64,000 nucleotides of DNA from an uncultured Clostridia bacterium (lineage in GTDB: Bacteria > Bacillota > Clostridia > Oscillospirales > Oscillospiraceae): contig CAMVAV010000003.1 in the NCBI GenBank assembly GCA_947165595.1, positions 1-64,000 on the forward strand. Reading direction: 5' to 3'. How positions within the stretch are numbered: position 1 is the stretch's first letter; every line of letters starts with the position of its first letter. The position numbers were made by a program, and so were the translations under genes. Below the pieces are notes generated by a model. The model was not told the DNA's origin, did not search any database, and saw only the letters and a program-made list of their open reading frames with translations. Shown here piece by piece: positions 1 to 64,000 of the stretch.

Positions 1-203
1 GCACCGAGCGGTTGGACGCCATATTGCCGAGGTATTCGCCATACCGCCGAGCCTCAGGCGACGTGCGCCTTGATGATGTCGGCTGCGGCCTCTTCCGCTT
101 CCGTCTGAACGGTTGTCAACAGGGCTTATACAACACAACGGACAGCCCCGCCTGTCAGCCTTGGCGATCCGTTCGGCCCCGGTTGCTCATTCCCCTGCCC
201 CGT
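1..203. other. left edge, no gene supported
   Basis: Downstream of the deaminase stop I see no frame that I can defend as a gene. On the minus strand a short stretch ends in EEAADIIKAHVA and a stop, which reads like the tail of a protein, but it has no start and no recognisable family. It may be the degraded 3' part of a gene or chance. Confidence 0.4.
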
Positions 204-1217
204 TCAAACGGCTTTTGCGGCATACTCGTCGATCATACGGATATAGTTCCGCTTTGCCTCGTCGGAGATCCACGAGGCGAGGAACGAGTTCTTCGCGATC
301 TGGATCACGTCCTCCCGGGAAAGCTCATACTTGCTTGCCAGGGCATGGTAATCGTCGGAAATGTAGCTCTGGAAATACGCCGGATCGTCGGAGTTGACCG
401 TGATAAGCGCGCCGCGCTGCAAAAGATACTTCATCTCCCTGCCCTTCATATCCTCCGTCACAAAGCTGTTGGAAACGGGGCAGCAGGTAAAGCCGATCCT
501 GTGCGCGAGCACATAGTCCACCAGCGCAGGGTCCTCGACAATGTTGGTGCCGTGGTCGATGCGCTCGACGCCGATCTTGTGCAGCACGTCGTAAATGTGG
601 CCGATGGAGTTTTTCTGGTCGATGTCGCAATGCATCGTAACATGGAACCCCTCCCGTTTCGCGCGGTCAAACACCTCCGCGAACTTGAGCGGCGGGTTGT
701 CCCGCTCGTCCGAGTCGAGGCCGATGCCGAGAATTTTGTCGCGGAACGGCAGCGCCGCCTTGTAGGTCTCCATCGCGGAGTCCGCCGTCATATCGCGCAG
801 GAAGCACATGATGAGATGCGCGTCGATCCCCATCTCCCGGCCCTTCTCAATGCCCTTGTAGTAACCGTTGATCACCGTTTCAAAGGGTACGCCGCGCGAG
901 GTGTGCGCCTGCGGGTCGAAAAACAGCTCGCAGTGCTTGACGTTGTGCTTCTTCGCCTTTTCAAAATAGTCGACCGCCAGCGCGCAGAAGTCGTCCTCAT
1001 CCTGAAGCACGTTCATCGCCGGATAGTAGACCTTCAGAAAAGACGTCAGATCGGTAAACTGATAGCTTGCCTTGACCTCTTCGATCGTGGATTGCCCGAT
1101 GTCAACCTTGTTCTTCTGCGCGAGTCTGAGCTTCAGCTCCGGCTCCAGCGAGCCCTCCAGATGGAGATGCAGCTCCGCCTTGGGTAAGCCATAGATGAAT
1201 TCCTTTGTGACGCTCAT
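204..1217 (-). CDS. add: adenosine/adenine deaminase family protein
   Basis: Metal-dependent amidohydrolase of purine salvage, deaminating adenosine or adenine in the cytoplasm; 337 aa, the normal family size. Visible motifs are the N-terminal metal-binding AELHLHLEGSL (HxH), the later DHGT and the C-terminal SDDPAYF. The segment that in classical adenosine deaminase reads HAGE is MHCDID here, and GLDSDERDNPPLKF resembles adenine-deaminase-type members, so adenine may be the true substrate (inference). The start was set at MSVTKEF because AAAGGAG lies nine bases upstream; an upstream in-frame ATG lacks a ribosome site. It stands alone, about 150 bp before the polysaccharide operon ends. The family is certain, the substrate is not. 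Confidence 0.85.
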   Translation of the reverse strand: MSVTKEFIYGLPKAELHLHLEGSLEPELKLRLAQKNKVDIGQSTIEEVKASYQFTDLTSFLKVYYPAMNVLQDEDDFCALAVDYFEKAKKHNVKHCELFFDPQAHTSRGVPFETVINGYYKGIEKGREMGIDAHLIMCFLRDMTADSAMETYKAALPFRDKILGIGLDSDERDNPPLKFAEVFDRAKREGFHVTMHCDIDQKNSIGHIYDVLHKIGVERIDHGTNIVEDPALVDYVLAHRIGFTCCPVSNSFVTEDMKGREMKYLLQRGALITVNSDDPAYFQSYISDDYHALASKYELSREDVIQIAKNSFLASWISDEAKRNYIRMIDEYAAKAV

Positions 1218-1374
1218 TTTCACTGCTCCTTTCAAAAAATAGCAGAAACCACCGGTTCCTGTAATGAACCCTTCCCATCATCCAACTATGTCCGCCGGAT
1301 GGAGGAATCGCGCGTCGATCTGCCCGGCAGGATCGGCTGGAGCTGCGACCGGCTCGAAAGCAGCGACGGCGAAA

Positions 1375-2523
1375 TCAGCCGTCGCCCGATCCTGACGCTT
1401 TCCCCGTCGTGAGAACCCGAACCAGCTCCGGCGCGGTGACGGTGCAGCTCACCCGGTCGATGATCCGATATTCGTCGCCGTTGTCCCACCAGAAGCAGGG
1501 GACGCCGAGCTTTGAAAAGGACGTCACATAGTACTCTGCCCAATCCAGGCGCGACGCATTGTCCGTTCTCTCTTCACAGCCGAATTCCGTAATCACCACG
1601 CCGATGTGCTTGTCCAGAAAGTATGTCTGCAGATCCTCCCGCAGCTTCAGGATCTCCTCCGTATCGTCGGAGATCTCTTCGCTCCAGCTCTCGTTCCCTC
1701 TGTCCGCATCGGTGAACGAATGCGGCAGATAGGCGTGGACCGACGCAAGCACCCGGTGATCCTCCGGCATCTCCAGTTCCTCCAGCGCCCTGGATTTGCA
1801 GCTGGTGGCGTATGCCGGGATCAGCAGAAAGCGCGTTGCGTTGTTTCCGCCGGCTTCGCGGACGGTCTCGATAAAGGCGGCGTTGAGCTGGTTCACCACG
1901 TCCCGCAGCTCGCTTGTACCGTCCGTCCACTCCTCGTCGGTGTCCCGCATCCGAGGCTCGTTCATTCCTTCGAACAGCAAATGCTCATCGCAGTCCGCAA
2001 AGCGCGGCGCGATTTGCCGCCACAGCGACCGAAGCCCTTCCTCCGACGCCTGGGCGTGCTCCTTGTCGGGAATGATAAACAGTTCATGGTGCGTGTCCAG
2101 AATGACGTACAGCCCTTCCGCGAGCGCCTGGTCGACGACCTCGCGCACACGCTCCATCCAAGCCGGGTCGATCGTTCCGTCCGCGTCCGTGTGTTCGCTC
2201 CAGCTCACCGGAATGCGCACGCTGGAAAAACCTGCCGCCCTGATTGCGGCGAACAGCTCCTTCGTCGCCGGCACATTGTGCCAGTAGGTCTCGAAGTCCT
2301 CAACAGTCGGCGCGCTCTTATGCGCCGTAACGCCGTAAGCGTCCAGGTCGTTTCCGATGTTGAAGCCCGCGCCGAGCTTCTCCATCATGCGTATGCCGAT
2401 CATGTCCTTCCGATAGGCGCGGATGCGCGGCGCGAGGAACAGATAGCAGGCAATGGCAAGCCCGAGAAGGATCGCAAAGCTGATGAGATAGATCGACGCG
2501 TTGCGCCGTTTGCTGTTTTTCAT
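1375..2523 (-). CDS. membrane-anchored GH5 family beta-glucanase (cellulase-like)
   Basis: Glycoside hydrolase family 5 endo-glucanase, 382 aa, the last gene of the operon. An N-terminal basic stretch and one hydrophobic segment (about residues 10-32) anchor it outside the membrane. The (beta/alpha)8 domain shows VRIPVSW, the acid/base Glu in EGMNEPR and the nucleophile Glu in VITEFG, followed by PCFWWDNG. Its ATG overlaps the TGA of the synthase gene (ATGA), so the two are translationally coupled. This is the position of BcsZ-type or clostridial CcsZ-type glucanases that trim the nascent polymer. The extreme C-terminus (TGKASGSGDG) is low-complexity and overlaps a reading frame on the other strand, so the 3' end may have been altered. 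Confidence 0.88.
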   Translation of the reverse strand: MKNSKRRNASIYLISFAILLGLAIACYLFLAPRIRAYRKDMIGIRMMEKLGAGFNIGNDLDAYGVTAHKSAPTVEDFETYWHNVPATKELFAAIRAAGFSSVRIPVSWSEHTDADGTIDPAWMERVREVVDQALAEGLYVILDTHHELFIIPDKEHAQASEEGLRSLWRQIAPRFADCDEHLLFEGMNEPRMRDTDEEWTDGTSELRDVVNQLNAAFIETVREAGGNNATRFLLIPAYATSCKSRALEELEMPEDHRVLASVHAYLPHSFTDADRGNESWSEEISDDTEEILKLREDLQTYFLDKHIGVVITEFGCEERTDNASRLDWAEYYVTSFSKLGVPCFWWDNGDEYRIIDRVSCTVTAPELVRVLTTGKASGSGDG

Positions 2524-4856
2524 TTCCTCTCCCCCATCGTGACCAACGCGGTCTCGTCAAAGCCCTGAAGCTTCTCCTGCAACGTCTCTTTGGCACGGAG
2601 CTCGCGCCGGCGGCGAGCCTCGCCCTCGCCGAGACGGGCAATGCGATTTTGCTCCACCAGCCAGTCCAGCAGCTTTTCATACAGCGGCTCGTCGGCCAGG
2701 ATCCTGTGAATGTCCGCCGCATCTACCTCGTAAAGGCTGTTTTGGCTGTGCCCCGGCGTTTCAAACCTGCAGGGCAGCTCTACGCCGTCCAGCAGACGCA
2801 CCACAGCCTCTTCGGGTCCCTCCGCCAGCGGGACGTTGATATAGGCGTAGTTAAAGTCCGTGACATGAACCGTTTCCTCGGCGCCGTCGTGCTTCCACAC
2901 CGTATCAAGCTCCAGCAGAATGCGCGGGTAGTGCCGCTTCTGGAAGAACGGCGTCTCGATGCGCTTTTTGGTATTGATGCGTAGGTCGTCGAACACGCCG
3001 CTGTCCTGCTTGATCGTCCCCGGCAGGGGAGGAATGCGGTCGTGATTGATTTGGAGCCAGTCGTCGTAGCAGTCCAGATAATCCTCGATGACCATGGAGT
3101 AGTTCCAGCTGTCCCCGCGCTGGCTGATAAAGACCAGCTTGGCAAGCAGCCTCGCGTGGTAGATGTCCCAGGATAACTCCACCGGGACGACGACGCCTTC
3201 CTCCATATAGTAGGGCCGGTCGAATTCCACCGCCAGGCCCTCCTCGGAGATATCCTTCGTCCTCGCCTTACGGATCCTGCCGTCGATCTCCACCTCGCAC
3301 GGCACGCGCAGCGGTACGCGTTCCGTCTTGCGGTAGGGGATGCGCCCGTCGATGAACAGCACCGACATGATCATGTAGTAGAGGTTCGTCAACAGCCAAA
3401 ACAGCACCACCGTCGGCCCCATGGAGGAGCTTTCAAACATGACGACGAAGCAGCGGACAATACCGATGACCGACAGGACGATCAAAAGCAGGAAGGGGAT
3501 CATGAAAACGCCGTTTCGCTGCTTGACGCCGGACTGATCCTCCTTTCCCGTCACCTTGAATTTTTTGAGCGAGAAGCCGAAGGTCTCCAGAATGATGGGC
3601 AAAAGCATGTAGGGGAACATGATCGTCTCATAGACGCCGGTCCACTTGGTGGAGCGTATGTTGCCGGAGAGCAGCTTGAGGCTGATGCTGCTGGTGACAT
3701 ACATCGGCAGCCAGAATGCCAGCACCTGCGGCAGCGTACACTTGAAGATCGTAAAGCCGAAGGTGGCGTACATGACCGGCGAAAGAATATAAACCAGACG
3801 CTTGAGCGGCGCATACCAGTACCACACGGACGCCCAGTAGTTCATCTTTTGGGAGAATGAAAGGTCGCGGGAGGTGTACAGGTGCATTTTCCGCCCCGTG
3901 GCAATGACGCCGCGCGCCCAGCGGATGCGCTGCTGGATCAGGTTCGGGAGGTCTGTGGGCGACATGCCGGAGGCAAGCGGTTCGCTGATGCCGAGCGATA
4001 CGTAGCCCTTTTTCTCGATCAGAATGCCGGTGGCGAAATCCTCGGTGATGGCCTCGGTGTAAAAGCCGCCCACCGCCTCAAGCGCCTCGCGCGAGAGGAC
4101 CGTATTGGAGCCGCCGTAGATGACGCTGTTGCTCTTGGTGCGCGCCACCTGAATGTCGCGGTAGAAGTAGTCCTGCTCGTTGGGAATGCGCCCCTCGGAG
4201 AAAAGGTTGAACTGGAACAGGTCGGGGTTGTAAAAGTTCTGCGGGGATTGCAGGAAGCCGAGCTTGATTTGCTCCTTTTCCGGTTTTCCCTCATTTTTTA
4301 TCTCCGCGTCCACAAAATACGGGATCGTATGCATGAGAAACTTGCGCCGCGGGATCATGTCGGCGTCGAACGTGACGACGTAGGGCGAGCTGGAATGCTT
4401 CATCGCGTTGTTCAGGTTGCCCGCCTTCGCGCCCTTGTTGTCCGGTCTGTCCAGATAATTGACGCCCATCTTTTCCGCCAGCGCGCGCATTTCCGGGCGG
4501 CGGTTGTCGTCGCACAAATAGATGTGTACCTTGCTTTTGTCCGGGTACTCCATGTGCTTGCAGCCGTTGATGGTTTTGTACAGCAGCTCCGGCTCCTCGC
4601 TGTAGGTCGCGATGAATACATCCACGTCCGGGAAGCGGTCCCGCGGCACCGCCGGCAGATAGTAGCGCTGCGCCGAATTCATATTCATGAAATGTACGAA
4701 CGCCTCCACCATGCCCATCGCCTCCAGCACCAGCAGGGCGATGCCGGCGGTCACGCAGATCCAGCCGCAGCCGAACGGTATGGTGAAGAAGAACCGCCAC
4801 ATCAGGTACACGGAGGAGAAGAACATATTGATGACAAACCAGAATTTCCCTTTCAC
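2520..4856 (-). CDS. bcsA: cellulose synthase catalytic subunit-like GT2 with PilZ domain
   Basis: Processive family-2 glycosyltransferase, 778 aa, expected to polymerise UDP-glucose and extrude beta-1,4-glucan through the membrane. Two N-terminal membrane segments precede the GT domain with CDDNRR, FDADM, the catalytic TED (AITEDFATG) and the QQRIRW signature, then about four more membrane segments. A PilZ domain follows near residues 500-600 with the c-di-GMP motif RKTER and DISEEG, so activation by c-di-GMP is expected. A second, less clear PilZ-like beta region lies near residue 640. The start codon is GTG behind AGGGGGTAGG. No BcsB or BcsC is present, which fits the reduced clostridial synthase arrangement rather than the proteobacterial one. 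Confidence 0.9.
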   Translation of the reverse strand: MKGKFWFVINMFFSSVYLMWRFFFTIPFGCGWICVTAGIALLVLEAMGMVEAFVHFMNMNSAQRYYLPAVPRDRFPDVDVFIATYSEEPELLYKTINGCKHMEYPDKSKVHIYLCDDNRRPEMRALAEKMGVNYLDRPDNKGAKAGNLNNAMKHSSSPYVVTFDADMIPRRKFLMHTIPYFVDAEIKNEGKPEKEQIKLGFLQSPQNFYNPDLFQFNLFSEGRIPNEQDYFYRDIQVARTKSNSVIYGGSNTVLSREALEAVGGFYTEAITEDFATGILIEKKGYVSLGISEPLASGMSPTDLPNLIQQRIRWARGVIATGRKMHLYTSRDLSFSQKMNYWASVWYWYAPLKRLVYILSPVMYATFGFTIFKCTLPQVLAFWLPMYVTSSISLKLLSGNIRSTKWTGVYETIMFPYMLLPIILETFGFSLKKFKVTGKEDQSGVKQRNGVFMIPFLLLIVLSVIGIVRCFVVMFESSSMGPTVVLFWLLTNLYYMIMSVLFIDGRIPYRKTERVPLRVPCEVEIDGRIRKARTKDISEEGLAVEFDRPYYMEEGVVVPVELSWDIYHARLLAKLVFISQRGDSWNYSMVIEDYLDCYDDWLQINHDRIPPLPGTIKQDSGVFDDLRINTKKRIETPFFQKRHYPRILLELDTVWKHDGAEETVHVTDFNYAYINVPLAEGPEEAVVRLLDGVELPCRFETPGHSQNSLYEVDAADIHRILADEPLYEKLLDWLVEQNRIARLGEGEARRRRELRAKETLQEKLQGFDETALVTMGERK

Positions 4857-4861
4857 GCAGC

Positions 4862-6085
4862 CTACCCCCTGAAAAACCGGAACGCTTCCTCGTTGATGTT
4901 GTACGGATATGCCTCGACGAGGATGTAGTCGTAATGGACGCCTCCCTCGACCCGGTCCTTAAGATACTCGCCGACGCTCTGCCCGCGCATGTTTTCCAAC
5001 GACCAGATGGCGTCGATCCTGCCGCACATGGGCGCGAGAAACGTGATGACCGGAGACAGATAGGAATCGCGGATCATAAAAATGCCCGGTCCGTCCGGAT
5101 TGTCCAGATTCTCGATCTCCTCAATCGTTCGCAGCTCGTCCAGATAAAGCGCATAGGGCGATTCCTCGTAATAATTGATCGGATCGTTTACCATGGAAAG
5201 ATTCAAAAGCGTTTGGGATAAGGTACCCTCGCTTTCATATGATTCCTCGCTGCTGCGGTAGTACACGCGGCGATAGCGCCCCTCCTCTGTTGGAAAGATC
5301 GCCGTGAAGTCCTCAAAGCCCGAGTAGATAGCGCCTGTATCTCTGCCCATGGAGCCCAGCATCTTCCCGGGATAGGTCTCCACCCTGTAGTTGGCGATAT
5401 CCGTATAGTAATCCTCCGGATCCAGATCCTCGCCGAAGCTTTTTTCGATTTCATCCACGATCACGCGCATTGCCTCAAACGCCGCGGGAACCGTCCAGTG
5501 GTGGTCCGTGCGGAAAAATGCCTCCTCATAGCTCAGACGGTCGCCCGGAATGTACTGCGAGAGATCAACGGTCTCCACGCCGAGACGGCGGAGGTAGAAA
5601 ACCAGCTCATTGACCTTGTTTCGCGGGTCGTTCACAGGCATTCCCGGGCGAAGCCTCGAGTATCGCGGGTCGTATTTTCCCGGCGCGATCAGGAACAGCA
5701 CCTTGCTTCCGTGCTTTTTCGCGTAATCCTGAAGCCGCTTCACGCGTACCGCGTAATGGAAGACGTTTTTGTCCTCCTCGCGATAGAAGGACGCGTAGTT
5801 CAGAAACCCGTTCTCGTCCTTGATAAGCTCGAAGTGGTTGTATTCCCGCTTGCCGAGCGCGCGCTGCGCCGCGCCGTACAGCTCGACCAGCTGCATCCTG
5901 CCGCTGAGCTCCTCGGACATGACCTCCTCCAGCTTCGCGGGCTCGAAGGAGCGGTCCTCTGCCTGATCCATGAGCTCGTCGAGCAGCTCTCCGCGGTTCT
6001 CATACGCGTTCCAGCCGCAGAAGAGGAGCAGCGACGAGAGGAACAGCAGCGCAAACAGATTCTTTTTGAGCAGATATCCGCGCAT
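4862..6085 (-). CDS. AlgJ/AlgX-like DHHW family protein (polysaccharide O-acetylation)
   Basis: SGNH-like acyltransferase domain protein of the AlgX/AlgJ/DltD type, 407 aa. A single N-terminal membrane helix (about residues 7-25) exports the rest. The signature FFRTDHHWTVPAAF (DHHW, near residue 190) and LIAPGKYDPRYSR are visible, and MIRDSYLSPVI matches the GDSY-type serine block. In alginate and acetylated-cellulose systems this protein works with a membrane MBOAT acyltransferase to put acetyl groups on the polymer outside the membrane. Here the MBOAT gene ends ten bases upstream and the synthase starts six bases downstream, so a role in modifying the glucan is a strong contextual inference. 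Confidence 0.82.
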   Translation of the reverse strand: MRGYLLKKNLFALLFLSSLLLFCGWNAYENRGELLDELMDQAEDRSFEPAKLEEVMSEELSGRMQLVELYGAAQRALGKREYNHFELIKDENGFLNYASFYREEDKNVFHYAVRVKRLQDYAKKHGSKVLFLIAPGKYDPRYSRLRPGMPVNDPRNKVNELVFYLRRLGVETVDLSQYIPGDRLSYEEAFFRTDHHWTVPAAFEAMRVIVDEIEKSFGEDLDPEDYYTDIANYRVETYPGKMLGSMGRDTGAIYSGFEDFTAIFPTEEGRYRRVYYRSSEESYESEGTLSQTLLNLSMVNDPINYYEESPYALYLDELRTIEEIENLDNPDGPGIFMIRDSYLSPVITFLAPMCGRIDAIWSLENMRGQSVGEYLKDRVEGGVHYDYILVEAYPYNINEEAFRFFRG

Positions 6086-6094
6086 AGCGATCTC

Positions 6095-7525
6095 CTAGAA
6101 GTTAAAATAGATGAAGGGGTTGTAGGACCCAATCGCCAGATAGCTGACGCAGGCCACGGCAAGCGCAAGCATGCTCAGCGGATATACCACGGAGTACAGC
6201 ACATGCACCGGGCTTTTCGGGTTCTTGTAAAACCACTCGTTCATCGTGCGGACCACCGGCGTGCAGAGCAAAAGACCGGCAAGCAGGAAGACCCAGTTCT
6301 CTCGCACCAGCATCCACGCCGTAGCGCTTAAAAATCCATTGCGGTTCGCGCCGAGCATGTTGAGGTAAAAGCGCCCCGCCTGATAGACGTCGTCCGCCCG
6401 GAACAGCACCCACTGGAAATTCACGATCAGCAGCGTGTAGAGCCGGAGCAGCAGTTTGCTTTCCACTCGCTCCGGAAACTCCGTAAGGCGCTCCGTCAGC
6501 TGAAGGGCAAAATAGAGCAAGCCCCAAAGGATAAACGTCCAGTTCGCGCCGTGCCAGATGCCGGTCAGCAGCCAGACGACAAACAGGTTGCGCACCATCG
6601 TGTCCTTGTTTTCAACGCGGTTGCCGCCCAGAGGAATGTAGACATACTCCCGGAACCAGTCGGTCAGCGAGATATGCCACCGCTTCCAGAAGTCGGAAAT
6701 CGACGCCGCCGTATAGGGATAGTTGAAATTCTCGCGAAAGCGGAAACCGAAGCAGAGTCCCAGCCCGATCGCCATGTCGGAGTAGGCGGAAAAGTCAAAG
6801 TAGATCTGCAGCGAGTAACAGATGCTGCCAAGCCACGCCAGCGTCGCGGGCACCGGCAGTTTGTCCACGCCCAGCACGGACCAGTTGAACACGTCGTCCG
6901 CGATGGCGGCGAAGGTGTTCGCCAGCAGCACCTTTTTGCCAAGCCCCGTTACAAAGCGGCAAAGGCCGACGGAGATCTTGTCCAGCGTGCTTTTTCGGTT
7001 CCGTATCTGCTCCGAAACCGAGTTGAACTGCACGATAGGCCCGGCAATCAACTGGGGGAAAAAGGCAATATAGAGGCCGACGTAAAACGGATTGACCGGT
7101 TTGGTGTCGCCGCGGTAGACGTCCGCAATGTAGGAGATCGCCTGGAAGGTGTAAAACGAAATGCCGATGGGCAGGGAAAGCTTCAATCCCTCCGCCAGCT
7201 GCGCTCCCCGTGTGCCGAACATGCTCAGGATAAAGCCGAGATACTTAAACAGGAAAAGCGCCGACAGGTTTCCGGCAACCGCCGCGGCCAGGGCAAATTT
7301 TCGCGCCTTGCCCGACGCCGCGCCGATCAAACCGCCGAAGACGGCGTTGAAGACAATGGAGGCGAGCATGAGAAGCACATAAACCGGCTCGCCCCACGCG
7401 TAGAACACCAGGCTTGCCAGCAACAGCCAGATGTTTTGCAGCGTGCGGGAAAAAAACAGAAGATAATACACCGCGAAGACGGCGGGAAAGAAGTAGAGGA
7501 GAAACGGGATACTTGAAAACAGCAT
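6095..7525 (-). CDS. MBOAT family membrane O-acyltransferase (AlgI-like)
   Basis: Polytopic membrane-bound O-acyltransferase, 476 aa, moving acetyl groups across the membrane to the DHHW partner. Typical AlgI features are visible: N-terminal FFPAVFAVYYLLFF, SLPIGISFYTFQAISYIADVY, FPQLIAGPIV, DFSAYSDMAIGLG, RENFNYPY, FWKRWHISLTDWFREYVYIPLGGNR and the catalytic-His region GIWHGANWTFILWG. Length matches AlgI. It sits between cotH and the AlgJ/AlgX-like gene with gaps of three and nine bases, so co-expression is clear. Substrate specificity (glucan, teichoic acid, other) cannot be read from sequence; the neighbouring synthase makes glucan the best guess. Confidence 0.9.
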   Translation of the reverse strand: MLFSSIPFLLYFFPAVFAVYYLLFFSRTLQNIWLLLASLVFYAWGEPVYVLLMLASIVFNAVFGGLIGAASGKARKFALAAAVAGNLSALFLFKYLGFILSMFGTRGAQLAEGLKLSLPIGISFYTFQAISYIADVYRGDTKPVNPFYVGLYIAFFPQLIAGPIVQFNSVSEQIRNRKSTLDKISVGLCRFVTGLGKKVLLANTFAAIADDVFNWSVLGVDKLPVPATLAWLGSICYSLQIYFDFSAYSDMAIGLGLCFGFRFRENFNYPYTAASISDFWKRWHISLTDWFREYVYIPLGGNRVENKDTMVRNLFVVWLLTGIWHGANWTFILWGLLYFALQLTERLTEFPERVESKLLLRLYTLLIVNFQWVLFRADDVYQAGRFYLNMLGANRNGFLSATAWMLVRENWVFLLAGLLLCTPVVRTMNEWFYKNPKSPVHVLYSVVYPLSMLALAVACVSYLAIGSYNPFIYFNF

Positions 7526-7528
7526 CGC

Positions 7529-9169
7529 TCAGCCCTTCTTGTTGATCAGATACGTCGGCAGCAGGAACATGGTTATGGCGATGACAAACGCGAATTCCCG
7601 CATGCCGCCCGTCGTCGTATCCATCGTTGCTCCGGCAGCCAGATCGGTAAGATCCTCCGGGATCGACTGCCCGTGCTTGTGAAGATATGTCTTGATGACG
7701 ACCAGCTCCTGATCATAGACATCCGTAAACCGGCTGAGCTTCACGTCGTCTATTTCGTACGGTTCAAGATGGTAGTTGTGCCAGTTATCGCCGGAATCGT
7801 CCAGATAATCCGCCGCCCATCGGTACCATTCCCTTACCCGCGCCGAACGCAGATACGCGGCCGTTTCGTCGATTACCGAAAAAACATGCTCCTCCGAAAG
7901 CTGCTCCCGCCGGAGCCGGCTGTAGCGCTTCTGGAGCTGCGAGACGAATCTTCTGTCCCGGCAAAGCTCCGCGAAGAAGGTCTGCGTCTGAAAGGCAAGA
8001 TCGGCGGTGTTCAGCTCTTCCACGCGGCTGTTGTCCAGCGCCTGGTCATAGTCCCACACCGGTCCCATGTGAAGCAGATCGCCCGCATTCTTATACATGT
8101 AGGTGGAGTGCTCGCCCGCGTCGTAGTTGCCGAAAAACTCGTTGATCAGAAAATAATCGACAAAGGAATCCACGTCGATATACTTGTCATAGAGCCGGAA
8201 GACCCGGTCGTCCTCCGAATAGAGCACGCGCTCGATCTGGGAGAAATCCTGCTCGATGTAGCGGACTGTTTGCTCCGTGATCCGCGAGGCGGAGGGGTAT
8301 TTGAGTCCGATCCAGTTGTCCTGCTCCGCCCGGTCTCCGTGGCCCTTCGCAATTCCGGACTCTCTTCCCCAGGTGTTGAGCATGAGATCGAAGGTGGTTT
8401 GACGGTCCCTGCGCACGATGTAACCGGAGTACGTCTTCTCTTCGTCGTACTTCTCAATATTGACGCGGTCCTTTCCTCGGGAAACGGTCTCCATCAGCAG
8501 AAAGACCCCCTGATAGGCAAGCGTCCCGTCCTGCTCGGTCAGCACCTCGCAGTAGCGGCAGTCCGGCGCCATGGTGTTGCCGTCGATCTCCGAGGCGATG
8601 CGGTAGGCGAGATAGTTGCGCAGCATGCTCTTGTCAGCCATGCTGCCGTTGAGCACCCACTCAGACCCACGTCCCATGCCGAGAAGGTCCGCGCTGTTAT
8701 CCGTTCCGTCCGGCAGGATGGTTTTGAGCTTGTATTGCTGCTTATCGTAGTTATAGGAGGAATGCCCCTTGCGCTTGATCCGGATCAGGCTTTCGCAGAC
8801 GGGCGGGTCGCTCGTCGTATTGACGCCGGCACCCGTGTCGATGATGCGGAGGGTACCCGTGGTATAGGGATCAAGCCCCTCCGTGACAATTTCTTCGCCG
8901 CCCTGAAAACGCTTGTAGTCCGGCAGCTCGGTGTCCAGCGAGAGGATCACGATGGGCAGATTCGTATGGAAGCCCTCGCCCACCGAAAAGTCCTCGCCGA
9001 GGAAGCGCAGCGGGTCGTCGCCGCTCTCGTCCGGCGCAAGCGCGGCATAGGTCCCGCGCGGATGCTCGGTGTAGTGCATCCCGCCGCGCAGCAGGCACAG
9101 GCCCGCAAGCAGCGCCAGCGCAAGGAGGAACACCAGCAGCAATATTGTTTTTTCCTTTCGCAGAGCCAC
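7529..9169 (-). CDS. CotH kinase family protein
   Basis: CotH-like atypical protein kinase-fold protein, 546 aa, with one N-terminal and one C-terminal hydrophobic segment (LLLVFLLALALLAGL and FAFVIAITMFLLPTYL), so probably anchored at the membrane with its kinase fold outside. Conserved pieces are IKRKGHSSYNYDKQQYKLK, KSMLRNYLAYRIA, GVFLLMETV, FLINEFFGNYD and the metal-binding GPVWDYDQALDN. The start is GTG, seven bases after AGGAGG that overlaps the stop of the DUF4956 gene. In spore-coat biology CotH phosphorylates coat proteins. In this operon its target is unknown. The grouping with DUF4956 and VTC-domain genes is a recurrent bacterial triad. Confidence 0.88.
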   Translation of the reverse strand: MALRKEKTILLLVFLLALALLAGLCLLRGGMHYTEHPRGTYAALAPDESGDDPLRFLGEDFSVGEGFHTNLPIVILSLDTELPDYKRFQGGEEIVTEGLDPYTTGTLRIIDTGAGVNTTSDPPVCESLIRIKRKGHSSYNYDKQQYKLKTILPDGTDNSADLLGMGRGSEWVLNGSMADKSMLRNYLAYRIASEIDGNTMAPDCRYCEVLTEQDGTLAYQGVFLLMETVSRGKDRVNIEKYDEEKTYSGYIVRRDRQTTFDLMLNTWGRESGIAKGHGDRAEQDNWIGLKYPSASRITEQTVRYIEQDFSQIERVLYSEDDRVFRLYDKYIDVDSFVDYFLINEFFGNYDAGEHSTYMYKNAGDLLHMGPVWDYDQALDNSRVEELNTADLAFQTQTFFAELCRDRRFVSQLQKRYSRLRREQLSEEHVFSVIDETAAYLRSARVREWYRWAADYLDDSGDNWHNYHLEPYEIDDVKLSRFTDVYDQELVVIKTYLHKHGQSIPEDLTDLAAGATMDTTTGGMREFAFVIAITMFLLPTYLINKKG

Positions 9170-9180
9170 CGCGGCGCCTC

Positions 9181-9867
9181 CTACAGATTGATCTCCTCAT
9201 CCTGACGGACCAGGCTGACGGAAATGACGTTATCCTTTTCGGAAAAGAGCGTCAGGAACGGGCCGTTTTTCTTTTCCACCTTCTTGAGCAGCTTGTCCGA
9301 TATTTCGTAGATGACCTCGGCTTGTCCTTTTTCTTTGGACACGTTCTGCATCCGCATCACGGCGTGTCCCCGAAAGTAGGAAGTGATGTCCCGCGAAACC
9401 GTGCCGACGGAATCCGACTTGACCTTGAGCACCGCCATGATCCGTTCGTTGTCGCGCACGATGCCGAAAAACATCAGGAACAGGAAGATGATGAAGGTGC
9501 CGATGCCGGCGATCAGGTAGTCCGACACGCCGCAGCAGATACCGACCGCGATTGCCCAGAAGATGTATGCCGTGTCGCGCGGGTCCTTGATCGCCGTGCG
9601 GAAGCGGACGATCGAGAGCGCGCCGACCATGCCGAGGGACAGCGCGATGTTGTTGCCGATCACGTTCATCACCAGCGTTGTGACCAGCGTAAGCATCACC
9701 ACGGAGACGTTAAACTTTCGGCTGTAAACCGCGCCGGCGTGGGAAACACGGTAGGAGATAAAGATGAGAATGCTGAGGACGCACGCCGCGGCAAAGTTGA
9801 TGAGCACGTCCTGAATGGTCAGGGCGCCCGTGGTCAGGATCAATTTGTCGTATAAGTATTCTTTCAT
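9181..9867 (-). CDS. DUF4956 domain membrane protein
   Basis: Uncharacterised membrane protein of 228 aa. Four hydrophobic segments occupy about residues 20-145, with the conserved loop GMVGALSIVRFRTAIKDPRDT between them, which identifies the DUF4956 family. A soluble alpha/beta C-terminal tail of roughly 80 residues follows (TSYFRGHAVMRM...). Ribosome site GGGGGAGAG precedes the ATG, thirteen bases after the VTC gene. The function is not known to me. The family habitually sits beside VTC-domain and CotH genes, suggesting a shared membrane complex for polyphosphate or polymer handling (inference). Confidence 0.85.
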   Translation of the reverse strand: MKEYLYDKLILTTGALTIQDVLINFAAACVLSILIFISYRVSHAGAVYSRKFNVSVVMLTLVTTLVMNVIGNNIALSLGMVGALSIVRFRTAIKDPRDTAYIFWAIAVGICCGVSDYLIAGIGTFIIFLFLMFFGIVRDNERIMAVLKVKSDSVGTVSRDITSYFRGHAVMRMQNVSKEKGQAEVIYEISDKLLKKVEKKNGPFLTLFSEKDNVISVSLVRQDEEINL

Positions 9868-9880
9868 GTTCTCTCCCCCG

Positions 9881-10564
9881 CTATTTTACTGCGTTTCTTG
9901 ACCGAACGTATTTGCTGTTGGAGATACGCGGCCGGTCCGCCACTTCCAGCGCTTTTTTTATGTAGGAAAACAAAAAGCCGTTGTATTTGACCTCCATGGT
10001 CGTCTCGGCGGGATCCGCCGCCGGGCAGGGCTCGACGCCCGCGCGGAAAAACTCCTCCGGATCCTCCAGCGCGCGCAGGCGCATATCAAAGGTGATCCGG
10101 ATGTCGTTGAACTCGTCCAAAAACGCCAGCCGGTCGTACTCGACGATGCACTTCGGGCGGTAGCCCCTGGTCATCAAAAACGTGTAAAGCCCGTGGGCAA
10201 AGGGCTCCTGCCGCTCCATGAGGAAGGAGTAATCCGTATCGAGCATTCGCTCCGCCTCGTCCCGGCTGAGCAGCAGCGACCGCTTGCGCTGAAAATCTCC
10301 GTCCTTCGCTTTCATTTCCAGCTTGATGGTTTCGCTGTTCGCGCCATAGATACGCATTCGGATTTTCCTGCGGTGATCCAGCCCGTCGATCTTCTCCCAG
10401 TAGTCGTCGTCCATGAACGTGTCAAAGTACAGCGAACGCACCGTATAGCCGGCCTCGCCGTTGTGCGGGTCCGGTTTCATCAGCTTGCCGAGACGCTTGG
10501 CCAGCATGGCGGTTTCGTCGGTCGCGACAAGGTATTTCAATTCCTTTCGGCTCACGTCAAGCAT
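9881..10564 (-). CDS. polyphosphate polymerase (VTC) domain protein
   Basis: Cytoplasmic VTC/CYTH-type tunnel-fold protein, 227 aa. Motifs of the fold are present in order: VRSLYFDT, KIRMRIYG, IKLEMKAK, CIVEYDRLAF, IRITFDM and the last metal-binding EVKY. In yeast Vtc4 this fold makes polyphosphate from ATP. Bacterial members linked to CotH and DUF4956 have not, as far as I know, been assigned a product. The start overlaps the preceding membrane-protein gene by 13 bases, so the two are coupled. Polyphosphate synthesis is a family-based inference only. Confidence 0.82.
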   Translation of the reverse strand: MLDVSRKELKYLVATDETAMLAKRLGKLMKPDPHNGEAGYTVRSLYFDTFMDDDYWEKIDGLDHRRKIRMRIYGANSETIKLEMKAKDGDFQRKRSLLLSRDEAERMLDTDYSFLMERQEPFAHGLYTFLMTRGYRPKCIVEYDRLAFLDEFNDIRITFDMRLRALEDPEEFFRAGVEPCPAADPAETTMEVKYNGFLFSYIKKALEVADRPRISNSKYVRSRNAVK

Positions 10565-11397
10565 TTTTCACCGCTCTCTCCCTGCTTCGCCCCGCATGCG
10601 GAAGGCTCCGCTTTCGCGCCGCTCTCCGGGGCGGAAGGCTCTTCCACGACTTTCTCCTTCGCCGCGGAAAGCGCTGTCTCATTTTTCTCTGCGCCCTTCT
10701 CTGCCGGCGCGCCGCCGTATTCCTCGCGGATGTCAATGTACTTCTCCTGAGCGCCGTCTGTCCGCTCCATCGCGTAGAGCTCGTCATAGGTGTGGAAGTC
10801 ACGGCCCAGGCGCTTTGCCCGCTTCTGGTGGATCAGTCCCAGCAGGAACAGGACGCCCGCGATGGTCAGATCGATCATCGGATCGTGGTAGATTCTGAAA
10901 TAGACAACGGCGAACACGAGCGCCGCGCCAAGGGCCGGAGCCAGGATCGAGACCATGAAGCGCACCGCGCTGCGCAGGCCGGGCTTTTTGATGATTGCCG
11001 ACAGGATGCTGCTGACGGCGAACAGGACGCACTCCCCCAGAAAAACAAAGGAGACGAAGAGAAACAGCTTCAGCACCGGATTCCCGATCCGGTCCTCCAG
11101 CAGGAAAATTCCCGCCGCGCCGGACAGGCAGCCCCCTGCCAGCAATATCAGCGTGAAGAAATACCGATAACCCTGGAAGCAGAGCAGAAGGCCCGTCAGG
11201 ATCGCAAGGATCGTGAGCAGGAACATCACCACGTCCTGCGTAAAATACATTTCTGTTTGAAAGACCGGGAGCGTAAAGTTCAGGTCCTCCGCACGAAACG
11301 TTGTAAACCGTGAGATCAGGCCGTTGAGATCAACCGCCCGCAGCCGATCGAGCAGCCCGGCATATAGTGCCTGAAGCTGAATGAGTATGTCGTTCAT
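10552..11397 (-). CDS. polytopic membrane protein, first gene of the polysaccharide operon
   Basis: A 281-aa protein I do not recognise by name. About six or seven hydrophobic segments occupy residues 45-190 (DVVMFLLTILAILTGLLLCF, YFFTLILLAGGCLSGAAGIF and others). The tail of about 90 charged, Ala/Glu/Lys-rich residues is probably cytoplasmic and disordered. The start at MNDILIQ is chosen because GGACGGAAG lies just upstream. It follows a good promoter and is coupled to the VTC gene, so it belongs to the operon. It could be a scaffold, or the counterpart of the small extra membrane component of clostridial cellulose operons. Confidence 0.75.
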   Translation of the reverse strand: MNDILIQLQALYAGLLDRLRAVDLNGLISRFTTFRAEDLNFTLPVFQTEMYFTQDVVMFLLTILAILTGLLLCFQGYRYFFTLILLAGGCLSGAAGIFLLEDRIGNPVLKLFLFVSFVFLGECVLFAVSSILSAIIKKPGLRSAVRFMVSILAPALGAALVFAVVYFRIYHDPMIDLTIAGVLFLLGLIHQKRAKRLGRDFHTYDELYAMERTDGAQEKYIDIREEYGGAPAEKGAEKNETALSAAKEKVVEEPSAPESGAKAEPSACGAKQGESGEKCLT

Positions 11398-11448
11398 ATT
11401 CTTCCGTCCTTGTCCGGCCAACGCAGATAAAAACTATATTATTTTTTT

Positions 11449-11476
11449 ATTATACAGCTTTTTCGATACAAATCAA
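11449..11476 (-). promoter_or_regulatory. promoter of the polysaccharide operon
   Basis: Reading the minus strand, TTGATT (11476-11471) and TATAAT (11454-11449) are separated by 16 bases, about 50 bases before the first start codon. No other strong promoter is seen inside the eight-gene run. Confidence 0.6.
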
Positions 11477-11483
11477 CAAGCAG

Positions 11484-11521
11484 AATTGGCATCGCAAACC
11501 TACACAAAATTGGCATCGCAA
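11484..11521. repeat. 14-bp direct repeat pair
   Basis: AATTGGCATCGCAA occurs at 11484-11497 and again at 11508-11521, period 24. It lies at the junction between the operon promoter and decayed DNA, just upstream of the operon's -35 box, so it could be a regulator site or a recombination scar. Confidence 0.5.
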
Positions 11522-11524
11522 GCC

Positions 11525-11800
11525 CTCATAAAGGGCAGGAAACCTACATTTGGCTGGAAAAAGACCGCTGGTTCATCACTGCCAAGGGCGATTTTGTTTT
11601 TGCGCTCACCATCGCGGCGGCGGGCTCGGTGGCGGTTTCCTCCGTTCCCGGAGGCGGCGCGGCGATGGAGACGATGGTGATTTCCTCCTTTGGCTTTCCG
11701 GCGCTTGTCCTGCCCGTGCTGCTGATGATGACGATCCATTACAGCGGAAGCTGGGGCAGCGACGGCGACTGCTCGCCGGAACATAATCTTGAGGACGCGG
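11525..11800 (+). pseudogene. 3' remnant resembling a dicarboxylate/amino acid:cation symporter
   Basis: The open frame has no start or ribosome site and reads KGDFVFALTIAAAGS, SVPGGGAAMETMVISSFG, FPALVLPVLL. The S-VPGGG-x-x-M-x-T-M-V pattern followed by a hydrophobic helix resembles the re-entrant loop of DAACS (GltP/SstT) symporters. It then drifts out of homology. I read it as a truncated 3' fragment. The identification is tentative, since only some 60 residues remain. Confidence 0.35.
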
Positions 11801-12001
11801 AGACGGCGTTGGACTATGTGCTGCACCGGCTCGCTGGATCGCTATACGCCGGACCAATATTTCTGTGCGCCGCTGCGCAGGGCCGTGCGGGAGGCGGGCG
11901 GCACGCAGCTTGCCTGCGTCAGCTATCCGACCGACCATTTCTTCGCGGATTATCGGCTGACGGTCGCGCGGAATGTGGCGGATTTTTTAAGGAAGCGCTG
12001 A
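11801..12001 (+). pseudogene. 3' remnant of an alpha/beta hydrolase-like gene
   Basis: In another frame from the preceding remnant, the segment RYTPDQYFCAPLRRAVREAGG, HFFADYRLTVARNVADFLRKR looks like the C-terminal end of an alpha/beta hydrolase, with the His near HFF and a closing helix VADFL. It has no start. Its stop codon (TGA) is supplied by the left end of the inverted-repeat element that follows, so the element inserted into or right at the end of the gene. Confidence 0.4.
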
Positions 12002-12154
12002 TTAAATCAACGTGTGCGGATTGGCGAGCAGATTTTTCGTCTTGCAAGCCAAAAAGCCGCAGGAATACTAACGTATTTCAAGGATTTTTGGCGCAGTCAA
12101 GACGGAAAAGATGCCGTCAAGACGTGCGCGGGGATTTATTCAGCGCTTCCTTAA
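11987..12154. mobile_element. 168-bp palindromic MITE-like element
   Basis: Terminal inverted repeats TTAAGGAAGCGCTGA-T/A-TAAATC lie at 11987-12008 and 12133-12154 (21 of 22 positions match) and begin with TTAA. The interior also folds back on itself (GTCTTG..CAAGCC against GGC..CAAGAC, GAATAC against GTATTT), so the whole element can form one long imperfect hairpin. There is no coding capacity. Size, perfect-ended repeats and TTAA or TA ends are the hallmarks of a miniature inverted-repeat element moved in trans. No second copy was seen in this window. Confidence 0.7.
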
Positions 12155-12200
12155 CGTCCGTCGACCGGCGCTCAGCCTGACGAAGCTTTCCGACAATGAC

Positions 12201-12239
12201 AAATCCGCAGGAGCGATAACGAAACGCTCCTGCGGATTT
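12201..12239 (-). terminator. terminator-like hairpin of the NSS transporter operon
   Basis: A perfect 15-bp stem (AAATCCGCAGGAGCG and its complement) encloses a nine-base loop, 26 bases past the transporter stop. The following T-run is short. Confidence 0.75.
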
Positions 12240-12264
12240 GATCTTTCGTAAAGGTTTCATTCCT

Positions 12265-13647
12265 TCACAGCACGCCGAGCGAGGTGAGCGCGACGAAGAA
12301 GGTCGCGACCGGCGCGACATAGCGCAGGAGGAAGAGCCACAGCCCTTTCCACGCGAACGCGCCGTTCTTCTCCACCTCCGCGAGCACGGCGTCCGGCTTC
12401 CACACCCAGCCGATGAAGAGCACCATAAAGAGCGCGCCGAACGAGAGGAACACGTTTTCTCCGAGGAAGTCCACCGAGTCGAGCATATCCATGCCCGCGA
12501 AGCGCTCGCCGAGCCATGCGAGCGGATGGACGCCGGAGAGCGGGCCGTAGCCGAGCGACACGGGAACGGAGAGCACGAAGGACAGCAGGCAGGACGCCGC
12601 CGTGGACTTTTCCGTGCTCCATTTCAAATGCTCCGTGCCGATGGGGACGAGCGCGCCGGTGATGCCGATGCTCGTCGAGAGCCCCGCCGCAAACGCGGAG
12701 ACGAAGAAGATGAAGCCGAAGACATTGCCGCCCGGCATGTCGGCAAAGACGCTCTTGAGCGTGATGAAGAGGAGTCCCGGCCCCGAAGTCGGATCAAGGC
12801 CGTAGGCAAACACCGCCGGCATGATGGCAAGGCCCGCGAGCATCGCGACGATCATGTCCGCGATGGGAATGGCGATCGCCTGACGCGGGATGTTCGTCTC
12901 GTCCGGCATGAAGGACGAGAGGAAGATGTTCGTGCCGAAGCCGATGTTGATGGAGAACCACATCTGCACCACCGCCAGCGAGAACACGCCGAAGAAGCCG
13001 ATCTCGCGGAACGCCGCCATGTTCGGCTCGAACATGTACTTGAGGCCCCCGACCGCGCCGGGGAGTGTGCAGCTGCGCACGGCGACGATCACGAGCATGA
13101 TGAACAGCACGGGCAGCAGCACCCTGCAGGCTTTCTCGTAGCCTCTGGCGAAGTCGCTGCGGATGATGAAATACGTCAGTCCCAGCACGATCGCCGTCCA
13201 GACGAGCGGCTCGACCGGCGCGGAGATCGTCGCGCCGAAGAACGCCGCGCCGTCCGCCGCGGCGAAGCCGCCGACGCCGAAGATCGCGAGGAAATAGAGG
13301 CACATGTACTTCATCAGATAGCCCACGATCAGCGCGTAGAAGCCCATGACGAGAATGCAGGTAATCTCGTGCAGCCAGCCGACGAAGCCCCATTTTTTGT
13401 TCACCGCCTCATACGCCCTGACCGGCCCGACGCGGAACCTGCGCCCGAAGCCGTACTCCGCGATGACGATGGGGATACCGACGGCAAACACCGCGACGAG
13501 ATAGATCACGAGGAACGGGAAGCCGCCGCCGCGCCCCATCTTGAACGGGAAGCCCCAGAGGTTGCCGAGGCCCACCGCGCCCGCGACGTTCGCGAGGAAG
13601 AAGCCCAGCGTGCCCGAAAAGTTGCTGCGTTTGCCCTGCTGTTTCAT
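12265..13647 (-). CDS. sodium:neurotransmitter symporter (NSS) family amino-acid transporter
   Basis: Na+-coupled amino-acid importer with the LeuT fold, 460 aa and about 11-12 membrane segments, the usual size for bacterial members. The TM1 sodium/substrate signature NVAGAVGLGNLWGFPFKMGRGGG is intact and FAAGLSTSIGITGA fits TM8. It is the third gene after the cystathionine and cysteine-synthase genes with a 12-base gap, so it is probably co-transcribed under the same leader. Import of methionine, cysteine or a related sulfur amino acid is inferred from that context; some bacterial NSS proteins, such as corynebacterial MetP, do carry methionine. Confidence 0.88.
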   Translation of the reverse strand: MKQQGKRSNFSGTLGFFLANVAGAVGLGNLWGFPFKMGRGGGFPFLVIYLVAVFAVGIPIVIAEYGFGRRFRVGPVRAYEAVNKKWGFVGWLHEITCILVMGFYALIVGYLMKYMCLYFLAIFGVGGFAAADGAAFFGATISAPVEPLVWTAIVLGLTYFIIRSDFARGYEKACRVLLPVLFIMLVIVAVRSCTLPGAVGGLKYMFEPNMAAFREIGFFGVFSLAVVQMWFSINIGFGTNIFLSSFMPDETNIPRQAIAIPIADMIVAMLAGLAIMPAVFAYGLDPTSGPGLLFITLKSVFADMPGGNVFGFIFFVSAFAAGLSTSIGITGALVPIGTEHLKWSTEKSTAASCLLSFVLSVPVSLGYGPLSGVHPLAWLGERFAGMDMLDSVDFLGENVFLSFGALFMVLFIGWVWKPDAVLAEVEKNGAFAWKGLWLFLLRYVAPVATFFVALTSLGVL

Positions 13648-13659
13648 TTCATCACAACC

Positions 13660-14571
13660 TTATGCGTACAGATTTTTGCTGAAATAGCGGTCGCCGCGGT
13701 CAGGCAGGATGACGACCACGTTCCCCTGCGCGCCCTGCACGATGAGCTTCTGCGCCGCCGCGAGCGCCGCGCCGGAGGAAGAGCCCGCGAAGATGCCCTC
13801 CTTCGCCGCCAGCTCCCGCGCTCCCGCGAACGCCTCGGCGTCGGTGATCTTCACCACGGCGTCCACGAGCGACATGTCCATCGTATCGGCGATAAAATCG
13901 TTTCCGATGCCCTCGATGTCGTAGTCGGCGTGCTCGCCGCCGCCCATCGTCGAGCCGACGGGGTCGGCGAGGATGCCGCGCACGTCGGGGTTCCGCTCCT
14001 TTAAGCAGCGCACGACGCCGCTGTAGGTGCCGCCGCTGCCCGCGCCCGCGACGAGGTAGTCGATCTTCCCGTCCAGCGCGTCCCAGATCTCCGGTCCCGT
14101 CGTATCGTGATGGATCTGCGGATTTGCGGGGTTCTTGAACTGCGAGAGCGAGATCGCGCCGGGAATGGAGGCAAGCAGCTCCTCCGCCTTTGCCGACGCG
14201 CCGAGCATTCCGCCCTCGCGCGGCGTGTTGACGATCTCCGCGCCGAGGGCGCGCATGAGCGTCTGCTTCTCCTGCGAGAACTTGTCCGGCACGACGAAGA
14301 TGACGCGATAGCCGCGATTGAGCGCCGCGAACGCGATGCCGAGGCCGGTGTTGCCCGCCGTTGCCTCCACGATGGCGCCGCCGGGGCGGATGCGCCCGGT
14401 GCGCTCCGCGTCGTCGAGCATTGCCTGACCGACGCGATCCTTCACGCTGCCCGCGGGGTTCCACAGCTCCAGCTTGGCAAAAAGGCTCACGCCCTCCGGT
14501 GCGCGGATATGGTTGAGCTTCACCAGCGGCGTGCTGCCGATCAGCTCTTGCATGGATTCATAATACTTCAT
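13660..14571 (-). CDS. cysK: cysteine synthase family PLP enzyme (O-acetylserine sulfhydrylase / cystathionine beta-synthase type)
   Basis: Fold-type II PLP enzyme, 303 aa. Lys44 in NPAGSVKDR is the Schiff-base lysine, TAGNTGLGIAF binds the substrate carboxylate, AGAGSGGTYSG holds the PLP phosphate and AGSSSGAAL closes the site. It forms cysteine from O-acetylserine and sulfide, or cystathionine from serine and homocysteine if it is of the MccA type. The start codon overlaps the stop of the upstream cystathionine lyase/synthase gene by four bases. That pairing is the MccA/MccB arrangement of reverse transsulfuration in Firmicutes, so a homocysteine-using role is likely. Length excludes the CBS regulatory domains of eukaryotic enzymes. 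Confidence 0.88.
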   Translation of the reverse strand: MKYYESMQELIGSTPLVKLNHIRAPEGVSLFAKLELWNPAGSVKDRVGQAMLDDAERTGRIRPGGAIVEATAGNTGLGIAFAALNRGYRVIFVVPDKFSQEKQTLMRALGAEIVNTPREGGMLGASAKAEELLASIPGAISLSQFKNPANPQIHHDTTGPEIWDALDGKIDYLVAGAGSGGTYSGVVRCLKERNPDVRGILADPVGSTMGGGEHADYDIEGIGNDFIADTMDMSLVDAVVKITDAEAFAGARELAAKEGIFAGSSSGAALAAAQKLIVQGAQGNVVVILPDRGDRYFSKNLYA

Positions 14572-15728
14572 TGCAATTTGCTCCCTTCGATTGCCTGCGT
14601 CAGGTCGTCGCGCAGGTCGTTCCAGTTTTCAATGCCGATGGAAAGGCGGATGAGTCCGTCCGTGATGCCGACCTTTTCCCGCACCTCGCGGGGAATGGAG
14701 GCGTGCGTCATGCTCGCGGGATGGCACACCAGCGACTCGACGCCGCCCAGGCTCTCGGCAAGCGCGATAAGCTTAAGCGAAGAGAAGAATCTGCGGATGT
14801 CATAACCGTCCTCCAACTCGAAGGAGATCATCGCGCCGCCGTTTTTTGCCTGAGCGCGGTTGATCTCGTAGCCCTGCGCGCAGGGGAGACCGGGATAGTA
14901 GACCTTCTTGACCGCCGGATTCCCCTTGAGCCACGCGGCGGCCTGCTCCGCGTTTGCGACGTGCTTGTCCATGCGCACGGCGAGCGTTTTGATCCCGCGC
15001 AGCAGCAGGAACGAGTCGAACGGCCCCAACACGCCGCCCGTCGCGTTCTGCAAAAACGCCAGCCGTTCCGCAAGCTCCTTGTCCTTCACGACGGCGAGAC
15101 CCGCCACCACGTCGCTGTGCCCGCCGAGGTACTTTGTCGCGCTGTGGACGACAATATCCGCGCCGAGTTCGATGGGGCGCTGCAAATACGGCGTCATGAA
15201 CGTGTTGTCCACGATGGTGAGCGCGCCGTGCCGCTTTGCGAGCTCCGCGACCGCCGCAAGGTCGGTGACGGTCAGCAGCGGGTTTGCGGGGCTTTCGACC
15301 AGCACCGCCTTCACCTCCGGCGTCAGCGCCGCCTCCAACGCGGCGAGGTCGGTGGTGTCCGCGATGGAACAGGAAAGGCCAAAGCGCCGGAACACCTTAT
15401 CCAATACGCGGTACGTTCCGCCGTAGACGTTGGAGGAGATCACGACCCGGTCGCCGCTTTGAAAGAGCTGCAAGACCGCTGTGATCGCCGCCATGCCGGA
15501 GGCGAACGCGAAGCCCGCTGCGCCGCCCTCCAGCTCCGCGATCAGCGCTTCGAGCGCCGCGCGGGTGGGATTGCCGGTGCGGGAATACTCCCAGCCCGTG
15601 TTCTGCCCGAGACCGCTTTGCTCGTAGGTCGAGGTCTGGTAGATCGGCACGTTGACAGCGCCGGTCGTTTTGTCGCCGTAGACGCCGCCGTGGATCACGG
15701 CGGATTCGATGCTCTGATAGCTTGCCAT
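14568..15728 (-). CDS. cystathionine gamma-lyase/synthase family PLP enzyme
   Basis: Trans-sulfuration PLP enzyme of fold type I, 386 aa. Lys199 in HSATKYLGGHSDV is the cofactor lysine. YSRTGNPTR, FASGMAAI, DNTFMTP and SIGIEN are the other family blocks. It either makes cystathionine from an activated homoserine or cleaves it to cysteine; sequence alone does not separate these. The start at MASYQ has AGAAGGAG eight bases upstream. It is the first structural gene after a roughly 210-base regulatory leader, and it is coupled (ATGA) to the cysteine-synthase gene. Together with the transporter they form a sulfur amino-acid operon that responds, by its leader, to cysteine supply. Confidence 0.9.
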   Translation of the reverse strand: MASYQSIESAVIHGGVYGDKTTGAVNVPIYQTSTYEQSGLGQNTGWEYSRTGNPTRAALEALIAELEGGAAGFAFASGMAAITAVLQLFQSGDRVVISSNVYGGTYRVLDKVFRRFGLSCSIADTTDLAALEAALTPEVKAVLVESPANPLLTVTDLAAVAELAKRHGALTIVDNTFMTPYLQRPIELGADIVVHSATKYLGGHSDVVAGLAVVKDKELAERLAFLQNATGGVLGPFDSFLLLRGIKTLAVRMDKHVANAEQAAAWLKGNPAVKKVYYPGLPCAQGYEINRAQAKNGGAMISFELEDGYDIRRFFSSLKLIALAESLGGVESLVCHPASMTHASIPREVREKVGITDGLIRLSIGIENWNDLRDDLTQAIEGSKLQ

Positions 15729-15747
15729 CGCAAAAGCTCCTTCTCTG

Positions 15748-15793
15748 TAAAATAAATCCCGCCCGTTCACCCAGAGAGTGACCAGACGGGAAT
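15748..15793 (-). terminator. attenuator terminator in the cystathionine operon leader
   Basis: On the minus strand the arms 15793-15778 and 15770-15756 pair with one mismatch and a few G-U pairs around a seven-base loop. A U-rich tail (TTTATTTTA) follows, only about 20 bases before the ribosome site. Such a terminator before, not after, the genes indicates attenuation. Its 5' arm contains TCCCGTCTG, which can instead pair with CAGGCGGGA just after the leader peptide stop. Confidence 0.75.
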
Positions 15794-15860
15794 GAAATCG
15801 TGTGCCGCGCGCAGGATGACGCCGCATCTCCCGCCTGTCAACATCGACAGAACATGCAGC
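15783..15860 (-). promoter_or_regulatory. competing antiterminator and anti-antiterminator segments
   Basis: Segment 1 contains GCTGCAT (15860-15854, the Cys-Cys-Met codons) and CTGTC (15850-15846). It pairs with segment 2, GACAG (15839-15835) and ATGCGGC (15827-15821). Segment 2 also holds CAGGCGGGA (15837-15829), which pairs over nine positions with one G-U to segment 3, TCCCGTCTG (15791-15783), the 5' arm of the terminator. Ribosome stalling on the Cys codons would free segment 2 and block the terminator. This is the classical four-segment attenuator layout, deduced by hand folding. Confidence 0.65.
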
Positions 15861-15903
15861 ACAGGAAGGAAAAACGAAAATATGCGGAAAACGAGTCGTA
15901 CAT
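15838..15903 (-). CDS. 21-codon cysteine-rich leader peptide
   Basis: A small open frame starts at ATG 15903, eight bases after AGGGG, and ends at TGA 15838. The product is 21 aa and ends FLCCMFCRC, with four cysteines in the last seven residues and none before. It lies between a consensus promoter and an attenuator hairpin, upstream of cysteine/cystathionine genes. The concentration of Cys codons next to the pairing segments points to a cis-acting sensor of charged tRNA-Cys rather than a functional protein. Firmicutes usually use T-box or CymR control here, so this is unusual. Confidence 0.7.
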   Translation of the reverse strand: MYDSFSAYFRFSFLCCMFCRC

Positions 15904-15913
15904 TTTGAAAGCC

Positions 15914-15947
15914 CCTAAATAACTATAAAGTCGATTAAGTTAATAGG
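15914..15947 (-). promoter_or_regulatory. inverted repeat at the transcription start (candidate operator)
   Basis: CCTAAATAACT (15914-15924) and AGTTAATAGG (15938-15947) form an imperfect inverted repeat around a 13-base AT-rich centre, placed at the predicted start site. It suits a repressor dimer, perhaps an Rrf2/CymR-type sulfur regulator, but no regulator gene lies nearby. Confidence 0.4.
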
Positions 15948-15948
15948 T

Positions 15949-15977
15949 ATTATACAAGGCGAAGGCTGATTTGTCAA
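15949..15977 (-). promoter_or_regulatory. consensus promoter of the cystathionine operon
   Basis: On the minus strand, perfect TTGACA (15977-15972) and perfect TATAAT (15954-15949) are spaced 17 bases. The predicted start near 15942 gives a leader of about 210 bases. Confidence 0.85.
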
Positions 15978-15990
15978 GCCCCAAATAGTA

Positions 15991-16041
15991 TTTTTCCGCG
16001 ATATCATCGCTGACCTTGAAAAGAGCTTCGCGGCGGTTTGA
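15991..16041 (+). pseudogene. tiny 3' remnant, possibly of O-acetylhomoserine sulfhydrylase
   Basis: A plus-strand frame reads FRDIIADLEKSFAAV then stop. DDIIADLEQAF is a common C-terminal ending of MetY-type sulfhydrylases, so this may be the last 15 codons of a deleted gene next to a sulfur operon. It is far too short to be sure. Confidence 0.25.
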
Positions 16042-16081
16042 CAGGACACCTCACTTTTGCCATAGTATCTCCAAGGGTCGA

Positions 16082-16112
16082 CGCCCGCGCGGCATTATTT
16101 GCCGCGCGGGCG
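16082..16112 (-). terminator. terminator hairpin after the radical SAM gene
   Basis: A 12-bp GC-rich stem (CGCCCGCGCGGC and its complement) surrounds a seven-base AT loop, 20 bases past the stop; the U tract is weak. Confidence 0.6.
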
Positions 16113-16131
16113 TTTGCCGCAATATATATCG

Positions 16132-16737
16132 TTATCCTTCCCAGGCCCGGATGCGATACTTCGCGCCGATCGCGCGGCAGAGCTCCGCGCAGCGCGCCTC
16201 CTGTTCCTTCGTGAGCGTTGTGTCCACCGTCGTGAGCACCACGTTCGGCACATAGCGCACGCACTCCTTCGCGAAGCTCAGCATCGCGTCGAAGGACTGC
16301 TCGCCGAATTTCGGGCGCACGAGCTTCAAATAGGCGTCCTTGTCCGGCGTGTTGAGGCTGATCGACACGGTGTCCGCCAGTCCCTCCAGCTCCGGCGCGA
16401 TGTCGCGCCCGTTGATCAGCGCGCCGAGTCCGTTCGTATTGATGCGCACGGGCTTGCCCCACGTTTCCTTGACGTATTTTGCCACGCGCAGCAGGAGGTC
16501 GAGGCGCTCGGTCGGCTCTCCGAAGCCGCAAAACACCACCTCGCGAAACGCGTCCATGTCGAAGCGGCCGAACTCCGCCGCGACCGTCTCAAAGTCCGGC
16601 TCCTCCCTGAGCCAGAGCGAATCGGATTCGCCCACGCGGTCCATCGTCTGCCGCAGGCAGAACGTGCACGCGCAGGGGCAGCGGTTGGTCAGATTGACAT
16701 ACAGATTGTCATGTACCTTGTAAAGGATGTTATTCAT
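16132..16737 (-). CDS. TatD-linked type radical SAM protein
   Basis: Small radical SAM enzyme, 201 aa. The cluster motif is CPCACTFC (Cys at spacing C-x3-C-x2-C, near residue 20), preceded by NLYVNLTNR. GFGEPTER is the GGE-like SAM motif, RINTNGLG and SISLNTPD are later barrel motifs. The length is that of the minimal family often found beside TatD DNase. Here the start overlaps the end of the pyridoxal kinase gene by eight bases, so it is expressed with vitamin B6 genes. The reaction is unknown. Confidence 0.78.
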   Translation of the reverse strand: MNNILYKVHDNLYVNLTNRCPCACTFCLRQTMDRVGESDSLWLREEPDFETVAAEFGRFDMDAFREVVFCGFGEPTERLDLLLRVAKYVKETWGKPVRINTNGLGALINGRDIAPELEGLADTVSISLNTPDKDAYLKLVRPKFGEQSFDAMLSFAKECVRYVPNVVLTTVDTTLTKEQEARCAELCRAIGAKYRIRAWEG

Positions 16738-17599
16738 TGCCCTTCTCCCATTTCAGCTTTCCCAGCACTTCCTCGAAGCATACGCCGTCAGTTGTCGGGA
16801 TATCGAGTTCTATCGAGCGCAGGATGCACTTTTTCACGAACGCCGATGCGCGGCGCACCGAGCGGTCGAACGGCACGCCGTTGACCGCGTCGGCAATGAC
16901 GACGGATGCGAAAACGTCGCCCGTGCCGCTGCGCGACTCGCCCGCGCGGTGCTGACGGGTCAGCGACGGCGCGCCGCCGTCCGCGCAACTCAGGTTCGCG
17001 ATGAATTCGCCCTGCGGGATACCCGTGACCACGATCTTCCGCGGCCCCAGCGCCTTGAGCCGCGTCAAAATCTCGTCAAGCTCCCGGCGCGTCCATTTCC
17101 GTTCGTGGTAGGGCATATCCGTCAGGATGCACGCCTCCGTCAGATTCGGCGTGATGATGTCCGCGCGCCGGACAAGCTCCCGCATGGCGCGGCACATCTC
17201 GTCCGTATAGCTGCTGTAGACCTTGCCATAATCTCCCATCACGGGGTCGACACAGACGATCGTGCCGGCGTCGGAGAAGCCGGACAGGAACCGCCCGACC
17301 AGCGCGAACTGCTCCGCCGAACCGAGAAAACCCGTCAAAATACCGTTGAAGCGAAGACGGAGCTTTTTCCATTCGTCCGTGTACGCCGTGAAATGCTTTG
17401 TGTAATCGTCAAGAAAAAAGCTGGGGTAGCCCGTGTGGTTGGAGAGGATCGCGGTCGGCACGGCGCAGCACTGCACGCCGAGGCGTGAGATGACCGGGAT
17501 CGACACCGCCAGCGAGCAGCGCCCGAAGCCGGTCATATCATTGATCACGGCAATCTTTTTCTGCCGGTTGTGATCCGGCGGCATCGGCTTATCCGGCAT
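16730..17599 (-). CDS. pyridoxal/pyridoxamine kinase
   Basis: Ribokinase-fold kinase that phosphorylates pyridoxal or pyridoxamine at the 5' hydroxyl for B6 salvage; 289 aa. Motifs are INDMTGFGRCSL at the N-terminus, CVDPVMGDYGKVYS, ITPNLTEA and the anion hole with catalytic Asp in SGTGDVFAS. The start at MPDKPMPP is supported by AAGGG about ten bases upstream; an ORF extension upstream runs through the transporter gene and is rejected. Its start lies inside the end of the ECF gene, so uptake and trapping are coupled. Related PdxK and PdxY enzymes cannot be separated here. Confidence 0.88.
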   Translation of the reverse strand: MPDKPMPPDHNRQKKIAVINDMTGFGRCSLAVSIPVISRLGVQCCAVPTAILSNHTGYPSFFLDDYTKHFTAYTDEWKKLRLRFNGILTGFLGSAEQFALVGRFLSGFSDAGTIVCVDPVMGDYGKVYSSYTDEMCRAMRELVRRADIITPNLTEACILTDMPYHERKWTRRELDEILTRLKALGPRKIVVTGIPQGEFIANLSCADGGAPSLTRQHRAGESRSGTGDVFASVVIADAVNGVPFDRSVRRASAFVKKCILRSIELDIPTTDGVCFEEVLGKLKWEKGNE

Positions 17600-18119
17600 A
17601 GTGCAGCACCCTTGTCCTTTCCAGGGCGACGCCGACCGCATAGAATAGAACGATCCCGACGATCCCCTCCGCCGTGAGCCCCGGAATCTGGAGCGCTCCG
17701 GCTGCGACGGAGCCGTACAGAACGGAACCTGCGGCAAAGTAGCCAAAGATCATTTCGGCGACAGCGGCAAGGCAAGCAAAAAATACGCGCGGCTGCCGCC
17801 AACGCGGCATATGCTCTGCAGGAGACCCGGCGATCCATGCGCAGAGCAGCCCCATCAGCGATTTGATGACCAGCGTCGGCAGCGTCCATGCCGGGTAGCT
17901 TGTCAGATCCGCAAGCGCGGAGCCGAGACCGCCGGCGATCGCGCCGGTTTTTGGCCCGTAATAGACTGCGACGAGCAGGATCAGGGCGTTCCCGAGATGC
18001 GCGTATCCGAGCGGGATGGGAAACTGCAAAACGCGCGTACCGACAAACACCAGCGTGATGCACAGCGCGTTCAAGGCAATCGCCGCCGCTTCACTTTTGC
18101 GATTAAACCGACTTTCCAT
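17589..18119 (-). CDS. ECF transporter S component, probably for a B6 vitamer
   Basis: Substrate-binding S component of an energy-coupling factor vitamin transporter, 176 aa with about five or six membrane helices. The family pattern IPLGYAHLGNALILLVAVYYGPKTGAIAGGLGSALADL is clear. S components of this group need the shared EcfA/A'/T module, which is not in the window. Overlap of 11 bases with the pyridoxal kinase gene suggests pyridoxal or pyridoxine as cargo, a known S-component class (inference). Ribosome site GGGAGG precedes the ATG. Confidence 0.85.
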   Translation of the reverse strand: MESRFNRKSEAAAIALNALCITLVFVGTRVLQFPIPLGYAHLGNALILLVAVYYGPKTGAIAGGLGSALADLTSYPAWTLPTLVIKSLMGLLCAWIAGSPAEHMPRWRQPRVFFACLAAVAEMIFGYFAAGSVLYGSVAAGALQIPGLTAEGIVGIVLFYAVGVALERTRVLHYAG

Positions 18120-18230
18120 GGTATCCTCCCAGCCATAGCCGACTTAGGCCATTGACAATATGTATTTTACGGATGATACAATACACTGCGGCTGGATATA
18201 TTACAACTACCAATTTAATAAAATTTTATA
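18120..18230 (-). promoter_or_regulatory. weak promoter and inverted repeat upstream of the ECF gene
   Basis: On the minus strand TTGTAA and TATTGT are spaced 17 bases in an AT-rich leader. TGTATT and AATACA form a six-base inverted repeat with 13 bases between them just downstream. Both are suggestive only. Confidence 0.3.
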
Positions 18231-18535
18231 TGACCAGAATGCTTTGAACAAGCAGTTCAAACGGTGTAACTTCTTAAAGCCTATTGACATAGCAGGCTGA
18301 TAAGGTTTAGAGTTGGTGACGCGCTTGGCAAACAGAGGCGGAAATTATCCGGAGGGGCGCAAGACCAAAAAGCAAAAGGCGGACGGTTGATTCATGGAAA
18401 TCGATATCACCTTGGAAACGCTGATCTCGTATCAAAAGGACGGCGTTGCGCACAGCTTTAGCGTTTAAGATCCGATTCGTTTTCGTCGGGCATAGGCACA
18501 TCGGCAATATAAAACCGCCTCAAAAAACTCAATTT
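18231..18535. other. AT-rich intergenic stretch with short decayed frames
   Basis: No gene is supported. On the plus strand a frame reads LANRGGNYPEGRKTKKQKADG, stop, then MEIDITLETLISYQKDG and SFSV stop. This looks like remnants of a small accessory gene, without ribosome sites. Confidence 0.35.
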
Positions 18536-18539
18536 TTTG

Positions 18540-18568
18540 TTTACTTTCTTCACTTCTCGAGTTATACT
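18540..18568 (+). promoter_or_regulatory. promoter of the AlbA_2 gene
   Basis: TTTACT (18540-18545) and TATACT (18563-18568) are spaced 17 bases, 22 bases before the start codon. Confidence 0.65.
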
Positions 18569-18589
18569 ACCATCGAGGAGTTGATTTAC

Positions 18590-20041
18590 ATGGTGGAAAC
18601 TGAACTCAAAAAGTTGATTTCTCAAGTGGAAGCGCGAAAAAGTGAAGAACAAGTCGTAGAAGTGAAGTCCGCGCACGAGGGCTGCCCGGAGAAACTCTAC
18701 GATACCATCTCCGCGTTCGCCAATCAAAGCAGCGGCGGGACGCTGCTGTTCGGGCTGGATGAGCGCCGGAGCTTTGCGCGCGTGGGCGTCTATGACGCGC
18801 AGGACTTGCAGAAGAAGGTCATGGAATACTGCGAGCAGATGACGCCGGTCGTGCGGCCCGTGTTCACGGTCACGGAGGAGGACGGGCTTGTGTTCGTCTC
18901 GGCGGAGATCCCGCCCGTGGACGTCGCGGAGCGTCCCTGCTTTAAGACCGCGAAGGGGCGCTTGCAGGGCTCGTATGTCCGCGTGGGCGACGCCGACAAG
19001 CGGATGACCGAGTACGAGGTCTACAGCTACGAGGCGTTCCGCAAAAAATACCGCGACGACGTGCGCCCCGTGGAGGAGCTGACGGTCGCCGCGCTGGATC
19101 AAAACAAGCTGGAACAATATCTTCTGCGTCGGAAGCAGGGGCGGGCGAATCTCTCTGCGCTCCCCGTGGAGCAGCTTTACGAGCTGACGAGCATCACGCG
19201 AAACGGGCAGCTGACGCTCGCGGCGCTGCTGCTGTTCGGTATCTATCCGCAGGCGTATTTCCCGCAGCTGAGCATCATCGCCACTGCCGTGCCGGCGACG
19301 GAGATGGGCGTGCTGGACGCGGAGGGGAACCGCTTCACGGACAGCAAGCGCATTGAGGGAACGCTCCCGGATATGCTGGACGGCGCGCTTGCCTTCGTGC
19401 GAAACAACATGAAGGTCGCGACGAAGCTCGACCCCGCGACCGGGGCGCGGATCGACGTGCCGCAGTATCCGATGGACGCCGTGCGTGAAGTCGTTCTGAA
19501 CGCGCTGGTCCACCGGGATTACAGCTTCCACACGGAAGGGATGCCGATCCAGCTGATCCTCTATTCGGATCGCCTTGAGGTGCGGAATCCCGGCGGACTG
19601 TACGGAAGACTGACCGTCGACGAGCTTGGCCGCGCGCAGCCGGACACGCGCAACCCCGTGCTGGTCACGGCGATGGAGTCGATGGGGCAGACCGAGAACC
19701 GCTACTCCGGCATTCCGCGCATTCGCCGCGCGATGGCGGAGCTGTCCCTGCCGGAGCCGGTGTTCGCCGACTCGCGCGGCGAGTTTTCCGTCTGCCTGTA
19801 TCACGGCAAAGCCGCGGAGGAAGGAGCAAGCGTCCCGGCGGCGGTGTCCGACGAAAAGGGGCTGCTGGAATTCTGCAAAACGCCGCGCAGCCGCGCGGAG
19901 ATCGTCGGGTTCCTTGCGATCCCGTCCGCGCAATACGCGCTGCGCCGCTATCTCGATCCGCTGATCGAGGCGGGGGCGATCCGCCTCTCGCTGCCGGAGA
20001 AGCCGCGCAGCCCCAGGCAGACGTATGAGACGGCGGTCTGA
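18590..20041 (+). CDS. AlbA_2/Schlafen-type DNA-binding and ATPase-like domain protein (RecG C-terminal-like)
   Basis: A 483-aa putative transcriptional regulator or defence-type protein. The N-terminal Schlafen AlbA_2 domain shows EVKSAHEGCPEKLYDTISAFANQSSGGTLLFGLDE and YVRVGDADKRMTEYEV. The middle carries the GHKL-like ATP-binding block (HATPase_c_4): VREVVLNALVHRDYS and NPGGLYG, with a late winged-helix region. The start is MVETELKK with GAGGAG nine bases upstream, directly after a promoter. The gene stands alone beside mobile-element debris, typical of accessory cargo. Members are often annotated as RecG-like helicases, but no helicase motifs are present. Confidence 0.82.
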   Translation: MVETELKKLISQVEARKSEEQVVEVKSAHEGCPEKLYDTISAFANQSSGGTLLFGLDERRSFARVGVYDAQDLQKKVMEYCEQMTPVVRPVFTVTEEDGLVFVSAEIPPVDVAERPCFKTAKGRLQGSYVRVGDADKRMTEYEVYSYEAFRKKYRDDVRPVEELTVAALDQNKLEQYLLRRKQGRANLSALPVEQLYELTSITRNGQLTLAALLLFGIYPQAYFPQLSIIATAVPATEMGVLDAEGNRFTDSKRIEGTLPDMLDGALAFVRNNMKVATKLDPATGARIDVPQYPMDAVREVVLNALVHRDYSFHTEGMPIQLILYSDRLEVRNPGGLYGRLTVDELGRAQPDTRNPVLVTAMESMGQTENRYSGIPRIRRAMAELSLPEPVFADSRGEFSVCLYHGKAAEEGASVPAAVSDEKGLLEFCKTPRSRAEIVGFLAIPSAQYALRRYLDPLIEAGAIRLSLPEKPRSPRQTYETAV

Positions 20042-20247
20042 GTCGTTTCTATGTCTTCAGTCCTGAAGTTTTTGCACGCTCCGCCGCCTTGCCCACTATC
20101 TGACCCAGACCGGGAATTAAACTTCGTGAGGTCCGGTTTTCCGAACAGCCGAAGCAGGAAATGCTCGACGACGGCTGGACCTGCGGCCACTACGACTGGT
20201 ATATGTGCTACAGCGTCTAACACAAAACCGTTTCGGCAGGCAGCATC
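20042..20247 (+). other. decayed accessory DNA
   Basis: No intact gene. One frame ends EQPKQEMLDDGWTCGHYDWYMCYSV stop, which resembles conserved protein sequence but has no start; it is probably a remnant of a transposon-associated gene. Confidence 0.35.
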
Positions 20248-20469
20248 ATGAGAAAGGCCTTTATTATATTCAGGTTCACGAAACGGTCCGACAAACGCGA
20301 CGAGCGCGCGGAGCGTATGCTCGCGGAGCTGACCGCAGAGATGGCAAAGCGCGAAGGCGTGACCGAAGCGTTGAAGGCGTACGATCAGATGGAGTGGGTG
20401 CAGCGGATAAACAGCATCCGGTCGAGGGCGGAGGAAGTCGTCTACAGCGAAGTGATTTACGCAATATAG
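20248..20469 (+). pseudogene. tnpV: C-terminal remnant of transposon protein TnpV
   Basis: The 73-aa frame contains RAERMLAELTAEM, KREGVTEALKA, DQMEWVQRINSIRSRAEEVV and SEVIY. This matches the C-terminal half of TnpV proteins carried by Tn4451-like and other clostridial transposons (full length about 110-130 aa). The N-terminal half with its usual LPNL and YLKEH region is missing and replaced by unrelated sequence, so the gene is broken. It marks a past transposon insertion next to the AlbA_2 gene. Confidence 0.6.
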
Positions 20470-20475
20470 TTCTGC

Positions 20476-20517
20476 ATACAGCAGGAGGGCAAGCTGCGGC
20501 TTGCCCTCCTGCTGTAT
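20476..20517. terminator. strong 19-bp hairpin between tnpV remnant and SLH gene
   Basis: A perfect 19-bp stem with loop TGCG lies six bases past the SLH-protein stop. Neither strand has a T tract, so it is a terminator or 3'-end stabiliser by position only. Confidence 0.55.
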
Positions 20518-20522
20518 ACGCC

Positions 20523-23500
20523 CTACTTCGCCACGTTCTCGCAGAACCGCTCGATGATCGCCGCGATCTGGCCTCTCGTTGCCGTGCCCTGCGGATCGAG
20601 GACGACGTTGCCGCTGCCGTCCGTCGTGCCGTTGATAAGCCCCGCGCCGACCGCCCACGCGAGCGCCTGCTGCGCGTAGTCGTGTACATCGCCCGCGTCG
20701 GGGAAGCTGCTCACGTCGCCGCTCACGTTCACGTCGTAGCCCTTGTACTGCGCGTAGTTGTAGAGCATGACGGCAAGCTGCTCGCGGGAAACGGGATCGT
20801 TCGCGCCGAACTTCTCGTCCTCGCCCTGCGCGACGCCGTTCTCAACAGCCCACGCCACGCTGCCCGCAAACCAGTCGTCCGCGTGTACGTCGAGGAACTC
20901 CACGAGATCGGCGGGCGCTTCCGCGCCGTCAAGGTTCATCAGAAGCTGCGTGATCTGCCCGCGGCTCGCTTCCGCGTCCGCGTGGAACTCGCCGTTGCCG
21001 GCGCCGTTCATCACCTCATGGCTCGTCGCCCAGGCAACGCTGTCCGCGTGCCATTCGTTGCCCGTCACATCGTTCATCGGCTTGGTGTTATCGACGATCT
21101 TGACCGTGGCGCCGCTTTCCAGCGTCAGTACGACGCCCTCGTCGCCCGTGGTCGAGGTCTTGACGATCTCCTCTGTGCCGTCCGCGCGGACGATGACCGC
21201 GACCGTGCCGGGAGTGAGGTTTTCGGTGGGTATCTCCACCTTGACGCTGCCGCTGTTCGCGGGGAGCGTAACGTTGATCTCCGCCGCGCTCTCGGCGCTC
21301 GCCGCCGCCTTGACCTTCACGGGGAGCGTGACCGGCTCGCCGGACTTCGCCGCTTCCTCAACGGCTTTGTTGCTCGGCGCGGCCTCGGCGCTGACGGTGT
21401 TGCCCTGCGCGTCGGTCTTGACCGTGCCGGTGGAGCCGTCCGCCGCTTTTTCGGTGGTCGTGGCGCTGCCGTCCTTCGCCGTGGTCATGGTGGTGGTCGA
21501 GCCGTCCGTCGCAGTCGTCACGGCGGTCTTGGAGCCGTCCGCGTTCGTGGTGGTCGAGGTCTTGCTGCCGTCCGGGTTGGTCGTGGTGGTGATGCTTGTC
21601 GTCGCCGGCGCGCCCGAGGAACCGCCGGACGAACCGCCGCCGGAGCCGCTGCCGCCGCCGTTGCCGCCGGAGCCGCTGCCGCCGCCGGACTGTCTGGCGT
21701 TGACCGTCAGCTTGCCGTTCACATACTTGATCTCGTTGTAGTTGCCGCCCGCCGGAGCTTCCGCGCCGGACACGATGATGTCATAGCTGCCCGCTTTGGT
21801 GTTGTCGGGCTGCGCGGAATAAGTGACATCAGGCTTTTTCGCCAGTGTCTCGCCGTTCCTTGAGTCCCGCGACGGTGTAGCTGTCCTCGCCCGGTGTCGG
21901 TACGGTGCCGCCCACTTGGATGCTGGGGGATTTTGCCGTGATGGTGATGGTCGCCTTGCTGATCGTGAAGTTCGCCAACGCCTCGCCCGCGCCGTAATCT
22001 GTGGTTTCCGTGATGGTCGCCCTGACCGTGTACTCGCCCGCCTTGGTCGGAACGCCGGCGGCGTAGGTGTTGTCATCCGCGCCTTTCACCTTGTAAGCAT
22101 AGGCCACAGCGCCGTTGCCGGTGTTGCCGCTCACGCTCGGCGTCTTGGCGGCGTCGCCATACGTCCAGCCCGCGAGCGTCACGGTCGGAGTGATGGCGAG
22201 CTTATCCAGCACGGTGAGCGTCGCGGTGATGTTGTAATCGGCGTAGTTCTGCGAGGTCACTTTCACGGTGACGGCCGCGGTCTTGCCCTTGTTGGCCTCA
22301 ACATCCTTAAATGCAAAGTTGAGCTTGCCGCTTGCGACGGAGGGATTGCCGTTCAAAACGCTGTCGGCGTCCGTCGTTGAAGTGATGCTCGCCGTGCCGC
22401 CGTCCACGATCAGCGCCGAGAGATCGACCGTGCCGCTCGCGCCGAGTTTCGCGGAGCCGGTGGCGGTCTGGTCGCTGTGGGCCGCCCTGCCGATGGTGAA
22501 TGTGGTAGTATTTGCCGCAGGCAGCTTGTAGTTCGCCGCCTTCTCTCCGGTCAAGCCGCTTGCCGTGGCGGTGTAGCCCGTCCTGGCGTCAGTCTGCGCG
22601 CCGCTGACAGTGACGGAGATCGTGTCGCCGTTCGCCGTACCTGTCGCCGTGGCGGTGGGCGCCTGCGCCGAGCCGTTGAAGGTCAGCGACGTGTTGCTCC
22701 AATTCAAGCCGACCTCTTTCTGCCCGATTGTGACGGACCCGCACTTTATTTTCGGGCCGTCGGCATATTCCTCATTGTTGCTTTGCGCATAGTACCAGAC
22801 GTAGTACGTGCCCGCATCAGTCGCGGCAGGCCAAATGCCCCCCGGTTGGTTGCCATCGTTGCAATACGCACGCCAGCCTTCCGTCGGCGGGGTGCTGCTG
22901 TCGCTTGTGGTAACGGCATACAGGAGATTTCCGCCTTCTGCATTTATATTCCCGGTGGTCAGTGCTTGACTCTCGCCGTCGTAACAGGAATCGCTCTGCA
23001 GCGAGGGCTCACCATTGATACCCGGCGTATCCTTGAACACGACCTTGCCGCCGTCCAGCACGGCGGCGAGGGTTGCGGCGTCGCTGTGGAACTTCGCCGC
23101 GTCGTCGGCGGTAAGGGTGTAGTTGATGCTGCCTTCATTCAGTTTGCCGCCCACCGCGGCGGTATCGCCCGCGACCGCGGTGACGCAGATGTTCGCGCCG
23201 GTCGTCAGCGCGCCGGTGACGGTGATGAGTTCGTCTCCGTAAAATATGACATTGCTCACCCGTGAATTGTTGTTTTTGTTATTATTGATCACGGGCGTGC
23301 CGCTCATGGTGACCGTGCCACCATCGACGAATACGCCACCGCCGTACGGGCCCGCGCTATTGTCGCTGATGCTTCCACCGGTCATCGTGAACGTGCTGTT
23401 CCCGACGCACACTCCGCCGCCGCCGAGCAGCGCGCTGTTGCCGGTGATGCTTCCGCCGGTCATCGCGAACGTGCAGCCGTCATTAACGTACACCCCGCCG

Positions 23501-24075
23501 CCGTATCCAACAGTATTCGTGCTGTTGTTACCGGTGATGCTTCCGCCGCTCATGTTGAACGTACCGCCTCTAATAACGTACACCCCACCGCCGCCTTGCC
23601 ACGCGCTGTTGCCGGTAATGCTTCCGCCGCTCATGTTGAACGTACCGCCGAGTACAACCACACCACCGCCACCTAAGTCGCCCCTGTTCTTGCCGCCGGT
23701 AATTTTGCCGGTCTTATCCACACTGCCGTCCGTCACTGTCAGATTGCCTATGACATTGATGACGAAGCCGTTTTCCGCCGCCGCCGTCAATGCACGGTCG
23801 ATGGTGTGGCCGTTCAGGTTGAGCGTGACGGTGACGCCCGATGGAACGCTTAAATAACTGCTGCTCGATTTTGTGGGGTCGCTCACATCCGCATTCAGCC
23901 GAATATATCCGCCCGCCTCCATCTTCTCTTTCAGTTCGGCCCAGGTGGTGACCACCCAGGGGTCGTTCTCGGCGCCGGTGCCGCCGGCGTTCGCCCACGC
24001 CGCCGTCGGCGCATTACCGCTCCATCCCTCGGTGACAAGTGATTTGTCAAGGGTGTTTTTATCCCAGTTCATCAT
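20523..24075 (-). pseudogene. SLH-domain surface protein, frameshifted and lacking a signal peptide
   Basis: One long gene is read in two frames. The 5' part (to 21829) holds a right-handed beta-helix-like region with repeated GGTFNMSGGSITGN units, then MBG/YDG-type Ig-like modules (FTISKATITITAKSP). The 3' part (20523 to about 21860) holds a Gly/Ser linker, Thr-rich DGSKT repeats and three SLH repeats (WHADSVAWATSHEVMNG, WFAGSVAWAVENGVAQG, YAQQALAWAVGAGLING) that would bind cell-wall polymer. The expected GLKNGETL is broken by one extra C in the plus-strand CC at 21858-21859. The only start with a ribosome site (MMNWDK, 24075) gives no signal peptide, unlike normal SLH proteins. The gene may be decayed, phase-variable or contain a sequencing error. 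Confidence 0.8.
23280..23690 (-). repeat. internal repeats of the SLH gene
   Basis: Units of about 60-90 bases recur five or six times, each containing a close variant of GTGATGCTTCCGCCGGTCAT (plus strand). They encode MSGGSITGN/MTGGSITGN turns of a beta-helix. Such repeats can expand or contract by slippage. Confidence 0.75.
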
Positions 24076-24121
24076 CTTAATGCACCTTACTGCGTACCTT
24101 ATAGAAATTATGAGAAAAAGC

Positions 24122-24169
24122 TTGACAAGTGACCTTTCGTTCACTATAATCGGTGAACGAAAGGTCACT
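24122..24169 (+). promoter_or_regulatory. TetR promoter with perfect 17-bp inverted-repeat operator
   Basis: TTGACA (24122-24127) and TATAAT (24145-24150) are spaced 17 bases. The arms AGTGACCTTTCGTTCAC (24128-24144) and its exact complement (24153-24169) flank the -10 box with an eight-base centre. This is a typical autoregulatory TetR operator, and it also faces the divergent SLH gene. Confidence 0.88.
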
Positions 24170-24190
24170 CTGCATATCAGGGAGGTTCCC

Positions 24191-24793
24191 ATGGCAAAGG
24201 ATACAAAGGAAAGGATTCTTGCGGCGGCGCTGGATATGTTTTCTCAAAACGGCTATGCGGGCACGAATGTCCGCGAGCTCACGGCCTCTCTCGGACTGGT
24301 CAAGTCGTCGATGTACAAGCATTTTGAGAGCAAAGAGGAAATATGGAACCGTCTTTTGGATGAGATGATCGCCTATTACGGCGAGCGCTTTGGCTCACCG
24401 GAGCATCTTCCGCCTGTGCCGGATTCTGCGGAAGCGCTCGTGTCGATGACCATGCGGATGGTGGATTTAACGATCCATGACGAGAAGATCGTCAAAACGA
24501 GAAAGGTTCTGACGATCGAGCAGTTTCGCGACGAGCGAGCCAGAGCTCTTGCGACGAAGCATTTTCTCACGGGGCTCAGGGATATGTTCACGCCGGTCTT
24601 TGCCGGAATGATGGAGAAGGGACTGCTGAGACGGGACGATCCCGCCGCGCTTGCCTTCGCCTATACCGCGCCGATCTCCGCTCTCATTCACCTCTGTGAT
24701 CGGGAACCGGAGAAGACGGACGCGGCCATGGCTCAGATCGAGGCGTTCAGCCGGCATTTCATCAAGACGTACGGAGTGACTGACAATGGGTAA
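24191..24793 (+). CDS. TetR/AcrR family transcriptional regulator
   Basis: DNA-binding repressor, 200 aa. The N-terminal helix-turn-helix reads KERILAAALDMFSQNGYAGTNVRELTASLGLVKSSMYKHFESKEEI, and the C-terminal ligand domain is variable as usual. The start ATG follows GGGAGG closely. Its own promoter contains a perfect palindrome, so autorepression is expected. The next plus-strand frame overlaps its end by eight bases and may be its target, and the SLH gene lies divergently. The ligand cannot be predicted. Confidence 0.9.
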   Translation: MAKDTKERILAAALDMFSQNGYAGTNVRELTASLGLVKSSMYKHFESKEEIWNRLLDEMIAYYGERFGSPEHLPPVPDSAEALVSMTMRMVDLTIHDEKIVKTRKVLTIEQFRDERARALATKHFLTGLRDMFTPVFAGMMEKGLLRRDDPAALAFAYTAPISALIHLCDREPEKTDAAMAQIEAFSRHFIKTYGVTDNG

Positions 24794-25010
24794 AACTGGA
24801 CGGCGCCCATGCGGGAAGGTTTCTGGAAAACCTGCAAAAAGAGATAGGCAGCTTGCCCTGCTGCCGGACGGAGCAATCCGGGTCCTTGTCAGTGCGGACC
24901 TTGGCACGATCAAAAACCGTTTCCGGGAGCGGATGCACGGGAATCTGCCCGCGCCGGTGGAAAGGATGCCGGAGAAAAAGCACGGCGTGTTCGACGGCGA
25001 GCCTCACGAT
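24786..25010 (+). pseudogene. possible 5' fragment of a gene coupled to the TetR gene
   Basis: An open frame overlaps the end of the TetR gene by eight bases and reads MGKTGRRPCGKVSGKPAKRD, later TIKNRFRERMHGNLPAPVER, KKHGVFDGEPHDYRFDG. I do not recognise it. After about 25010 the sequence becomes antisense to a truncated deacetylase gene, so any real gene here has lost its 3' end at that junction. Confidence 0.35.
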
Positions 25011-25276
25011 TACCGTTTTGACGGGGTAAACGGAGACGCTTCAGAACCCGCAAGGGCGCATAAACAGAGTAACCGCATCATGCCGTCACCCCAGGCGGCG
25101 TCAAAGGAGATCGAGCACACCCGCTGGTCGCGCTCGACGCAGTAGATCGGCAGCTGCCGCGCGGTCGCCGCGGCGGTCACCGCGGCGGGAGCGTTCACCG
25201 CCGCAAAGATGGCGACGCTCGCCAGCGCCGCCGCGAGCAGCGTGAGATACCGTTTGCGAACAAAATAAAATCGCAT
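25010..25276 (-). pseudogene. 5' fragment of a polysaccharide deacetylase gene
   Basis: The frame starts with GAGGAGGG before the ATG and gives an N-terminal signal anchor (MRFYFVRKRYLTLLAAALAS VAIFAAV), then LPIYCVERDQRVCSISFDAAWG. That is the start of the NodB-type deacetylase domain of sporulation PdaB-like proteins. After FDAAWG, where a conserved Asp-Thr motif should follow, the protein turns into unrelated residues and ends at 89 aa. About two thirds of the expected length is missing, so the gene is truncated by a rearrangement near 25070. Confidence 0.65.
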
Positions 25277-25281
25277 GAAAA

Positions 25282-25323
25282 AGCCCTCCTCACAGTCTTT
25301 TTGCAAGACTATGCGGGAGGGCT
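25282..25323 (-). terminator. terminator between the PTS remnant and the deacetylase fragment
   Basis: Nested arms AGCCCTCC/GGAGGGCT and AGTCTT/AAGACT with a short loop form a stable hairpin followed on the minus strand by a T-rich stretch. Confidence 0.65.
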
Positions 25324-25326
25324 CGT

Positions 25327-25419
25327 TCAAAATACCGCGCGGTCCGCGACCTCCTTGACGGCGATCGAGCCGGTGATGTGGCAGCCGTCGCAGTCGTCGC
25401 CGCACAAAACAATGCTCAC
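25327..25419 (-). CDS. 30-aa cysteine-containing small protein coupled to the PTS fragment
   Basis: A GTG start at 25419 overlaps the TGA of the EIIB gene (GTGA arrangement) with AGGA seven bases upstream. The frame runs 30 codons to TGA and a terminator. The product contains CGDDCDGCHITG, with three cysteines, and ends in a hydrophilic helix-like stretch (SIAVKEVADRAVF). I do not recognise it. Coupling, ribosome site and position before the terminator make it plausible as a real small protein. Confidence 0.45.
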   Translation of the reverse strand: MSIVLCGDDCDGCHITGSIAVKEVADRAVF

Positions 25420-25889
25420 AACAGTTTCCTGAGTGCGTCCGCCACCCTTTGCACACGGGTGCCGATGACCACTTGCACGCTTCCGCCGCCGGGGCGGAAC
25501 ACCCCCTTCGCTCCGGCGGTGAGGAGCAGATACTCCCGCACCGCGTCGGGATCACGCAGCTCCAGACGCAGCCGGGTGATACAGTTGTCCACCGCAAGCA
25601 GATTCTCCCTGCCTCCCAAAGCCTCCAGCACAAGAGACAGGTTGACCCCTTCCGCAAGGATATCGGTCCGCTTCGACGCGACGGCCTCCCCTGCGGCCTC
25701 GGGGAGAGGATCGTCCTCCCGGCCGGGGGTTTTCAAGTCAAAGCGCGAAATAAAGAAACAAAAGAGCAGGTAAAAGCTGAGAAAAGCCGCCGCAGATACC
25801 GCGAAAACTCCGTCAGGCGCGGCGGCGGCGCCGCAAAGCGCAGCACGGCGGAGGTAAGTCCCATCACGCTTCGCCCCCTTCGGCGGCAC
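25416..25889 (-). pseudogene. 3' fragment of a glucose/N-acetylglucosamine-type PTS EIICB gene
   Basis: The last 157 codons of a phosphotransferase permease remain. There is a single membrane helix of the EIIC domain (VFAVSAAAFLSFYLLFCFFISRF), a linker, and a complete EIIB domain with the phosphocysteine site NCITRLRLELRD and the tail VQVVIGTRVQRVADALRKLL. About 300 residues of EIIC that form the sugar channel are absent, and the upstream DNA is the end of the thioredoxin gene. No functional transport is expected from this piece alone. Confidence 0.75.
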
Positions 25890-25910
25890 GCCGCGGCCCG
25901 CGCGTCTTTC

Positions 25911-26837
25911 TCATTTCAGATACCCGTCGATGATCGACGCCCAGCCGTTGTAGTCCCTGCTGCCGATATACGCCTCGCCGAGCACCTTGCCGCTGCCGTC
26001 GACAAAGATCGTCACGGGGATGTAGCCCGTATCCATGTAGGGGTCGAAGCCGCTCGTGTAGCGCAGGCAGGGGTAGGTGACGCCGAGGCGCTTCACCGTT
26101 TTGACGTCGTCCGCCTCATCCTCTGCGTCGTAGACGCCGAGAAACTGCACGTCCCTGTCGGCGTAGTCCCGCGAGAGCTTTTGCAGGTCGGGCAGCTCGC
26201 CGACGCAGGGGCCGCACCAGTACGCCCAGTAGTTGACGACCGTGAGCTTATGCCCGGAAAAGCACGCGTCCGTCCAGGTCTTCCCGTTCATATCCACGGT
26301 GGTAAAGGAAAAATCGGGATCCCAGTTCTCCGACTCGCCGGAGGCGGGAGCGGTGGCGACGAGCATCGTGCGGCGGCCCGAGTCGTAGCTCACGGCGAAG
26401 CCCAGCGCGTCGCCCAGATCGCGCAGCTTGAAGTAGTTGTTCCCGTCGATGTTGTACGCGGTGAGCGAGTTGGTCCTGCTGCCGTTGATGTAGATGGTCT
26501 GCGCGCTCTTGACGGCGTTTTTCGTTCCGCTGCCGACGGCAGCCAGCTCGCCGCCGTTCTTCACGTACGCCTTGCCCGTGGTGATGGTCACGGCGTTCGT
26601 CGCGCTGTTGTAGCCGACGCTGAACTGCGCCTTGCTCCCGTTGAGCAGATACGCGAGGTCGCGCAGCTTGAAGTAGTTGTTGCCGGAGATGTTGTACGCA
26701 GCCGCCGCGGCTGCCTTGCCGTCGATCTCCAGCTTCTGGTCCGAAACGACGGCGGACGCCGCGCGCGCGCCGACGCAGAGCGACAAAACCGTCGCCGCCG
26801 CGAGCACGAGGCAGGAAAGGCGCTTGCAGAGCTTCAT
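25911..26837 (-). CDS. secreted TlpA/ResA-like thioredoxin with stalk domains
   Basis: Extracytoplasmic thiol-disulfide oxidoreductase, 308 aa. A signal peptide (residues 1-26, LVLAAATVLSLCVGARA) is followed by two copper-amine-oxidase-type stalk repeats (NNYFKLRDLAYLL and NNYFKLRDLGDALG). A TlpA-like thioredoxin fold from about residue 165 carries the redox motif WAYWCGPC and the cis-Pro loop GYIPVTIFVD. It would reduce or oxidise exported proteins near the wall. GGGAG precedes the ATG. A hairpin (TGCCGCGG/CCGCGGCA) lies in its leader. It stands between a truncated PTS gene and a recombinase, within the patchwork region. Confidence 0.85.
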   Translation of the reverse strand: MKLCKRLSCLVLAAATVLSLCVGARAASAVVSDQKLEIDGKAAAAAAYNISGNNYFKLRDLAYLLNGSKAQFSVGYNSATNAVTITTGKAYVKNGGELAAVGSGTKNAVKSAQTIYINGSRTNSLTAYNIDGNNYFKLRDLGDALGFAVSYDSGRRTMLVATAPASGESENWDPDFSFTTVDMNGKTWTDACFSGHKLTVVNYWAYWCGPCVGELPDLQKLSRDYADRDVQFLGVYDAEDEADDVKTVKRLGVTYPCLRYTSGFDPYMDTGYIPVTIFVDGSGKVLGEAYIGSRDYNGWASIIDGYLK

Positions 26838-26890
26838 GTGTATCTCCCTTTCGTTTCAGGATATTTGCCGCGGTCATCCGCGGCAGTCTC

Positions 26891-26919
26891 ATCGTAACAC
26901 AGACGGTCGAAAAATGCAA
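26891..26919 (-). promoter_or_regulatory. promoter of the thioredoxin gene
   Basis: On the minus strand TTGCAT (26919-26914) and TACGAT (26896-26891) are spaced 17 bases. A perfect eight-base inverted repeat at 26869-26888 follows in the leader. Confidence 0.5.
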
Positions 26920-26935
26920 CGCGGGGAGAAGGATT

Positions 26936-28522
26936 TCATTCGCCGCTTCTCCCATTCTCTCCCGCTCGCGCCTCCATCACCGCCCGGAGCGCCTCCGAGC
27001 ACCTGTAGTCGATCTCCAGACGCCCGCCCTCGAATACGCGGATGGCCGCCACCGTCTGCGCGAGCGTCGCGCGGTCCAACTCCGTGAGGCGTCCTTCGCG
27101 CAGCAGACGCTCCGTCCACGGACGGCGCGGCGCCCCCTGCGCGGCGCGCTCCCGCAGTGCCGCGAGCTGCGCGTTCAGCGTCCGCTCCCGCGCGGCATAG
27201 TCCTCCCGGTAGCACAGGAATTCCTCCCGGCGCAGCAGTCCGTCGCGCACGTCCTCCCGGACGTCCTGCCGCAGCCTTCGGACGCGCGCGAGCGCAGCCT
27301 CCAGCTGTCTTGCGCCGTCCCCCCCGCCGCCCGCCTGCCCGGACGCCGCCCGCTCCGCGAGCGTGCCGAGGTCCCCCGCCCGCGCGAGGACGCGGTTGAG
27401 GTCCGCCAGCACGATCCGGCTGAGCGCGTCCTCCCGGACGGAGTGGCTCGCGCAGGCGGCGGAGCCGCGGCGCTGATACGCGCCGCAGGCGTAGGTCGTC
27501 CCGCCGTGCCGGGCGGTCCGCGTCATGGCAGCGCCGCAGTCGCCGCAGCGCAGAAAGCCCGCGAAGAGGGAAAGCCTCCCCGCGGGATCGCCAGAGCGCG
27601 CGCGTCCGGCGGACGCCGCCTGCGCGGCGTCCCAGAGGGCACGGGAAACGATCGGCTCGTGCGTCCCCTCCGCGACGATCCAGCCGCTGCGCTCCACCGC
27701 GCGCGCTTTGCCGTGCATGACCGCGCGCGCCGTGCGGTTTGCCGTCAGGCTGCCGAGGTACGTCTCGCTGCGCAGGAGCTTGTGCACCGCCGCGTAGGTC
27801 CAGCGCCCCGCCGTTCCGGGCGGCGCGCCGCCCGCGCAGCGCAGCCCCATCAGCCGCTTGTAGTCGCCGGGGCTCGGCACGCCGTCCTCGTTGAGCGCCC
27901 TCGCGATCCGCGCCTGTCCGACTCCCTCCGCCGCCATGCGGAAGACGCGGCGCACGACCTCCGCCGCCGCGGGATCGACGAGCAGGCGATTCCGGTTCTC
28001 CGGGTCCTTGCGATAGCCGTAGGGGGCGAACGCGCCGCAGAACTCGCCGCGCCTCTGCTTGGCGCGGATGGCGCTGCGCACCTTGTCGGAGATGTCCCGC
28101 GCGTACTGCGCGTTGAACACATTTTGGAGCGGCAGGAGCAGGCTGTAGGGCCCGCTTTCGCTGTCCACGCCGTCGTTGACCGCGAGGAAGCGCACGCCCC
28201 GCTCCGGGAAATACCGCTCCAGATACCAGCCCATGCCGATGTAGTCCCGTCCGAAGCGGGAAAGGTCCTTCACGATCACGCAGTCGAGCTTTCCCGCCTC
28301 AATGTCCGCGAGCATCCTCCGGAAGCCGGGGCGCGCGAAATTTGTCCCCGTCGCGCCGTCGTCCGTAAACACGGCGGCGAGCCGAAGCTCCGGCCGCGCG
28401 CGGCAGAAATCCTCGATGCAGCGCCGCTGATTGACGACGCTGTCGCTCTCGGGCCTGTCTCCGTCCTCTCTGGACAGACGGCAGTACGCCGCCGCCCGCC
28501 AGAGCTTTTTTTCAGGCGTCAT
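26936..28522 (-). CDS. large serine recombinase
   Basis: Site-specific integrase/resolvase of the large serine family, 528 aa. The catalytic domain has the nucleophile Ser17 (YCRLSREDG), NQRR, DDGATGTNFARPGF and the arginine motif KDLSRFGRDYIGMG. The recombinase domain (RAKQRRGEFCGAFAPYGY...ALNEDGVPSPGDY) and zinc ribbon (CGDCGAAMTRTARHGG..YACG, GSAACASH) follow, then a coiled-coil region. It is complete and could act. No obvious attachment-site repeats or other element genes surround it except a 36-aa companion that overlaps its start, so it may be a domesticated switch or the last part of a decayed element. Confidence 0.9.
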   Translation of the reverse strand: MTPEKKLWRAAAYCRLSREDGDRPESDSVVNQRRCIEDFCRARPELRLAAVFTDDGATGTNFARPGFRRMLADIEAGKLDCVIVKDLSRFGRDYIGMGWYLERYFPERGVRFLAVNDGVDSESGPYSLLLPLQNVFNAQYARDISDKVRSAIRAKQRRGEFCGAFAPYGYRKDPENRNRLLVDPAAAEVVRRVFRMAAEGVGQARIARALNEDGVPSPGDYKRLMGLRCAGGAPPGTAGRWTYAAVHKLLRSETYLGSLTANRTARAVMHGKARAVERSGWIVAEGTHEPIVSRALWDAAQAASAGRARSGDPAGRLSLFAGFLRCGDCGAAMTRTARHGGTTYACGAYQRRGSAACASHSVREDALSRIVLADLNRVLARAGDLGTLAERAASGQAGGGGDGARQLEAALARVRRLRQDVREDVRDGLLRREEFLCYREDYAARERTLNAQLAALRERAAQGAPRRPWTERLLREGRLTELDRATLAQTVAAIRVFEGGRLEIDYRCSEALRAVMEARAGENGRSGE

Positions 28523-28622
28523 GCGCCCGTATGAGGTCGAGAACGACCTCCTCCGCCGTGCGCGTGCCGACGAAAAAGCGGTCGACCGTATAGACGCGCT
28601 CGTCCCTGTTCTGCGCCTTCAT
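28512..28622 (-). CDS. 36-aa companion of the serine recombinase
   Basis: A small frame starts at ATG 28622, eight bases after GGGGAGG, and ends 11 bases inside the recombinase gene. The product reads RDERVYTVDRFFVGTRTAEE then VVLDLIRAHDA, a compact, charged, probably helical protein. It is not in a named family that I can give. The good ribosome site and overlapping coupling to the recombinase argue that it is expressed and perhaps modulates recombination, like a recombination directionality factor (speculative). Confidence 0.55.
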   Translation of the reverse strand: MKAQNRDERVYTVDRFFVGTRTAEEVVLDLIRAHDA

Positions 28623-28791
28623 GCCCTGCGCCTCCCCTCTCATGGTTTTCAACCCATCCCTATGAGCGGAGGGCACGATTCATGCCGGAGGGCCTGCCGC
28701 GGCTCCCGTTAAAATACGGCAAAAGCGGGTACAATGCAAAGGGTCCCGCCGCGGCAGTCCGCTCCGTCATGCGTGGCGGCGAAGGTTTGTG

Positions 28792-28820
28792 TTGAAATGC
28801 GCCGGAATACGCGATATAAT
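28792..28820 (+). promoter_or_regulatory. promoter of the EAL gene
   Basis: TTGAAA (28792-28797) and perfect TATAAT (28815-28820) are spaced 17 bases, 22 bases before the start codon. Confidence 0.8.
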
Positions 28821-28841
28821 ACCATCATAGGGGGTGTCGTC

Positions 28842-30509
28842 ATGAATCAGTCTGTCCCCGACGAAGCCAGGGTCCGTCTGGACGAGCTTTTTGAAGCGTT
28901 CTCCACCATCGCGGAGGGGACCTATGTCTACCTCTGCAACATGAAATACGACTACTCGCGCTGGTCCGAATCCGCGGTCACGACCTTCGGGCTGCCCTCT
29001 GAGTACATGTTCGGCGCGGGCGATATCTGGGAGGAGCACATCCACCCGGAGGACCGCGAGAGCTATCACAGGAGCATCGACGCCATCTTCTCCGGGCAGG
29101 ACGGCGGGCACGACATGCAGTACCGCGCGCGCAAGCCGAACGGCGAGTACGAGGTCTGCACCTGCCGCGGCGTCGTGATGCGCGACGAGAACGGCGTGCC
29201 GGCGTACTTCGGCGGCTCGATCCGCAACCACGGCGTGCAGGGACGCATGGACACGCTGATCGGGCTGCGCAACCAGTACGGCTTTTTTGAGGACCTGAAC
29301 AGCGATATCGTCAGGCACCGCAAGGTCCGCATCCTGCTCATCGGACTCGCCAAATTCACCGAGATCAACGAGGTCTACGGCTATCTGTTCGGCAATCAGG
29401 TGCTCCAGCGCTTCGGGCGCTTCCTCTTCGAGCACATCGGAAACCGCGGGCACGTCTACCGGATGGACGGCACAAAGTTTGCCGTGATCACCGAAACGCT
29501 CGGCGAGCGCGAGGTCCGGGAGGAGTATGAGGCGATCCGCGCCCACTTCCGCGACGGCATCCGGGTCGACGGCAAGCACATCATCCTCGACATGAACGCC
29601 GGTTTCCTCTCGCTCGACGAGTTCTCGGTGGACGTGCAGACCGTCTACGCCGGGCTCAATTTCGCCTACGGGGAATCGAAGATCCGGCGGCAGGGCGACA
29701 TGGTGGAGTTCCGCAACGAGTGGAACGGCGAGAGCCAGCAGCGGCTCGAGATGCTGCACGCCATCCGCAACTCGATCGCGCAGGACTGCAAAAACTTCTT
29801 CCTGTACTACCAGCCGGTCGTCGACGCCGCGAGCGAGCGCCTGATCGGCGCGGAATCGCTGCTGCGCTGGAAAAGCGAGAAATACGGTCTCGTCATGCCG
29901 AACGACTTTGTCCCGCTGCTCGAGCGCGACTCGCTGTTCCCGCAGCTCGGGCACTGGATCCTCAAAACGTCGCTGCTCGACGCGAAGAAGGTCCTCGCCG
30001 TCTGCCCGGAGTTCGTCGTCAACGTCAACCTGTCCTACACGCAGCTCGAAAAGCCGGATTTCGCGGACATGGTGCTCAACCTGCTCGACGAGACGGGGTA
30101 TCCGCCAGAGCATCTGTGTCTGGAGATCACGGAGCGCTGCCGCCTGCTCGACGTCGAGCATCTGCTCAACATCGTCGCGCGGCTCCGCGCCTCCGGCATC
30201 CGCTTCGCGCTCGACGACTTCGGCACCGGCTTTTCCTCCGTCGGGATCATCAAGGCGATCCCGCTCGACACGATCAAGATCGACCGCAGCTTCGTCATCG
30301 AGATCGAGGAGGACCGGCAGGAGCAGCAGCTTGTGGAGCACTTCACCGCCGTCGCCGCGCTGTTCGGCGCGAAGGTCTGCGTGGAGGGCATCGAGACCGC
30401 CGGGATGCGCGATATTTTGCAGCGCTATCGCGTGCGGAGCTTCCAGGGCTACTTCTTTGGGCACCCGATGGACCTCGACGCGTTCCTCAGTTACGCGAAA
30501 ACCGGCTGA
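28842..30509 (+). CDS. PAS-GGDEF(degenerate)-EAL c-di-GMP phosphodiesterase
   Basis: A 555-aa cytoplasmic signalling enzyme. A PAS domain (about 10-125, HIHPEDRESYHRSI...YRARKPNGEYEV) precedes a GGDEF fold whose active loop reads RMDGTKFAVI, so it cannot be a cyclase. The EAL domain (about 300-555) keeps its catalytic set: ESLLRW, NVNLS, EITER, DDFGTGFSS, IKIDRSF, EGIE and QGYFF. It should hydrolyse c-di-GMP to pGpG, controlled by the PAS and by the inactive GGDEF. The start MNQSVPD follows AGGGGGT and a good promoter. The PilZ synthase in the same window is an obvious candidate output. Confidence 0.9.
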   Translation: MNQSVPDEARVRLDELFEAFSTIAEGTYVYLCNMKYDYSRWSESAVTTFGLPSEYMFGAGDIWEEHIHPEDRESYHRSIDAIFSGQDGGHDMQYRARKPNGEYEVCTCRGVVMRDENGVPAYFGGSIRNHGVQGRMDTLIGLRNQYGFFEDLNSDIVRHRKVRILLIGLAKFTEINEVYGYLFGNQVLQRFGRFLFEHIGNRGHVYRMDGTKFAVITETLGEREVREEYEAIRAHFRDGIRVDGKHIILDMNAGFLSLDEFSVDVQTVYAGLNFAYGESKIRRQGDMVEFRNEWNGESQQRLEMLHAIRNSIAQDCKNFFLYYQPVVDAASERLIGAESLLRWKSEKYGLVMPNDFVPLLERDSLFPQLGHWILKTSLLDAKKVLAVCPEFVVNVNLSYTQLEKPDFADMVLNLLDETGYPPEHLCLEITERCRLLDVEHLLNIVARLRASGIRFALDDFGTGFSSVGIIKAIPLDTIKIDRSFVIEIEEDRQEQQLVEHFTAVAALFGAKVCVEGIETAGMRDILQRYRVRSFQGYFFGHPMDLDAFLSYAKTG

Positions 30510-30542
30510 GTCCGTCCTCCTCCGCCGCATCCGACACAAAAA

Positions 30543-30579
30543 AGCCCTCCCCGCAGTCCCAAAGGCTGTGAGGAGGGCT
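30543..30579. terminator. bidirectional terminator between EAL gene and phosphatase operon
   Basis: AGCCCTCC and GGAGGGCT arms, extended by CGCAG/CTGTG, form a hairpin with a T-run on the minus strand and a shorter one on the plus strand. It lies between two convergent genes. Confidence 0.75.
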
Positions 30580-30601
30580 GGCATTTTGCGTTCTCTTTCC
30601 G

Positions 30602-31678
30602 TCATTCCCCGCGCAGGGCGCGCCCGAGCATCCGCTCCACGCGTTTTGCCTGCGCAAAGCGCCGCGCGTGGTTCTCACGCGCCTCGTCCGTTTTGCATTT
30701 CTCATAGCTCGACGCAAAGCGCGCCTCCAGCGTGACGCGCTCCGTCCCCCGCGTCTGCTTGTCCGCGAGGTACAGCACCGCCGCCTCGTCCGGCAGCCGC
30801 TCATGCTCCGGCGACAGCTCGTGGTGGCTTTCCACCGCCTCCGCCGCCCGCGGATAGCCCAGCGCGCGGAGCCACGCCGCGCCCGTGCGCGCGTGCTCCG
30901 TCTCCGTCCGCGCCACGTCGTGCAGCAGCGCCGCCGCGCGCAGCAGCGCCGCGTCGAGCGCGTACCCGTGTTCTTTAAGCGCCGCCGCCAGCTCCTCCGC
31001 ACGCGCCGCGACCGCCCTTGCGTGGGCGCGGACCGGCTCCGGCGTCCCCGCGGCGTCCAGCAGCCGCTCGCACAGTTCCGGCGTCAGCGGCGGCGGATCG
31101 GGCAGCGCGGCGAGCCGTTCGATCGTCCATGCCGAACCGTCAAGGCGAAGCGTGCTCACACAGCCCAAGGGCTGCGGCAGGCGCCAGAATTCGTTTCCGT
31201 CCCGCCCGCTCAGCGCGCACAGCAGCAGCCGGTTCACCCCCGCGTGCGCGACGACCGCGATATCGCCCGACGAGCGCCCCAGACACTCCTCCAGCGCCGT
31301 GCGCGCGCGTCTCCGGCAGTCCGCCGGCGCCTCGCCCCCCTCGGGAAAGCAGGTGAACGGCTCCCGCCCCCTTTTCTCGTAGAGCGCCGGAAAACGCCGG
31401 CGTATTTCGTCGAAGGAAAGTCCCTCCCAGCAGCCCATGCCGAGCTCGCGCAGGTCCTCTACGGTCTCCGCCCCGCGTCCGAGCGCCTCCGCGGTCTCCC
31501 GCGCGCGGCACAGCGGACTCGTAAACACGCGCGTCACCTCCGGCAGCGTCTCCGCCAGCAGCGCGGCGCGCATGCGTCCGAGCGCGCTGAGCGGCACGTC
31601 CGTCGCGCCCAGGCAGACAGGCCCTTCCGCGGGAAGCTCCGGCTCGCAGTGGCGGAGCAGATACACCGTCCTTGCCAT
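30602..31678 (-). CDS. histidine phosphatase-HD domain fusion protein
   Basis: A 358-aa two-domain protein. The N-terminal half is a phosphoglycerate-mutase-like histidine phosphatase: LLRHCEPEL holds the catalytic His, then FTSPLCRARETAE, and VVAHAGVNRLLL has the second His. The C-terminal half is an HD phosphohydrolase: HARAVAARAEEL, ALLHDVART (HD) and VESHHELSPE. It starts four bases after the XdhC gene stop, so it is the third gene of the MocA-XdhC transcript. Such fusions accompany molybdenum hydroxylase maturation genes. Clearing a phosphorylated nucleotide or pterin by-product is a plausible but untested role. Confidence 0.82.
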   Translation of the reverse strand: MARTVYLLRHCEPELPAEGPVCLGATDVPLSALGRMRAALLAETLPEVTRVFTSPLCRARETAEALGRGAETVEDLRELGMGCWEGLSFDEIRRRFPALYEKRGREPFTCFPEGGEAPADCRRRARTALEECLGRSSGDIAVVAHAGVNRLLLCALSGRDGNEFWRLPQPLGCVSTLRLDGSAWTIERLAALPDPPPLTPELCERLLDAAGTPEPVRAHARAVAARAEELAAALKEHGYALDAALLRAAALLHDVARTETEHARTGAAWLRALGYPRAAEAVESHHELSPEHERLPDEAAVLYLADKQTRGTERVTLEARFASSYEKCKTDEARENHARRFAQAKRVERMLGRALRGE

Positions 31679-31682
31679 GCGC

Positions 31683-32594
31683 TCAGCCGGAGATGTCCTC
31701 GACCAGTATTTTGAGCGAGCCGCCGCACGCCATGCCCTCGTCCGCGGCGACCTCGTTGCTCAGATCCGCGTCGACGACCTCCGCGCGCCCCGTGCCGATC
31801 AACCGCTCCGCCTTGCGCAGCGCCTCCGCCTCGCAGCAGCCGCCGCCGATCGTGCCCGCGCTCCGCCCCGCCTTGTCGACGATCATCATGGAGCCGGTCT
31901 TCGCGGGCGTGGAGCCGCGGCTTTCCAGCACCAGCAGCATCGCCTTGGGCGTCTGCGTGTCGGCGGCGAAGCGAAGCAGCGCCTCATCCGCGTCCGTCCG
32001 CTCCAGATACGACTCGTCCGTCGGACGGGAACGGCGCGCCAAAATCAGCTCCGCCGCGATGGAGACCGCGATCTCCATCGGCGTGAGCGCCTTGATCGGG
32101 ATGCCGATGGGCGTGTGGACGCTGCGGATGCGCTCCGGGTCGAAGCCCTCCTCCTCCAGCAGCTTGAGCTGCACGGCGGTCCGACGGCGCGAGCCGATCA
32201 TGCCGAGATAGTACGGCATCTCCTCCCCGGGCAGGATCGCGCGCAGACAGTCCCCGTCGAAGCGGTGCCCGCGCGTAATGACGCAGACATAGTCGAGCGG
32301 ACGGATGCGCAGCGCGCGGATCGCCGAGGCAAAATCGTCGCACACGATCTCCGCAGCGTCCGGAAAGCGCGTCCGGTTCGCAAACTCCGGCCGGTCGTCC
32401 ACGACCGTCACGGCGAATTCCAGCTTCGCCGCCAGCTCCGCCACCGCCTGGGAAACATGCCCCGCGCCGAGCAGGATCAGCCGCTCCGGCCGCGCAAAGC
32501 GCCTTGTGTAGAGCCTTCCGTCCACCGTGCGCGTCAGCGCCGCCTCGCGTCCCTCCGCCAGCTGCTCCAGCAGCGCCGCAAATTCCTCTGTCAT
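31683..32594 (-). CDS. xdhC: XdhC/CoxI family molybdenum-hydroxylase maturation protein, domains in swapped order
   Basis: XdhC-type chaperone, 303 aa, thought to hold Mo cofactor during sulfuration and insertion into xanthine-dehydrogenase-type enzymes. A Rossmann domain comes first (LILLGAGHVSQAVAELAA, VTVVDDRPEFAN, residues about 40-190, ending near IGIPIKALTPMEIAVSIAAE). The XdhC_CoxI part follows (LESRGSTPAKTGSMMIV, GTIGGGCCEAEAL). In the better-known XdhC and PucA proteins the CoxI part is N-terminal, so the order here is reversed. It lies between the MocA-ModE fusion and the phosphatase-HD gene, with a TTTTGAATAACG element just upstream. Confidence 0.85.
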   Translation of the reverse strand: MTEEFAALLEQLAEGREAALTRTVDGRLYTRRFARPERLILLGAGHVSQAVAELAAKLEFAVTVVDDRPEFANRTRFPDAAEIVCDDFASAIRALRIRPLDYVCVITRGHRFDGDCLRAILPGEEMPYYLGMIGSRRRTAVQLKLLEEEGFDPERIRSVHTPIGIPIKALTPMEIAVSIAAELILARRSRPTDESYLERTDADEALLRFAADTQTPKAMLLVLESRGSTPAKTGSMMIVDKAGRSAGTIGGGCCEAEALRKAERLIGTGRAEVVDADLSNEVAADEGMACGGSLKILVEDISG

Positions 32595-32624
32595 CGCAAA
32601 CCTCCCGTATTCCTGTCATTTGGA

Positions 32625-32636
32625 TTTTGAATAACG
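32625..32636. promoter_or_regulatory. TTTTGAATAACG element before xdhC
   Basis: The 12-base sequence is identical to two copies at 50152-50163 region of the aldehyde-oxidoreductase control region. It lies in the 63-base gap between the MocA-ModE gene and xdhC. Confidence 0.55.
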
Positions 32637-32657
32637 TACGCAAAAAGAAAAGAGCGG

Positions 32658-33626
32658 TCACGTCGTTCCGGCTTCCCCGTCCTTAAGCCGCCCGTTCAGC
32701 GCGCCGAAGGAGCGTTCAAACGCCGCGCGGCTCGCTGTCAGCAGCTCCCCGACGAAGCCGCGGTACGCCGCGAGCAGCGCCCGCCCGTCCGCGGTTAGCA
32801 TCGTACCGCCGCCCTCCGCGCCGCCGACGCTGCGCTCCGTGAGCCGCAGCCCCAGCTCGCGCTCCATGTCGCGCAGCCGCGTCCAGCCCCGGGTGTAGGA
32901 GATGTGCACGCAGGCGCACGCGCGCTGGATGGAGCCGGTCTGCCCGATCATCTCAAGGAACTGCGCGTCCTCCGGCCCGAACAGACAGCCGCCGCGGCCG
33001 ATCTGGATGTGCAGCTTCGGCCAGAAGCCGTCGCCGCTCCGCTCCACGGAATACTGCCTGCGGATCTTGAGCAGGTCCTCCTGCGTGTCCGCGTCCAGCG
33101 TGCAGCCGTAGTCGTCCACGGGCAGGTCCACCGCCGCGACCGCCAACTCCCGCAGCGCGCCGTTCAGCCCGCCCGCGCCCCTGAAGTCGAGCAGCGCCGG
33201 GATCAGCGCCGCGTCCAGCAGCAGCGGGTGTCCGGTCTTCCCGTCGTGCACGGGGCGGACCGCCTGCCCCTCCTGCGCCATCATCGCGCGCAGGGTTTCC
33301 GCGCGCATCAGGGGGATATCCCCCGGCGTGAGAAACAGCCTGTCGCAGGGCTCGCGCAGCGAGGCGATGCCGATCTTGAGGGAGTGGAGCATCTGCGTGT
33401 CCGTGTAGCTGTGATTCAGCACGACGCGCACGTCCCGGTCCCGCAACGCGCGTTCCAGCTCGTCGCCCCGATAGCCGCCGACGACCACGATCTCGCCGAC
33501 GCCCGCGTCGCGCATGCTGCGCACGATGCGCGCAACGATCGCCTCCCCGCCCACCTGGACGAGGGGTTTAAAATCCCGCATGCGCGAGGAGAGCCCCGCC
33601 GCCGCGATCACCGCCGATACCTTCAA
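32658..33626 (-). CDS. MocA-like nucleotidyltransferase fused to ModE-like HTH domain
   Basis: A 322-aa fusion. Residues 1-200 form a MobA/MocA-type NTP transferase (VSAVIAAAGLSSRM, then PLVQVGGEAIVARIV, LFLTPGDIPLM, GHPLLLD), which would cytidylate or otherwise load molybdopterin. Residues about 215-315 are a ModE-type LysR-like winged helix (FGPEDAQFLEMIGQTGSIQR, YTRGWTRLRDMERELG, GGGTMLTADGR). The start is taken as TTG 33626 with GGGTGG six bases upstream; no ATG fits. It matches the NTP transferase of the Desulfovibrio DVU_1551 cluster type. The HTH suggests that the cofactor-loading protein itself regulates the Mo genes. Confidence 0.83.
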   Translation of the reverse strand: MKVSAVIAAAGLSSRMRDFKPLVQVGGEAIVARIVRSMRDAGVGEIVVVGGYRGDELERALRDRDVRVVLNHSYTDTQMLHSLKIGIASLREPCDRLFLTPGDIPLMRAETLRAMMAQEGQAVRPVHDGKTGHPLLLDAALIPALLDFRGAGGLNGALRELAVAAVDLPVDDYGCTLDADTQEDLLKIRRQYSVERSGDGFWPKLHIQIGRGGCLFGPEDAQFLEMIGQTGSIQRACACVHISYTRGWTRLRDMERELGLRLTERSVGGAEGGGTMLTADGRALLAAYRGFVGELLTASRAAFERSFGALNGRLKDGEAGTT

Positions 33627-33662
33627 GCTTCCACCCCCGTCCGAAGCAGCCGCAGCCGACCA

Positions 33663-33708
33663 ATATTCATTCTTCTGAATATCGTTATCATGCCATACCG
33701 CCGCCGCT
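33663..33708 (-). promoter_or_regulatory. promoter and ModE-like operator of the MocA operon
   Basis: On the minus strand TTGACA (33708-33703) and a weak CATGAT (about 33685-33690) are spaced 17 bases. Immediately downstream is a perfect inverted repeat ATATTCA-N6-TGAATAT (33663-33682) next to CGTTAT. ModE operators also have AT-rich half-sites with a six-base centre, so autoregulation by the fused HTH is likely. Confidence 0.55.
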
Positions 33709-33720
33709 TTGTCAAGCGAC

Positions 33721-33752
33721 AAAAGGCGCCGCTTTTGCAAGCGGCGCCTTTT
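33721..33752. terminator. terminator of the alanine symporter gene
   Basis: A perfect 14-bp stem (AAAAGGCGCCGCTT) with loop TTGC and T/A runs on both sides, 26 bases past the symporter stop. Confidence 0.85.
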
Positions 33753-33777
33753 TGCTTGATTTCGGGATTGCGGGAAA

Positions 33778-35256
33778 TTACTTCTTGTCCGCGGCGATGC
33801 GGTCCTTGTTGATGGAGCGCCACAGATCCTTGTCGACGCCGTCAAACGGCAGCTTGTCGGGATCGTAGTACGGGTCCTTGCCGGCGTCCATCTGCGCGCG
33901 ATAGTCCTTGTAGAGCGCGAACGCCTTCGGAGCGAGGAACCAGAGCATGATGGTCTGGAACCAGGTCACGGAGCCGAGCGCCAGGTCGGACAGGTCCCAG
34001 GCCATGCTGGCGGGGACGATGCCGTAGATAACCACGAGGACGATCATGACGACCTTGAGCACGAGCTGGAAGGTCTTGCGCTGCTTCTCCTTGCCGTCGC
34101 CCTGGAACAGGTACAGCAGGGAGGTCTCCGCCTCATAGTAGTAGGACACGATGCAGGTGAAGGAGAACAGGAGCAGCATGACCGCGACGAACCACTGGCC
34201 GAAGCCGGCGATCACGGAGTCACAGGCAGCCTGCACGAAGCCGACGCCGCCCTCCTGACCGGCAACGGCAGCCGCGCCCTGATAACCGGAGGCGGTGTTG
34301 AAGCAGCCGGTGAGAAGGACCATGAACGCGGTGCAGGAGCAGACCACGATGGTATCCAGGAACACGCCCGCGGCGTTCGCGAGGCCCTGCTTGACGGGGT
34401 GGGAGGTCTCCGTCGCGGAGGCGGCGGGGACGGCCTCGCCCATACCGGAGGCGCTGGAGAAGGTACCGCGCTGCACGCCCTGACGGATCGCCGTGCCGAT
34501 CGCGCCGCCGATGACGGCGTCCTTGCCGAAGGCGCCCTTGAAGATCATGCCGAACACGGCGGGGATCTGACCGATATTCGCGACCACGATGATGATCGTG
34601 AAGAGCAGGTACGCGACCGTCATGAACGGGACGACCAGGGAGGCGAAGTCACCGATGCGCTTGATGCCGCCGATGATGATGACGCCGAGGATGGCGGCAA
34701 CGATCAGGGACGTGACCCACATCGGGACGCCCGCGGCGTTCTTGAAGGAATCGCTGATGGTGTTGGTCGCGGCGGCGGGCATGAAGAGCGCCGCGCCGAG
34801 GCCGAGCGCGAGAGCGAGGATGGTGCCGTACCACTTCTTGTTCCAGCCGTACTCGGCGCACATGGCGCCGGAGCCGCGGTACTCGCCGTCGATCTTCCTC
34901 TTGTAGAGCTGGCCGAGGGTGCACTCCACGAAGTTGACCGCCGCGTTGGTGATGCCGATGATCCACATCCAGAAGATCGCGCCGGGGCCGCCGCGATAGA
35001 TCGCGACCGCCACGCCCGCGACGTTGCCGGTGCCGATGCGCATCGCCATCGTGGTGCAGAACGAAGCGAAGGTGGAAATGCCGGATTCAGACTTTCCGCC
35101 GGAGAAGATGCGCTTCCACATATCGCCGTGGTGGGTGATCTGGAAGAACCCGAGCTTGATCGAGAACCAGATACCGCCGCCGCCGATGATGATCAGCATG
35201 CCGATTCCCCAGAAGAAACCGTTTAGGGTCCCTACCAGACTGCTAATTGCTTCCAT
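33778..35256 (-). CDS. AGCS family sodium:alanine-type symporter
   Basis: Na+-coupled amino-acid symporter, 492 aa and about 11 membrane segments, normal for the alanine:cation symporter family. The signatures TFASFCTTMAMRIGTGNVAGVAVAIYRGGPGAIFWMW and FVECTLGQLYKRK are intact. It begins 58 bases after the hydroxyproline dehydratase stop with no clear terminator between, so it is probably the third gene of that transcript. The cargo could therefore be proline or hydroxyproline rather than alanine (contextual inference). Confidence 0.9.
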   Translation of the reverse strand: MEAISSLVGTLNGFFWGIGMLIIIGGGGIWFSIKLGFFQITHHGDMWKRIFSGGKSESGISTFASFCTTMAMRIGTGNVAGVAVAIYRGGPGAIFWMWIIGITNAAVNFVECTLGQLYKRKIDGEYRGSGAMCAEYGWNKKWYGTILALALGLGAALFMPAAATNTISDSFKNAAGVPMWVTSLIVAAILGVIIIGGIKRIGDFASLVVPFMTVAYLLFTIIIVVANIGQIPAVFGMIFKGAFGKDAVIGGAIGTAIRQGVQRGTFSSASGMGEAVPAASATETSHPVKQGLANAAGVFLDTIVVCSCTAFMVLLTGCFNTASGYQGAAAVAGQEGGVGFVQAACDSVIAGFGQWFVAVMLLLFSFTCIVSYYYEAETSLLYLFQGDGKEKQRKTFQLVLKVVMIVLVVIYGIVPASMAWDLSDLALGSVTWFQTIMLWFLAPKAFALYKDYRAQMDAGKDPYYDPDKLPFDGVDKDLWRSINKDRIAADKK

Positions 35257-35314
35257 TGACGTTTTCCCTCCTAAATTTTGTTTTTTCTATCCCCTGACAG
35301 AGCCTCCGCGGCGG

Positions 35315-37771
35315 TCAGCAGCAGCCGCAGCCGCCGAAGCTCTGCTCGGTCCGTTCGATAATCTCGCCCTGCAGCTTGGAGTCGAGATTGCGGAAGTAGT
35401 CGCTGTAGCCCGCGACGCGGACGATCAGCTCCTTGTACTCGTCGGGCCGCTTCTGCGCGTCAATGAGCGTCTCGCGGTCGATGACGTTGAACTGGACGTG
35501 GTGGCCGTCCATCGCGAAGTAGGAGCGGATGAGCGCCGCCAGGTTGGCGATGCCCTCCTCGCCCGCCAGCGCCGACGGGGTGAACTTCTGGTTGAGCAGC
35601 GTGCCGCCGGTGGAGCAGTGGTCCATCTTCGAGCAGGACTTGATGACCGCCGTGGGGCCGTTGATGTCCGCGCCCTTCTCCGGGGAGATGCCCTCGGACA
35701 GCGGCATGTGCGCGAGGCGGCCGTTCGGGGAGGCGATCATCACGTCGCCGAAGTAGACGTGGCAGGTCGTCGGCAGCATGTCGACGTGGTACTGCCCGCC
35801 GCGGATGTTCGGGCGGCCCGTGATGTAGTCCTTGTACTCGTTGAAGACGGTCTGCATGATGCTGTCGGCATAGTCGTCGTCGTTGCCGTACTTGGGCGTC
35901 TTGTTCTTCACAAGGTTGTGGATGATCTCGTGGCCCTTGAAGTCGTCGTTCATCGCCGCAATGAGCTCCGCCATCGTGAACTTCTTCTCGTCGAAGACGT
36001 TGTACTTGATCGCGGACAGGCAGTCGGAGATCGTGCCGATGCCGACGCCCTGGATGTAGCTGGTGTTGTAGCGCGCGCCGCCGGCGTTGTAGTCCTTGCC
36101 CTTCTTGATGCAGTCGTCCGTGCAGATGGACAGGAACGGGGCGGGCATCATCTCGGCGTAGATCTTCTCGATGACGAGATTGCCGCGCATCTTGACGTCG
36201 ATGATGTGCTCGAGCTGGGTCTTGAACGCCGTCCAGAGCTCGTCGTAGGACTTGAAGTCCTCCGCCTTGCCGGTGTGCGGGCCGATCTGCTTCTTGAACA
36301 TCGGGTCATAGCCGTCGTAGAGCGCGAGCTCCAGGCACTTCGGGATGTTCAGATAGCCGGTGAGGATGTACGCCTCGGTGCCCCACGCGCCGGTCTCGAC
36401 GCAGCCGGAGCAGCCGGAGTTGCGCGCGTCAACGATGCTCTTGCCGGCGAGCAGCAGCTCCTGAATGAGCTCGTCCGTGTTGTAGAACGCGGGCTGGCCC
36501 CAGCCCTGACGGGCGATCTCGCAGGCGCGGCGCAGGAACTTCTCCGGCGTCTTCTTGGAAATCTGCACGTTGGAGTTGGGCTGGTTCTGGCGCATGTCCT
36601 CCATGCAGTCGAGGATCAGGTAGGAGACCGCGTTGACGCCGTCGGAGCCGTCCTCCTTCAGTCCGCCGGAGTTGATGTTCGCGAAGTCGACATAGGTGCC
36701 GGACTCCTTGAGCGTGACGCCGACCTTGACGGGCGCGGGGGAGTTGAACAGCTTCACCCACAGGCACTCGAGCAGCTCGAGCGCGCGGGTGTCGTCCAGC
36801 GTGCCGGCGGCGATGTCCTTCTCATAGAACGGGATCAGGTGCTGGTCGAGACGGCCGGGCGTGAACGCGTCCCAGGGGTTGAGCTCCAGCGTGACGCCGA
36901 GGTGCGTGAACCAGTACATCTGCAGCGCCTGCCAGTAGGTCTCGGGCTTGTGCGCCGGAACGACGGCGCAGTTCGCCGCGATCTGCTCCAGCTCCGCCTT
37001 GCGCTGCGGGTCCTCGCACTTCGCCGCCATCTCGAGGGCCAGGTCATGATAGCGCTGACCGAGGATGCACACGGCGTCGCAGTCGATCGCCATCGCGCGC
37101 AGCTCCTGCTCCTTGTCGTAGGCGTCGGGATCGTTGAAGTAGTCGAGGTTTTGGATCGCCTCCTCGATCTCCGCCTTGTAGTCGAGGTAGCCCTTGATGT
37201 AGAAGTTCTTGCCGCCGGCGGTGTGGCCGGGGCCGCGCTGCTCCATGAACTCGGTGAACATGCCGACCTCATAGCAGTCGCGCCACTCCTGCGTCATCGC
37301 CTTGAGAAGATGCTCGCGCACCGCGCGGTCCTTCCAGTAGGGGATAATGACCTTCTCCTGCAGCTCGAGGTCCTCCTGCGTGACGGTGAAGTTGACCAGC
37401 TTGCGGTCGTTCATGATGTGCATGTCCTCGATCGTATGGCAGCACAGCTCGGGGAAGGTCGGGGAGCACTGGGGGTCCTTGCCCTTCTCGCCGACGATCA
37501 GCTCGTCGTCGCCGAGATAGAGGGTCTTTTTGGAGAAGTACTCCTTGAGCACCATCGCGCGCAGGACGGGAATGGAAACGGAGCCCTCGTACTGCTTGTA
37601 GACCTCCGTCTCAATCTTCGCGCGCTCCATGTCGATGTGCGGCTGCGTGGCGTGGCTGATCCTTCTCAGGCGCTTGATGCGCTCGGTGCAGCCGCGCTCG
37701 TTGTCCTTCAGCAGCCGCTCGGGCGTATTGACGTTGAAGGAAGTATCCTGCTGGTTTGCGGCGTTTGCCAT
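35315..37771 (-). CDS. hypD: trans-4-hydroxy-L-proline dehydratase (glycyl radical enzyme)
   Basis: Glycyl radical enzyme, 818 aa, removing water from trans-4-hydroxy-L-proline to give pyrroline-5-carboxylate. The radical Cys lies in NSGCSGCVETGAWGTEAY and the C-terminal glycine loop is RVAGYSDYFRNLD. The CVE context fits dehydratases rather than pyruvate formate-lyase. The protein ends FGGCGCC. The activating-enzyme gene is four bases upstream and proC lies next to it, the same association described for clostridial HypD. The enzyme is oxygen-sensitive and cytoplasmic. A propanediol or other dehydratase is less likely given proC. Confidence 0.87.
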   Translation of the reverse strand: MANAANQQDTSFNVNTPERLLKDNERGCTERIKRLRRISHATQPHIDMERAKIETEVYKQYEGSVSIPVLRAMVLKEYFSKKTLYLGDDELIVGEKGKDPQCSPTFPELCCHTIEDMHIMNDRKLVNFTVTQEDLELQEKVIIPYWKDRAVREHLLKAMTQEWRDCYEVGMFTEFMEQRGPGHTAGGKNFYIKGYLDYKAEIEEAIQNLDYFNDPDAYDKEQELRAMAIDCDAVCILGQRYHDLALEMAAKCEDPQRKAELEQIAANCAVVPAHKPETYWQALQMYWFTHLGVTLELNPWDAFTPGRLDQHLIPFYEKDIAAGTLDDTRALELLECLWVKLFNSPAPVKVGVTLKESGTYVDFANINSGGLKEDGSDGVNAVSYLILDCMEDMRQNQPNSNVQISKKTPEKFLRRACEIARQGWGQPAFYNTDELIQELLLAGKSIVDARNSGCSGCVETGAWGTEAYILTGYLNIPKCLELALYDGYDPMFKKQIGPHTGKAEDFKSYDELWTAFKTQLEHIIDVKMRGNLVIEKIYAEMMPAPFLSICTDDCIKKGKDYNAGGARYNTSYIQGVGIGTISDCLSAIKYNVFDEKKFTMAELIAAMNDDFKGHEIIHNLVKNKTPKYGNDDDYADSIMQTVFNEYKDYITGRPNIRGGQYHVDMLPTTCHVYFGDVMIASPNGRLAHMPLSEGISPEKGADINGPTAVIKSCSKMDHCSTGGTLLNQKFTPSALAGEEGIANLAALIRSYFAMDGHHVQFNVIDRETLIDAQKRPDEYKELIVRVAGYSDYFRNLDSKLQGEIIERTEQSFGGCGCC

Positions 37772-37775
37772 CGTG

Positions 37776-38693
37776 TCATCCTCCTATCTTGATATTATGA
37801 AATCCATGGGCCTCAAACATGGTTTTCAACTCCTCCATCCGCTCCTTGGGCGGGACGCGCATGCTCTCCTCGTCGTAGGGGCGGTCCAGCCCCGCGTACT
37901 TCCCCTTGCCGATGTCGTGGTACGGCAGCAGGTTGATGCGGAAGGGCTCGATATGGTTTTCCCGCAGGAAATCCATCAGTTGAACGATATGCTCCGTCTC
38001 GTCGTTTTTTCCCTCGACGATCGGCAGGCGCAGATAGAGCTTCGCCCCGTCCCTGGCAAGGCGGATCAGGTTGGCGAGGATCAGCGTGTTGTCCACGCCC
38101 ACGTCCGCGCGGTGCTCGTCCGGGTCGATGCTCTTGATGTCGTAGAGAAACGCGTCCACATAGGGCAGCACGCGCTCGAAGTGCTCATAGGGGGCGAAGC
38201 CGCTCGTGTCGATGAACACGCTGATGCCCTCGCGCTTGAGCCTGCGGCACAGCTCCGCGACGAAGTCCATGTCGTGCACGGCCATCACCTCGCCGCCGGA
38301 GAGCGTGACGCCGCCGCCCGACTGCTCGTAGAACGGCAGGTCCTTCTTCGCCTCCTTCAGCAGCTCGTCGACCGTGTATTCCTTCCCCGCGATCTCGCGC
38401 GTCTCGGTCATGCACCAGTCGATGCACCTGCCGCAGGCGGTGCACCGGTCGCGGTGGAAGACCAGCTTCCCGTCCGCGATCTCGTTCGCCCCGTTCGGAC
38501 ACTTCTTCACGCACATGCCGCAGGCGGTGCACTTGTGCCGGTGGAGGATCAGCTCCTTTTCAAAGCGCTGGCTCTCCGGATTGTGACACCACTGGCAGCG
38601 CAGCGGGCAGCCCTTGAAGAAGATCGTCGTGCGGATGCCGTCGCCGTCGTGGATGGAATATTTTTGAATATTGAATACAAGCGGAGTCTCCAT
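37776..38693 (-). CDS. glycyl radical enzyme activase
   Basis: Radical SAM enzyme of 305 aa that installs the glycyl radical on HypD using SAM. The cluster motif is FFKGCPLRCQWC near residue 28. An inserted ferredoxin-like domain holds two 4Fe-4S motifs (CTACGMCVKKCP and CTACGRCIDWCMTE). GGVTLSGGE binds SAM. The start METPLVFNIQ has GGAGGG seven bases upstream and follows a promoter about 80 bases away. The activase precedes the dehydratase in the transcript. Confidence 0.92.
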   Translation of the reverse strand: METPLVFNIQKYSIHDGDGIRTTIFFKGCPLRCQWCHNPESQRFEKELILHRHKCTACGMCVKKCPNGANEIADGKLVFHRDRCTACGRCIDWCMTETREIAGKEYTVDELLKEAKKDLPFYEQSGGGVTLSGGEVMAVHDMDFVAELCRRLKREGISVFIDTSGFAPYEHFERVLPYVDAFLYDIKSIDPDEHRADVGVDNTLILANLIRLARDGAKLYLRLPIVEGKNDETEHIVQLMDFLRENHIEPFRINLLPYHDIGKGKYAGLDRPYDEESMRVPPKERMEELKTMFEAHGFHNIKIGG

Positions 38694-38774
38694 CGCATTG
38701 CCCTCCGGGGTCAGGATCAAACGGCGGAAAAGCCGGAAAAAACACAGGATTCGTATGCCTCGTGAGCTTCTTGT

Positions 38775-38803
38775 ATCATAGCACACCGCACCGGCGATTG
38801 CAA
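38775..38803 (-). promoter_or_regulatory. promoter of the hydroxyproline operon
   Basis: On the minus strand TTGCAA (38803-38798) and TATGAT (38780-38775) are spaced 17 bases, about 80 bases before the activase start. Confidence 0.65.
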
Positions 38804-38891
38804 ACAATTCATTCTCGGCGTTTCGTATATATTTGCATTTTTGTTTTCACCAGTTTCACCAAATTTTTGCCCGGTGCTCCTTCAAAAATAT

Positions 38892-38919
38892 AAAAAAACC
38901 GGATAGCTCCGGTTTTTTT
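38892..38919. terminator. terminator of proC
   Basis: A 12-bp stem AAAAAAACCGGA with loop TAGC and flanking T/A runs, 22 bases past the proC stop. Confidence 0.88.
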
Positions 38920-38941
38920 GAATGATATAAACCATTTTGAT

Positions 38942-39760
38942 TCATCCCTCGGCGGTCTTGCCGAGCTCGACCGTGCGGATATAGGCCGCCTGGATCGCGT
39001 CGATCACGGCGGAGCGCATGGCGCGCTGCTCGAGCACGGCGATGCCCTCGATGGAGCTGCCGGCGGGCGAGCACACGTCGGCGCGCAGCTCGGCGGGGTC
39101 GCGCTCCATCTCCAGCGCCAGCTTGGCGGTGCCCTCGATGGTCTGCAGGGCGAAGAGCTTCGCCTGCGCGCGCGGCAGTCCGCAGCGCACGGCGCCGTCG
39201 ATCATCGCCTCGAGGAACATGCACACGAACGCGGGCCCGCAGCCGGTCACGGCGCACGCCATGTCGATCTTGCTCTCGTCCACGCGCTCGATCATGCCGG
39301 CGGGCCGCATCAGCTTGTAGAACAGGCTCTCGTCCTCGTCGGTCACGCCGTCGTTGAGACAGTAGGGGATCACGCCGGAGCCGACCGCCGACGGCGTGTT
39401 GGGCATGATGCGGATGACCGGGCAGCCGCCCAGCAGCTCCGACACCCGCTTCATGCGAAAGCCCGCCGCCATCGTCACGACGACGAAATGCTCGTTCGCC
39501 GCGCGCTCCATGACCGTTTCGCGGATCTCCTCCATCGCCTTTTTCATCACCTGCGGCTTGACGCCGAGGAAGATAAAGCGGCTCGACTCCGCGACCTCCT
39601 GCGCCGTCGCCGGCACGGTGCCGTGGTCGCGGTGCAGGCGCGTCAGCTTCTCCTCGTTGTGGTCCGCGGTGATGATGTTGCTGCCGCCCACGCTCTTCGC
39701 GGCGACCGCCGCGAGGACCGAGCCGATGTTGCCGCAGCCAATGAATCCCGCCTTATACAT
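38942..39760 (-). CDS. proC: pyrroline-5-carboxylate reductase
   Basis: NAD(P)H-dependent reductase making proline from pyrroline-5-carboxylate, 272 aa. The Rossmann start KAGFIGCGNIGSVLAAV, the middle FLGVKPQVM, IRIMPNTPSAVGSG and the C-terminal dimer signature VCSPAGSSIEGIAVLEQ are all present. It has its own promoter. With HypD it completes conversion of hydroxyproline to proline, which can feed Stickland fermentation. The divergently located P5C dehydrogenase offers the oxidative alternative. Confidence 0.95.
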   Translation of the reverse strand: MYKAGFIGCGNIGSVLAAVAAKSVGGSNIITADHNEEKLTRLHRDHGTVPATAQEVAESSRFIFLGVKPQVMKKAMEEIRETVMERAANEHFVVVTMAAGFRMKRVSELLGGCPVIRIMPNTPSAVGSGVIPYCLNDGVTDEDESLFYKLMRPAGMIERVDESKIDMACAVTGCGPAFVCMFLEAMIDGAVRCGLPRAQAKLFALQTIEGTAKLALEMERDPAELRADVCSPAGSSIEGIAVLEQRAMRSAVIDAIQAAYIRTVELGKTAEG

Positions 39761-39807
39761 GATCGAATCCCCCTTCGTTGCTTCGCCGAGATATCAGAAT
39801 AAAGTGA

Positions 39808-39835
39808 ATCATACCACGTTTTCGCGGATTGTCAA
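39808..39835 (-). promoter_or_regulatory. promoter of proC
   Basis: On the minus strand TTGACA (39835-39830) and TATGAT (39813-39808) are spaced 16 bases. The -35 box lies over the last codons of the NifX-like gene. Confidence 0.7.
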
Positions 39836-40248
39836 GCCTTTCTCTCCGCGCAGTCCTCGGCGCAAAGCGCGCAGTCGCCGTCGCAGTCCGGCTCTCCGTG
39901 CGCGCCGTGGTCGTGGCAGCCCGTGCCGCCCACGTAGTCGCGGATCATGCCCAGCCGGTAGGCGTTCATCGCCTCCACCGCCTCGCGCACGGTCATATCC
40001 GCCGCAAAGTAGCGCGTGATGCCCGCGTCCGCGATCGCCTCGAACAGCTCCGGGCTGTAGATGAACCCGCACAGCACCGCCTCGCACCAGACGTCCGCCA
40101 TCTCCCTGGCGATATCGCCCGTCACGAAGCGCGGCGCGGGGTCGTCCGGCGACTCGGCGTCGAAGATCAGAACGCCCTTCGCGCCGTCCAGCGTGCCGGG
40201 GATCAGCGCGTCCAGGCTGTTTTCGTTCACAGCGGCGGCAATCAGCAT
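39832..40248 (-). CDS. NifX/NifB-type metal-cluster-binding protein with metal-rich tail
   Basis: Dinitrogenase iron-molybdenum cofactor-like domain protein, 138 aa (LIAAAVNENSLDALI, GVLIFDAE, YSPELFEAIADAGITRYF, TVREAVEAM). Such proteins carry Mo-Fe-S clusters. The C-terminal 30 residues are rich in His, Cys and Asp (GCHDHGAHGEPDCDGDC, ALCAEDC), a likely metal-binding tail. It is the last gene of the long Mo-associated transcript, 21 bases after the CobW gene, with AAGGAGG before its start. There are no nitrogenase genes here, so a chaperone role for Mo or another metal in the hydroxylase system is inferred. Confidence 0.8.
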   Translation of the reverse strand: MLIAAAVNENSLDALIPGTLDGAKGVLIFDAESPDDPAPRFVTGDIAREMADVWCEAVLCGFIYSPELFEAIADAGITRYFAADMTVREAVEAMNAYRLGMIRDYVGGTGCHDHGAHGEPDCDGDCALCAEDCAERKA

Positions 40249-40269
40249 GGTTGGTTCCTCCTTATCATC

Positions 40270-41355
40270 TTACAGTCTTCCCTCGTCCATCATGCCGAAG
40301 CACTCCGTAAAGAACACCTGGCAGCGCGTGCCGAAGCGCCCGACGGTCTCGCGCATTGCCTCGTCCATCAGCGCGTCCAGCCTGTCGGACTCGCAGGCGG
40401 CGCGGGCGTTGACGACCACGCGCAGGTCCGTCTGCGGCGCGTCGAGCCGCCAGTCGTACTCCACGGGGTAGTCGATGCCGAGGAAGGACGCCTTGACGCT
40501 CTGCCAGTCCGGCGTGGACGCCAGGACCTTGAGGTGCGGAATGTTGCGCCCCGCTCGGCGCAGCCTGCCGCGCACGGTCTCCATGAGGTCCTCCACGAAG
40601 GCGTTGCCGTCAAAGGGCTTGTCTCCGACGATCTGGAACTGGCGGTTGTACCAGCTCAGGCGCTGCTCCGCGGCGAGGAATTCCGGCCCGCCGCAGCCGA
40701 TGTCCGGCGTCGGCAGCGCGGAGCGCTCCGCGAGCAGCACGTCCACCGCCTCCGCGACGCCCGCGCCCGTCCGCGCGGACATGCCGAGCACCCTCGCGTG
40801 GGGATAGTTCTCGCGCAGGAAGGAAAGGTCGCGCTCCGTCTCCTCCGGCGTGAGCAGGTCGGTCTTGTTGAGCAGCACCAGCTCCGCCTCACGGAGCTGC
40901 GCGTCGAAGAGATACAGCATCTCGGGCGGCAGATGCAGCTCGGCGTGCTCCGGCATGAGGGCGCGCAGCCGCTCGGGATCGACCACCGCCGTGAAGGGGC
41001 AGAGCTCGAACTCGCCGGGGTACTCCCGCGCGAGCGTGTGATAGACGTGGTCCAGCCCGCCGATGCCGCAGCCCGGAATGTCGGAGAGGATGAGGTCCGC
41101 GTGCTCCCTGTCCCGGAGCCGACGCAGCTTGTCCACCAGGTTCTCCGTCTGATAGCAGATGCACCCGCCCGTCACCTCGGACTGCGCGACGCCCGAGGCG
41201 GCGGAAAACGCGCCGTCCACCAGATTGCGCGAGCCCAGGTCGTTGATAAGAAGGCCCGGCGTCAGGTCCCGCTTTTTGATCTCCTCGGAAAACGCGAGCA
41301 TGCTTGTCGTCTTGCCCGCGCCCAAAAAGCCGCCGATCACCACGTACTTTGCCAT
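40270..41355 (-). CDS. CobW/HypB-type G3E family GTPase
   Basis: P-loop GTPase metallochaperone, 361 aa. Walker A is GGFLGAGKTT, the Mg-binding and switch region is ICYQTENLV with the GGCICY metal motif, and LLNKTDLLTPEE is the NKxD specificity motif. G3E proteins hand metals such as Ni, Co, Zn or Mo-linked cofactors to targets using GTP. It sits between the methyltransferase and NifX-like genes with short gaps, so it serves the same maturation task. The C-terminal domain differs from standard CobW, and the metal is not predictable. Confidence 0.83.
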   Translation of the reverse strand: MAKYVVIGGFLGAGKTTSMLAFSEEIKKRDLTPGLLINDLGSRNLVDGAFSAASGVAQSEVTGGCICYQTENLVDKLRRLRDREHADLILSDIPGCGIGGLDHVYHTLAREYPGEFELCPFTAVVDPERLRALMPEHAELHLPPEMLYLFDAQLREAELVLLNKTDLLTPEETERDLSFLRENYPHARVLGMSARTGAGVAEAVDVLLAERSALPTPDIGCGGPEFLAAEQRLSWYNRQFQIVGDKPFDGNAFVEDLMETVRGRLRRAGRNIPHLKVLASTPDWQSVKASFLGIDYPVEYDWRLDAPQTDLRVVVNARAACESDRLDALMDEAMRETVGRFGTRCQVFFTECFGMMDEGRL

Positions 41356-41382
41356 TTGTGTTCTCTCCTTTTTCTCTGCTTT

Positions 41383-42012
41383 CTATTCCGATTTTTCCCC
41401 GATCCAGAGATAATATCCCGGCTTCAGGTCCTCCGCCCGGTTCGCGCGCAGCAGCGCGCACGCGTCCTCTCCGCCGGAGAGCATCGCCCCCGCCCAGAGA
41501 GACACCAGTGCCTCGCTCTGATCCTCGAACAGCGCTTCGCGAAAGCCCGCGCGCGAAAATCGCTCCGCGAGCGCCGCGCGGCTCTCGACGCGGCCCATCG
41601 CGCTTTTGGTGTGTTCCCCTCCGTCGCGGGCGTAAAGGTCGCTCACGATCAGGCGCCCGCCGGGACGCAGCACGCGCGCGCACTCCGCGAGCGCCGCGTC
41701 CGCGTCCTCAATCTGGGAGAGCGTACACTCGAGCAGCACGCCGTCGAAGGACGCCGCCTCAAACGGCAATTTCTCCGCGCGCGCGTGAATGACGCCATCC
41801 GCGCAGAGTGACGCGTCCGCTTCGACGCCGAGCGCCTCACAGCCGCAGCGTTCGCGCAGAAAGCGCAGCGTTTCGCCGCGCCCGCAGCCGACGTCCAGCA
41901 CCCGGCTTTCCCCGGAAATGCCGCTCAGCCCTGCGGCGCGCTCCGTCAGCGGCAGTCCGCCGGGGCGCTGCCCCTCCGGCGCGTCGCCGCACAGCGCCGT
42001 CCACCAGCTCAT
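41383..42012 (-). CDS. class I SAM-dependent methyltransferase (DVU_1556-like, TrsM type)
   Basis: Rossmann-fold methyltransferase of 209 aa: motif I VLDVGCGRGETLRFL, motif II GVEADASLC, motif IV FDGVLLECTLSQIED and post-motif VLRPGGRLIVSDLY. The start MSWWTALCG overlaps the stop of the radical SAM gene (ATGA). A frame extending upstream is rejected. The pairing with a radical SAM protein and a CoA ligase in a molybdenum-hydroxylase neighbourhood is that of the Desulfovibrio DVU_1551-1557 group. The substrate is unknown. Confidence 0.8.
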   Translation of the reverse strand: MSWWTALCGDAPEGQRPGGLPLTERAAGLSGISGESRVLDVGCGRGETLRFLRERCGCEALGVEADASLCADGVIHARAEKLPFEAASFDGVLLECTLSQIEDADAALAECARVLRPGGRLIVSDLYARDGGEHTKSAMGRVESRAALAERFSRAGFREALFEDQSEALVSLWAGAMLSGGEDACALLRANRAEDLKPGYYLWIGEKSE

Positions 42013-43295
42013 GGCGCGTACCCCGTCAGATACGCCGCGCAGAACGGCAGCAGCCGCCCGTCGCGGCAGACGTGGAGGCTGCACCGGCGCAGGCGCTCGA
42101 CGTCCAGATTCCCCGCGTCCTGAAACGCCATCGCGCTGACGGTGAAGCCGTGCGCGCGCTTCCAGAGGAGGAAGCCGTCGAGCGAATGGGGGTCGGCGTC
42201 ATCGCAGCAGCAGGCGTCCCCCGCGCCCGACCAGCGCTTTCCGATGTAATTGCGGTTCCGCTCCGCCGAATCACGCGCGCCGCAGCAGCTCTCCGCCGCC
42301 TCGCCGCGCTTTGTCAGCGGCTCGAGCCGTCCGCCCGGCAGCGCGATATACTCCCCGTGCAGCCCGCAGAGCGGATGGTCGCAGGCGGAGGGGATCAGGC
42401 TCTCGCGCGTGATCGCGCCGCCGGTCTGCTCCACCAGCGCGTCGATCAGCTCGCCGAGCGTATAGCGGTCCTTATCCTTCGGCGGGGACGGCACGCGCCC
42501 GAACCAGCTCACGGGCTGGAAGTGGACGCCCCGCACCGCCGGGGTATGGGCGGCGGCATAGCGCACAAGCGCCCCGATCTGATCGGTGTTGACGCCCGGC
42601 ACGAGCGTCGGCACCAGCGTCACGCCGATGCCGTTTTTGGCGCAGGCCTCGATCGCCGCCTCCTTGACGCGCAGGAGCGGCCGGCCGCGCAGGGTCTCAT
42701 AGATATCGTCCCGCACGCCGTCGAACTGCAAAAACACGATGTCCGTTCCCGCCTCCGCCAGCGCCCTGACATAGCCCGGATCGGCGGCGAGGCGCAGTCC
42801 GTTCGTGTTGACCTGCACGAAGGAGCAGCCCGCCCGCTTGGCGTGAGCGGCAAGCTCCGGCAGGTCGTCGCGCAGCGTCGGCTCGCCCCCGCTGAGCTGG
42901 AGCAGCGGCGCGCCCGCCTTTTTCACAATGTCGTCGATCCGCGCGCGCAGCAGCTCGCCGTCCGGGTCGCCGCCGCTGCCGCCGTCCGCGAAGCAGAACC
43001 GGCAGCGGAGGTTGCAGCGTCCCGTCACCTCCAGCAGCACGCAGCAGGACTTGCGCAGATGCCTGTCGCAAAGCCCGCAGCCCTCCGGGCAGCGCAGCCC
43101 CTCCTCCGCGCCGTACTCCGGCAGCGCGCCGGTCCACGAGTCGATATCCTCGCTCCCGCGCCAGACCACGGCGGAAAAGTCCCCGTGCTCCGGGCAGGTC
43201 TTTTCCAGGACCCACGCGCCGCCGCGCCGGACCCGTTTCGCCGGGACGCGGCGCAGGCAGACGGGGCAGACGCTCGCGGTCCTTCTTCCGTTCAT
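42009..43295 (-). CDS. radical SAM protein (TrsS type)
   Basis: A 428-aa radical SAM protein with MoaA-like extension. An N-terminal zinc-type pair (CPVCLRRV, CPEHGDF) and CPEGCGLCDRH precede the SAM cluster motif GRCNLRCRFCF (near residue 105). LSGGEPTLR binds SAM, and the C-terminus is again Cys-rich (CSLHVCRDGRLLPFC). Homologues in this family sometimes contain selenocysteine; here the positions are Cys. It is coupled by ATGA overlaps to the CoA ligase before and the methyltransferase after it. A role in making a modified cofactor or peptide for the Mo enzyme is a reasonable guess. Confidence 0.82.
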   Translation of the reverse strand: MNGRRTASVCPVCLRRVPAKRVRRGGAWVLEKTCPEHGDFSAVVWRGSEDIDSWTGALPEYGAEEGLRCPEGCGLCDRHLRKSCCVLLEVTGRCNLRCRFCFADGGSGGDPDGELLRARIDDIVKKAGAPLLQLSGGEPTLRDDLPELAAHAKRAGCSFVQVNTNGLRLAADPGYVRALAEAGTDIVFLQFDGVRDDIYETLRGRPLLRVKEAAIEACAKNGIGVTLVPTLVPGVNTDQIGALVRYAAAHTPAVRGVHFQPVSWFGRVPSPPKDKDRYTLGELIDALVEQTGGAITRESLIPSACDHPLCGLHGEYIALPGGRLEPLTKRGEAAESCCGARDSAERNRNYIGKRWSGAGDACCCDDADPHSLDGFLLWKRAHGFTVSAMAFQDAGNLDVERLRRCSLHVCRDGRLLPFCAAYLTGYAP

Positions 43296-44563
43296 GTCTC
43301 CCGTCCGCCTCCCTTCGTCAGTGCGCGCTTGTCCATCCCCGTGCCCGAAAAGCCGCGGAGCGTCCGGCATTCCAGCTCGACGCGCAGCCCCCTTGCCGCG
43401 CCCGACGCAAGAAGCGCCGCGCGGAGCGCGCCCTTGTCCGGCGGCTCAAGTCCAAAAACAGTGAGATAAAGGGCTTCCCCCTCCGCGCGCGCGCAAAAAT
43501 CCACCGCGCCGTCGCAGGAGAAGATCGCGCCGTCCAGCTCCCACAGGGAGAGCCTCTCATCCGTCCGCGCGGCGCGCCCGCCCTCCGGAACGACGCGCGC
43601 GAGCCGGCTCCCGCAGCCGCAGCGCTCCGTCCGCAGCACGCCCAGATCGCCGCTCCGATAGCGCAGAAAGGGCATCGCCTCGCGCCGCAGCGTCGTAAAG
43701 ACGAGCTCGCCCCGCTGTCCCGGCGGCAGCGGCGCGCCGGTTTCGGGGTCGATCACCTCGACCAGAAGGTCGTTCTCCCGCACATGGCAGCCCCGGTGCG
43801 CGGCGCACTCCACCGCGCCGCCGTAGCCCAGCTCCGTCATGCCGAAGTGTGTGAACACCGGACAGCCCAGCAGCGCCCCGACGCGTTTGACCAGCGCGGG
43901 ATGCGCGGCGTCGGCGCTGAGCAGCACCGAGCGGAGCCGCAGCCGCTCCGGCTCCGGCAGCGCCGCCCCATAGCAGGCAAGGCCGAGCACCTGCACGGGG
44001 ATGCCCACCGCGCAGCCGCAGCCGGCCTCCCGCAGGGCGCGATAGGTCGCCGCGACGTCGGTAACGGGGCCGAGCTTCACAGCCTCGGCGGGGATGCGCG
44101 CAAGGCCGCGCGCGAGCAGGTCGCCCACGCTCCCCGGCTGCTCCGACGGCATCAGAATGCCGACGCGCTCGCCGGGCGCGATCAGCTCCCGCATCCCATG
44201 CGTAAAGAAGTCGACCGTGCGCTCCAAATCGCTTTCCGTGAAGAAAACACGCTTGGGCTCCGCCGTCGTGCCGGAGGTCTTGAGCGTCACGATCCGCCCG
44301 ACCCGCGACGCGGCGCAGCACAGCCAGTCCCCGCCCCGCGCGCGCAGCTGCTCCGCCGTCGTCAGCGGCAGCAGCGGCAGGTCGGCGCGCGCGCGCAGAC
44401 AACTCGGATCGACGCCGCGCAGCAGCTCCGCGTAAAACCGGCTTTTTTCGCGCGCGTACACGACCGTCTCGCGCAGGCGCGCCATCTGCCACGCCTCCAG
44501 CGCGGCGCGGTCCTTGCAGCCGGTGTCGGCGAGCACCCAGCGCTCCAGCGGTCCGCCGCTCAC
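43292..44563 (-). CDS. AMP-dependent CoA ligase (phenylacetate-CoA ligase-like, DVU_1553 type)
   Basis: Short adenylate-forming enzyme of 423 aa. LKTSGTTAEPKRVFF is the P-loop, HFGMTELGYGG the A5 motif and LRYRSGDLGVL the A7/A8 hinge region. It activates a carboxylic acid as acyl-AMP and likely acyl-CoA. It starts with GTG that overlaps the TGA of the mini redox gene (GTGA). Upstream frame extension is rejected. Combined with a molybdenum aldehyde oxidoreductase, it could supply or consume the acid/aldehyde pair, or act in cofactor modification; sequence does not decide. Confidence 0.83.
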   Translation of the reverse strand: MSGGPLERWVLADTGCKDRAALEAWQMARLRETVVYAREKSRFYAELLRGVDPSCLRARADLPLLPLTTAEQLRARGGDWLCCAASRVGRIVTLKTSGTTAEPKRVFFTESDLERTVDFFTHGMRELIAPGERVGILMPSEQPGSVGDLLARGLARIPAEAVKLGPVTDVAATYRALREAGCGCAVGIPVQVLGLACYGAALPEPERLRLRSVLLSADAAHPALVKRVGALLGCPVFTHFGMTELGYGGAVECAAHRGCHVRENDLLVEVIDPETGAPLPPGQRGELVFTTLRREAMPFLRYRSGDLGVLRTERCGCGSRLARVVPEGGRAARTDERLSLWELDGAIFSCDGAVDFCARAEGEALYLTVFGLEPPDKGALRAALLASGAARGLRVELECRTLRGFSGTGMDKRALTKGGGRET

Positions 44564-44751
44564 TTGTTCTCCAGCTCCATCTCCACCTCCGCCACGCGCC
44601 CGCGCACCAGCTCCTCGGAGAGGTAGACCTCTCCGCATTTGGGACAGCGCGGGGCGTCGGCAAAGAAGACGTGCCCCAGATATTCAAAGTCCACCCGCCG
44701 CGGTTCCAGCGGGCAGCCGCATTTGCCGCAGAGCATCTCCCGTTCAGCCAT
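44560..44751 (-). CDS. 63-aa redox protein with two CxxC pairs (DVU_1557-like)
   Basis: A small zinc-ribbon or rubredoxin-like protein. MLCGKCGCPLEPRRV holds the first pair and RCPKCGEVYL the second, spaced about 30 residues, which would bind Zn or Fe. The C-terminal helix is acidic (RVAEVEMELENK). The start overlaps the end of the large oxidoreductase gene by eight bases and its stop overlaps the CoA ligase start. Electron transfer to or from the neighbouring flavoprotein, or a structural zinc role, are both possible. Confidence 0.82.
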   Translation of the reverse strand: MAEREMLCGKCGCPLEPRRVDFEYLGHVFFADAPRCPKCGEVYLSEELVRGRVAEVEMELENK

Positions 44752-46987
44752 TGTCGTGTCCCTCCACGATGCGCATCCGGTGCGCGTAGGCGTTGAGCAG
44801 CTCGAAGCCCTCCCCTGCCGCGCGGTACTCGACCCAGACGGTGGCGTTCCCCACCTGCGCGTGGCCCGCGCGGCTGTCCGTCTCCGGGTCGCGGAGGAAG
44901 CGTCCGCTCTCCTCGCAGCGCAGCACGGCGGCCTCTGCGTCCTCGCGCAGCAGGTGGTCGCGATCCAGCTTCGTCAGCAGCTCCGGCGCGATCGAAAGTC
45001 TGATTTTCGGTTCCTCCATCGGCGTCACCTCCCCGGGGGTAAAGCGCTCCTGCAAGCGCCGCTTGAGCGCGCGCCGGTTGTCGCGGCTCTCGCTGGCGGT
45101 AGGGGCTTTCCGCTCCCAGTCGGGAGCGGAGAACAGCAATTCGAGAATATGCGCCGCGCGCTTCCCCGCCGACGCGAACACGTCGCGGCAGTTGGCGCAG
45201 TACGCGAGGTACGGCGCGTCCCCCTCCCCCGCACGGCTTTTCGTCACGTCGGAGGCGTAGCCGGGATTCGAGAGCGCCACATGTCCGCCCCAGCCGCAGC
45301 AGCGGGCGTATTTGCCCTCCATGCGCAGCGGCTCGAGCCGCCAGCCCGCCTTCTCCGCCAGCGAGCGCACGGCGCGCTGCGCGTCGGGCCAATCCCGGCT
45401 CGAGCAGGGGTCGAACACCGACACGGTCTCCCCCGCGCCGCGCTTCGGCACGGGAAAGCCCTCGTCCAAAACCTCGTAGAGCGAGACGGACGCCATCTCG
45501 GGCAGATAGCGCGCGAACTCCCTCCGACAGCTCATGCAGGCGAACACCGGCGTCGGCTCGCCGAGGGAGCGCCACGCCGCGCGCAGCCGCTCCAGCACCG
45601 CCTCATGCAGCTCCGTCCTGCCCGCCCACGACGCGCCCGCGCCGCAGCAGCCGAGCAAAACGGCGCTGTCGGGCGCGACCGTCCGCAGCGCGTCGAAGCT
45701 CCGCTCGACCAGCTCCGGGCTCGACCCGCTCAGGCGGCAGCCGGGGAAAAAAAGATACCGCGGCGTCTTCGTTTCGGAGGGCGAGAGACAGAGCCACGCC
45801 TCCCCGTTCGCGAATTCCAGGTCGCGCAGCCAGAACTCGTGGAACGCCCAGGGCATCGCGCCCAGCTCCTGCATTTTTCTCTGGCTCTCCAGCAGAAACG
45901 CCCCCGTGTCGATCCCCGCGGGGCAGACCGCCTTGCACAGCCCGCAGTGGTCGCAGGCGGCGATCAGCCGCGTCGCGAGCCGCGCCTTGCGCGAGAGGCT
46001 GACCGGCTCGATGGTCGTCGTGACCTCCTCCTCGAGGCGGCTGGGGTACTTCTGGTTGCTGCGCATCAAATCGCAGTACGTCACGCAGGCGTCGCAGCGG
46101 CACTCCCGGCAGCGCTGCGCCTCCGCGACCGCCTGCTCCGGCGTATAGCCTCCCTCCCCCGGCGCCACGGCGGGCGCGGGCGCGGGCAAAAGCGCGGGGT
46201 CCGGGTGAAAGCGGGTGGAGCCGTCGCGAAACGGCTCGTTCCTCCCGCCGGTCTTGAGATAGCGTTCGACGGCGCGCGCGGCGGTCAGCCCGTCGGCAAT
46301 GGCGGCGACCGGGTCCCTCCCGACGAGCCCTCCGCCGAGGAAGACGCCTTCGCGTCCGCTCGCGCACGCGCCCGTGCCGGAGAGCGTCATGCCGAAGGCG
46401 TCGCCGCCGCGCCCGGTGGCAAGGTATATCGCCTCCGCGTCCAGCTCCGAGAGGTCGCGCACCTCCGTCTCATAGCGGAACTCCACCGTCTCGTGCATGA
46501 ACTGCATGTCGAGCTCCGCGTCCAGCGCCTCGTCCGGCAGCAGGCCGCGCAGCGAGCCGCCGCGCCGCGCGCCGCGCTCGTAGACCGTGACGGCGTACTT
46601 CTTCGACGCGAGCCGCAGCGCGCAGGCAAGCCCGCTCGGCCCCGCGCCGACGACGGCGATACGCTCCTTTCGCTTCGGCAGATTGTAGCGGTTGGGCCTT
46701 GGGTTCGGCGTGTGCGCCGCCGCGGCGCGCTCCAGCTCCCGCAGGGAGATCGCGCCGTTCCTCTGCGCGAAAACGCACGCCCCCTCGCAAGGATGCGGAC
46801 AGACGCGCGAAACGATCCCCGGAAACGCGGTCGCGTCCCGGTACATCCGATAGGCGGCGGCGAACGCGCCGCGCTTGAGATGCGCGACAAACGCGCGCAC
46901 GTCCAGTCCGAAGGGGCACTCCGCCGCGCAGGGGGGCGGATCGTTCTGCATGCACAGGGCCTCCAGCTGTTCCTTGAAGCTCGCCAT
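44744..46987 (-). CDS. FAD/NAD(P)-dependent oxidoreductase with Fe-S dicluster and CCG domains
   Basis: A 747-aa electron-transfer protein. The N-terminal Fe-S domain of the GltD/DPYD type (CAAECPFGLDVRAFV, CPHPCEGAC) is followed by a flavin Rossmann domain (IAVVGAGPSGLACALRLA). Next comes a ferredoxin-like cluster (CRECRCDACVTYC, CDHCGLCKAVCPAGI) and heterodisulfide-reductase-like CCG segments (FFPGCRLSGS, GCCGAGASW, ARCCGWGGH). A C-terminal domain of about 130 aa is specific to this cluster. It would connect NAD(P)H with the Mo enzyme or a disulfide. It is the first gene of the coupled operon, with its own promoter. Confidence 0.85.
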   Translation of the reverse strand: MASFKEQLEALCMQNDPPPCAAECPFGLDVRAFVAHLKRGAFAAAYRMYRDATAFPGIVSRVCPHPCEGACVFAQRNGAISLRELERAAAAHTPNPRPNRYNLPKRKERIAVVGAGPSGLACALRLASKKYAVTVYERGARRGGSLRGLLPDEALDAELDMQFMHETVEFRYETEVRDLSELDAEAIYLATGRGGDAFGMTLSGTGACASGREGVFLGGGLVGRDPVAAIADGLTAARAVERYLKTGGRNEPFRDGSTRFHPDPALLPAPAPAVAPGEGGYTPEQAVAEAQRCRECRCDACVTYCDLMRSNQKYPSRLEEEVTTTIEPVSLSRKARLATRLIAACDHCGLCKAVCPAGIDTGAFLLESQRKMQELGAMPWAFHEFWLRDLEFANGEAWLCLSPSETKTPRYLFFPGCRLSGSSPELVERSFDALRTVAPDSAVLLGCCGAGASWAGRTELHEAVLERLRAAWRSLGEPTPVFACMSCRREFARYLPEMASVSLYEVLDEGFPVPKRGAGETVSVFDPCSSRDWPDAQRAVRSLAEKAGWRLEPLRMEGKYARCCGWGGHVALSNPGYASDVTKSRAGEGDAPYLAYCANCRDVFASAGKRAAHILELLFSAPDWERKAPTASESRDNRRALKRRLQERFTPGEVTPMEEPKIRLSIAPELLTKLDRDHLLREDAEAAVLRCEESGRFLRDPETDSRAGHAQVGNATVWVEYRAAGEGFELLNAYAHRMRIVEGHDNG

Positions 46988-47011
46988 CCCGCCGTTTCCT
47001 CCCTCCTGTCG

Positions 47012-47048
47012 ATAACGAAATTATACGTAGCTAACGCAAAAAAGTCAA
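47012..47048 (-). promoter_or_regulatory. promoter and ATAACG element of the oxidoreductase operon
   Basis: On the minus strand TTGACT (47048-47043) and TATAAT (47025-47020) are spaced 17 bases. The sequence CGTTAT (complement of ATAACG, 47012-47017) lies just downstream of the -10 box, where a repressor could act, and CGTTAG lies in the spacer. Confidence 0.7.
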
Positions 47049-47062
47049 GCGAAGGGCAGGGA

Positions 47063-47094
47063 AAGACCGCGGACGGAGAACCGCCCGCGGTCTT
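47063..47094 (-). terminator. terminator of the aldehyde oxidoreductase gene
   Basis: A perfect 10-bp stem AAGACCGCGG with a 12-base loop, partly pairable, 27 bases past the stop codon. Confidence 0.7.
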
Positions 47095-47120
47095 GTTTGG
47101 ATTTTGGGAAACGGCGCGCT

Positions 47121-50054
47121 TCAGAACGGCTTCGCCGCGTCCTTGTCGTCCAGCGGCGTATAGAAGCTGTCGCCGCCGAAGGCGACGGGATGCGCCTTGA
47201 TGTTCGCCAGCTCCTCGTAGAGGTCGCTGCCGAGGAAGTAGGGCTCGGGCTTGTAGGGCTCCTTGCCTGCGGCGATGGCGTCCATGCCCGCCTTGATCTT
47301 CTCCGGCGACGCCGGCAGCTCGTAGATGCGCACGCCCGTGGCGTTCTTGATGCCGTTGATGACCGCCACGTGGCCGGACGCCTGGAACGCCTCGGACGCG
47401 CCGGAGGAGCCGAAGGGTCCGATCTCGTCGGGACGCTCGTAGAAAATCACGTTGATATCGTCCGGCGTGTCGTTGCAGTAGGGCACGCCCGCGCCGTAGA
47501 TGTTGGCGTGCTTCTTCACGTCGTCATAGTTCTCGGTCAGCGCGAAGCCGATGGAGTGCGAGATGCCGCCGTACGCCTGGCCGAGGACGGAGGCGATGTT
47601 GCCGGGCCTGCCCACGTCGCAGACGCAGGCGAAGCGGATGCACTGCGCCTTGCCGGTCTTGGTATCGACCTCGACCTCCGCGATGTTGAAGCAGTAGGTG
47701 TAGGTGGGATTGGGGTTGCCGACGCCCGTGTTCGGGTCCATGCGGCAGAGCTTCGCGCCGCGCGGCTGTACGGTCGTGTTGCTGTAGCGGCCGTGATAGC
47801 GGGTCGGGAGCCCCTCGGCGACCATCTCGTCATAGGTGCGGTAGCTGCCGTCCGGCTTGCGCATGGCGTCGAGCAGCTTGTTCGCCGCGTCGATCGTGGC
47901 GCGCCCGCTCATGAAGTGCGTGCGGCTCGAGCCGGACATGCCGGAGTCGGGGCAGAGCTTGGTGTCGTTCTGCACCAGCTTGACCTGCTCGGGCTTAATG
48001 CCCAGCGGCTTGAGCGCCTCGAGCGTGAGCATCAGCGAGCCGATGTCGCCGCCCTGGCCGAGCTCCTGATAGGTGTCGTACTTGGTGATCGTGCCGTCGG
48101 GATTGAGCTCAAGGTCGGCGCACGCCTCGTCGGTCGCGCCCTCGGTGACGTTGAAGCCGCCCCACGAAACGCCGACGCCGCGCTTCTTCTCCGGCGTGGA
48201 GGTCTCTCTGGCGTGCTGCTTCATCTCCTCGTAGACGGGCTTCGCCTTCTTCATCAGCTCCTCCATCGGGTACTGCGGATGCTCGTAGCTCGCGGTGCCG
48301 AGCTCGCCCTCGCGGGTGATGTTGCGCCAGCGAAGCTCGAAGGGATCGAGCCCCAGCTTCTCCGCCATCATGTCCATCATGGACTCGGAGTGCATGTACG
48401 CCTGCGGCGAGCCGTAGGAGCGGTAGGCGGTGGCGAAGTTGTGGTTGGTGTTGGCGATACGGCCCAGCGCGGCGATGTGCGGCACGTTGTACGGGAAGTA
48501 GGCGTGGCGCACGACCTTGGTGATCAGGTCGTCGCCGCCCCAGGAGTACGCGCCGTGATCCACGCCGAAGTCGAACTCGACCGCGAGGATCTTGCCGTCG
48601 TTGTCGCAGGCGAGGCGGCCGTTGGAGTAGGCGGGCGCGCGCTTGCCGGAGAAGTGCTGGTGCTCCTCATAGGTCATGGAGAGCGACACCGGCATGCCCG
48701 TTACGACCGTACACGCGCCGCAAAGGGCGAGGTCGCCGGCGTTGGTCGACCAGCCGAAGCTCGCGCCGGTCGGGTTCATCAGCACGCGCATCTTGTTCGT
48801 CGGCACGCCGAGGCTGCCGCCGATGCGGCTGATGGAGGAGTAGACGCCCTGGCTCTTGCACTGGAAGGTCAGGTAGCCGTCCTCGTCGAAGTAGGACTGC
48901 AGCACGTCGCCCTCGATGGACATGTGCGGCTCGCGCGTGGTGTAGAACGAGCCCTCGACCACGTTGGGCGCGTTGTCGATCATCTCGCGCACCTTCTCCG
49001 CGTCCTCGAGGCCCGCGCCCTTGAGCAGGGGCTGCTCGCAGTAGATGTTGGGCGTGTCGTCGTGCACGCGCACGGCGTCGGGCATGACCGCCTCGAGATA
49101 GTTGAGCATCTCGGGCAGCTTTTCGATGTCGACCGTCACCTTCGCGGCGGCGGCGCGGGCGTGGGCGCGGGTATCGGCGCAGACGACCGCCACTACGTCG
49201 CCCCAGCGGAAGAGCTTCTCGTCGCACAGCACGCGGCGGGAGGACTCGAGCACGGTGGAGCGCTCGTGGAACTGGCCCTCGGCAAGGATGTTCGTGCCGC
49301 CGGCGGCCTTGAGCGCCTCGGCGGTGACGACCTTGTAGACGCCGGGCATCTTCTCGGCCTCCTCGGTGTGGATGGCGAGGATCTTCGCGTGATGCGCCAC
49401 GCGCGGCTGCACGATCGCGCCGAAGAGCGTGTTCTCCGGGAAGGAGAGCTCCTGGTCGTCGCCGTAGTCATAGGTGCCGGTGACCTTTGCCAGCGCCGTC
49501 GGGCGGACCAGCGGCTTGCCGTAATACTCTCCGTCCTCGGGCAGCTTCACGGTGATGTCGTCGATCGTCGCCTCGCCGCGCATAACCTTCGCCGCCGCCA
49601 TGACCGCGTCGATGATCTGCTTGTAGCCCGTGCAGCGGCAGACGTTCTTGTGCTTGGTGAACCACTCCCTCGCCTCCTGACGGGTGGGGTTGGGGTTCGA
49701 CTGGAGCAGCGCGTAGGTCGATACGATAAAGCCCGGGATGCAGAAGCCGCACTGGAGCGCGCCGTACTGCATGAACGCGACCTGGATCGGGTGCAGGTGC
49801 GTCGGCGTGCCGATGCCCTCGATCGTCAGCACGGTGCTGTACTCCTCGATCATGCGGATCTTGCGGGTGCAGGAGCGGATCAGCTCGCCGTTGAGGATCA
49901 CCGAGCAGGAGCCGCACACGCCGGTGCCGCAGCCGACCTTCGTACCCGTGAGACCCATGCGGCGGAGCACGTCCGCCAGCGTATCCGTCTCCGGGTCGAC
50001 GGTGAACACGCGGTTGACGCCGTTGATGTTGAGCCACATCTTTCTAAGTTTCAT
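47121..50054 (-). CDS. molybdenum hydroxylase (aldehyde oxidoreductase/xanthine dehydrogenase type), single chain
   Basis: Molybdopterin hydroxylase of 977 aa without a FAD domain, the architecture of Desulfovibrio Mop. The N-terminal plant-type 2Fe-2S domain shows GCGTGVCGSCSVILNGELIRSC, the second 2Fe-2S domain GALQCGFCIPGF and CRCTGYKQI. The Mo-binding domains follow (KVTGTYDYGDD, TGASFGWS, GQGGDIGS, GGISHSIGFALTE with the catalytic Glu). It oxidises aldehydes or N-heterocycles using water. The start MKLRKMW has GGAGG six bases upstream. A promoter with two TTTTGAATAACG repeats lies upstream. It is transcribed on its own, next to its accessory operon. Confidence 0.9.
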   Translation of the reverse strand: MKLRKMWLNINGVNRVFTVDPETDTLADVLRRMGLTGTKVGCGTGVCGSCSVILNGELIRSCTRKIRMIEEYSTVLTIEGIGTPTHLHPIQVAFMQYGALQCGFCIPGFIVSTYALLQSNPNPTRQEAREWFTKHKNVCRCTGYKQIIDAVMAAAKVMRGEATIDDITVKLPEDGEYYGKPLVRPTALAKVTGTYDYGDDQELSFPENTLFGAIVQPRVAHHAKILAIHTEEAEKMPGVYKVVTAEALKAAGGTNILAEGQFHERSTVLESSRRVLCDEKLFRWGDVVAVVCADTRAHARAAAAKVTVDIEKLPEMLNYLEAVMPDAVRVHDDTPNIYCEQPLLKGAGLEDAEKVREMIDNAPNVVEGSFYTTREPHMSIEGDVLQSYFDEDGYLTFQCKSQGVYSSISRIGGSLGVPTNKMRVLMNPTGASFGWSTNAGDLALCGACTVVTGMPVSLSMTYEEHQHFSGKRAPAYSNGRLACDNDGKILAVEFDFGVDHGAYSWGGDDLITKVVRHAYFPYNVPHIAALGRIANTNHNFATAYRSYGSPQAYMHSESMMDMMAEKLGLDPFELRWRNITREGELGTASYEHPQYPMEELMKKAKPVYEEMKQHARETSTPEKKRGVGVSWGGFNVTEGATDEACADLELNPDGTITKYDTYQELGQGGDIGSLMLTLEALKPLGIKPEQVKLVQNDTKLCPDSGMSGSSRTHFMSGRATIDAANKLLDAMRKPDGSYRTYDEMVAEGLPTRYHGRYSNTTVQPRGAKLCRMDPNTGVGNPNPTYTYCFNIAEVEVDTKTGKAQCIRFACVCDVGRPGNIASVLGQAYGGISHSIGFALTENYDDVKKHANIYGAGVPYCNDTPDDINVIFYERPDEIGPFGSSGASEAFQASGHVAVINGIKNATGVRIYELPASPEKIKAGMDAIAAGKEPYKPEPYFLGSDLYEELANIKAHPVAFGGDSFYTPLDDKDAAKPF

Positions 50055-50111
50055 GCCTGACCTCCGTTTGTTGTAATATCCGTGGAATCCCTCTAAATGC
50101 CATACGGTCTG

Positions 50112-50140
50112 AGTATATACGCCGCCCGTCCGCCTGTCAA
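50112..50140 (-). promoter_or_regulatory. promoter of the aldehyde oxidoreductase gene
   Basis: On the minus strand TTGACA (50140-50135) and TATACT (50117-50112) are spaced 17 bases. Confidence 0.8.
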
Positions 50141-50144
50141 TTAT

Positions 50145-50186
50145 CAATCTTTTGAATAACGCCTGCACAATCTTTTGAATAACGCC
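50145..50186. promoter_or_regulatory. tandem 19-bp repeats between divergent Mo-system promoters
   Basis: CAATCTTTTGAATAACGCC occurs identically at 50145-50163 and 50168-50186, period 23, about two helical turns. The pair sits directly upstream of the -35 box of the oxidoreductase gene and just upstream of the -35 box of the divergent C-GCAxxG-C-C gene, the place for a shared activator or repressor. Confidence 0.75.
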
Positions 50187-50196
50187 GGCGCGGGCG

Positions 50197-50225
50197 TTGA
50201 CATTCCGCGGCGGCAGGGCTATAAT
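50197..50225 (+). promoter_or_regulatory. promoter of the C-GCAxxG-C-C gene
   Basis: Perfect TTGACA (50197-50202) and perfect TATAAT (50220-50225), spacing 17. Confidence 0.88.
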
Positions 50226-50267
50226 TTCGCCGATCTTTCATTTTTTTACACAAGGGAGGACGCCTGT

Positions 50268-50684
50268 ATGGACAACGATCGCATTCAAGAGCTGCTGGCG
50301 CAGCGGTTCCACTGCTCGCAGATCCTGATGAAATCCGGCATGGAGCTGCTCGGAAAGGACGACCCCGATCTGCTGCGCGCGATGAACGGGCTCGCGGGCG
50401 GGCTGGGCGGCTGCGGACGCAACTGCGGCGCGCTGACCGGCGGCGTGTGCATGTTCGGCCTGTTCCTCGGGCGCGGCACGCCGGAGGAGGCGGAAAACCC
50501 CGCGCTTTTCGAGCTGGTATCCGAATATCTCGCGTGGTTCGAGGAGACGTACGGCAGCCCCGACTGCGACACGATCCTCGAGGGCGATCAGGCCAACATT
50601 CCCCGCGTCTGTCCGGGGCTGATCGAGAGCGCCGTGGAGAAGGCGGCGGAGCTGCTGCGCGAACGCGGCTGTCTGCCGGAATGA
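50268..50684 (+). CDS. C-GCAxxG-C-C family redox protein (DVU_1555-like)
   Basis: A 138-aa protein with conserved cysteines: FHCSQILMK near the N-terminus, LGGCGRNCGALTGGVCM in the middle, PDCDTILEGD and PRVCPGLI later. The GCGRNCG pattern is a variant of the family's GCAxxG. It probably binds an Fe-S cluster or metal and works in redox. The start MDNDRIQ follows AAGGGAGG. It is divergent from the Mo enzyme gene under a common control region, and members of this family accompany the same accessory genes in Desulfovibrio. The UvrA-like gene follows 36 bases later. Confidence 0.82.
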   Translation: MDNDRIQELLAQRFHCSQILMKSGMELLGKDDPDLLRAMNGLAGGLGGCGRNCGALTGGVCMFGLFLGRGTPEEAENPALFELVSEYLAWFEETYGSPDCDTILEGDQANIPRVCPGLIESAVEKAAELLRERGCLPE

Positions 50685-50720
50685 CAAATAAGGATATCGT
50701 AAACGGAGAAACGGATCGAC

Positions 50721-53003
<2,283 letters not shown>

Positions 53004-53024
53004 TATTCCATCCAAAAACCGCGA

Positions 53025-53058
53025 GGCGGGAGGGTCGTCAGCCCTCCCGCCCGTTTTT
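53025..53058. terminator. terminator between uvrA paralogue and LysR gene
   Basis: A 10-bp stem GGCGGGAGGG with a seven-base loop followed by CGTTTTTT on the plus strand. It overlaps the last codons of the convergent LysR gene. Confidence 0.8.
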
Positions 53059-53925
53059 TGCCGCCTGTGTGATAAATTCCGTGAAGCGCTTCGCGGCACC
53101 GGCGCACTCGTGTCCGCGCAGGGTCGTGAGGTACACGCTGCGGGTGTAATCGCCTCCGGGCAGCGCGCCGCGCGTGACGGCATATTTCTTCATCAGCGCC
53201 TCCGACCACGGCATGACGGCGCGCCCGAAGCCGTGCTCCACCAGCGACATGATGGCGTCCTCCGCCGTCGCGCGGCAGACGAAGTGAAACGACACCCCGT
53301 ACCGCCGGGACATGTCCTGCAGCATGCGGTCGAGGAAGGAGCCCTCCTCGCAGCCGATCAGCGGCTCGGCGGCAAGCGCCTCCCAGGTCTCCGGCGCGCG
53401 CGGCGCGTCCCTCGCGGACACAAGCGCCAGCGGCTCCGAAAGCACCCGGACCTGCGAGAGAGCCGGGTCCCCGCTCTCGGAGCAGAGGACGAAGTCGTAC
53501 ACGCCGTTTTTGAGCCGCCGGATCAGCTCGTCGTTGTTCTCCACCGAAAACCTGAACTGCACCGACGCGCAGCCCGGCTGGGCAAGAAAGCTGTTCATCG
53601 CCGCTGGCAGATAGTCGTAGAGCACCGGCGCGATGCAGCCCATGTCGATCTGCGTCTCCCGCCGCTCCGCGAGGCGGCGCATGTGCTCCTTCGCCTCCCG
53701 CAGCTCCGTCAGCACGCGCTCGACGTGGGCGAGAAGCTCGCCCGCCTCCGCCGTCGGGCGGAGCTGGTGCCCGCTGCGCTCAAAGAGGCGGACGCCCAGC
53801 TCCTCCTCCAGCTTCGCGATCGCCACGCTGAGGCTCGGCTGCGAGATGTAAAGCGCCGACGCCGCCCGCCCCATGTGGGCCGTCTCGCAGAGCTTTTTGA
53901 AGTAGAGCAGCTGGTTGAGCGTCAT
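53038..53925 (-). CDS. LysR family transcriptional regulator, probable regulator of the P5C dehydrogenase gene
   Basis: LysR-type activator/repressor of 295 aa. The N-terminal winged helix reads LNQLLYFKKLCETAHMGRAASALYISQPSLSVAIAKLEEELGVRLFERSGHQL, followed by a periplasmic-binding-like effector domain. The start MTLNQLLYF is supported by GGGAGG. It is divergent from the dehydrogenase gene with a perfect LysR-type box between, so proline, P5C or glutamate is a likely inducer (inference). Confidence 0.9.
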   Translation of the reverse strand: MTLNQLLYFKKLCETAHMGRAASALYISQPSLSVAIAKLEEELGVRLFERSGHQLRPTAEAGELLAHVERVLTELREAKEHMRRLAERRETQIDMGCIAPVLYDYLPAAMNSFLAQPGCASVQFRFSVENNDELIRRLKNGVYDFVLCSESGDPALSQVRVLSEPLALVSARDAPRAPETWEALAAEPLIGCEEGSFLDRMLQDMSRRYGVSFHFVCRATAEDAIMSLVEHGFGRAVMPWSEALMKKYAVTRGALPGGDYTRSVYLTTLRGHECAGAAKRFTEFITQAAKNGREG

Positions 53926-53964
53926 GTCCGCTGCCTCCCGTCCGTTGTTTCTCGCGCCCATTAT

Positions 53965-53979
53965 ATAGTTTCAAACTAT
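53965..53979. promoter_or_regulatory. LysR box between lysR and P5C dehydrogenase
   Basis: ATAGTTT-C-AAACTAT is a perfect 15-base palindrome containing the T-N11-A LysR motif. On the minus strand it overlaps the lysR promoter, TTGATT and TATAAT spaced 17 bases, giving autorepression. Confidence 0.8.
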
Positions 53980-54000
53980 CAAAATCAAGTTTTTTGGAAT

Positions 54001-54029
54001 TTTACTTTTCGATTTTCCGTTGCTATACT
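54001..54029 (+). promoter_or_regulatory. promoter of the P5C dehydrogenase gene
   Basis: TTTACT (54001-54006) and TATACT (54024-54029), spacing 17. The LysR box ends 21 bases upstream of the -35 box, an activator position. Confidence 0.7.
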
Positions 54030-54075
54030 GGCGTTGTTCCGCGAAAAGCAAAACGAGAAACAGGAGGCAGCGGTC

Positions 54076-55698
54076 ATGGGAAACAACATCTTTCAGCTCG
54101 CGCGCCCGGTCAACGAGCACAGCATGAACTTTGCGGAGGGCTGCCCGGAGCGCGGGGCGCTTCTTGCCGAGGTGGAGCGCCAGCGCGCCTCGGTCGTCGA
54201 GATCCCCGCGGTGATCGGCGGCGAGGAGGTCTTCACCGGCAGCGTCGTTGAAATCCGGGAGCCGCACCGCCGCGCGCATGTGATCGCGCGGGCGCACCTT
54301 GCCGGCGAGGCGGAGCTGCGCCGCGCGGTTGACACGGCGTGCGCCGCGGCACAGGATTGGGCGGAGATGCCGTGGGAGGACCGCGCCGCGATCTTCATGA
54401 AGGCGGCGGACCTGCTGGCGGGGCCGTACCGCTTCCGCGTGGAGGCGGCGACGATGCTCGGGCAGAGCAAGAACCTCTGGGAGGCGGAGATCGACGTCTG
54501 CGAGCTGTGCGACTTTCTGCGCTTCAACGCGTACTTTCTCCAGGAAATTTACAGGCAGCAGCCGGGACTGACGCCGGGCGCGGTCAACCGCGTCGAGTAC
54601 CGCCCGCTGGAGGGCTTCGTCGCGGCGCTGACGCCGTTCAACTTCACGTCCATCGGCGGCAACCTGCCCTGCGCGGGCGCGGTGGCGGGAAACGTGGCGG
54701 TGTGGAAGCCCTCCACGGCGGCGGCGCTTTCAAACTACTACTTTCTGTGCGTGCTGCGCGAGGCGGGGCTGCCCGCCGGGGTCATCAATTTCGTCCCCAG
54801 CCGCGGCGTCGATTTTTCTAAGTATGTTATCACCGATCCGCGCCTCGCGGGCTTCCACTTCACCGGCTCCACGGAGGTGTTCGACGCCGTGTGGCGCGAG
54901 GTCGGCAGCCACATCGAGCGCTATCACACCTATCCCCGCCTTGTGGGCGAGACAGGCGGCAAGGATTTCATCTTCGCGGACGGCTCCGCCTCGGTCGGGG
55001 CGCTGGTCTCCGGCATGCTGCGCGCGGCGTTCTCCTACGCGGGACAGAAGTGCTCCGCCGCGTCCCGCGCCTACATCCCCGCCTCCCTCTGGCCCGACGT
55101 GCGCGAGCGACTGCACGAGGCGATGAAGGACCTCTACGCGGGCGACATTCTCGACCCGCGCGCGTTCTGCAACGCCGTGATCGACCGCGCCGCCTTCGAG
55201 CGGATCAAAGCGTACCTCGACGACGCGGCGGCGAGCCCGGACGCGGAGATTCTCGAGGGCGGCGGCGCCGACGACGCGGAGGGCTACTTCATCCAGCCGA
55301 CGGTCATCCTCGCGAAAAATCCGCACTACCGCTCGATGGTCGAGGAGATTTTCGGGCCGGTGCTGACCGTGTACGTCTACGAGGACGAGGCGCAGGACGA
55401 GGCGCTCCGCCTGTGCGACACGAGCACGAAGTACGGCCTCACCGGCGCGGTCTACGCGCGCGACCGGGCGGCGGTGCTGAAGATTTCCCGCGCGCTCTCG
55501 CAGACGGCGGGCAACTTCTACATCAACGAAAAGCCCACCGGCGCGGTCGTCGGGCAGCAGCCCTTCGGCGGCTCGCGCCGCTCCGGCACGAACGACAAGG
55601 CGGGCTCGCAGACGAACCTGCTCCGCTGGGTCAGCCAGCGCGCGGTGAAGGAGGTCCTCGTCCCAGACACGGAGATTCTCCTGCCGCACATGCTCTGA
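54076..55698 (+). CDS. pruA: L-glutamate gamma-semialdehyde (P5C) dehydrogenase
   Basis: Aldehyde dehydrogenase of 540 aa that oxidises P5C/glutamate semialdehyde to glutamate with NAD+. Motifs are TPFNFTSIGGNLP, GNVAVWKPSTAA, the Rossmann FTGSTEVFD, the catalytic Glu in LVGETGGKDF and the nucleophile Cys in SYAGQKCSAASRAY, then GEIFGPVL-like EEIFGPVLTVYVY and PFGGSRRSGTNDKAG. The size and GSRRSGTNDKAG fit the RocA/PutA group. The start MGNNIFQL follows CAGGAGG. It offers the oxidative route from the P5C made by HypD, opposed to ProC. Confidence 0.93.
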   Translation: MGNNIFQLARPVNEHSMNFAEGCPERGALLAEVERQRASVVEIPAVIGGEEVFTGSVVEIREPHRRAHVIARAHLAGEAELRRAVDTACAAAQDWAEMPWEDRAAIFMKAADLLAGPYRFRVEAATMLGQSKNLWEAEIDVCELCDFLRFNAYFLQEIYRQQPGLTPGAVNRVEYRPLEGFVAALTPFNFTSIGGNLPCAGAVAGNVAVWKPSTAAALSNYYFLCVLREAGLPAGVINFVPSRGVDFSKYVITDPRLAGFHFTGSTEVFDAVWREVGSHIERYHTYPRLVGETGGKDFIFADGSASVGALVSGMLRAAFSYAGQKCSAASRAYIPASLWPDVRERLHEAMKDLYAGDILDPRAFCNAVIDRAAFERIKAYLDDAAASPDAEILEGGGADDAEGYFIQPTVILAKNPHYRSMVEEIFGPVLTVYVYEDEAQDEALRLCDTSTKYGLTGAVYARDRAAVLKISRALSQTAGNFYINEKPTGAVVGQQPFGGSRRSGTNDKAGSQTNLLRWVSQRAVKEVLVPDTEILLPHML

Positions 55699-55704
55699 GC
55701 CTTC

Positions 55705-55744
55705 AAAAAAGCCTCCCGCCGGCACCGCGATGCCGGCGGGAGGC
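55705..55744 (-). terminator. terminator of the DUF4125 operon
   Basis: A 14-bp stem GCCTCCCGCCGGCA with a six-base loop lies just past the DUF4125 stop, with six T residues after it on the minus strand. It also closes the convergent pruA gene. Confidence 0.85.
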
Positions 55745-55751
55745 ATGAGAA

Positions 55752-57314
55752 TTATCTGAGATGGTTTTCCGCGTCCGCGAGCGAGTCGTAGCCGTACTGG
55801 CGCGCCTGCTCCGCCGCGATGCGCTCGACGAGGTTTTCCCCGCGCTCGCGGTATCGCAGGATCATCTCGCGGTAGAGCGCGAAGGTCTCGTCCGAATACG
55901 TCCCCAGCTCGCCGCGCAGATAGGTCTCCGACGAGGTGGCGTACGGCGTGTCCTCCGCGGTGTGGATGGGGCGTCCCCCGGCGGAGTATTTGGGATACCT
56001 TGCCGCCATCGCCTCGTTCCAGCCGACGTGGAGCGCGACGACCTCCTCCTGCCGCGCCAGCCGCTCCTCCGAGCGACGCGGCAGACGGTCCCTCAGCCGC
56101 GCGTACTCCTCCGGCGCGGTGCTCTCCATCATGCGCGCGTACTTCTCCGTCAGGAGGTTCCATCCCCGCGCTTCCGCATCCAGCAGGTCCCGCCGGTAGC
56201 TCGCGAGCACCGGCTCGTCCCACGCGCGGAACTGGCTCGTGCGCATGATGCGGAAGGTCGTCCAGTCGTCCTGGCAGCCCGCGCGCCCGCCCTCGTTTTT
56301 GACGCCGTCGAACTGCCGCCACTCCAGGCGCACCAGCTCGCCGATCAGCCGCTCCCTGTCCGGCGGCTGCGGCGCGTCCTCCGGCATCAGCTCCGCGGCG
56401 AGGCGGTCCAGAAACGTCGTACCGCCGGAGGAGAGCCCCTGCGCGACCAGCTCGCGCGCAAAATGGGCGGCGACGCGCTCGAAGCCCGCCTCCACCGCGT
56501 CCGCGGTGTTGACGCGCGACGCGTCGTAGGCATAGCCCTCCCACGCCGCGCTCTGCTCCGGCAGCGCCATGACGCGGTCCAACTCGCCGCAGACCGCGGT
56601 CAGCCGCGGCAGGCCGCCCGCCGCGCGGCGCAGCCACTTATAATACGGCGCGTAGCGCCGGTTGAGCAGGAACATGAGCCGCAGCGCCGCCTCCGTCCCC
56701 CGCGCCCGGCACAGCCCCGCGGTCAGCAGGTCGCCGCGCGCCATGCTTCGGGCGTAGTTGCTCTGGGCGTACTGCGAGAACATGCGCAGCTCGTGCGCGA
56801 GCCTTCTGCGCCAGACGCGCTCCGGGTAATATCCGCGCAGCGTCTCGCGTATGCTGGAAAAAGCGCCGAGATCGTCCCGGAACACGGCGCCGTTCACCGC
56901 CGCCGCCAGCGCGTCCTCGTCCAGCGCGAGCCACTGCGCCTCGCTGAGCGAAAAATGTTCCTCGCCGACGCGCAGGTGCAGGATACCCTCGTAAAACGAG
57001 CGGATCGTCCGCGCGCCGCGCCGCCCGGAGAGCCGCGGGTTGTACCCCGCCTCCGGCGCGTGGGAGGCGAGCAGCGCGTCGTACGCCTCGTTCAGCGCGT
57101 CCCCAATGCGCGCGTAATCGCCCTCCGTCAGCCACAGGCAGAAGCCCGGACCGTAGTCGTGGTCGCGGGAGATCGCGTCGTCCCAGCCGAAGCAGTCCGA
57201 GCCCTCGCCCGCGAAACCGACGGCGACGCGCCCCTCATAGTCCGGGAAGCGCTCCCGGAGCATCGGCGCGCCATAGGTCTCGTAAAGGCTCCGCGCCCGC
57301 TCCGCCGCCGTCAT
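55752..57314 (-). CDS. DUF4037-DUF4125 fusion protein
   Basis: A 520-aa protein of unknown function. The N-terminal half is a DUF4037-type nucleotidyltransferase-like fold: GFAGEGSDCFGWDDAISRDHDYGPGFCLW, with GSD and DHD acidic residues that could hold metal as in minimal nucleotidyltransferases, and RRRLAHELRMFSQYAQSNYARS. The C-terminal 200 residues match DUF4125 (EWRQFDGVKNEGGRAGCQDDWTTFRIMR, ESYLRGELGTY-like). The ATG overlaps the TGA of the TPR gene (ATGA). A nucleotide-transfer role is possible but unproven. Confidence 0.8.
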   Translation of the reverse strand: MTAAERARSLYETYGAPMLRERFPDYEGRVAVGFAGEGSDCFGWDDAISRDHDYGPGFCLWLTEGDYARIGDALNEAYDALLASHAPEAGYNPRLSGRRGARTIRSFYEGILHLRVGEEHFSLSEAQWLALDEDALAAAVNGAVFRDDLGAFSSIRETLRGYYPERVWRRRLAHELRMFSQYAQSNYARSMARGDLLTAGLCRARGTEAALRLMFLLNRRYAPYYKWLRRAAGGLPRLTAVCGELDRVMALPEQSAAWEGYAYDASRVNTADAVEAGFERVAAHFARELVAQGLSSGGTTFLDRLAAELMPEDAPQPPDRERLIGELVRLEWRQFDGVKNEGGRAGCQDDWTTFRIMRTSQFRAWDEPVLASYRRDLLDAEARGWNLLTEKYARMMESTAPEEYARLRDRLPRRSEERLARQEEVVALHVGWNEAMAARYPKYSAGGRPIHTAEDTPYATSSETYLRGELGTYSDETFALYREMILRYRERGENLVERIAAEQARQYGYDSLADAENHLR

Positions 57315-58135
57315 GTCTTTCCCTCCGCGCGCGCCCTCGAGCGCTTTTCGAGCGTGCGCGCCGCCTCGTACTGCGCGCCTTTGCCGATGGTCGCCTCCAG
57401 CTTTTCCGCCGCCTCCCGGTACGCCTCCGCCGCCCCGGCGTCGTCGCCGCGCGCGGCGAGCAGGTCGCCCTTTGTGATAAGCGCCGTGCCGTGGTGGAAG
57501 GTATGGCAGTCGTCGCGGCCATAGAGCGCCATCGCCTCGTCCAGCGTCCGCTCCGCCTCGCGAAGCAGCGCCTCGTCCCGCTCCGCCTCACAGCGGCGCA
57601 GCAGGATGGAGGCGAGATTCGAGCGCGAGGTCGCCTTTTCCTCGATCAGGCCGGGCAGCGCGTCGATCAGCGCCAGCGCCTTTTTCTGCTGCTCCGCGGC
57701 GTCGGCAAAGCGCTCCTGCTGCACATAGAGCATGCTCCGGTTGTTGTAAAGGCTCGCCAGCTCCCAGGCGTGCGCGGACGGCTCCGCCGCGAGGATCGAC
57801 TCCGCCTCCGCGAACAGCGCCTCCGCGCCCGCAAAGCGTCCGAAGACGCTGTACGCCGTGCCGGCGTTGAGCAGCACGGTCGCGTACTGCGGCGTGCCGA
57901 GGACGCCCAGCGTCCCGGCGAGACTCAGCAGCTCGTCGCAGCCCGCGAGCGCCTTTTCCCGCCTGCGCAGATTCCGCGAAAGCCCGACGGATTCGTTGAG
58001 CAGGGCAAACAGCGCCGCACGGTCGTACTCCGCGCGCGCCTGGGCGATCTTACTGTCCAGAAACGCCTCTGCCTCCTCCGCGCTCCCCGCGCCGAGCATG
58101 GCGTCGTATTCCCGCAGAACACTTGCGGCATCCAT
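57311..58135 (-). CDS. tetratricopeptide repeat protein coupled to DUF4037-DUF4125
   Basis: A 274-aa all-helical TPR-type scaffold. Repeated helix pairs such as YATVLLNAGTAYSVFGRFAGAEALFAEAE, ELASLYNNRSMLYVQQERFADAAEQQKKAL and HGTALITKGDLLAARGDDAGAAEAYREAAE are evident. The start MDAASVLREY has GGGAGG seven bases upstream. It is co-translated with the DUF4037-DUF4125 gene, suggesting a protein complex. The partner and role are unknown. Confidence 0.82.
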   Translation of the reverse strand: MDAASVLREYDAMLGAGSAEEAEAFLDSKIAQARAEYDRAALFALLNESVGLSRNLRRREKALAGCDELLSLAGTLGVLGTPQYATVLLNAGTAYSVFGRFAGAEALFAEAESILAAEPSAHAWELASLYNNRSMLYVQQERFADAAEQQKKALALIDALPGLIEEKATSRSNLASILLRRCEAERDEALLREAERTLDEAMALYGRDDCHTFHHGTALITKGDLLAARGDDAGAAEAYREAAEKLEATIGKGAQYEAARTLEKRSRARAEGKT

Positions 58136-58369
58136 AGCGTGTCCTCCCCCGTTTTTCATCGTTTTTTCAGTTCCCTCCGTCATTATAACGTGCCGCCGCG
58201 CGCCTGTCAAACCGCCCGCGGCGCGCGTTCCGCGAAAAAAAACGGCAAAAATGAAAAAAGGGGCTATCTAAATGGCGGACAGTATGATATAGTAGACATA
58301 ATGAGGCAATCGCCTCACGCGCAGAGAGAAAGGAGGCTCACAGGCGGGACGCCGGCGTACGGCGCGCCC
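58136..58369. other. intergenic region upstream of the glmS ribozyme
   Basis: It contains the divergent control regions of the TPR operon and glmS. A possible glmS -10 box is TATAGT at 58288-58293 without a convincing -35. No gene is seen. Confidence 0.4.
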
Positions 58370-58381
58370 GAGGACCTGTCA

Positions 58382-58545
58382 AAGCGCCGGGACCCCCTTC
58401 GGGACGGGTTGACGAGGCGGGAAGTGATCGAACCTTCGGCGGGTGCTTCCCCGTGCCGCTCCGGGCGCGCACACGGCCGGCAAATATGCGGGCGACCGCA
58501 AAACAAAGGGGCCGTGACCGGAGAAGAAGCGAGAAATGACTGCGC
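58382..58545 (+). ncRNA. glmS glucosamine-6-phosphate riboswitch ribozyme
   Basis: Self-cleaving riboswitch in the glmS leader. The conserved start AGCGCCGGGAC (cleavage expected between A58383 and G58384), GGTTGACGAGGCGGGAAGTGATCGA, the CGGCGGGTGCTTCCCC pseudoknot core and the 3' GGGGCCGTGACCGG stem are in order. Binding of glucosamine-6-phosphate triggers cleavage and mRNA decay, closing feedback on cell-wall amino-sugar synthesis. The 3' limit is approximate. Confidence 0.93.
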
Positions 58546-58601
58546 AGTTTCTCCTTTGATATTCTTGCGTACATCAAAAATCAACAGGAGGAATTCATTT
58601 T

Positions 58602-60440
58602 ATGTGTGGAATCGTCGGATTCATCGGACAGAAGCAGGCCGCCCCCATCCTGCTCGACGGGCTGAGCCGTCTGGAGTACCGGGGCTATGACTCCGCGGGC
58701 ATTGCGGTCATCACGCCGCAGGGCACGATCGATCTGCGCAAGTCCGAGGGGCGGCTGAAGGTGCTCAGCGACCTGGTGCACGGCGGCGCGGACCTGAACG
58801 GCTGCATCGGCATCGGGCACACGCGCTGGGCGACCCACGGCGTTCCGAACAGCATCAACTCTCACCCGCACATGAGCGAGGGCGGCAAGTTCGCCGTCAT
58901 CCACAACGGCATCGTCGAAAACTACGTCGAGATCAAGGAGTTTCTCATCCGTCAGGGCGTACACTTCCAGTCCGAGACGGACACCGAGGTCATCGCGCAG
59001 CTTTTGGAATTCTACTACAACGAGTGCCACGATTTCTTTGAGACCGTGGGCCGCGTCCTGCGCCGCATCACCGGCGCTTACGCGCTGGGCATCCTCTGCG
59101 CCGACTGCCCCGACCGCATGATCGCCGTGCGCAAGGACACGCCGCTGCTGCTCGGCTTCGGCGAGGGAGAGAATTACATCGCCTCCGACGTGACGGCGCT
59201 GATCCCCTACACGCGCGACGTCGTGTACATGGACGACGGCGAGATGGCGGTGCTCACGCGCGAGGGCATCCAGGTGTACGACCCCCTGCAGCAGCCCATC
59301 GAGAAGGAGCACCACCACATCGACTGGGACGTTTCGGCGGCGGAGAAGGGCGGCTATCCGCACTTCATGCTCAAGGAGATTTTCGAGCAGCCCGAGGCGC
59401 TGCGCCGCGCGATCTCCCCGCGTCTGAAGAACGGCAGGGTGGTCTTCGAGGACATGAAGCTCACGGCGGAGCAGATTCGCGCGTTCACGCGCATCTTCAT
59501 CGTCGCCTGCGGCTCGTCCTACCACGTCGGCATGCTCGGCAAGTACACGCTCGAGCGGATGCTGCGCCGGAACGTGGAGGTGCAGCTCGCCTCCGAGTTC
59601 CGCTATTCCGACCCCATCATCGACGACAGGACGCTCGTCATCTTCATCAGCCAGTCCGGCGAGACGCTGGACACGATGGAGGCGCTCAAGGAGGCGAAGA
59701 AGCGCGGCGCCTACGTTCTCTCGATCGTGAACGTGGTGGGCTCGTCCATCGCGCGCGGCTCGGACGACGTGCTCTACACCTGGGCGGGCCCGGAGATCGC
59801 CGTCGCGACGACGAAGGCGTACTCGACGCAGCTCGCCGTGATCGACATGCTCGCCCTCGCCTTTGGTGAGGCGCTGGGCACGGTGGACGAGGCGGAATAC
59901 GCCGCGGTCGTGTCAGAGCTCCAGAAGCTGCCGGAGAAGATGGAGACGGTGCTCGCGCATCACGAGGACATCCAGAAGTTTGCCGCGCAGCACTTCAACC
60001 ACAACTCGATCTTCTTCATCGGGCGCAATCTGGACTACGCGCTCGGGCTGGAGGGCTCGCTCAAGCTCAAGGAGATCTCCTACATCCACTCCGAAGCGTA
60101 CGCCTCCGGCGAGCTCAAGCACGGCACGATCTCGCTCATCGAGGAGGGCACGCTCGTGATTGCGCTGGGCACCTACAGCAAGCTCTTCGAGAAGGCGATG
60201 AGCAACGTCGTCGAGGTCAAGGCGCGCGGCGCGGACGTGCTGGCGCTGACGACCGAGAGCCGCCGCGAGGAGATGCTCAAAACCGTGCCGACGGTGCTCG
60301 CCATCCCCGACACGCTCGATATGCTCCTGCCGAGCCTCGGCGTCGTGCCGCTGCAGCTGTTCGCCTACTATGTGGCGCTGCAGCGCGGCTGCGACATCGA
60401 CAAGCCCAGAAACCTCGCCAAGAGCGTCACGGTGGAGTAA
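58602..60440 (+). CDS. glmS: glutamine--fructose-6-phosphate aminotransferase (isomerizing)
   Basis: Makes glucosamine-6-phosphate from fructose-6-phosphate and glutamine; 612 aa, full length. Cys2 of MCGIVGFIG is the glutaminase nucleophile, with GHTRWATHG and HNGIVENY in the N-terminal domain. Two SIS sugar-binding domains carry CGSSYHVG, SQSGETLDT and TKAYSTQL, and the C-terminus ends LAKSVTVE as usual. AGGAGG precedes the start. Expression is controlled by the ribozyme upstream, and a strong terminator follows. Confidence 0.97.
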   Translation: MCGIVGFIGQKQAAPILLDGLSRLEYRGYDSAGIAVITPQGTIDLRKSEGRLKVLSDLVHGGADLNGCIGIGHTRWATHGVPNSINSHPHMSEGGKFAVIHNGIVENYVEIKEFLIRQGVHFQSETDTEVIAQLLEFYYNECHDFFETVGRVLRRITGAYALGILCADCPDRMIAVRKDTPLLLGFGEGENYIASDVTALIPYTRDVVYMDDGEMAVLTREGIQVYDPLQQPIEKEHHHIDWDVSAAEKGGYPHFMLKEIFEQPEALRRAISPRLKNGRVVFEDMKLTAEQIRAFTRIFIVACGSSYHVGMLGKYTLERMLRRNVEVQLASEFRYSDPIIDDRTLVIFISQSGETLDTMEALKEAKKRGAYVLSIVNVVGSSIARGSDDVLYTWAGPEIAVATTKAYSTQLAVIDMLALAFGEALGTVDEAEYAAVVSELQKLPEKMETVLAHHEDIQKFAAQHFNHNSIFFIGRNLDYALGLEGSLKLKEISYIHSEAYASGELKHGTISLIEEGTLVIALGTYSKLFEKAMSNVVEVKARGADVLALTTESRREEMLKTVPTVLAIPDTLDMLLPSLGVVPLQLFAYYVALQRGCDIDKPRNLAKSVTVE

Positions 60441-60446
60441 AAACAG

Positions 60447-60486
60447 GGGGCTGTGAAAAAACTCACGTTTTTTCACAGCCCCGTTT
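60447..60486. terminator. terminator of glmS and of the SulP gene
   Basis: A 16-bp stem (GGGGCTGTGAAAAAAC) with a four-base loop followed by CGTTTT. It ends at the stop codon of the convergent SulP gene. Confidence 0.88.
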
Positions 60487-62162
60487 TATTCCTTCTTTTC
60501 TTTTTCCGGTGCCGGCGAGGCGCCCGCTGCCGCGAGAAAATCGCCGGATTTGAGCGCCGTCGTCAGCCGGCGCAGAAGCACGCCCTCCCGCACCAGCTCA
60601 TCCACGCCGTAGTTCGTGAGCTGCCTCTTGAGCACGTCGGTGTTTCCCGTGATGTGGAACACGATATCCCGGCGGCACAAAAACCGATAGAACGTCAGCA
60701 GCTGCTCCGCGGCGAACATATCCACCGACGTGACGCCCGTGACGACGACAAGGCGCGTGTCGTCCCGCAGCGCCGTCCGGATGTCCTTTTTGAACTCATG
60801 GATGGTCGCGAAGAACAGCGGCCCGGTGAACTGGTAGATCACGGCGCCGGGGATGGGCCTGGCGGCGGGATTTTCGTTCATGTCGTAATACCCCTCCCTG
60901 CCGGGGAGGATGCCGAGGAAGCAGCCCTTTTCCGACGAGGCACGCATGGTAAAGGAGGCGAAGGTCAGGAACACGCCCACGATGACGCCCGTGGACAGGC
61001 CCAGAAACTCCGCGGCAAAGGCGGCGATGAAGATGTTGCACTCCGAGCGGTCCACCTTCCAAAGCCGCGCCGCCATCCTGAACTCCAGCATGGTGATGAG
61101 CGAGCCGATGACGATGCCGGAGAGGACCGGCACGGGCAGATAGGAGATTAGCGGCGTGCCGAACAGGAGAAACAGCCCCAGCACGACAAAGGACGAAACG
61201 CTCATCCACTGGCTGTGCACCCCCCTCCGCTCCGCGCGGCGCGTGCGGGAGATGCTGCCGCCCACCGGGCTGCTGCCGAAGGCCGCGGCGACCGCGTTGG
61301 TGAGGGCGTAGGCCAACAGCTCGCGCCGGTTGTCGATGTACTCGTCGTACTTGCGCGCGTTGTCGCGCGTGGAGACCAGCGTCTCCGCCGCGATGACCAG
61401 CGCGATGGCGAGCGTATCCAGCGCGGTCTTGCCGAGGTTGTCCGCGGCGTAGGAGAAATCCATCCGCGGGATCCCCGGAAGGCCCGCGGGGATCGCGTTC
61501 ATCAGCTTGACGCCGTAGCGCTCGACGTGGAACAGCTGCGTGCTCAGGATACCCGCCGCCATCATGATGACGGACACGCTCATGCGCGTCTTGAGCCGCC
61601 CGAACAGAATCGCCGCGACCGTCGCGACGCCCATCAGGAACGAGAGCAGATGAAACTTTCTGAGCTCCCGGAACGCGTACAGGATCAGCACGCTCCCGTG
61701 GCCGACGGCGGTGTCGCCCCCGAAGAGCAGCGGAAGCTGGGCGAGGATCACCATGGTGGCGATGGCGCTGACGCAGCCGCCGAGGACGGACTCCGAGACG
61801 TAGCGCGCAAAGCGCCCGCCGCGCATCAGCAAAAACAGGAACAGCCACAGCGCGGTGAACAGCGTGACGGAGGGCATGGCGGCGACCGCCTCCATTCCCC
61901 CGCGCGGCACGCCCAGCGAGACGAGCGTCACGCTCACCAGCGCCGCCGAGGCCGCGTCGACGCCAAAGACGAAGCGGCGCGAGGTGGTCAGAACGCCGAA
62001 CAGCAGCGTCGACAGGAACGAGCCGTACAGCCCGTACTGCGCCGGAAGCCCCGCGACCTGGGCGTAGCCCATCGAAAGCGGCACCGAAAGCAGCGCGATA
62101 ATCGCGCCGGTGAGCAGATCGCTCAGCAGCTCCTGTCTGTTTCTGACCCGAAACTGTTCCAT
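60486..62162 (-). CDS. SulP (SLC26) family anion transporter with STAS domain
   Basis: Membrane anion transporter of 558 aa with about 12-14 helices. The SulP signature region VPLSMGYAQVAGLPAQYGLYGSFLSTLLFG is intact, ISRTRRAERRGVHSQWM is a typical loop and the C-terminal STAS domain (YQFTGPLFFATIHEFKKDI, VVTGVTSVDMFAAEQLL) is cytoplasmic. Cargo may be sulfate, bicarbonate or a dicarboxylate. The start MEQFRVRN has a G-rich ribosome site; an upstream extension is rejected. It has its own promoter. Confidence 0.9.
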   Translation of the reverse strand: MEQFRVRNRQELLSDLLTGAIIALLSVPLSMGYAQVAGLPAQYGLYGSFLSTLLFGVLTTSRRFVFGVDAASAALVSVTLVSLGVPRGGMEAVAAMPSVTLFTALWLFLFLLMRGGRFARYVSESVLGGCVSAIATMVILAQLPLLFGGDTAVGHGSVLILYAFRELRKFHLLSFLMGVATVAAILFGRLKTRMSVSVIMMAAGILSTQLFHVERYGVKLMNAIPAGLPGIPRMDFSYAADNLGKTALDTLAIALVIAAETLVSTRDNARKYDEYIDNRRELLAYALTNAVAAAFGSSPVGGSISRTRRAERRGVHSQWMSVSSFVVLGLFLLFGTPLISYLPVPVLSGIVIGSLITMLEFRMAARLWKVDRSECNIFIAAFAAEFLGLSTGVIVGVFLTFASFTMRASSEKGCFLGILPGREGYYDMNENPAARPIPGAVIYQFTGPLFFATIHEFKKDIRTALRDDTRLVVVTGVTSVDMFAAEQLLTFYRFLCRRDIVFHITGNTDVLKRQLTNYGVDELVREGVLLRRLTTALKSGDFLAAAGASPAPEKEKKE

Positions 62163-62277
62163 GCATTGCCCCCCCTTTACGGGTCGACGTATCCGGCGCG
62201 CCGGGGAGATGCGGACAAATCCCCATGCACGCGTTGATTGCTTCGGCGCTTTCCTGAGTCTCCCGCCGCATGTTAAG

Positions 62278-62306
62278 ATTTTATCAAAAAAATTGGCGAT
62301 GCACAA
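62278..62306 (-). promoter_or_regulatory. promoter of the SulP gene
   Basis: On the minus strand TTGTGC (62306-62301) and TAAAAT (62283-62278) are spaced 17 bases. Confidence 0.55.
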
Positions 62307-62365
62307 TACCTATTTTCGCCCGCCGCACATTTTCCGGGCGTGTCGAATTCTGTTGAATCCGCGCA

Positions 62366-62395
62366 TTGCGCGCCGGCGGAGGCATTGGGTATAAT
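62366..62395 (+). promoter_or_regulatory. promoter of the GH25 gene
   Basis: TTGCGC (62366-62371) and perfect TATAAT (62390-62395) are spaced 18 bases. Confidence 0.6.
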
Positions 62396-62436
62396 GGAGC
62401 CATCGAAAGCACAAAAAAAAAGGGGGGGGATATCCC

Positions 62437-63408
62437 ATGGACGAGCTTCTGGAGCGCGAAGAGGCGGCTGCGGAGGAACGCGAGGACCGTATGCGCGGGC
62501 GTGTTCCCGTACCGAGGCCGCCCGCGCGCAGGCGGAGGGGACCGCGGCTGGACGCGCTGGCGCTTCTGATCTCGCTGGTCTCGCTGATCCTCTCCTGCGT
62601 GGTGCTGTTCCTGTATCTCAAGCCCGCGCGGGAGCCGGAGTCCGAGCCCGAGCCGGAGCCGGTCGAGGAGCCGGAGGTCCCGACGATCGTCTACCGCGGA
62701 CACATCCTGCCGATCCTGGAGGGCGTGCCGCTGAACCTGTACGAGCCGGAGGATTTCGACGCGGACGACAACGGCTGGCGGACCTATCCGGGCGCGCGCG
62801 TCGGCGTGGACGTCTCCTCCTATCAGGGCGAGATCGACTGGCGCAAGGCGGCGGACGCGGGCGTCACGTTCGCGTTCCTGCGCGCGGGCCTGCGCGGCTA
62901 CACCAAGGGCGGTCTGATGGAGGACGAGTACTTCGAGGCGAACTATAAGGGCGCGCGCGCCGCGGGCGTGGACGTGGGCATCTACTTCTTCTCGCAGGCG
63001 ATCGACGAGAGGGAGGCGCGGCAGGAGGCCGCCTATGTGGTGGCGCTGCTCGACGGGCGCGAGCTCGCGTATCCCGTCGTGTTCGACTGGGAGCGCATCA
63101 GCGACTCCGAGGCGCGCACGAACAGCCTCAGCTCCGACGAGGTCACGCGCTGCGCGATCGCCTTCTGCGACGCGATCGCCGCCGCGGGCTACTCCCCCGC
63201 CGTTTACTTCAACCAGGACCAGGGCTACCTCGATTACGGGCTCGACCGGCTGACCGCCTATCCCTTCTGGCTGGCGGAGTACCACGAAAGCCCCGCGTTC
63301 TACTACGACTTCGACTTCTGGCAGTTCACGCACAGGGGCACCGTCCCCGGCATCACGGGCGCGGTCGACATGGACCTGGACCTGCGCGGCGCGAAGGCGG
63401 CGAAATAG
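62437..63408 (+). CDS. membrane-anchored GH25 family muramidase (lysozyme)
   Basis: Peptidoglycan N-acetylmuramidase of 323 aa. A basic, proline-rich cytoplasmic start (about 40 residues) precedes one membrane helix (LALLISLVSLILSCVVLFLYL) and a Glu/Pro spacer. The GH25 barrel from about residue 120 shows GVDVSSYQGEIDW with the first Asp, FAFLRAGLRG, GIYFFSQA, PVVFDWERI with the catalytic Asp-Glu, and FWQFTHRGTVPGITGAVDMDLD. It acts outside the membrane on the wall, for example in growth or division. G-rich ribosome site before the ATG. Confidence 0.92.
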   Translation: MDELLEREEAAAEEREDRMRGRVPVPRPPARRRRGPRLDALALLISLVSLILSCVVLFLYLKPAREPESEPEPEPVEEPEVPTIVYRGHILPILEGVPLNLYEPEDFDADDNGWRTYPGARVGVDVSSYQGEIDWRKAADAGVTFAFLRAGLRGYTKGGLMEDEYFEANYKGARAAGVDVGIYFFSQAIDEREARQEAAYVVALLDGRELAYPVVFDWERISDSEARTNSLSSDEVTRCAIAFCDAIAAAGYSPAVYFNQDQGYLDYGLDRLTAYPFWLAEYHESPAFYYDFDFWQFTHRGTVPGITGAVDMDLDLRGAKAAK

Positions 63409-63417
63409 CAAAAAAAC

Positions 63418-63444
63418 GCCTCTCCCTCGGGAGAGGCATTTTTT
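63418..63444. terminator. terminator between GH25 gene and small membrane protein gene
   Basis: A nine-base stem GCCTCTCCC/GGGAGAGGC flanked by A and T runs on both sides. Confidence 0.88.
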
Positions 63445-63704
63445 TACCATGCGAGGTCCATCAGCAGGATGAGAAGGAAGTACGCGCCGCCGAAGGCCAG
63501 CGATACGAGGCCGACCGCGGCGAGAATGCCGCCGTACGCGTTCAGCCGCTGCCGGAGGTCCAGACGCTCGCCGGAGCCCTGCGCCGAACCGCCGGGCGGG
63601 CGTTTCCCCCGGCGCGCGTCGTGCCACGGCATGCCCTCGACGTCCATATCCGCGACGGTCCAGCCGTCGTCCCAGCCGTCGGGGCGTTCGCTCCGCTTCG
63701 TCAT
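63444..63704 (-). CDS. 86-aa single-span membrane protein coupled to an oligopeptide ABC gene
   Basis: A small hydrophilic N-terminal part ([28 protein letters not shown]) leads to one or two hydrophobic segments ([32 protein letters not shown]) at the end. The ATG overlaps the TGA of the upstream ATPase gene (ATGA) with GGAGGAGAAGGA before it, so it is made with the transporter. No family is recognised. It could be a small accessory subunit. Confidence 0.72.
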
Positions 63705-64000
63705 TCCTTCTCCTCCGTTTCGGGCTTCCGCGCAGCGGACCCCTGGGCAGCCTTCACCGCCGCCTCCGCCCTCGCGTTCTGCTCCGCGCTGTTGTAGAGG
63801 TGGCAGGCGCAGAAGTGTCCCGGCTCGACCTCCGTCCACTCGGGCACGGCGTGCCTGCACAGCTCCGTGCATTTGCGGCAGCGGGTGTGGAACTTGCAGC
63901 CGCCCGGCGGGTTCGCCGGCGAGGGGATGCTGCCCTCGAGCACGATGCGCTCCATCCGGTAGTGCGGATCGGGCACCGGGATGGCGGAGAACAGCGCCTC
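63701..64000 (-). CDS. oligopeptide/dipeptide ABC transporter ATP-binding protein, 3' end (partial)
   Basis: The last 99 codons of an OppF/DppF-type ATPase; the gene continues past the right edge. The conserved C-terminal domain is seen: [65 protein letters not shown]. The cysteines in [14 protein letters not shown] are the usual Fe-S or metal site of this family. An Ala/Glu-rich tail ends the protein. Confidence 0.92.

Follow-up and report, generated by a model that had tools for sequence, protein, structure and literature searches.

The window analysed here is the 64,000-nt stretch of contig CAMVAV010000003.1 (assembly GCA_947165595.1) from an uncultured Clostridia bacterium of the Oscillospiraceae. 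Its minus strand carries a gene (32658..33626) in which a nucleotidyltransferase is fused to a ModE-type winged helix-turn-helix (HTH) domain. The reading frame, uninterrupted by internal stops, runs from a TTG start codon at 33626 to a stop at 32658 and encodes 322 aa. The fusion gene heads an operon that also holds, on the same strand, the genes for an XdhC-family aldehyde oxidoreductase (AOR) maturation factor (31683..32594) and a histidine phosphatase-HD protein (30602..31678). A molybdopterin-dependent AOR (47121..50054, minus strand; NF045668), the probable client and second target of the fusion, is accompanied by a maturation cluster on the same strand (41383..46987) encoding a DVU_1556 methyltransferase, the TrsS radical SAM protein, a DVU_1553 AMP ligase and a dicluster-binding oxidoreductase. 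The AOR and its maturation genes span 41.4-50.1 kb, and a trans-4-hydroxyproline dehydratase cluster (AGCS transporter, HypD, activase and ProC; 33778-39760) separates them from the fusion operon.

The window also holds a LysR-type regulator near the AOR gene (53038-53961), for which the best model was the selenium-metabolism-associated LysR (103 bits, below its cut-off), and a glmS ribozyme (58372-58526; RF00234, 78.9 bits). An interspersed repeat, TTATTAAAACGATTGAAAAT, is present in some 20 identical copies on many contigs of the window's genome, G000 (for example C2:48481-48500, C4:694-713 and C6:23-42). No Moco riboswitch was found within the window, and control by such an element was dropped from consideration there.

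The two domains of the fusion protein

The N-terminal NTP transferase domain comprises residues 4-191 (33054..33617, minus strand), with a Pfam NTP_transf_3 match over residues 5-161 (1.7e-32). The GxxxRMxxxK pyrophosphorylase signature (AAGLSSRMRDFKPL), the xDxPL motif (PGDIPL, within TPGDIPL) and GHP are all intact. The top NCBIfam models were NF045665, the DVU_1551-family NTP transferase (183 bits against a cut-off of 315, which was set for a full 359-aa NTPase+HD model whose HD half is absent here), and TIGR03310, MocA (105 bits against 186). Because both curated cut-offs were missed, this is a homologous domain and not a named DVU_1551 or MocA equivalog. The co-location of the fusion gene with XdhC and a molybdopterin-dependent AOR is nevertheless the genomic context of MocA and DVU_1551. 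In the neighbouring phosphatase-HD protein, the HD half matches the C-half of DVU_1551 as modelled, which shows that domains have been swapped between neighbours.

The ModE-type winged HTH occupies residues 217-290 (32757..32978, minus strand), with the GSIQ..ISYTRGW helix and the GGAEGGGTMLT wing. It matched the TIGR00637 ModE repressor domain (4.8e-14; 52 bits, below the 98.5 cut-off) and the E. coli ModE structures 1O7L/1B9M (7e-6). Domain search gave no TOBE/Mop match in the fusion, which terminates after a single long helix; as this feature was tested and is absent, a canonical molybdate-sensing ModE is ruled out. The predicted structure (mean pLDDT 85, pTM 0.66, leaving the relative placing of the domains uncertain) has a compact N-domain resembling MobA/MocA-related structures; the helices and paired strands that come after it are in keeping with a winged HTH. 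The sequence-only reading, that a MocA-like enzyme is fused to a ModE-type HTH lacking TOBE domains, was thus upheld by domain search in both halves and in what is missing, and alignment showed the HTH core, recognition helix and wing to be conserved across the fusions. No earlier report of an NTPase-ModE fusion was found in the open-access literature.

Predicted operators at the fusion operon and the AOR gene

The promoter ahead of the fusion gene is sigma-70-like (TTGACA-17-CATGAT, a TG preceding the -10 hexamer; 33687..33715, minus strand), and a putative operator, CGATATTCAGAAGAATGAATATTG, lies over the predicted transcription start (33661..33684, minus strand). The perfect repeat noticed at the outset, ATATTCA-N6-TGAATAT, is indeed exact at 33663-33682, the core of this operator, and sits on the start point that the promoter hexamers imply; extended, the operator reads CGATATTCA-GAAGAA-TGAATATTG on the coding strand. 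Since the start point is covered, the geometry is that of repression. These positions, like the intact catalytic motifs, are read directly from the sequence; that the fusion binds there, and in which direction it regulates, we infer.

A perfect 7-N6-7 palindrome is not in itself unusual in 64 kb, as simple base counting predicts about four in random sequence of that length and another is present in the window at 60455. The palindrome was therefore rejected as strong evidence on its own, and other evidence was needed. The significance of the operator lies in its position on the start point, in the distribution of the half-site CGWTATTCA, and in its being scored by a motif derived from relatives (see below). 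The window contains four copies of the half-site, every one of them at the fusion operon or at the AOR gene 16 kb away: once at the fusion promoter, as a tandem pair upstream of the AOR gene, and once, in isolation, in the gap between the fusion and XdhC genes (CGTTATTCA; 32628..32636, minus strand). Only 0.43 copies are expected per window, and four were reached in none of 100 shuffles. The relatives' motif gave its top score in the fusion upstream region to the same 22 bp (6.4 bits, p ~0.02), which marks the site as a divergent member; the window sites as a whole diverge from the family motif, the one at the fusion alone being perfectly palindromic. A 23-bp pattern built from both full sites had no further exact match in the genome (a pattern search in a genome 78% complete), a result that shows rarity and, given how the pattern was built, does not constitute independent support.

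Upstream of the AOR gene, a 19-bp repeat, GGCGTTATTCAAAAGATTG, occurs in two exact copies, the nearer of which reaches into the -35 hexamer of the AOR promoter (TTGACA-17-TATACT; 50112..50140, minus strand). The first predicted operator, CGTTATTCAAAAGATTGATAATTG (50138..50161, minus strand), overlaps that hexamer, and the second (50161..50184, minus strand), formed by the other copy of the repeat, has a poor right half-site. A perfect divergent promoter, TTGACA-17-TATAAT (50197..50225, plus strand), serves the gene at 50268 (50268..50684, plus strand) for a small Cys-rich protein, which by eye we take to be C_GCAxxG_C_C-like. The position of the AOR operators, at or just upstream of -35, suits activation, and E. 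coli ModE also activates some operons, such as moa (PMC2408646). The fusion and its operator are confirmed as features of the locus, and regulation of its own operon and of the AOR gene by the fusion is likely.

Recurrence of the fusion and its operator in relatives

When the frequency of the fusion was surveyed within the same family, about 16 of 151 genomes had a full-length form. Scanning of GTDB contigs brought up 322 relatives, of which the best 80 were kept for analysis; all 80 of these loci encode the full fusion. Most of them belong to Oscillospiraceae and Lachnospiraceae, Blautia included, the remainder being listed under Tissierellia, Christensenellaceae, Veillonellaceae, Spirochaetaceae and Fusobacterium. 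The catalytic positions R-M-K-D-H are retained in 75 of the 80 kept fusions (L126 is truncated and L100 has a conservative change). A phosphatase/HD gene lies near the fusion in 66/80 kept loci and XdhC in 50/80, the usual arrangement being a fusion-phosphatase/HD-XdhC operon with the fusion first.

From 81 upstream regions, a de novo search for palindromes yielded the ModE-box-like motif GAATTGTA-N6-TACAATTC. Its log-likelihood was 385, against at most 84 in five dinucleotide-shuffled sets, a difference somewhat overstated because upstream regions from related MAGs are non-independent. Looking upstream of the relatives simply for perfect 7-N6-7 palindromes gave a mixed list, which the EM motif alone resolved. 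Scanning 907 kb with the motif returned 88 sites above 16 bits, compared with one in the reversed sequence used as a control, and 87 of these are located no more than 300 nt upstream of one of the following genes: the fusion, AOR (or a small gene before it), MoeA/ModA, the FecCD/Peripla_BP_2 transporter, a TylF-like methyltransferase, a DUF5714 gene and the phosphatase/HD gene. The motif was trained without the sites away from the fusion, and in relatives it is found again before AOR, before MoeA-ModABC and before FecCD-type transporter genes. A palindromic, N6-spaced operator at molybdenum-related genes is what the ModE family displays.

Individual loci vary. In L068 (43% identity), a perfect CGTTATTC-N8-GAATAACG stands 18 nt ahead of the fusion start, and the fusion heads genes whose translations resemble MoaA, MoaC, MOSC, MoeA, ModA, ModB and ModC. 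The closest relative, L067 (46% identity), has no clear operator. Placement of the window genome's own modA under the same box was rejected, as L146 carries no box.

Comparative genomics thus supports the part of the sequence-only reading that saw a ModE-type regulator with an operator at its own promoter; that picture was too narrow, however, in missing the recurrence of CGWTATTCA at the AOR gene. The fusion probably acts on the AOR gene here as well and, in relatives, on cofactor genes and those for molybdate uptake. Many Clostridia of gut and rumen share the fusion and its predicted sites.

The enzyme domain as a candidate sensor

We propose that the fusion is a bifunctional protein, a molybdenum-cofactor nucleotidyltransferase and a ModE-type transcription factor, with the NTPase domain as the likely sensor. 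The N-domain would add a nucleotide, probably CMP, to the molybdopterin cofactor for the AOR of the same region, while the C-domain, dimeric, would bind CGWTATTC-type boxes. At its own promoter, where the box covers the start point, binding would repress the operon of fusion, XdhC and phosphatase/HD genes; binding to the two tandem half-boxes just upstream of -35 would activate the AOR gene. Because the fusion is without a TOBE domain, the signal would most likely be cofactor or nucleotide occupying the nucleotidyltransferase domain. This model as a whole we hold with moderate confidence; the enzymatic activity and the ligand are parts of it that we infer.

If the NTPase domain carries the signal, repeated fusion, and retention of the domain after loss of its signature, are to be expected. 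Both appear to have happened. In L048 (8386-9393), a MocA-type NTPase of a different subfamily is joined to a ModE HTH; the gene lies with YqeC, SelD, YedE and XdhC in a cluster of selenium/XDH type. This is an independent MocA-ModE fusion, by which count the fusion arose at least twice. Seven fusions without the RM..K signature form one clade inside the intact fusions (rough support 94/76, and 81/83 when L141 and L092 are included), although the placement of long branches in this tree is uncertain and the position of L049 (branch 3.5) is unsafe. L162, considered as a further degenerate fusion, was rejected, its catalytic signature being intact. In L092 (4768-7918), one operon encodes an intact separate NTPase, XdhC and a signatureless NTPase-ModE fusion, and some signatureless fusions adjoin MoeA or FecCD-type transporter genes in place of XdhC.

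An enzyme domain that senses and reports is the best reading of the repeated fusion and of the NTPase domain kept in the signatureless clade, so that this domain is more likely than not a cofactor sensor, even if it may have been retained there for folding or dimerisation. The two halves could also be independent, a true ModE-type regulator beside an enzyme, with the HTH only autoregulating or reading molybdate in some other manner, as HTH-only ModE proteins may do, and the NTPase silent in signalling. Stand-alone, HTH-only ModE proteins do lie beside the same kinds of genes in the window genome and in relatives, such proteins without known sensing have been described before (PMC545781), and fusion could simply hold enzyme and regulator at a fixed ratio. 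We nevertheless think independence unlikely, since the NTPase domain persists in a clade devoid of its catalytic signature and two distinct NTPase subfamilies have been joined to the same HTH type.

Extending the proposed role of the NTPase domain to the family, nucleotidyltransferase-ModE HTH fusions may be proteins that sense the molybdenum cofactor, or the nucleotide form of it, and not molybdate. They would have arisen when the nucleotidyltransferase of the cofactor itself was joined to a ModE HTH, with most lineages using them as enzyme and regulator at once and one clade catalytically decayed into dedicated regulators. This generalisation we offer tentatively, as a serious possibility.

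Which ModE-type protein uses the boxes

The window genome also encodes a stand-alone ModE HTH protein, C93, adjoining yqeC-yqeB-selD, and the divergent yqeC promoter beside it contains a half-site similar to the window boxes. C93 could bind the same boxes, and cross-talk with the fusion is possible. The loci L046 (5469-5935) and L065 (4990-5014 and 7758-7781) show a stand-alone ModE HTH gene near yqeC/yqeB/selD with related CGTTATTC boxes at its promoter and, in G080, a box ahead of a YedE-like gene.

The operators might then belong to C93, with the HTH of the fusion having another role or none. C93 scores slightly ahead of the fusion on the ModE model (61 against 55 bits), its own promoter has CGTTATTC half-sites, and G080, a genome of the same genus without the fusion, has a box matching at 15 of 16 positions upstream of a YedE-like gene. 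However, the two best boxes in the window are those of the fusion and AOR genes, with no further exact match in the genome, and the core HTH residues are conserved among the fusions. Operators also persist in relatives that have no strong ModE-HTH match besides the fusion, as in G004, G051, G079, G110 and G137 (90-97% complete; other matches weak, at E >1e-4). Motif sites of 16-22 bits, near AOR or fusion genes, are found at four of these five loci (G137, G110, G004 and G079), and no candidate other than the fusion is evident there. Assignment of the boxes to C93 is thus improbable. That the fusion has no regulatory role, its HTH serving dimerisation or protein contact and the repeat being a chance palindrome of the kind expected in the window, is highly improbable given the conservation of operator, regulon and position in relatives and of the recognition helix and wing.

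Relation to known systems

The winged HTH of the fusion belongs to the same family as that of E. coli-type ModE (TIGR00637 plus TOBE), and the predicted targets in relatives, namely genes for molybdate uptake, for the cofactor and for molybdoenzymes, resemble those of ModE. The E. coli consensus, ATCGNTATATA-N6-TATATANCGAT (PMC545781), shares the N6 spacing and the outer CGNTAT with the window form, AACGATATTCA-N6-TGAATATTGGT, whereas the inner half-site is TATATA in E. coli and TATTCA or TTGTA in the fusion boxes. ModE carries molybdate-binding TOBE domains; the fusion has an N-terminal nucleotidyltransferase instead.

HTH-only ModE proteins (EF2572, PDB 2IJL and those of Desulfovibrio) have, like the fusion, the same HTH without TOBE. 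In the selenium/Mo-hydroxylase locus of E. faecalis, beside XdhC/AOR genes, the MobA-related, XdhC and ModE (EF2572) genes are separate (PMC2432076), and in Desulfovibrio an HTH-only ModE without an assigned sensor was noted in 2004 (PMC545781). These proteins are not fused to an enzyme, whereas the HTH of the fusion is linked to one and may show where their signal originates: they have long been without a known sensor, and the fusion family suggests the cofactor-loading nucleotidyltransferase as its source, offering single-protein systems with mapped predicted operators for probing it.

With DVU_1551 (NF045665) and MocA (TIGR03310) the fusion has its catalytic domain and its AOR maturation neighbourhood in common, but DVU_1551 is modelled as NTPase+HD and MocA as NTPase alone, while here the HD domain is on the phosphatase and a ModE HTH on the NTPase.

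Mechanistic analogues of the fusion are BirA and NadR, enzyme-repressors in which the domain that handles the cofactor signals to the DNA-binding domain attached to it; NadR includes a nucleotidyltransferase domain. Their HTH, cofactors and genes are unrelated to those of the fusion, in which the HTH is C-terminal, yet the comparison suggests that the fusion works most like one of them. If the proposed role is correct, both states of an enzyme-to-regulator transition are extant in this family. The Moco riboswitch, an RNA, is proposed to respond to the finished cofactor and not to molybdate and to control the same kinds of genes (PMC2408646); the fusion would be its protein counterpart in gut Clostridia.
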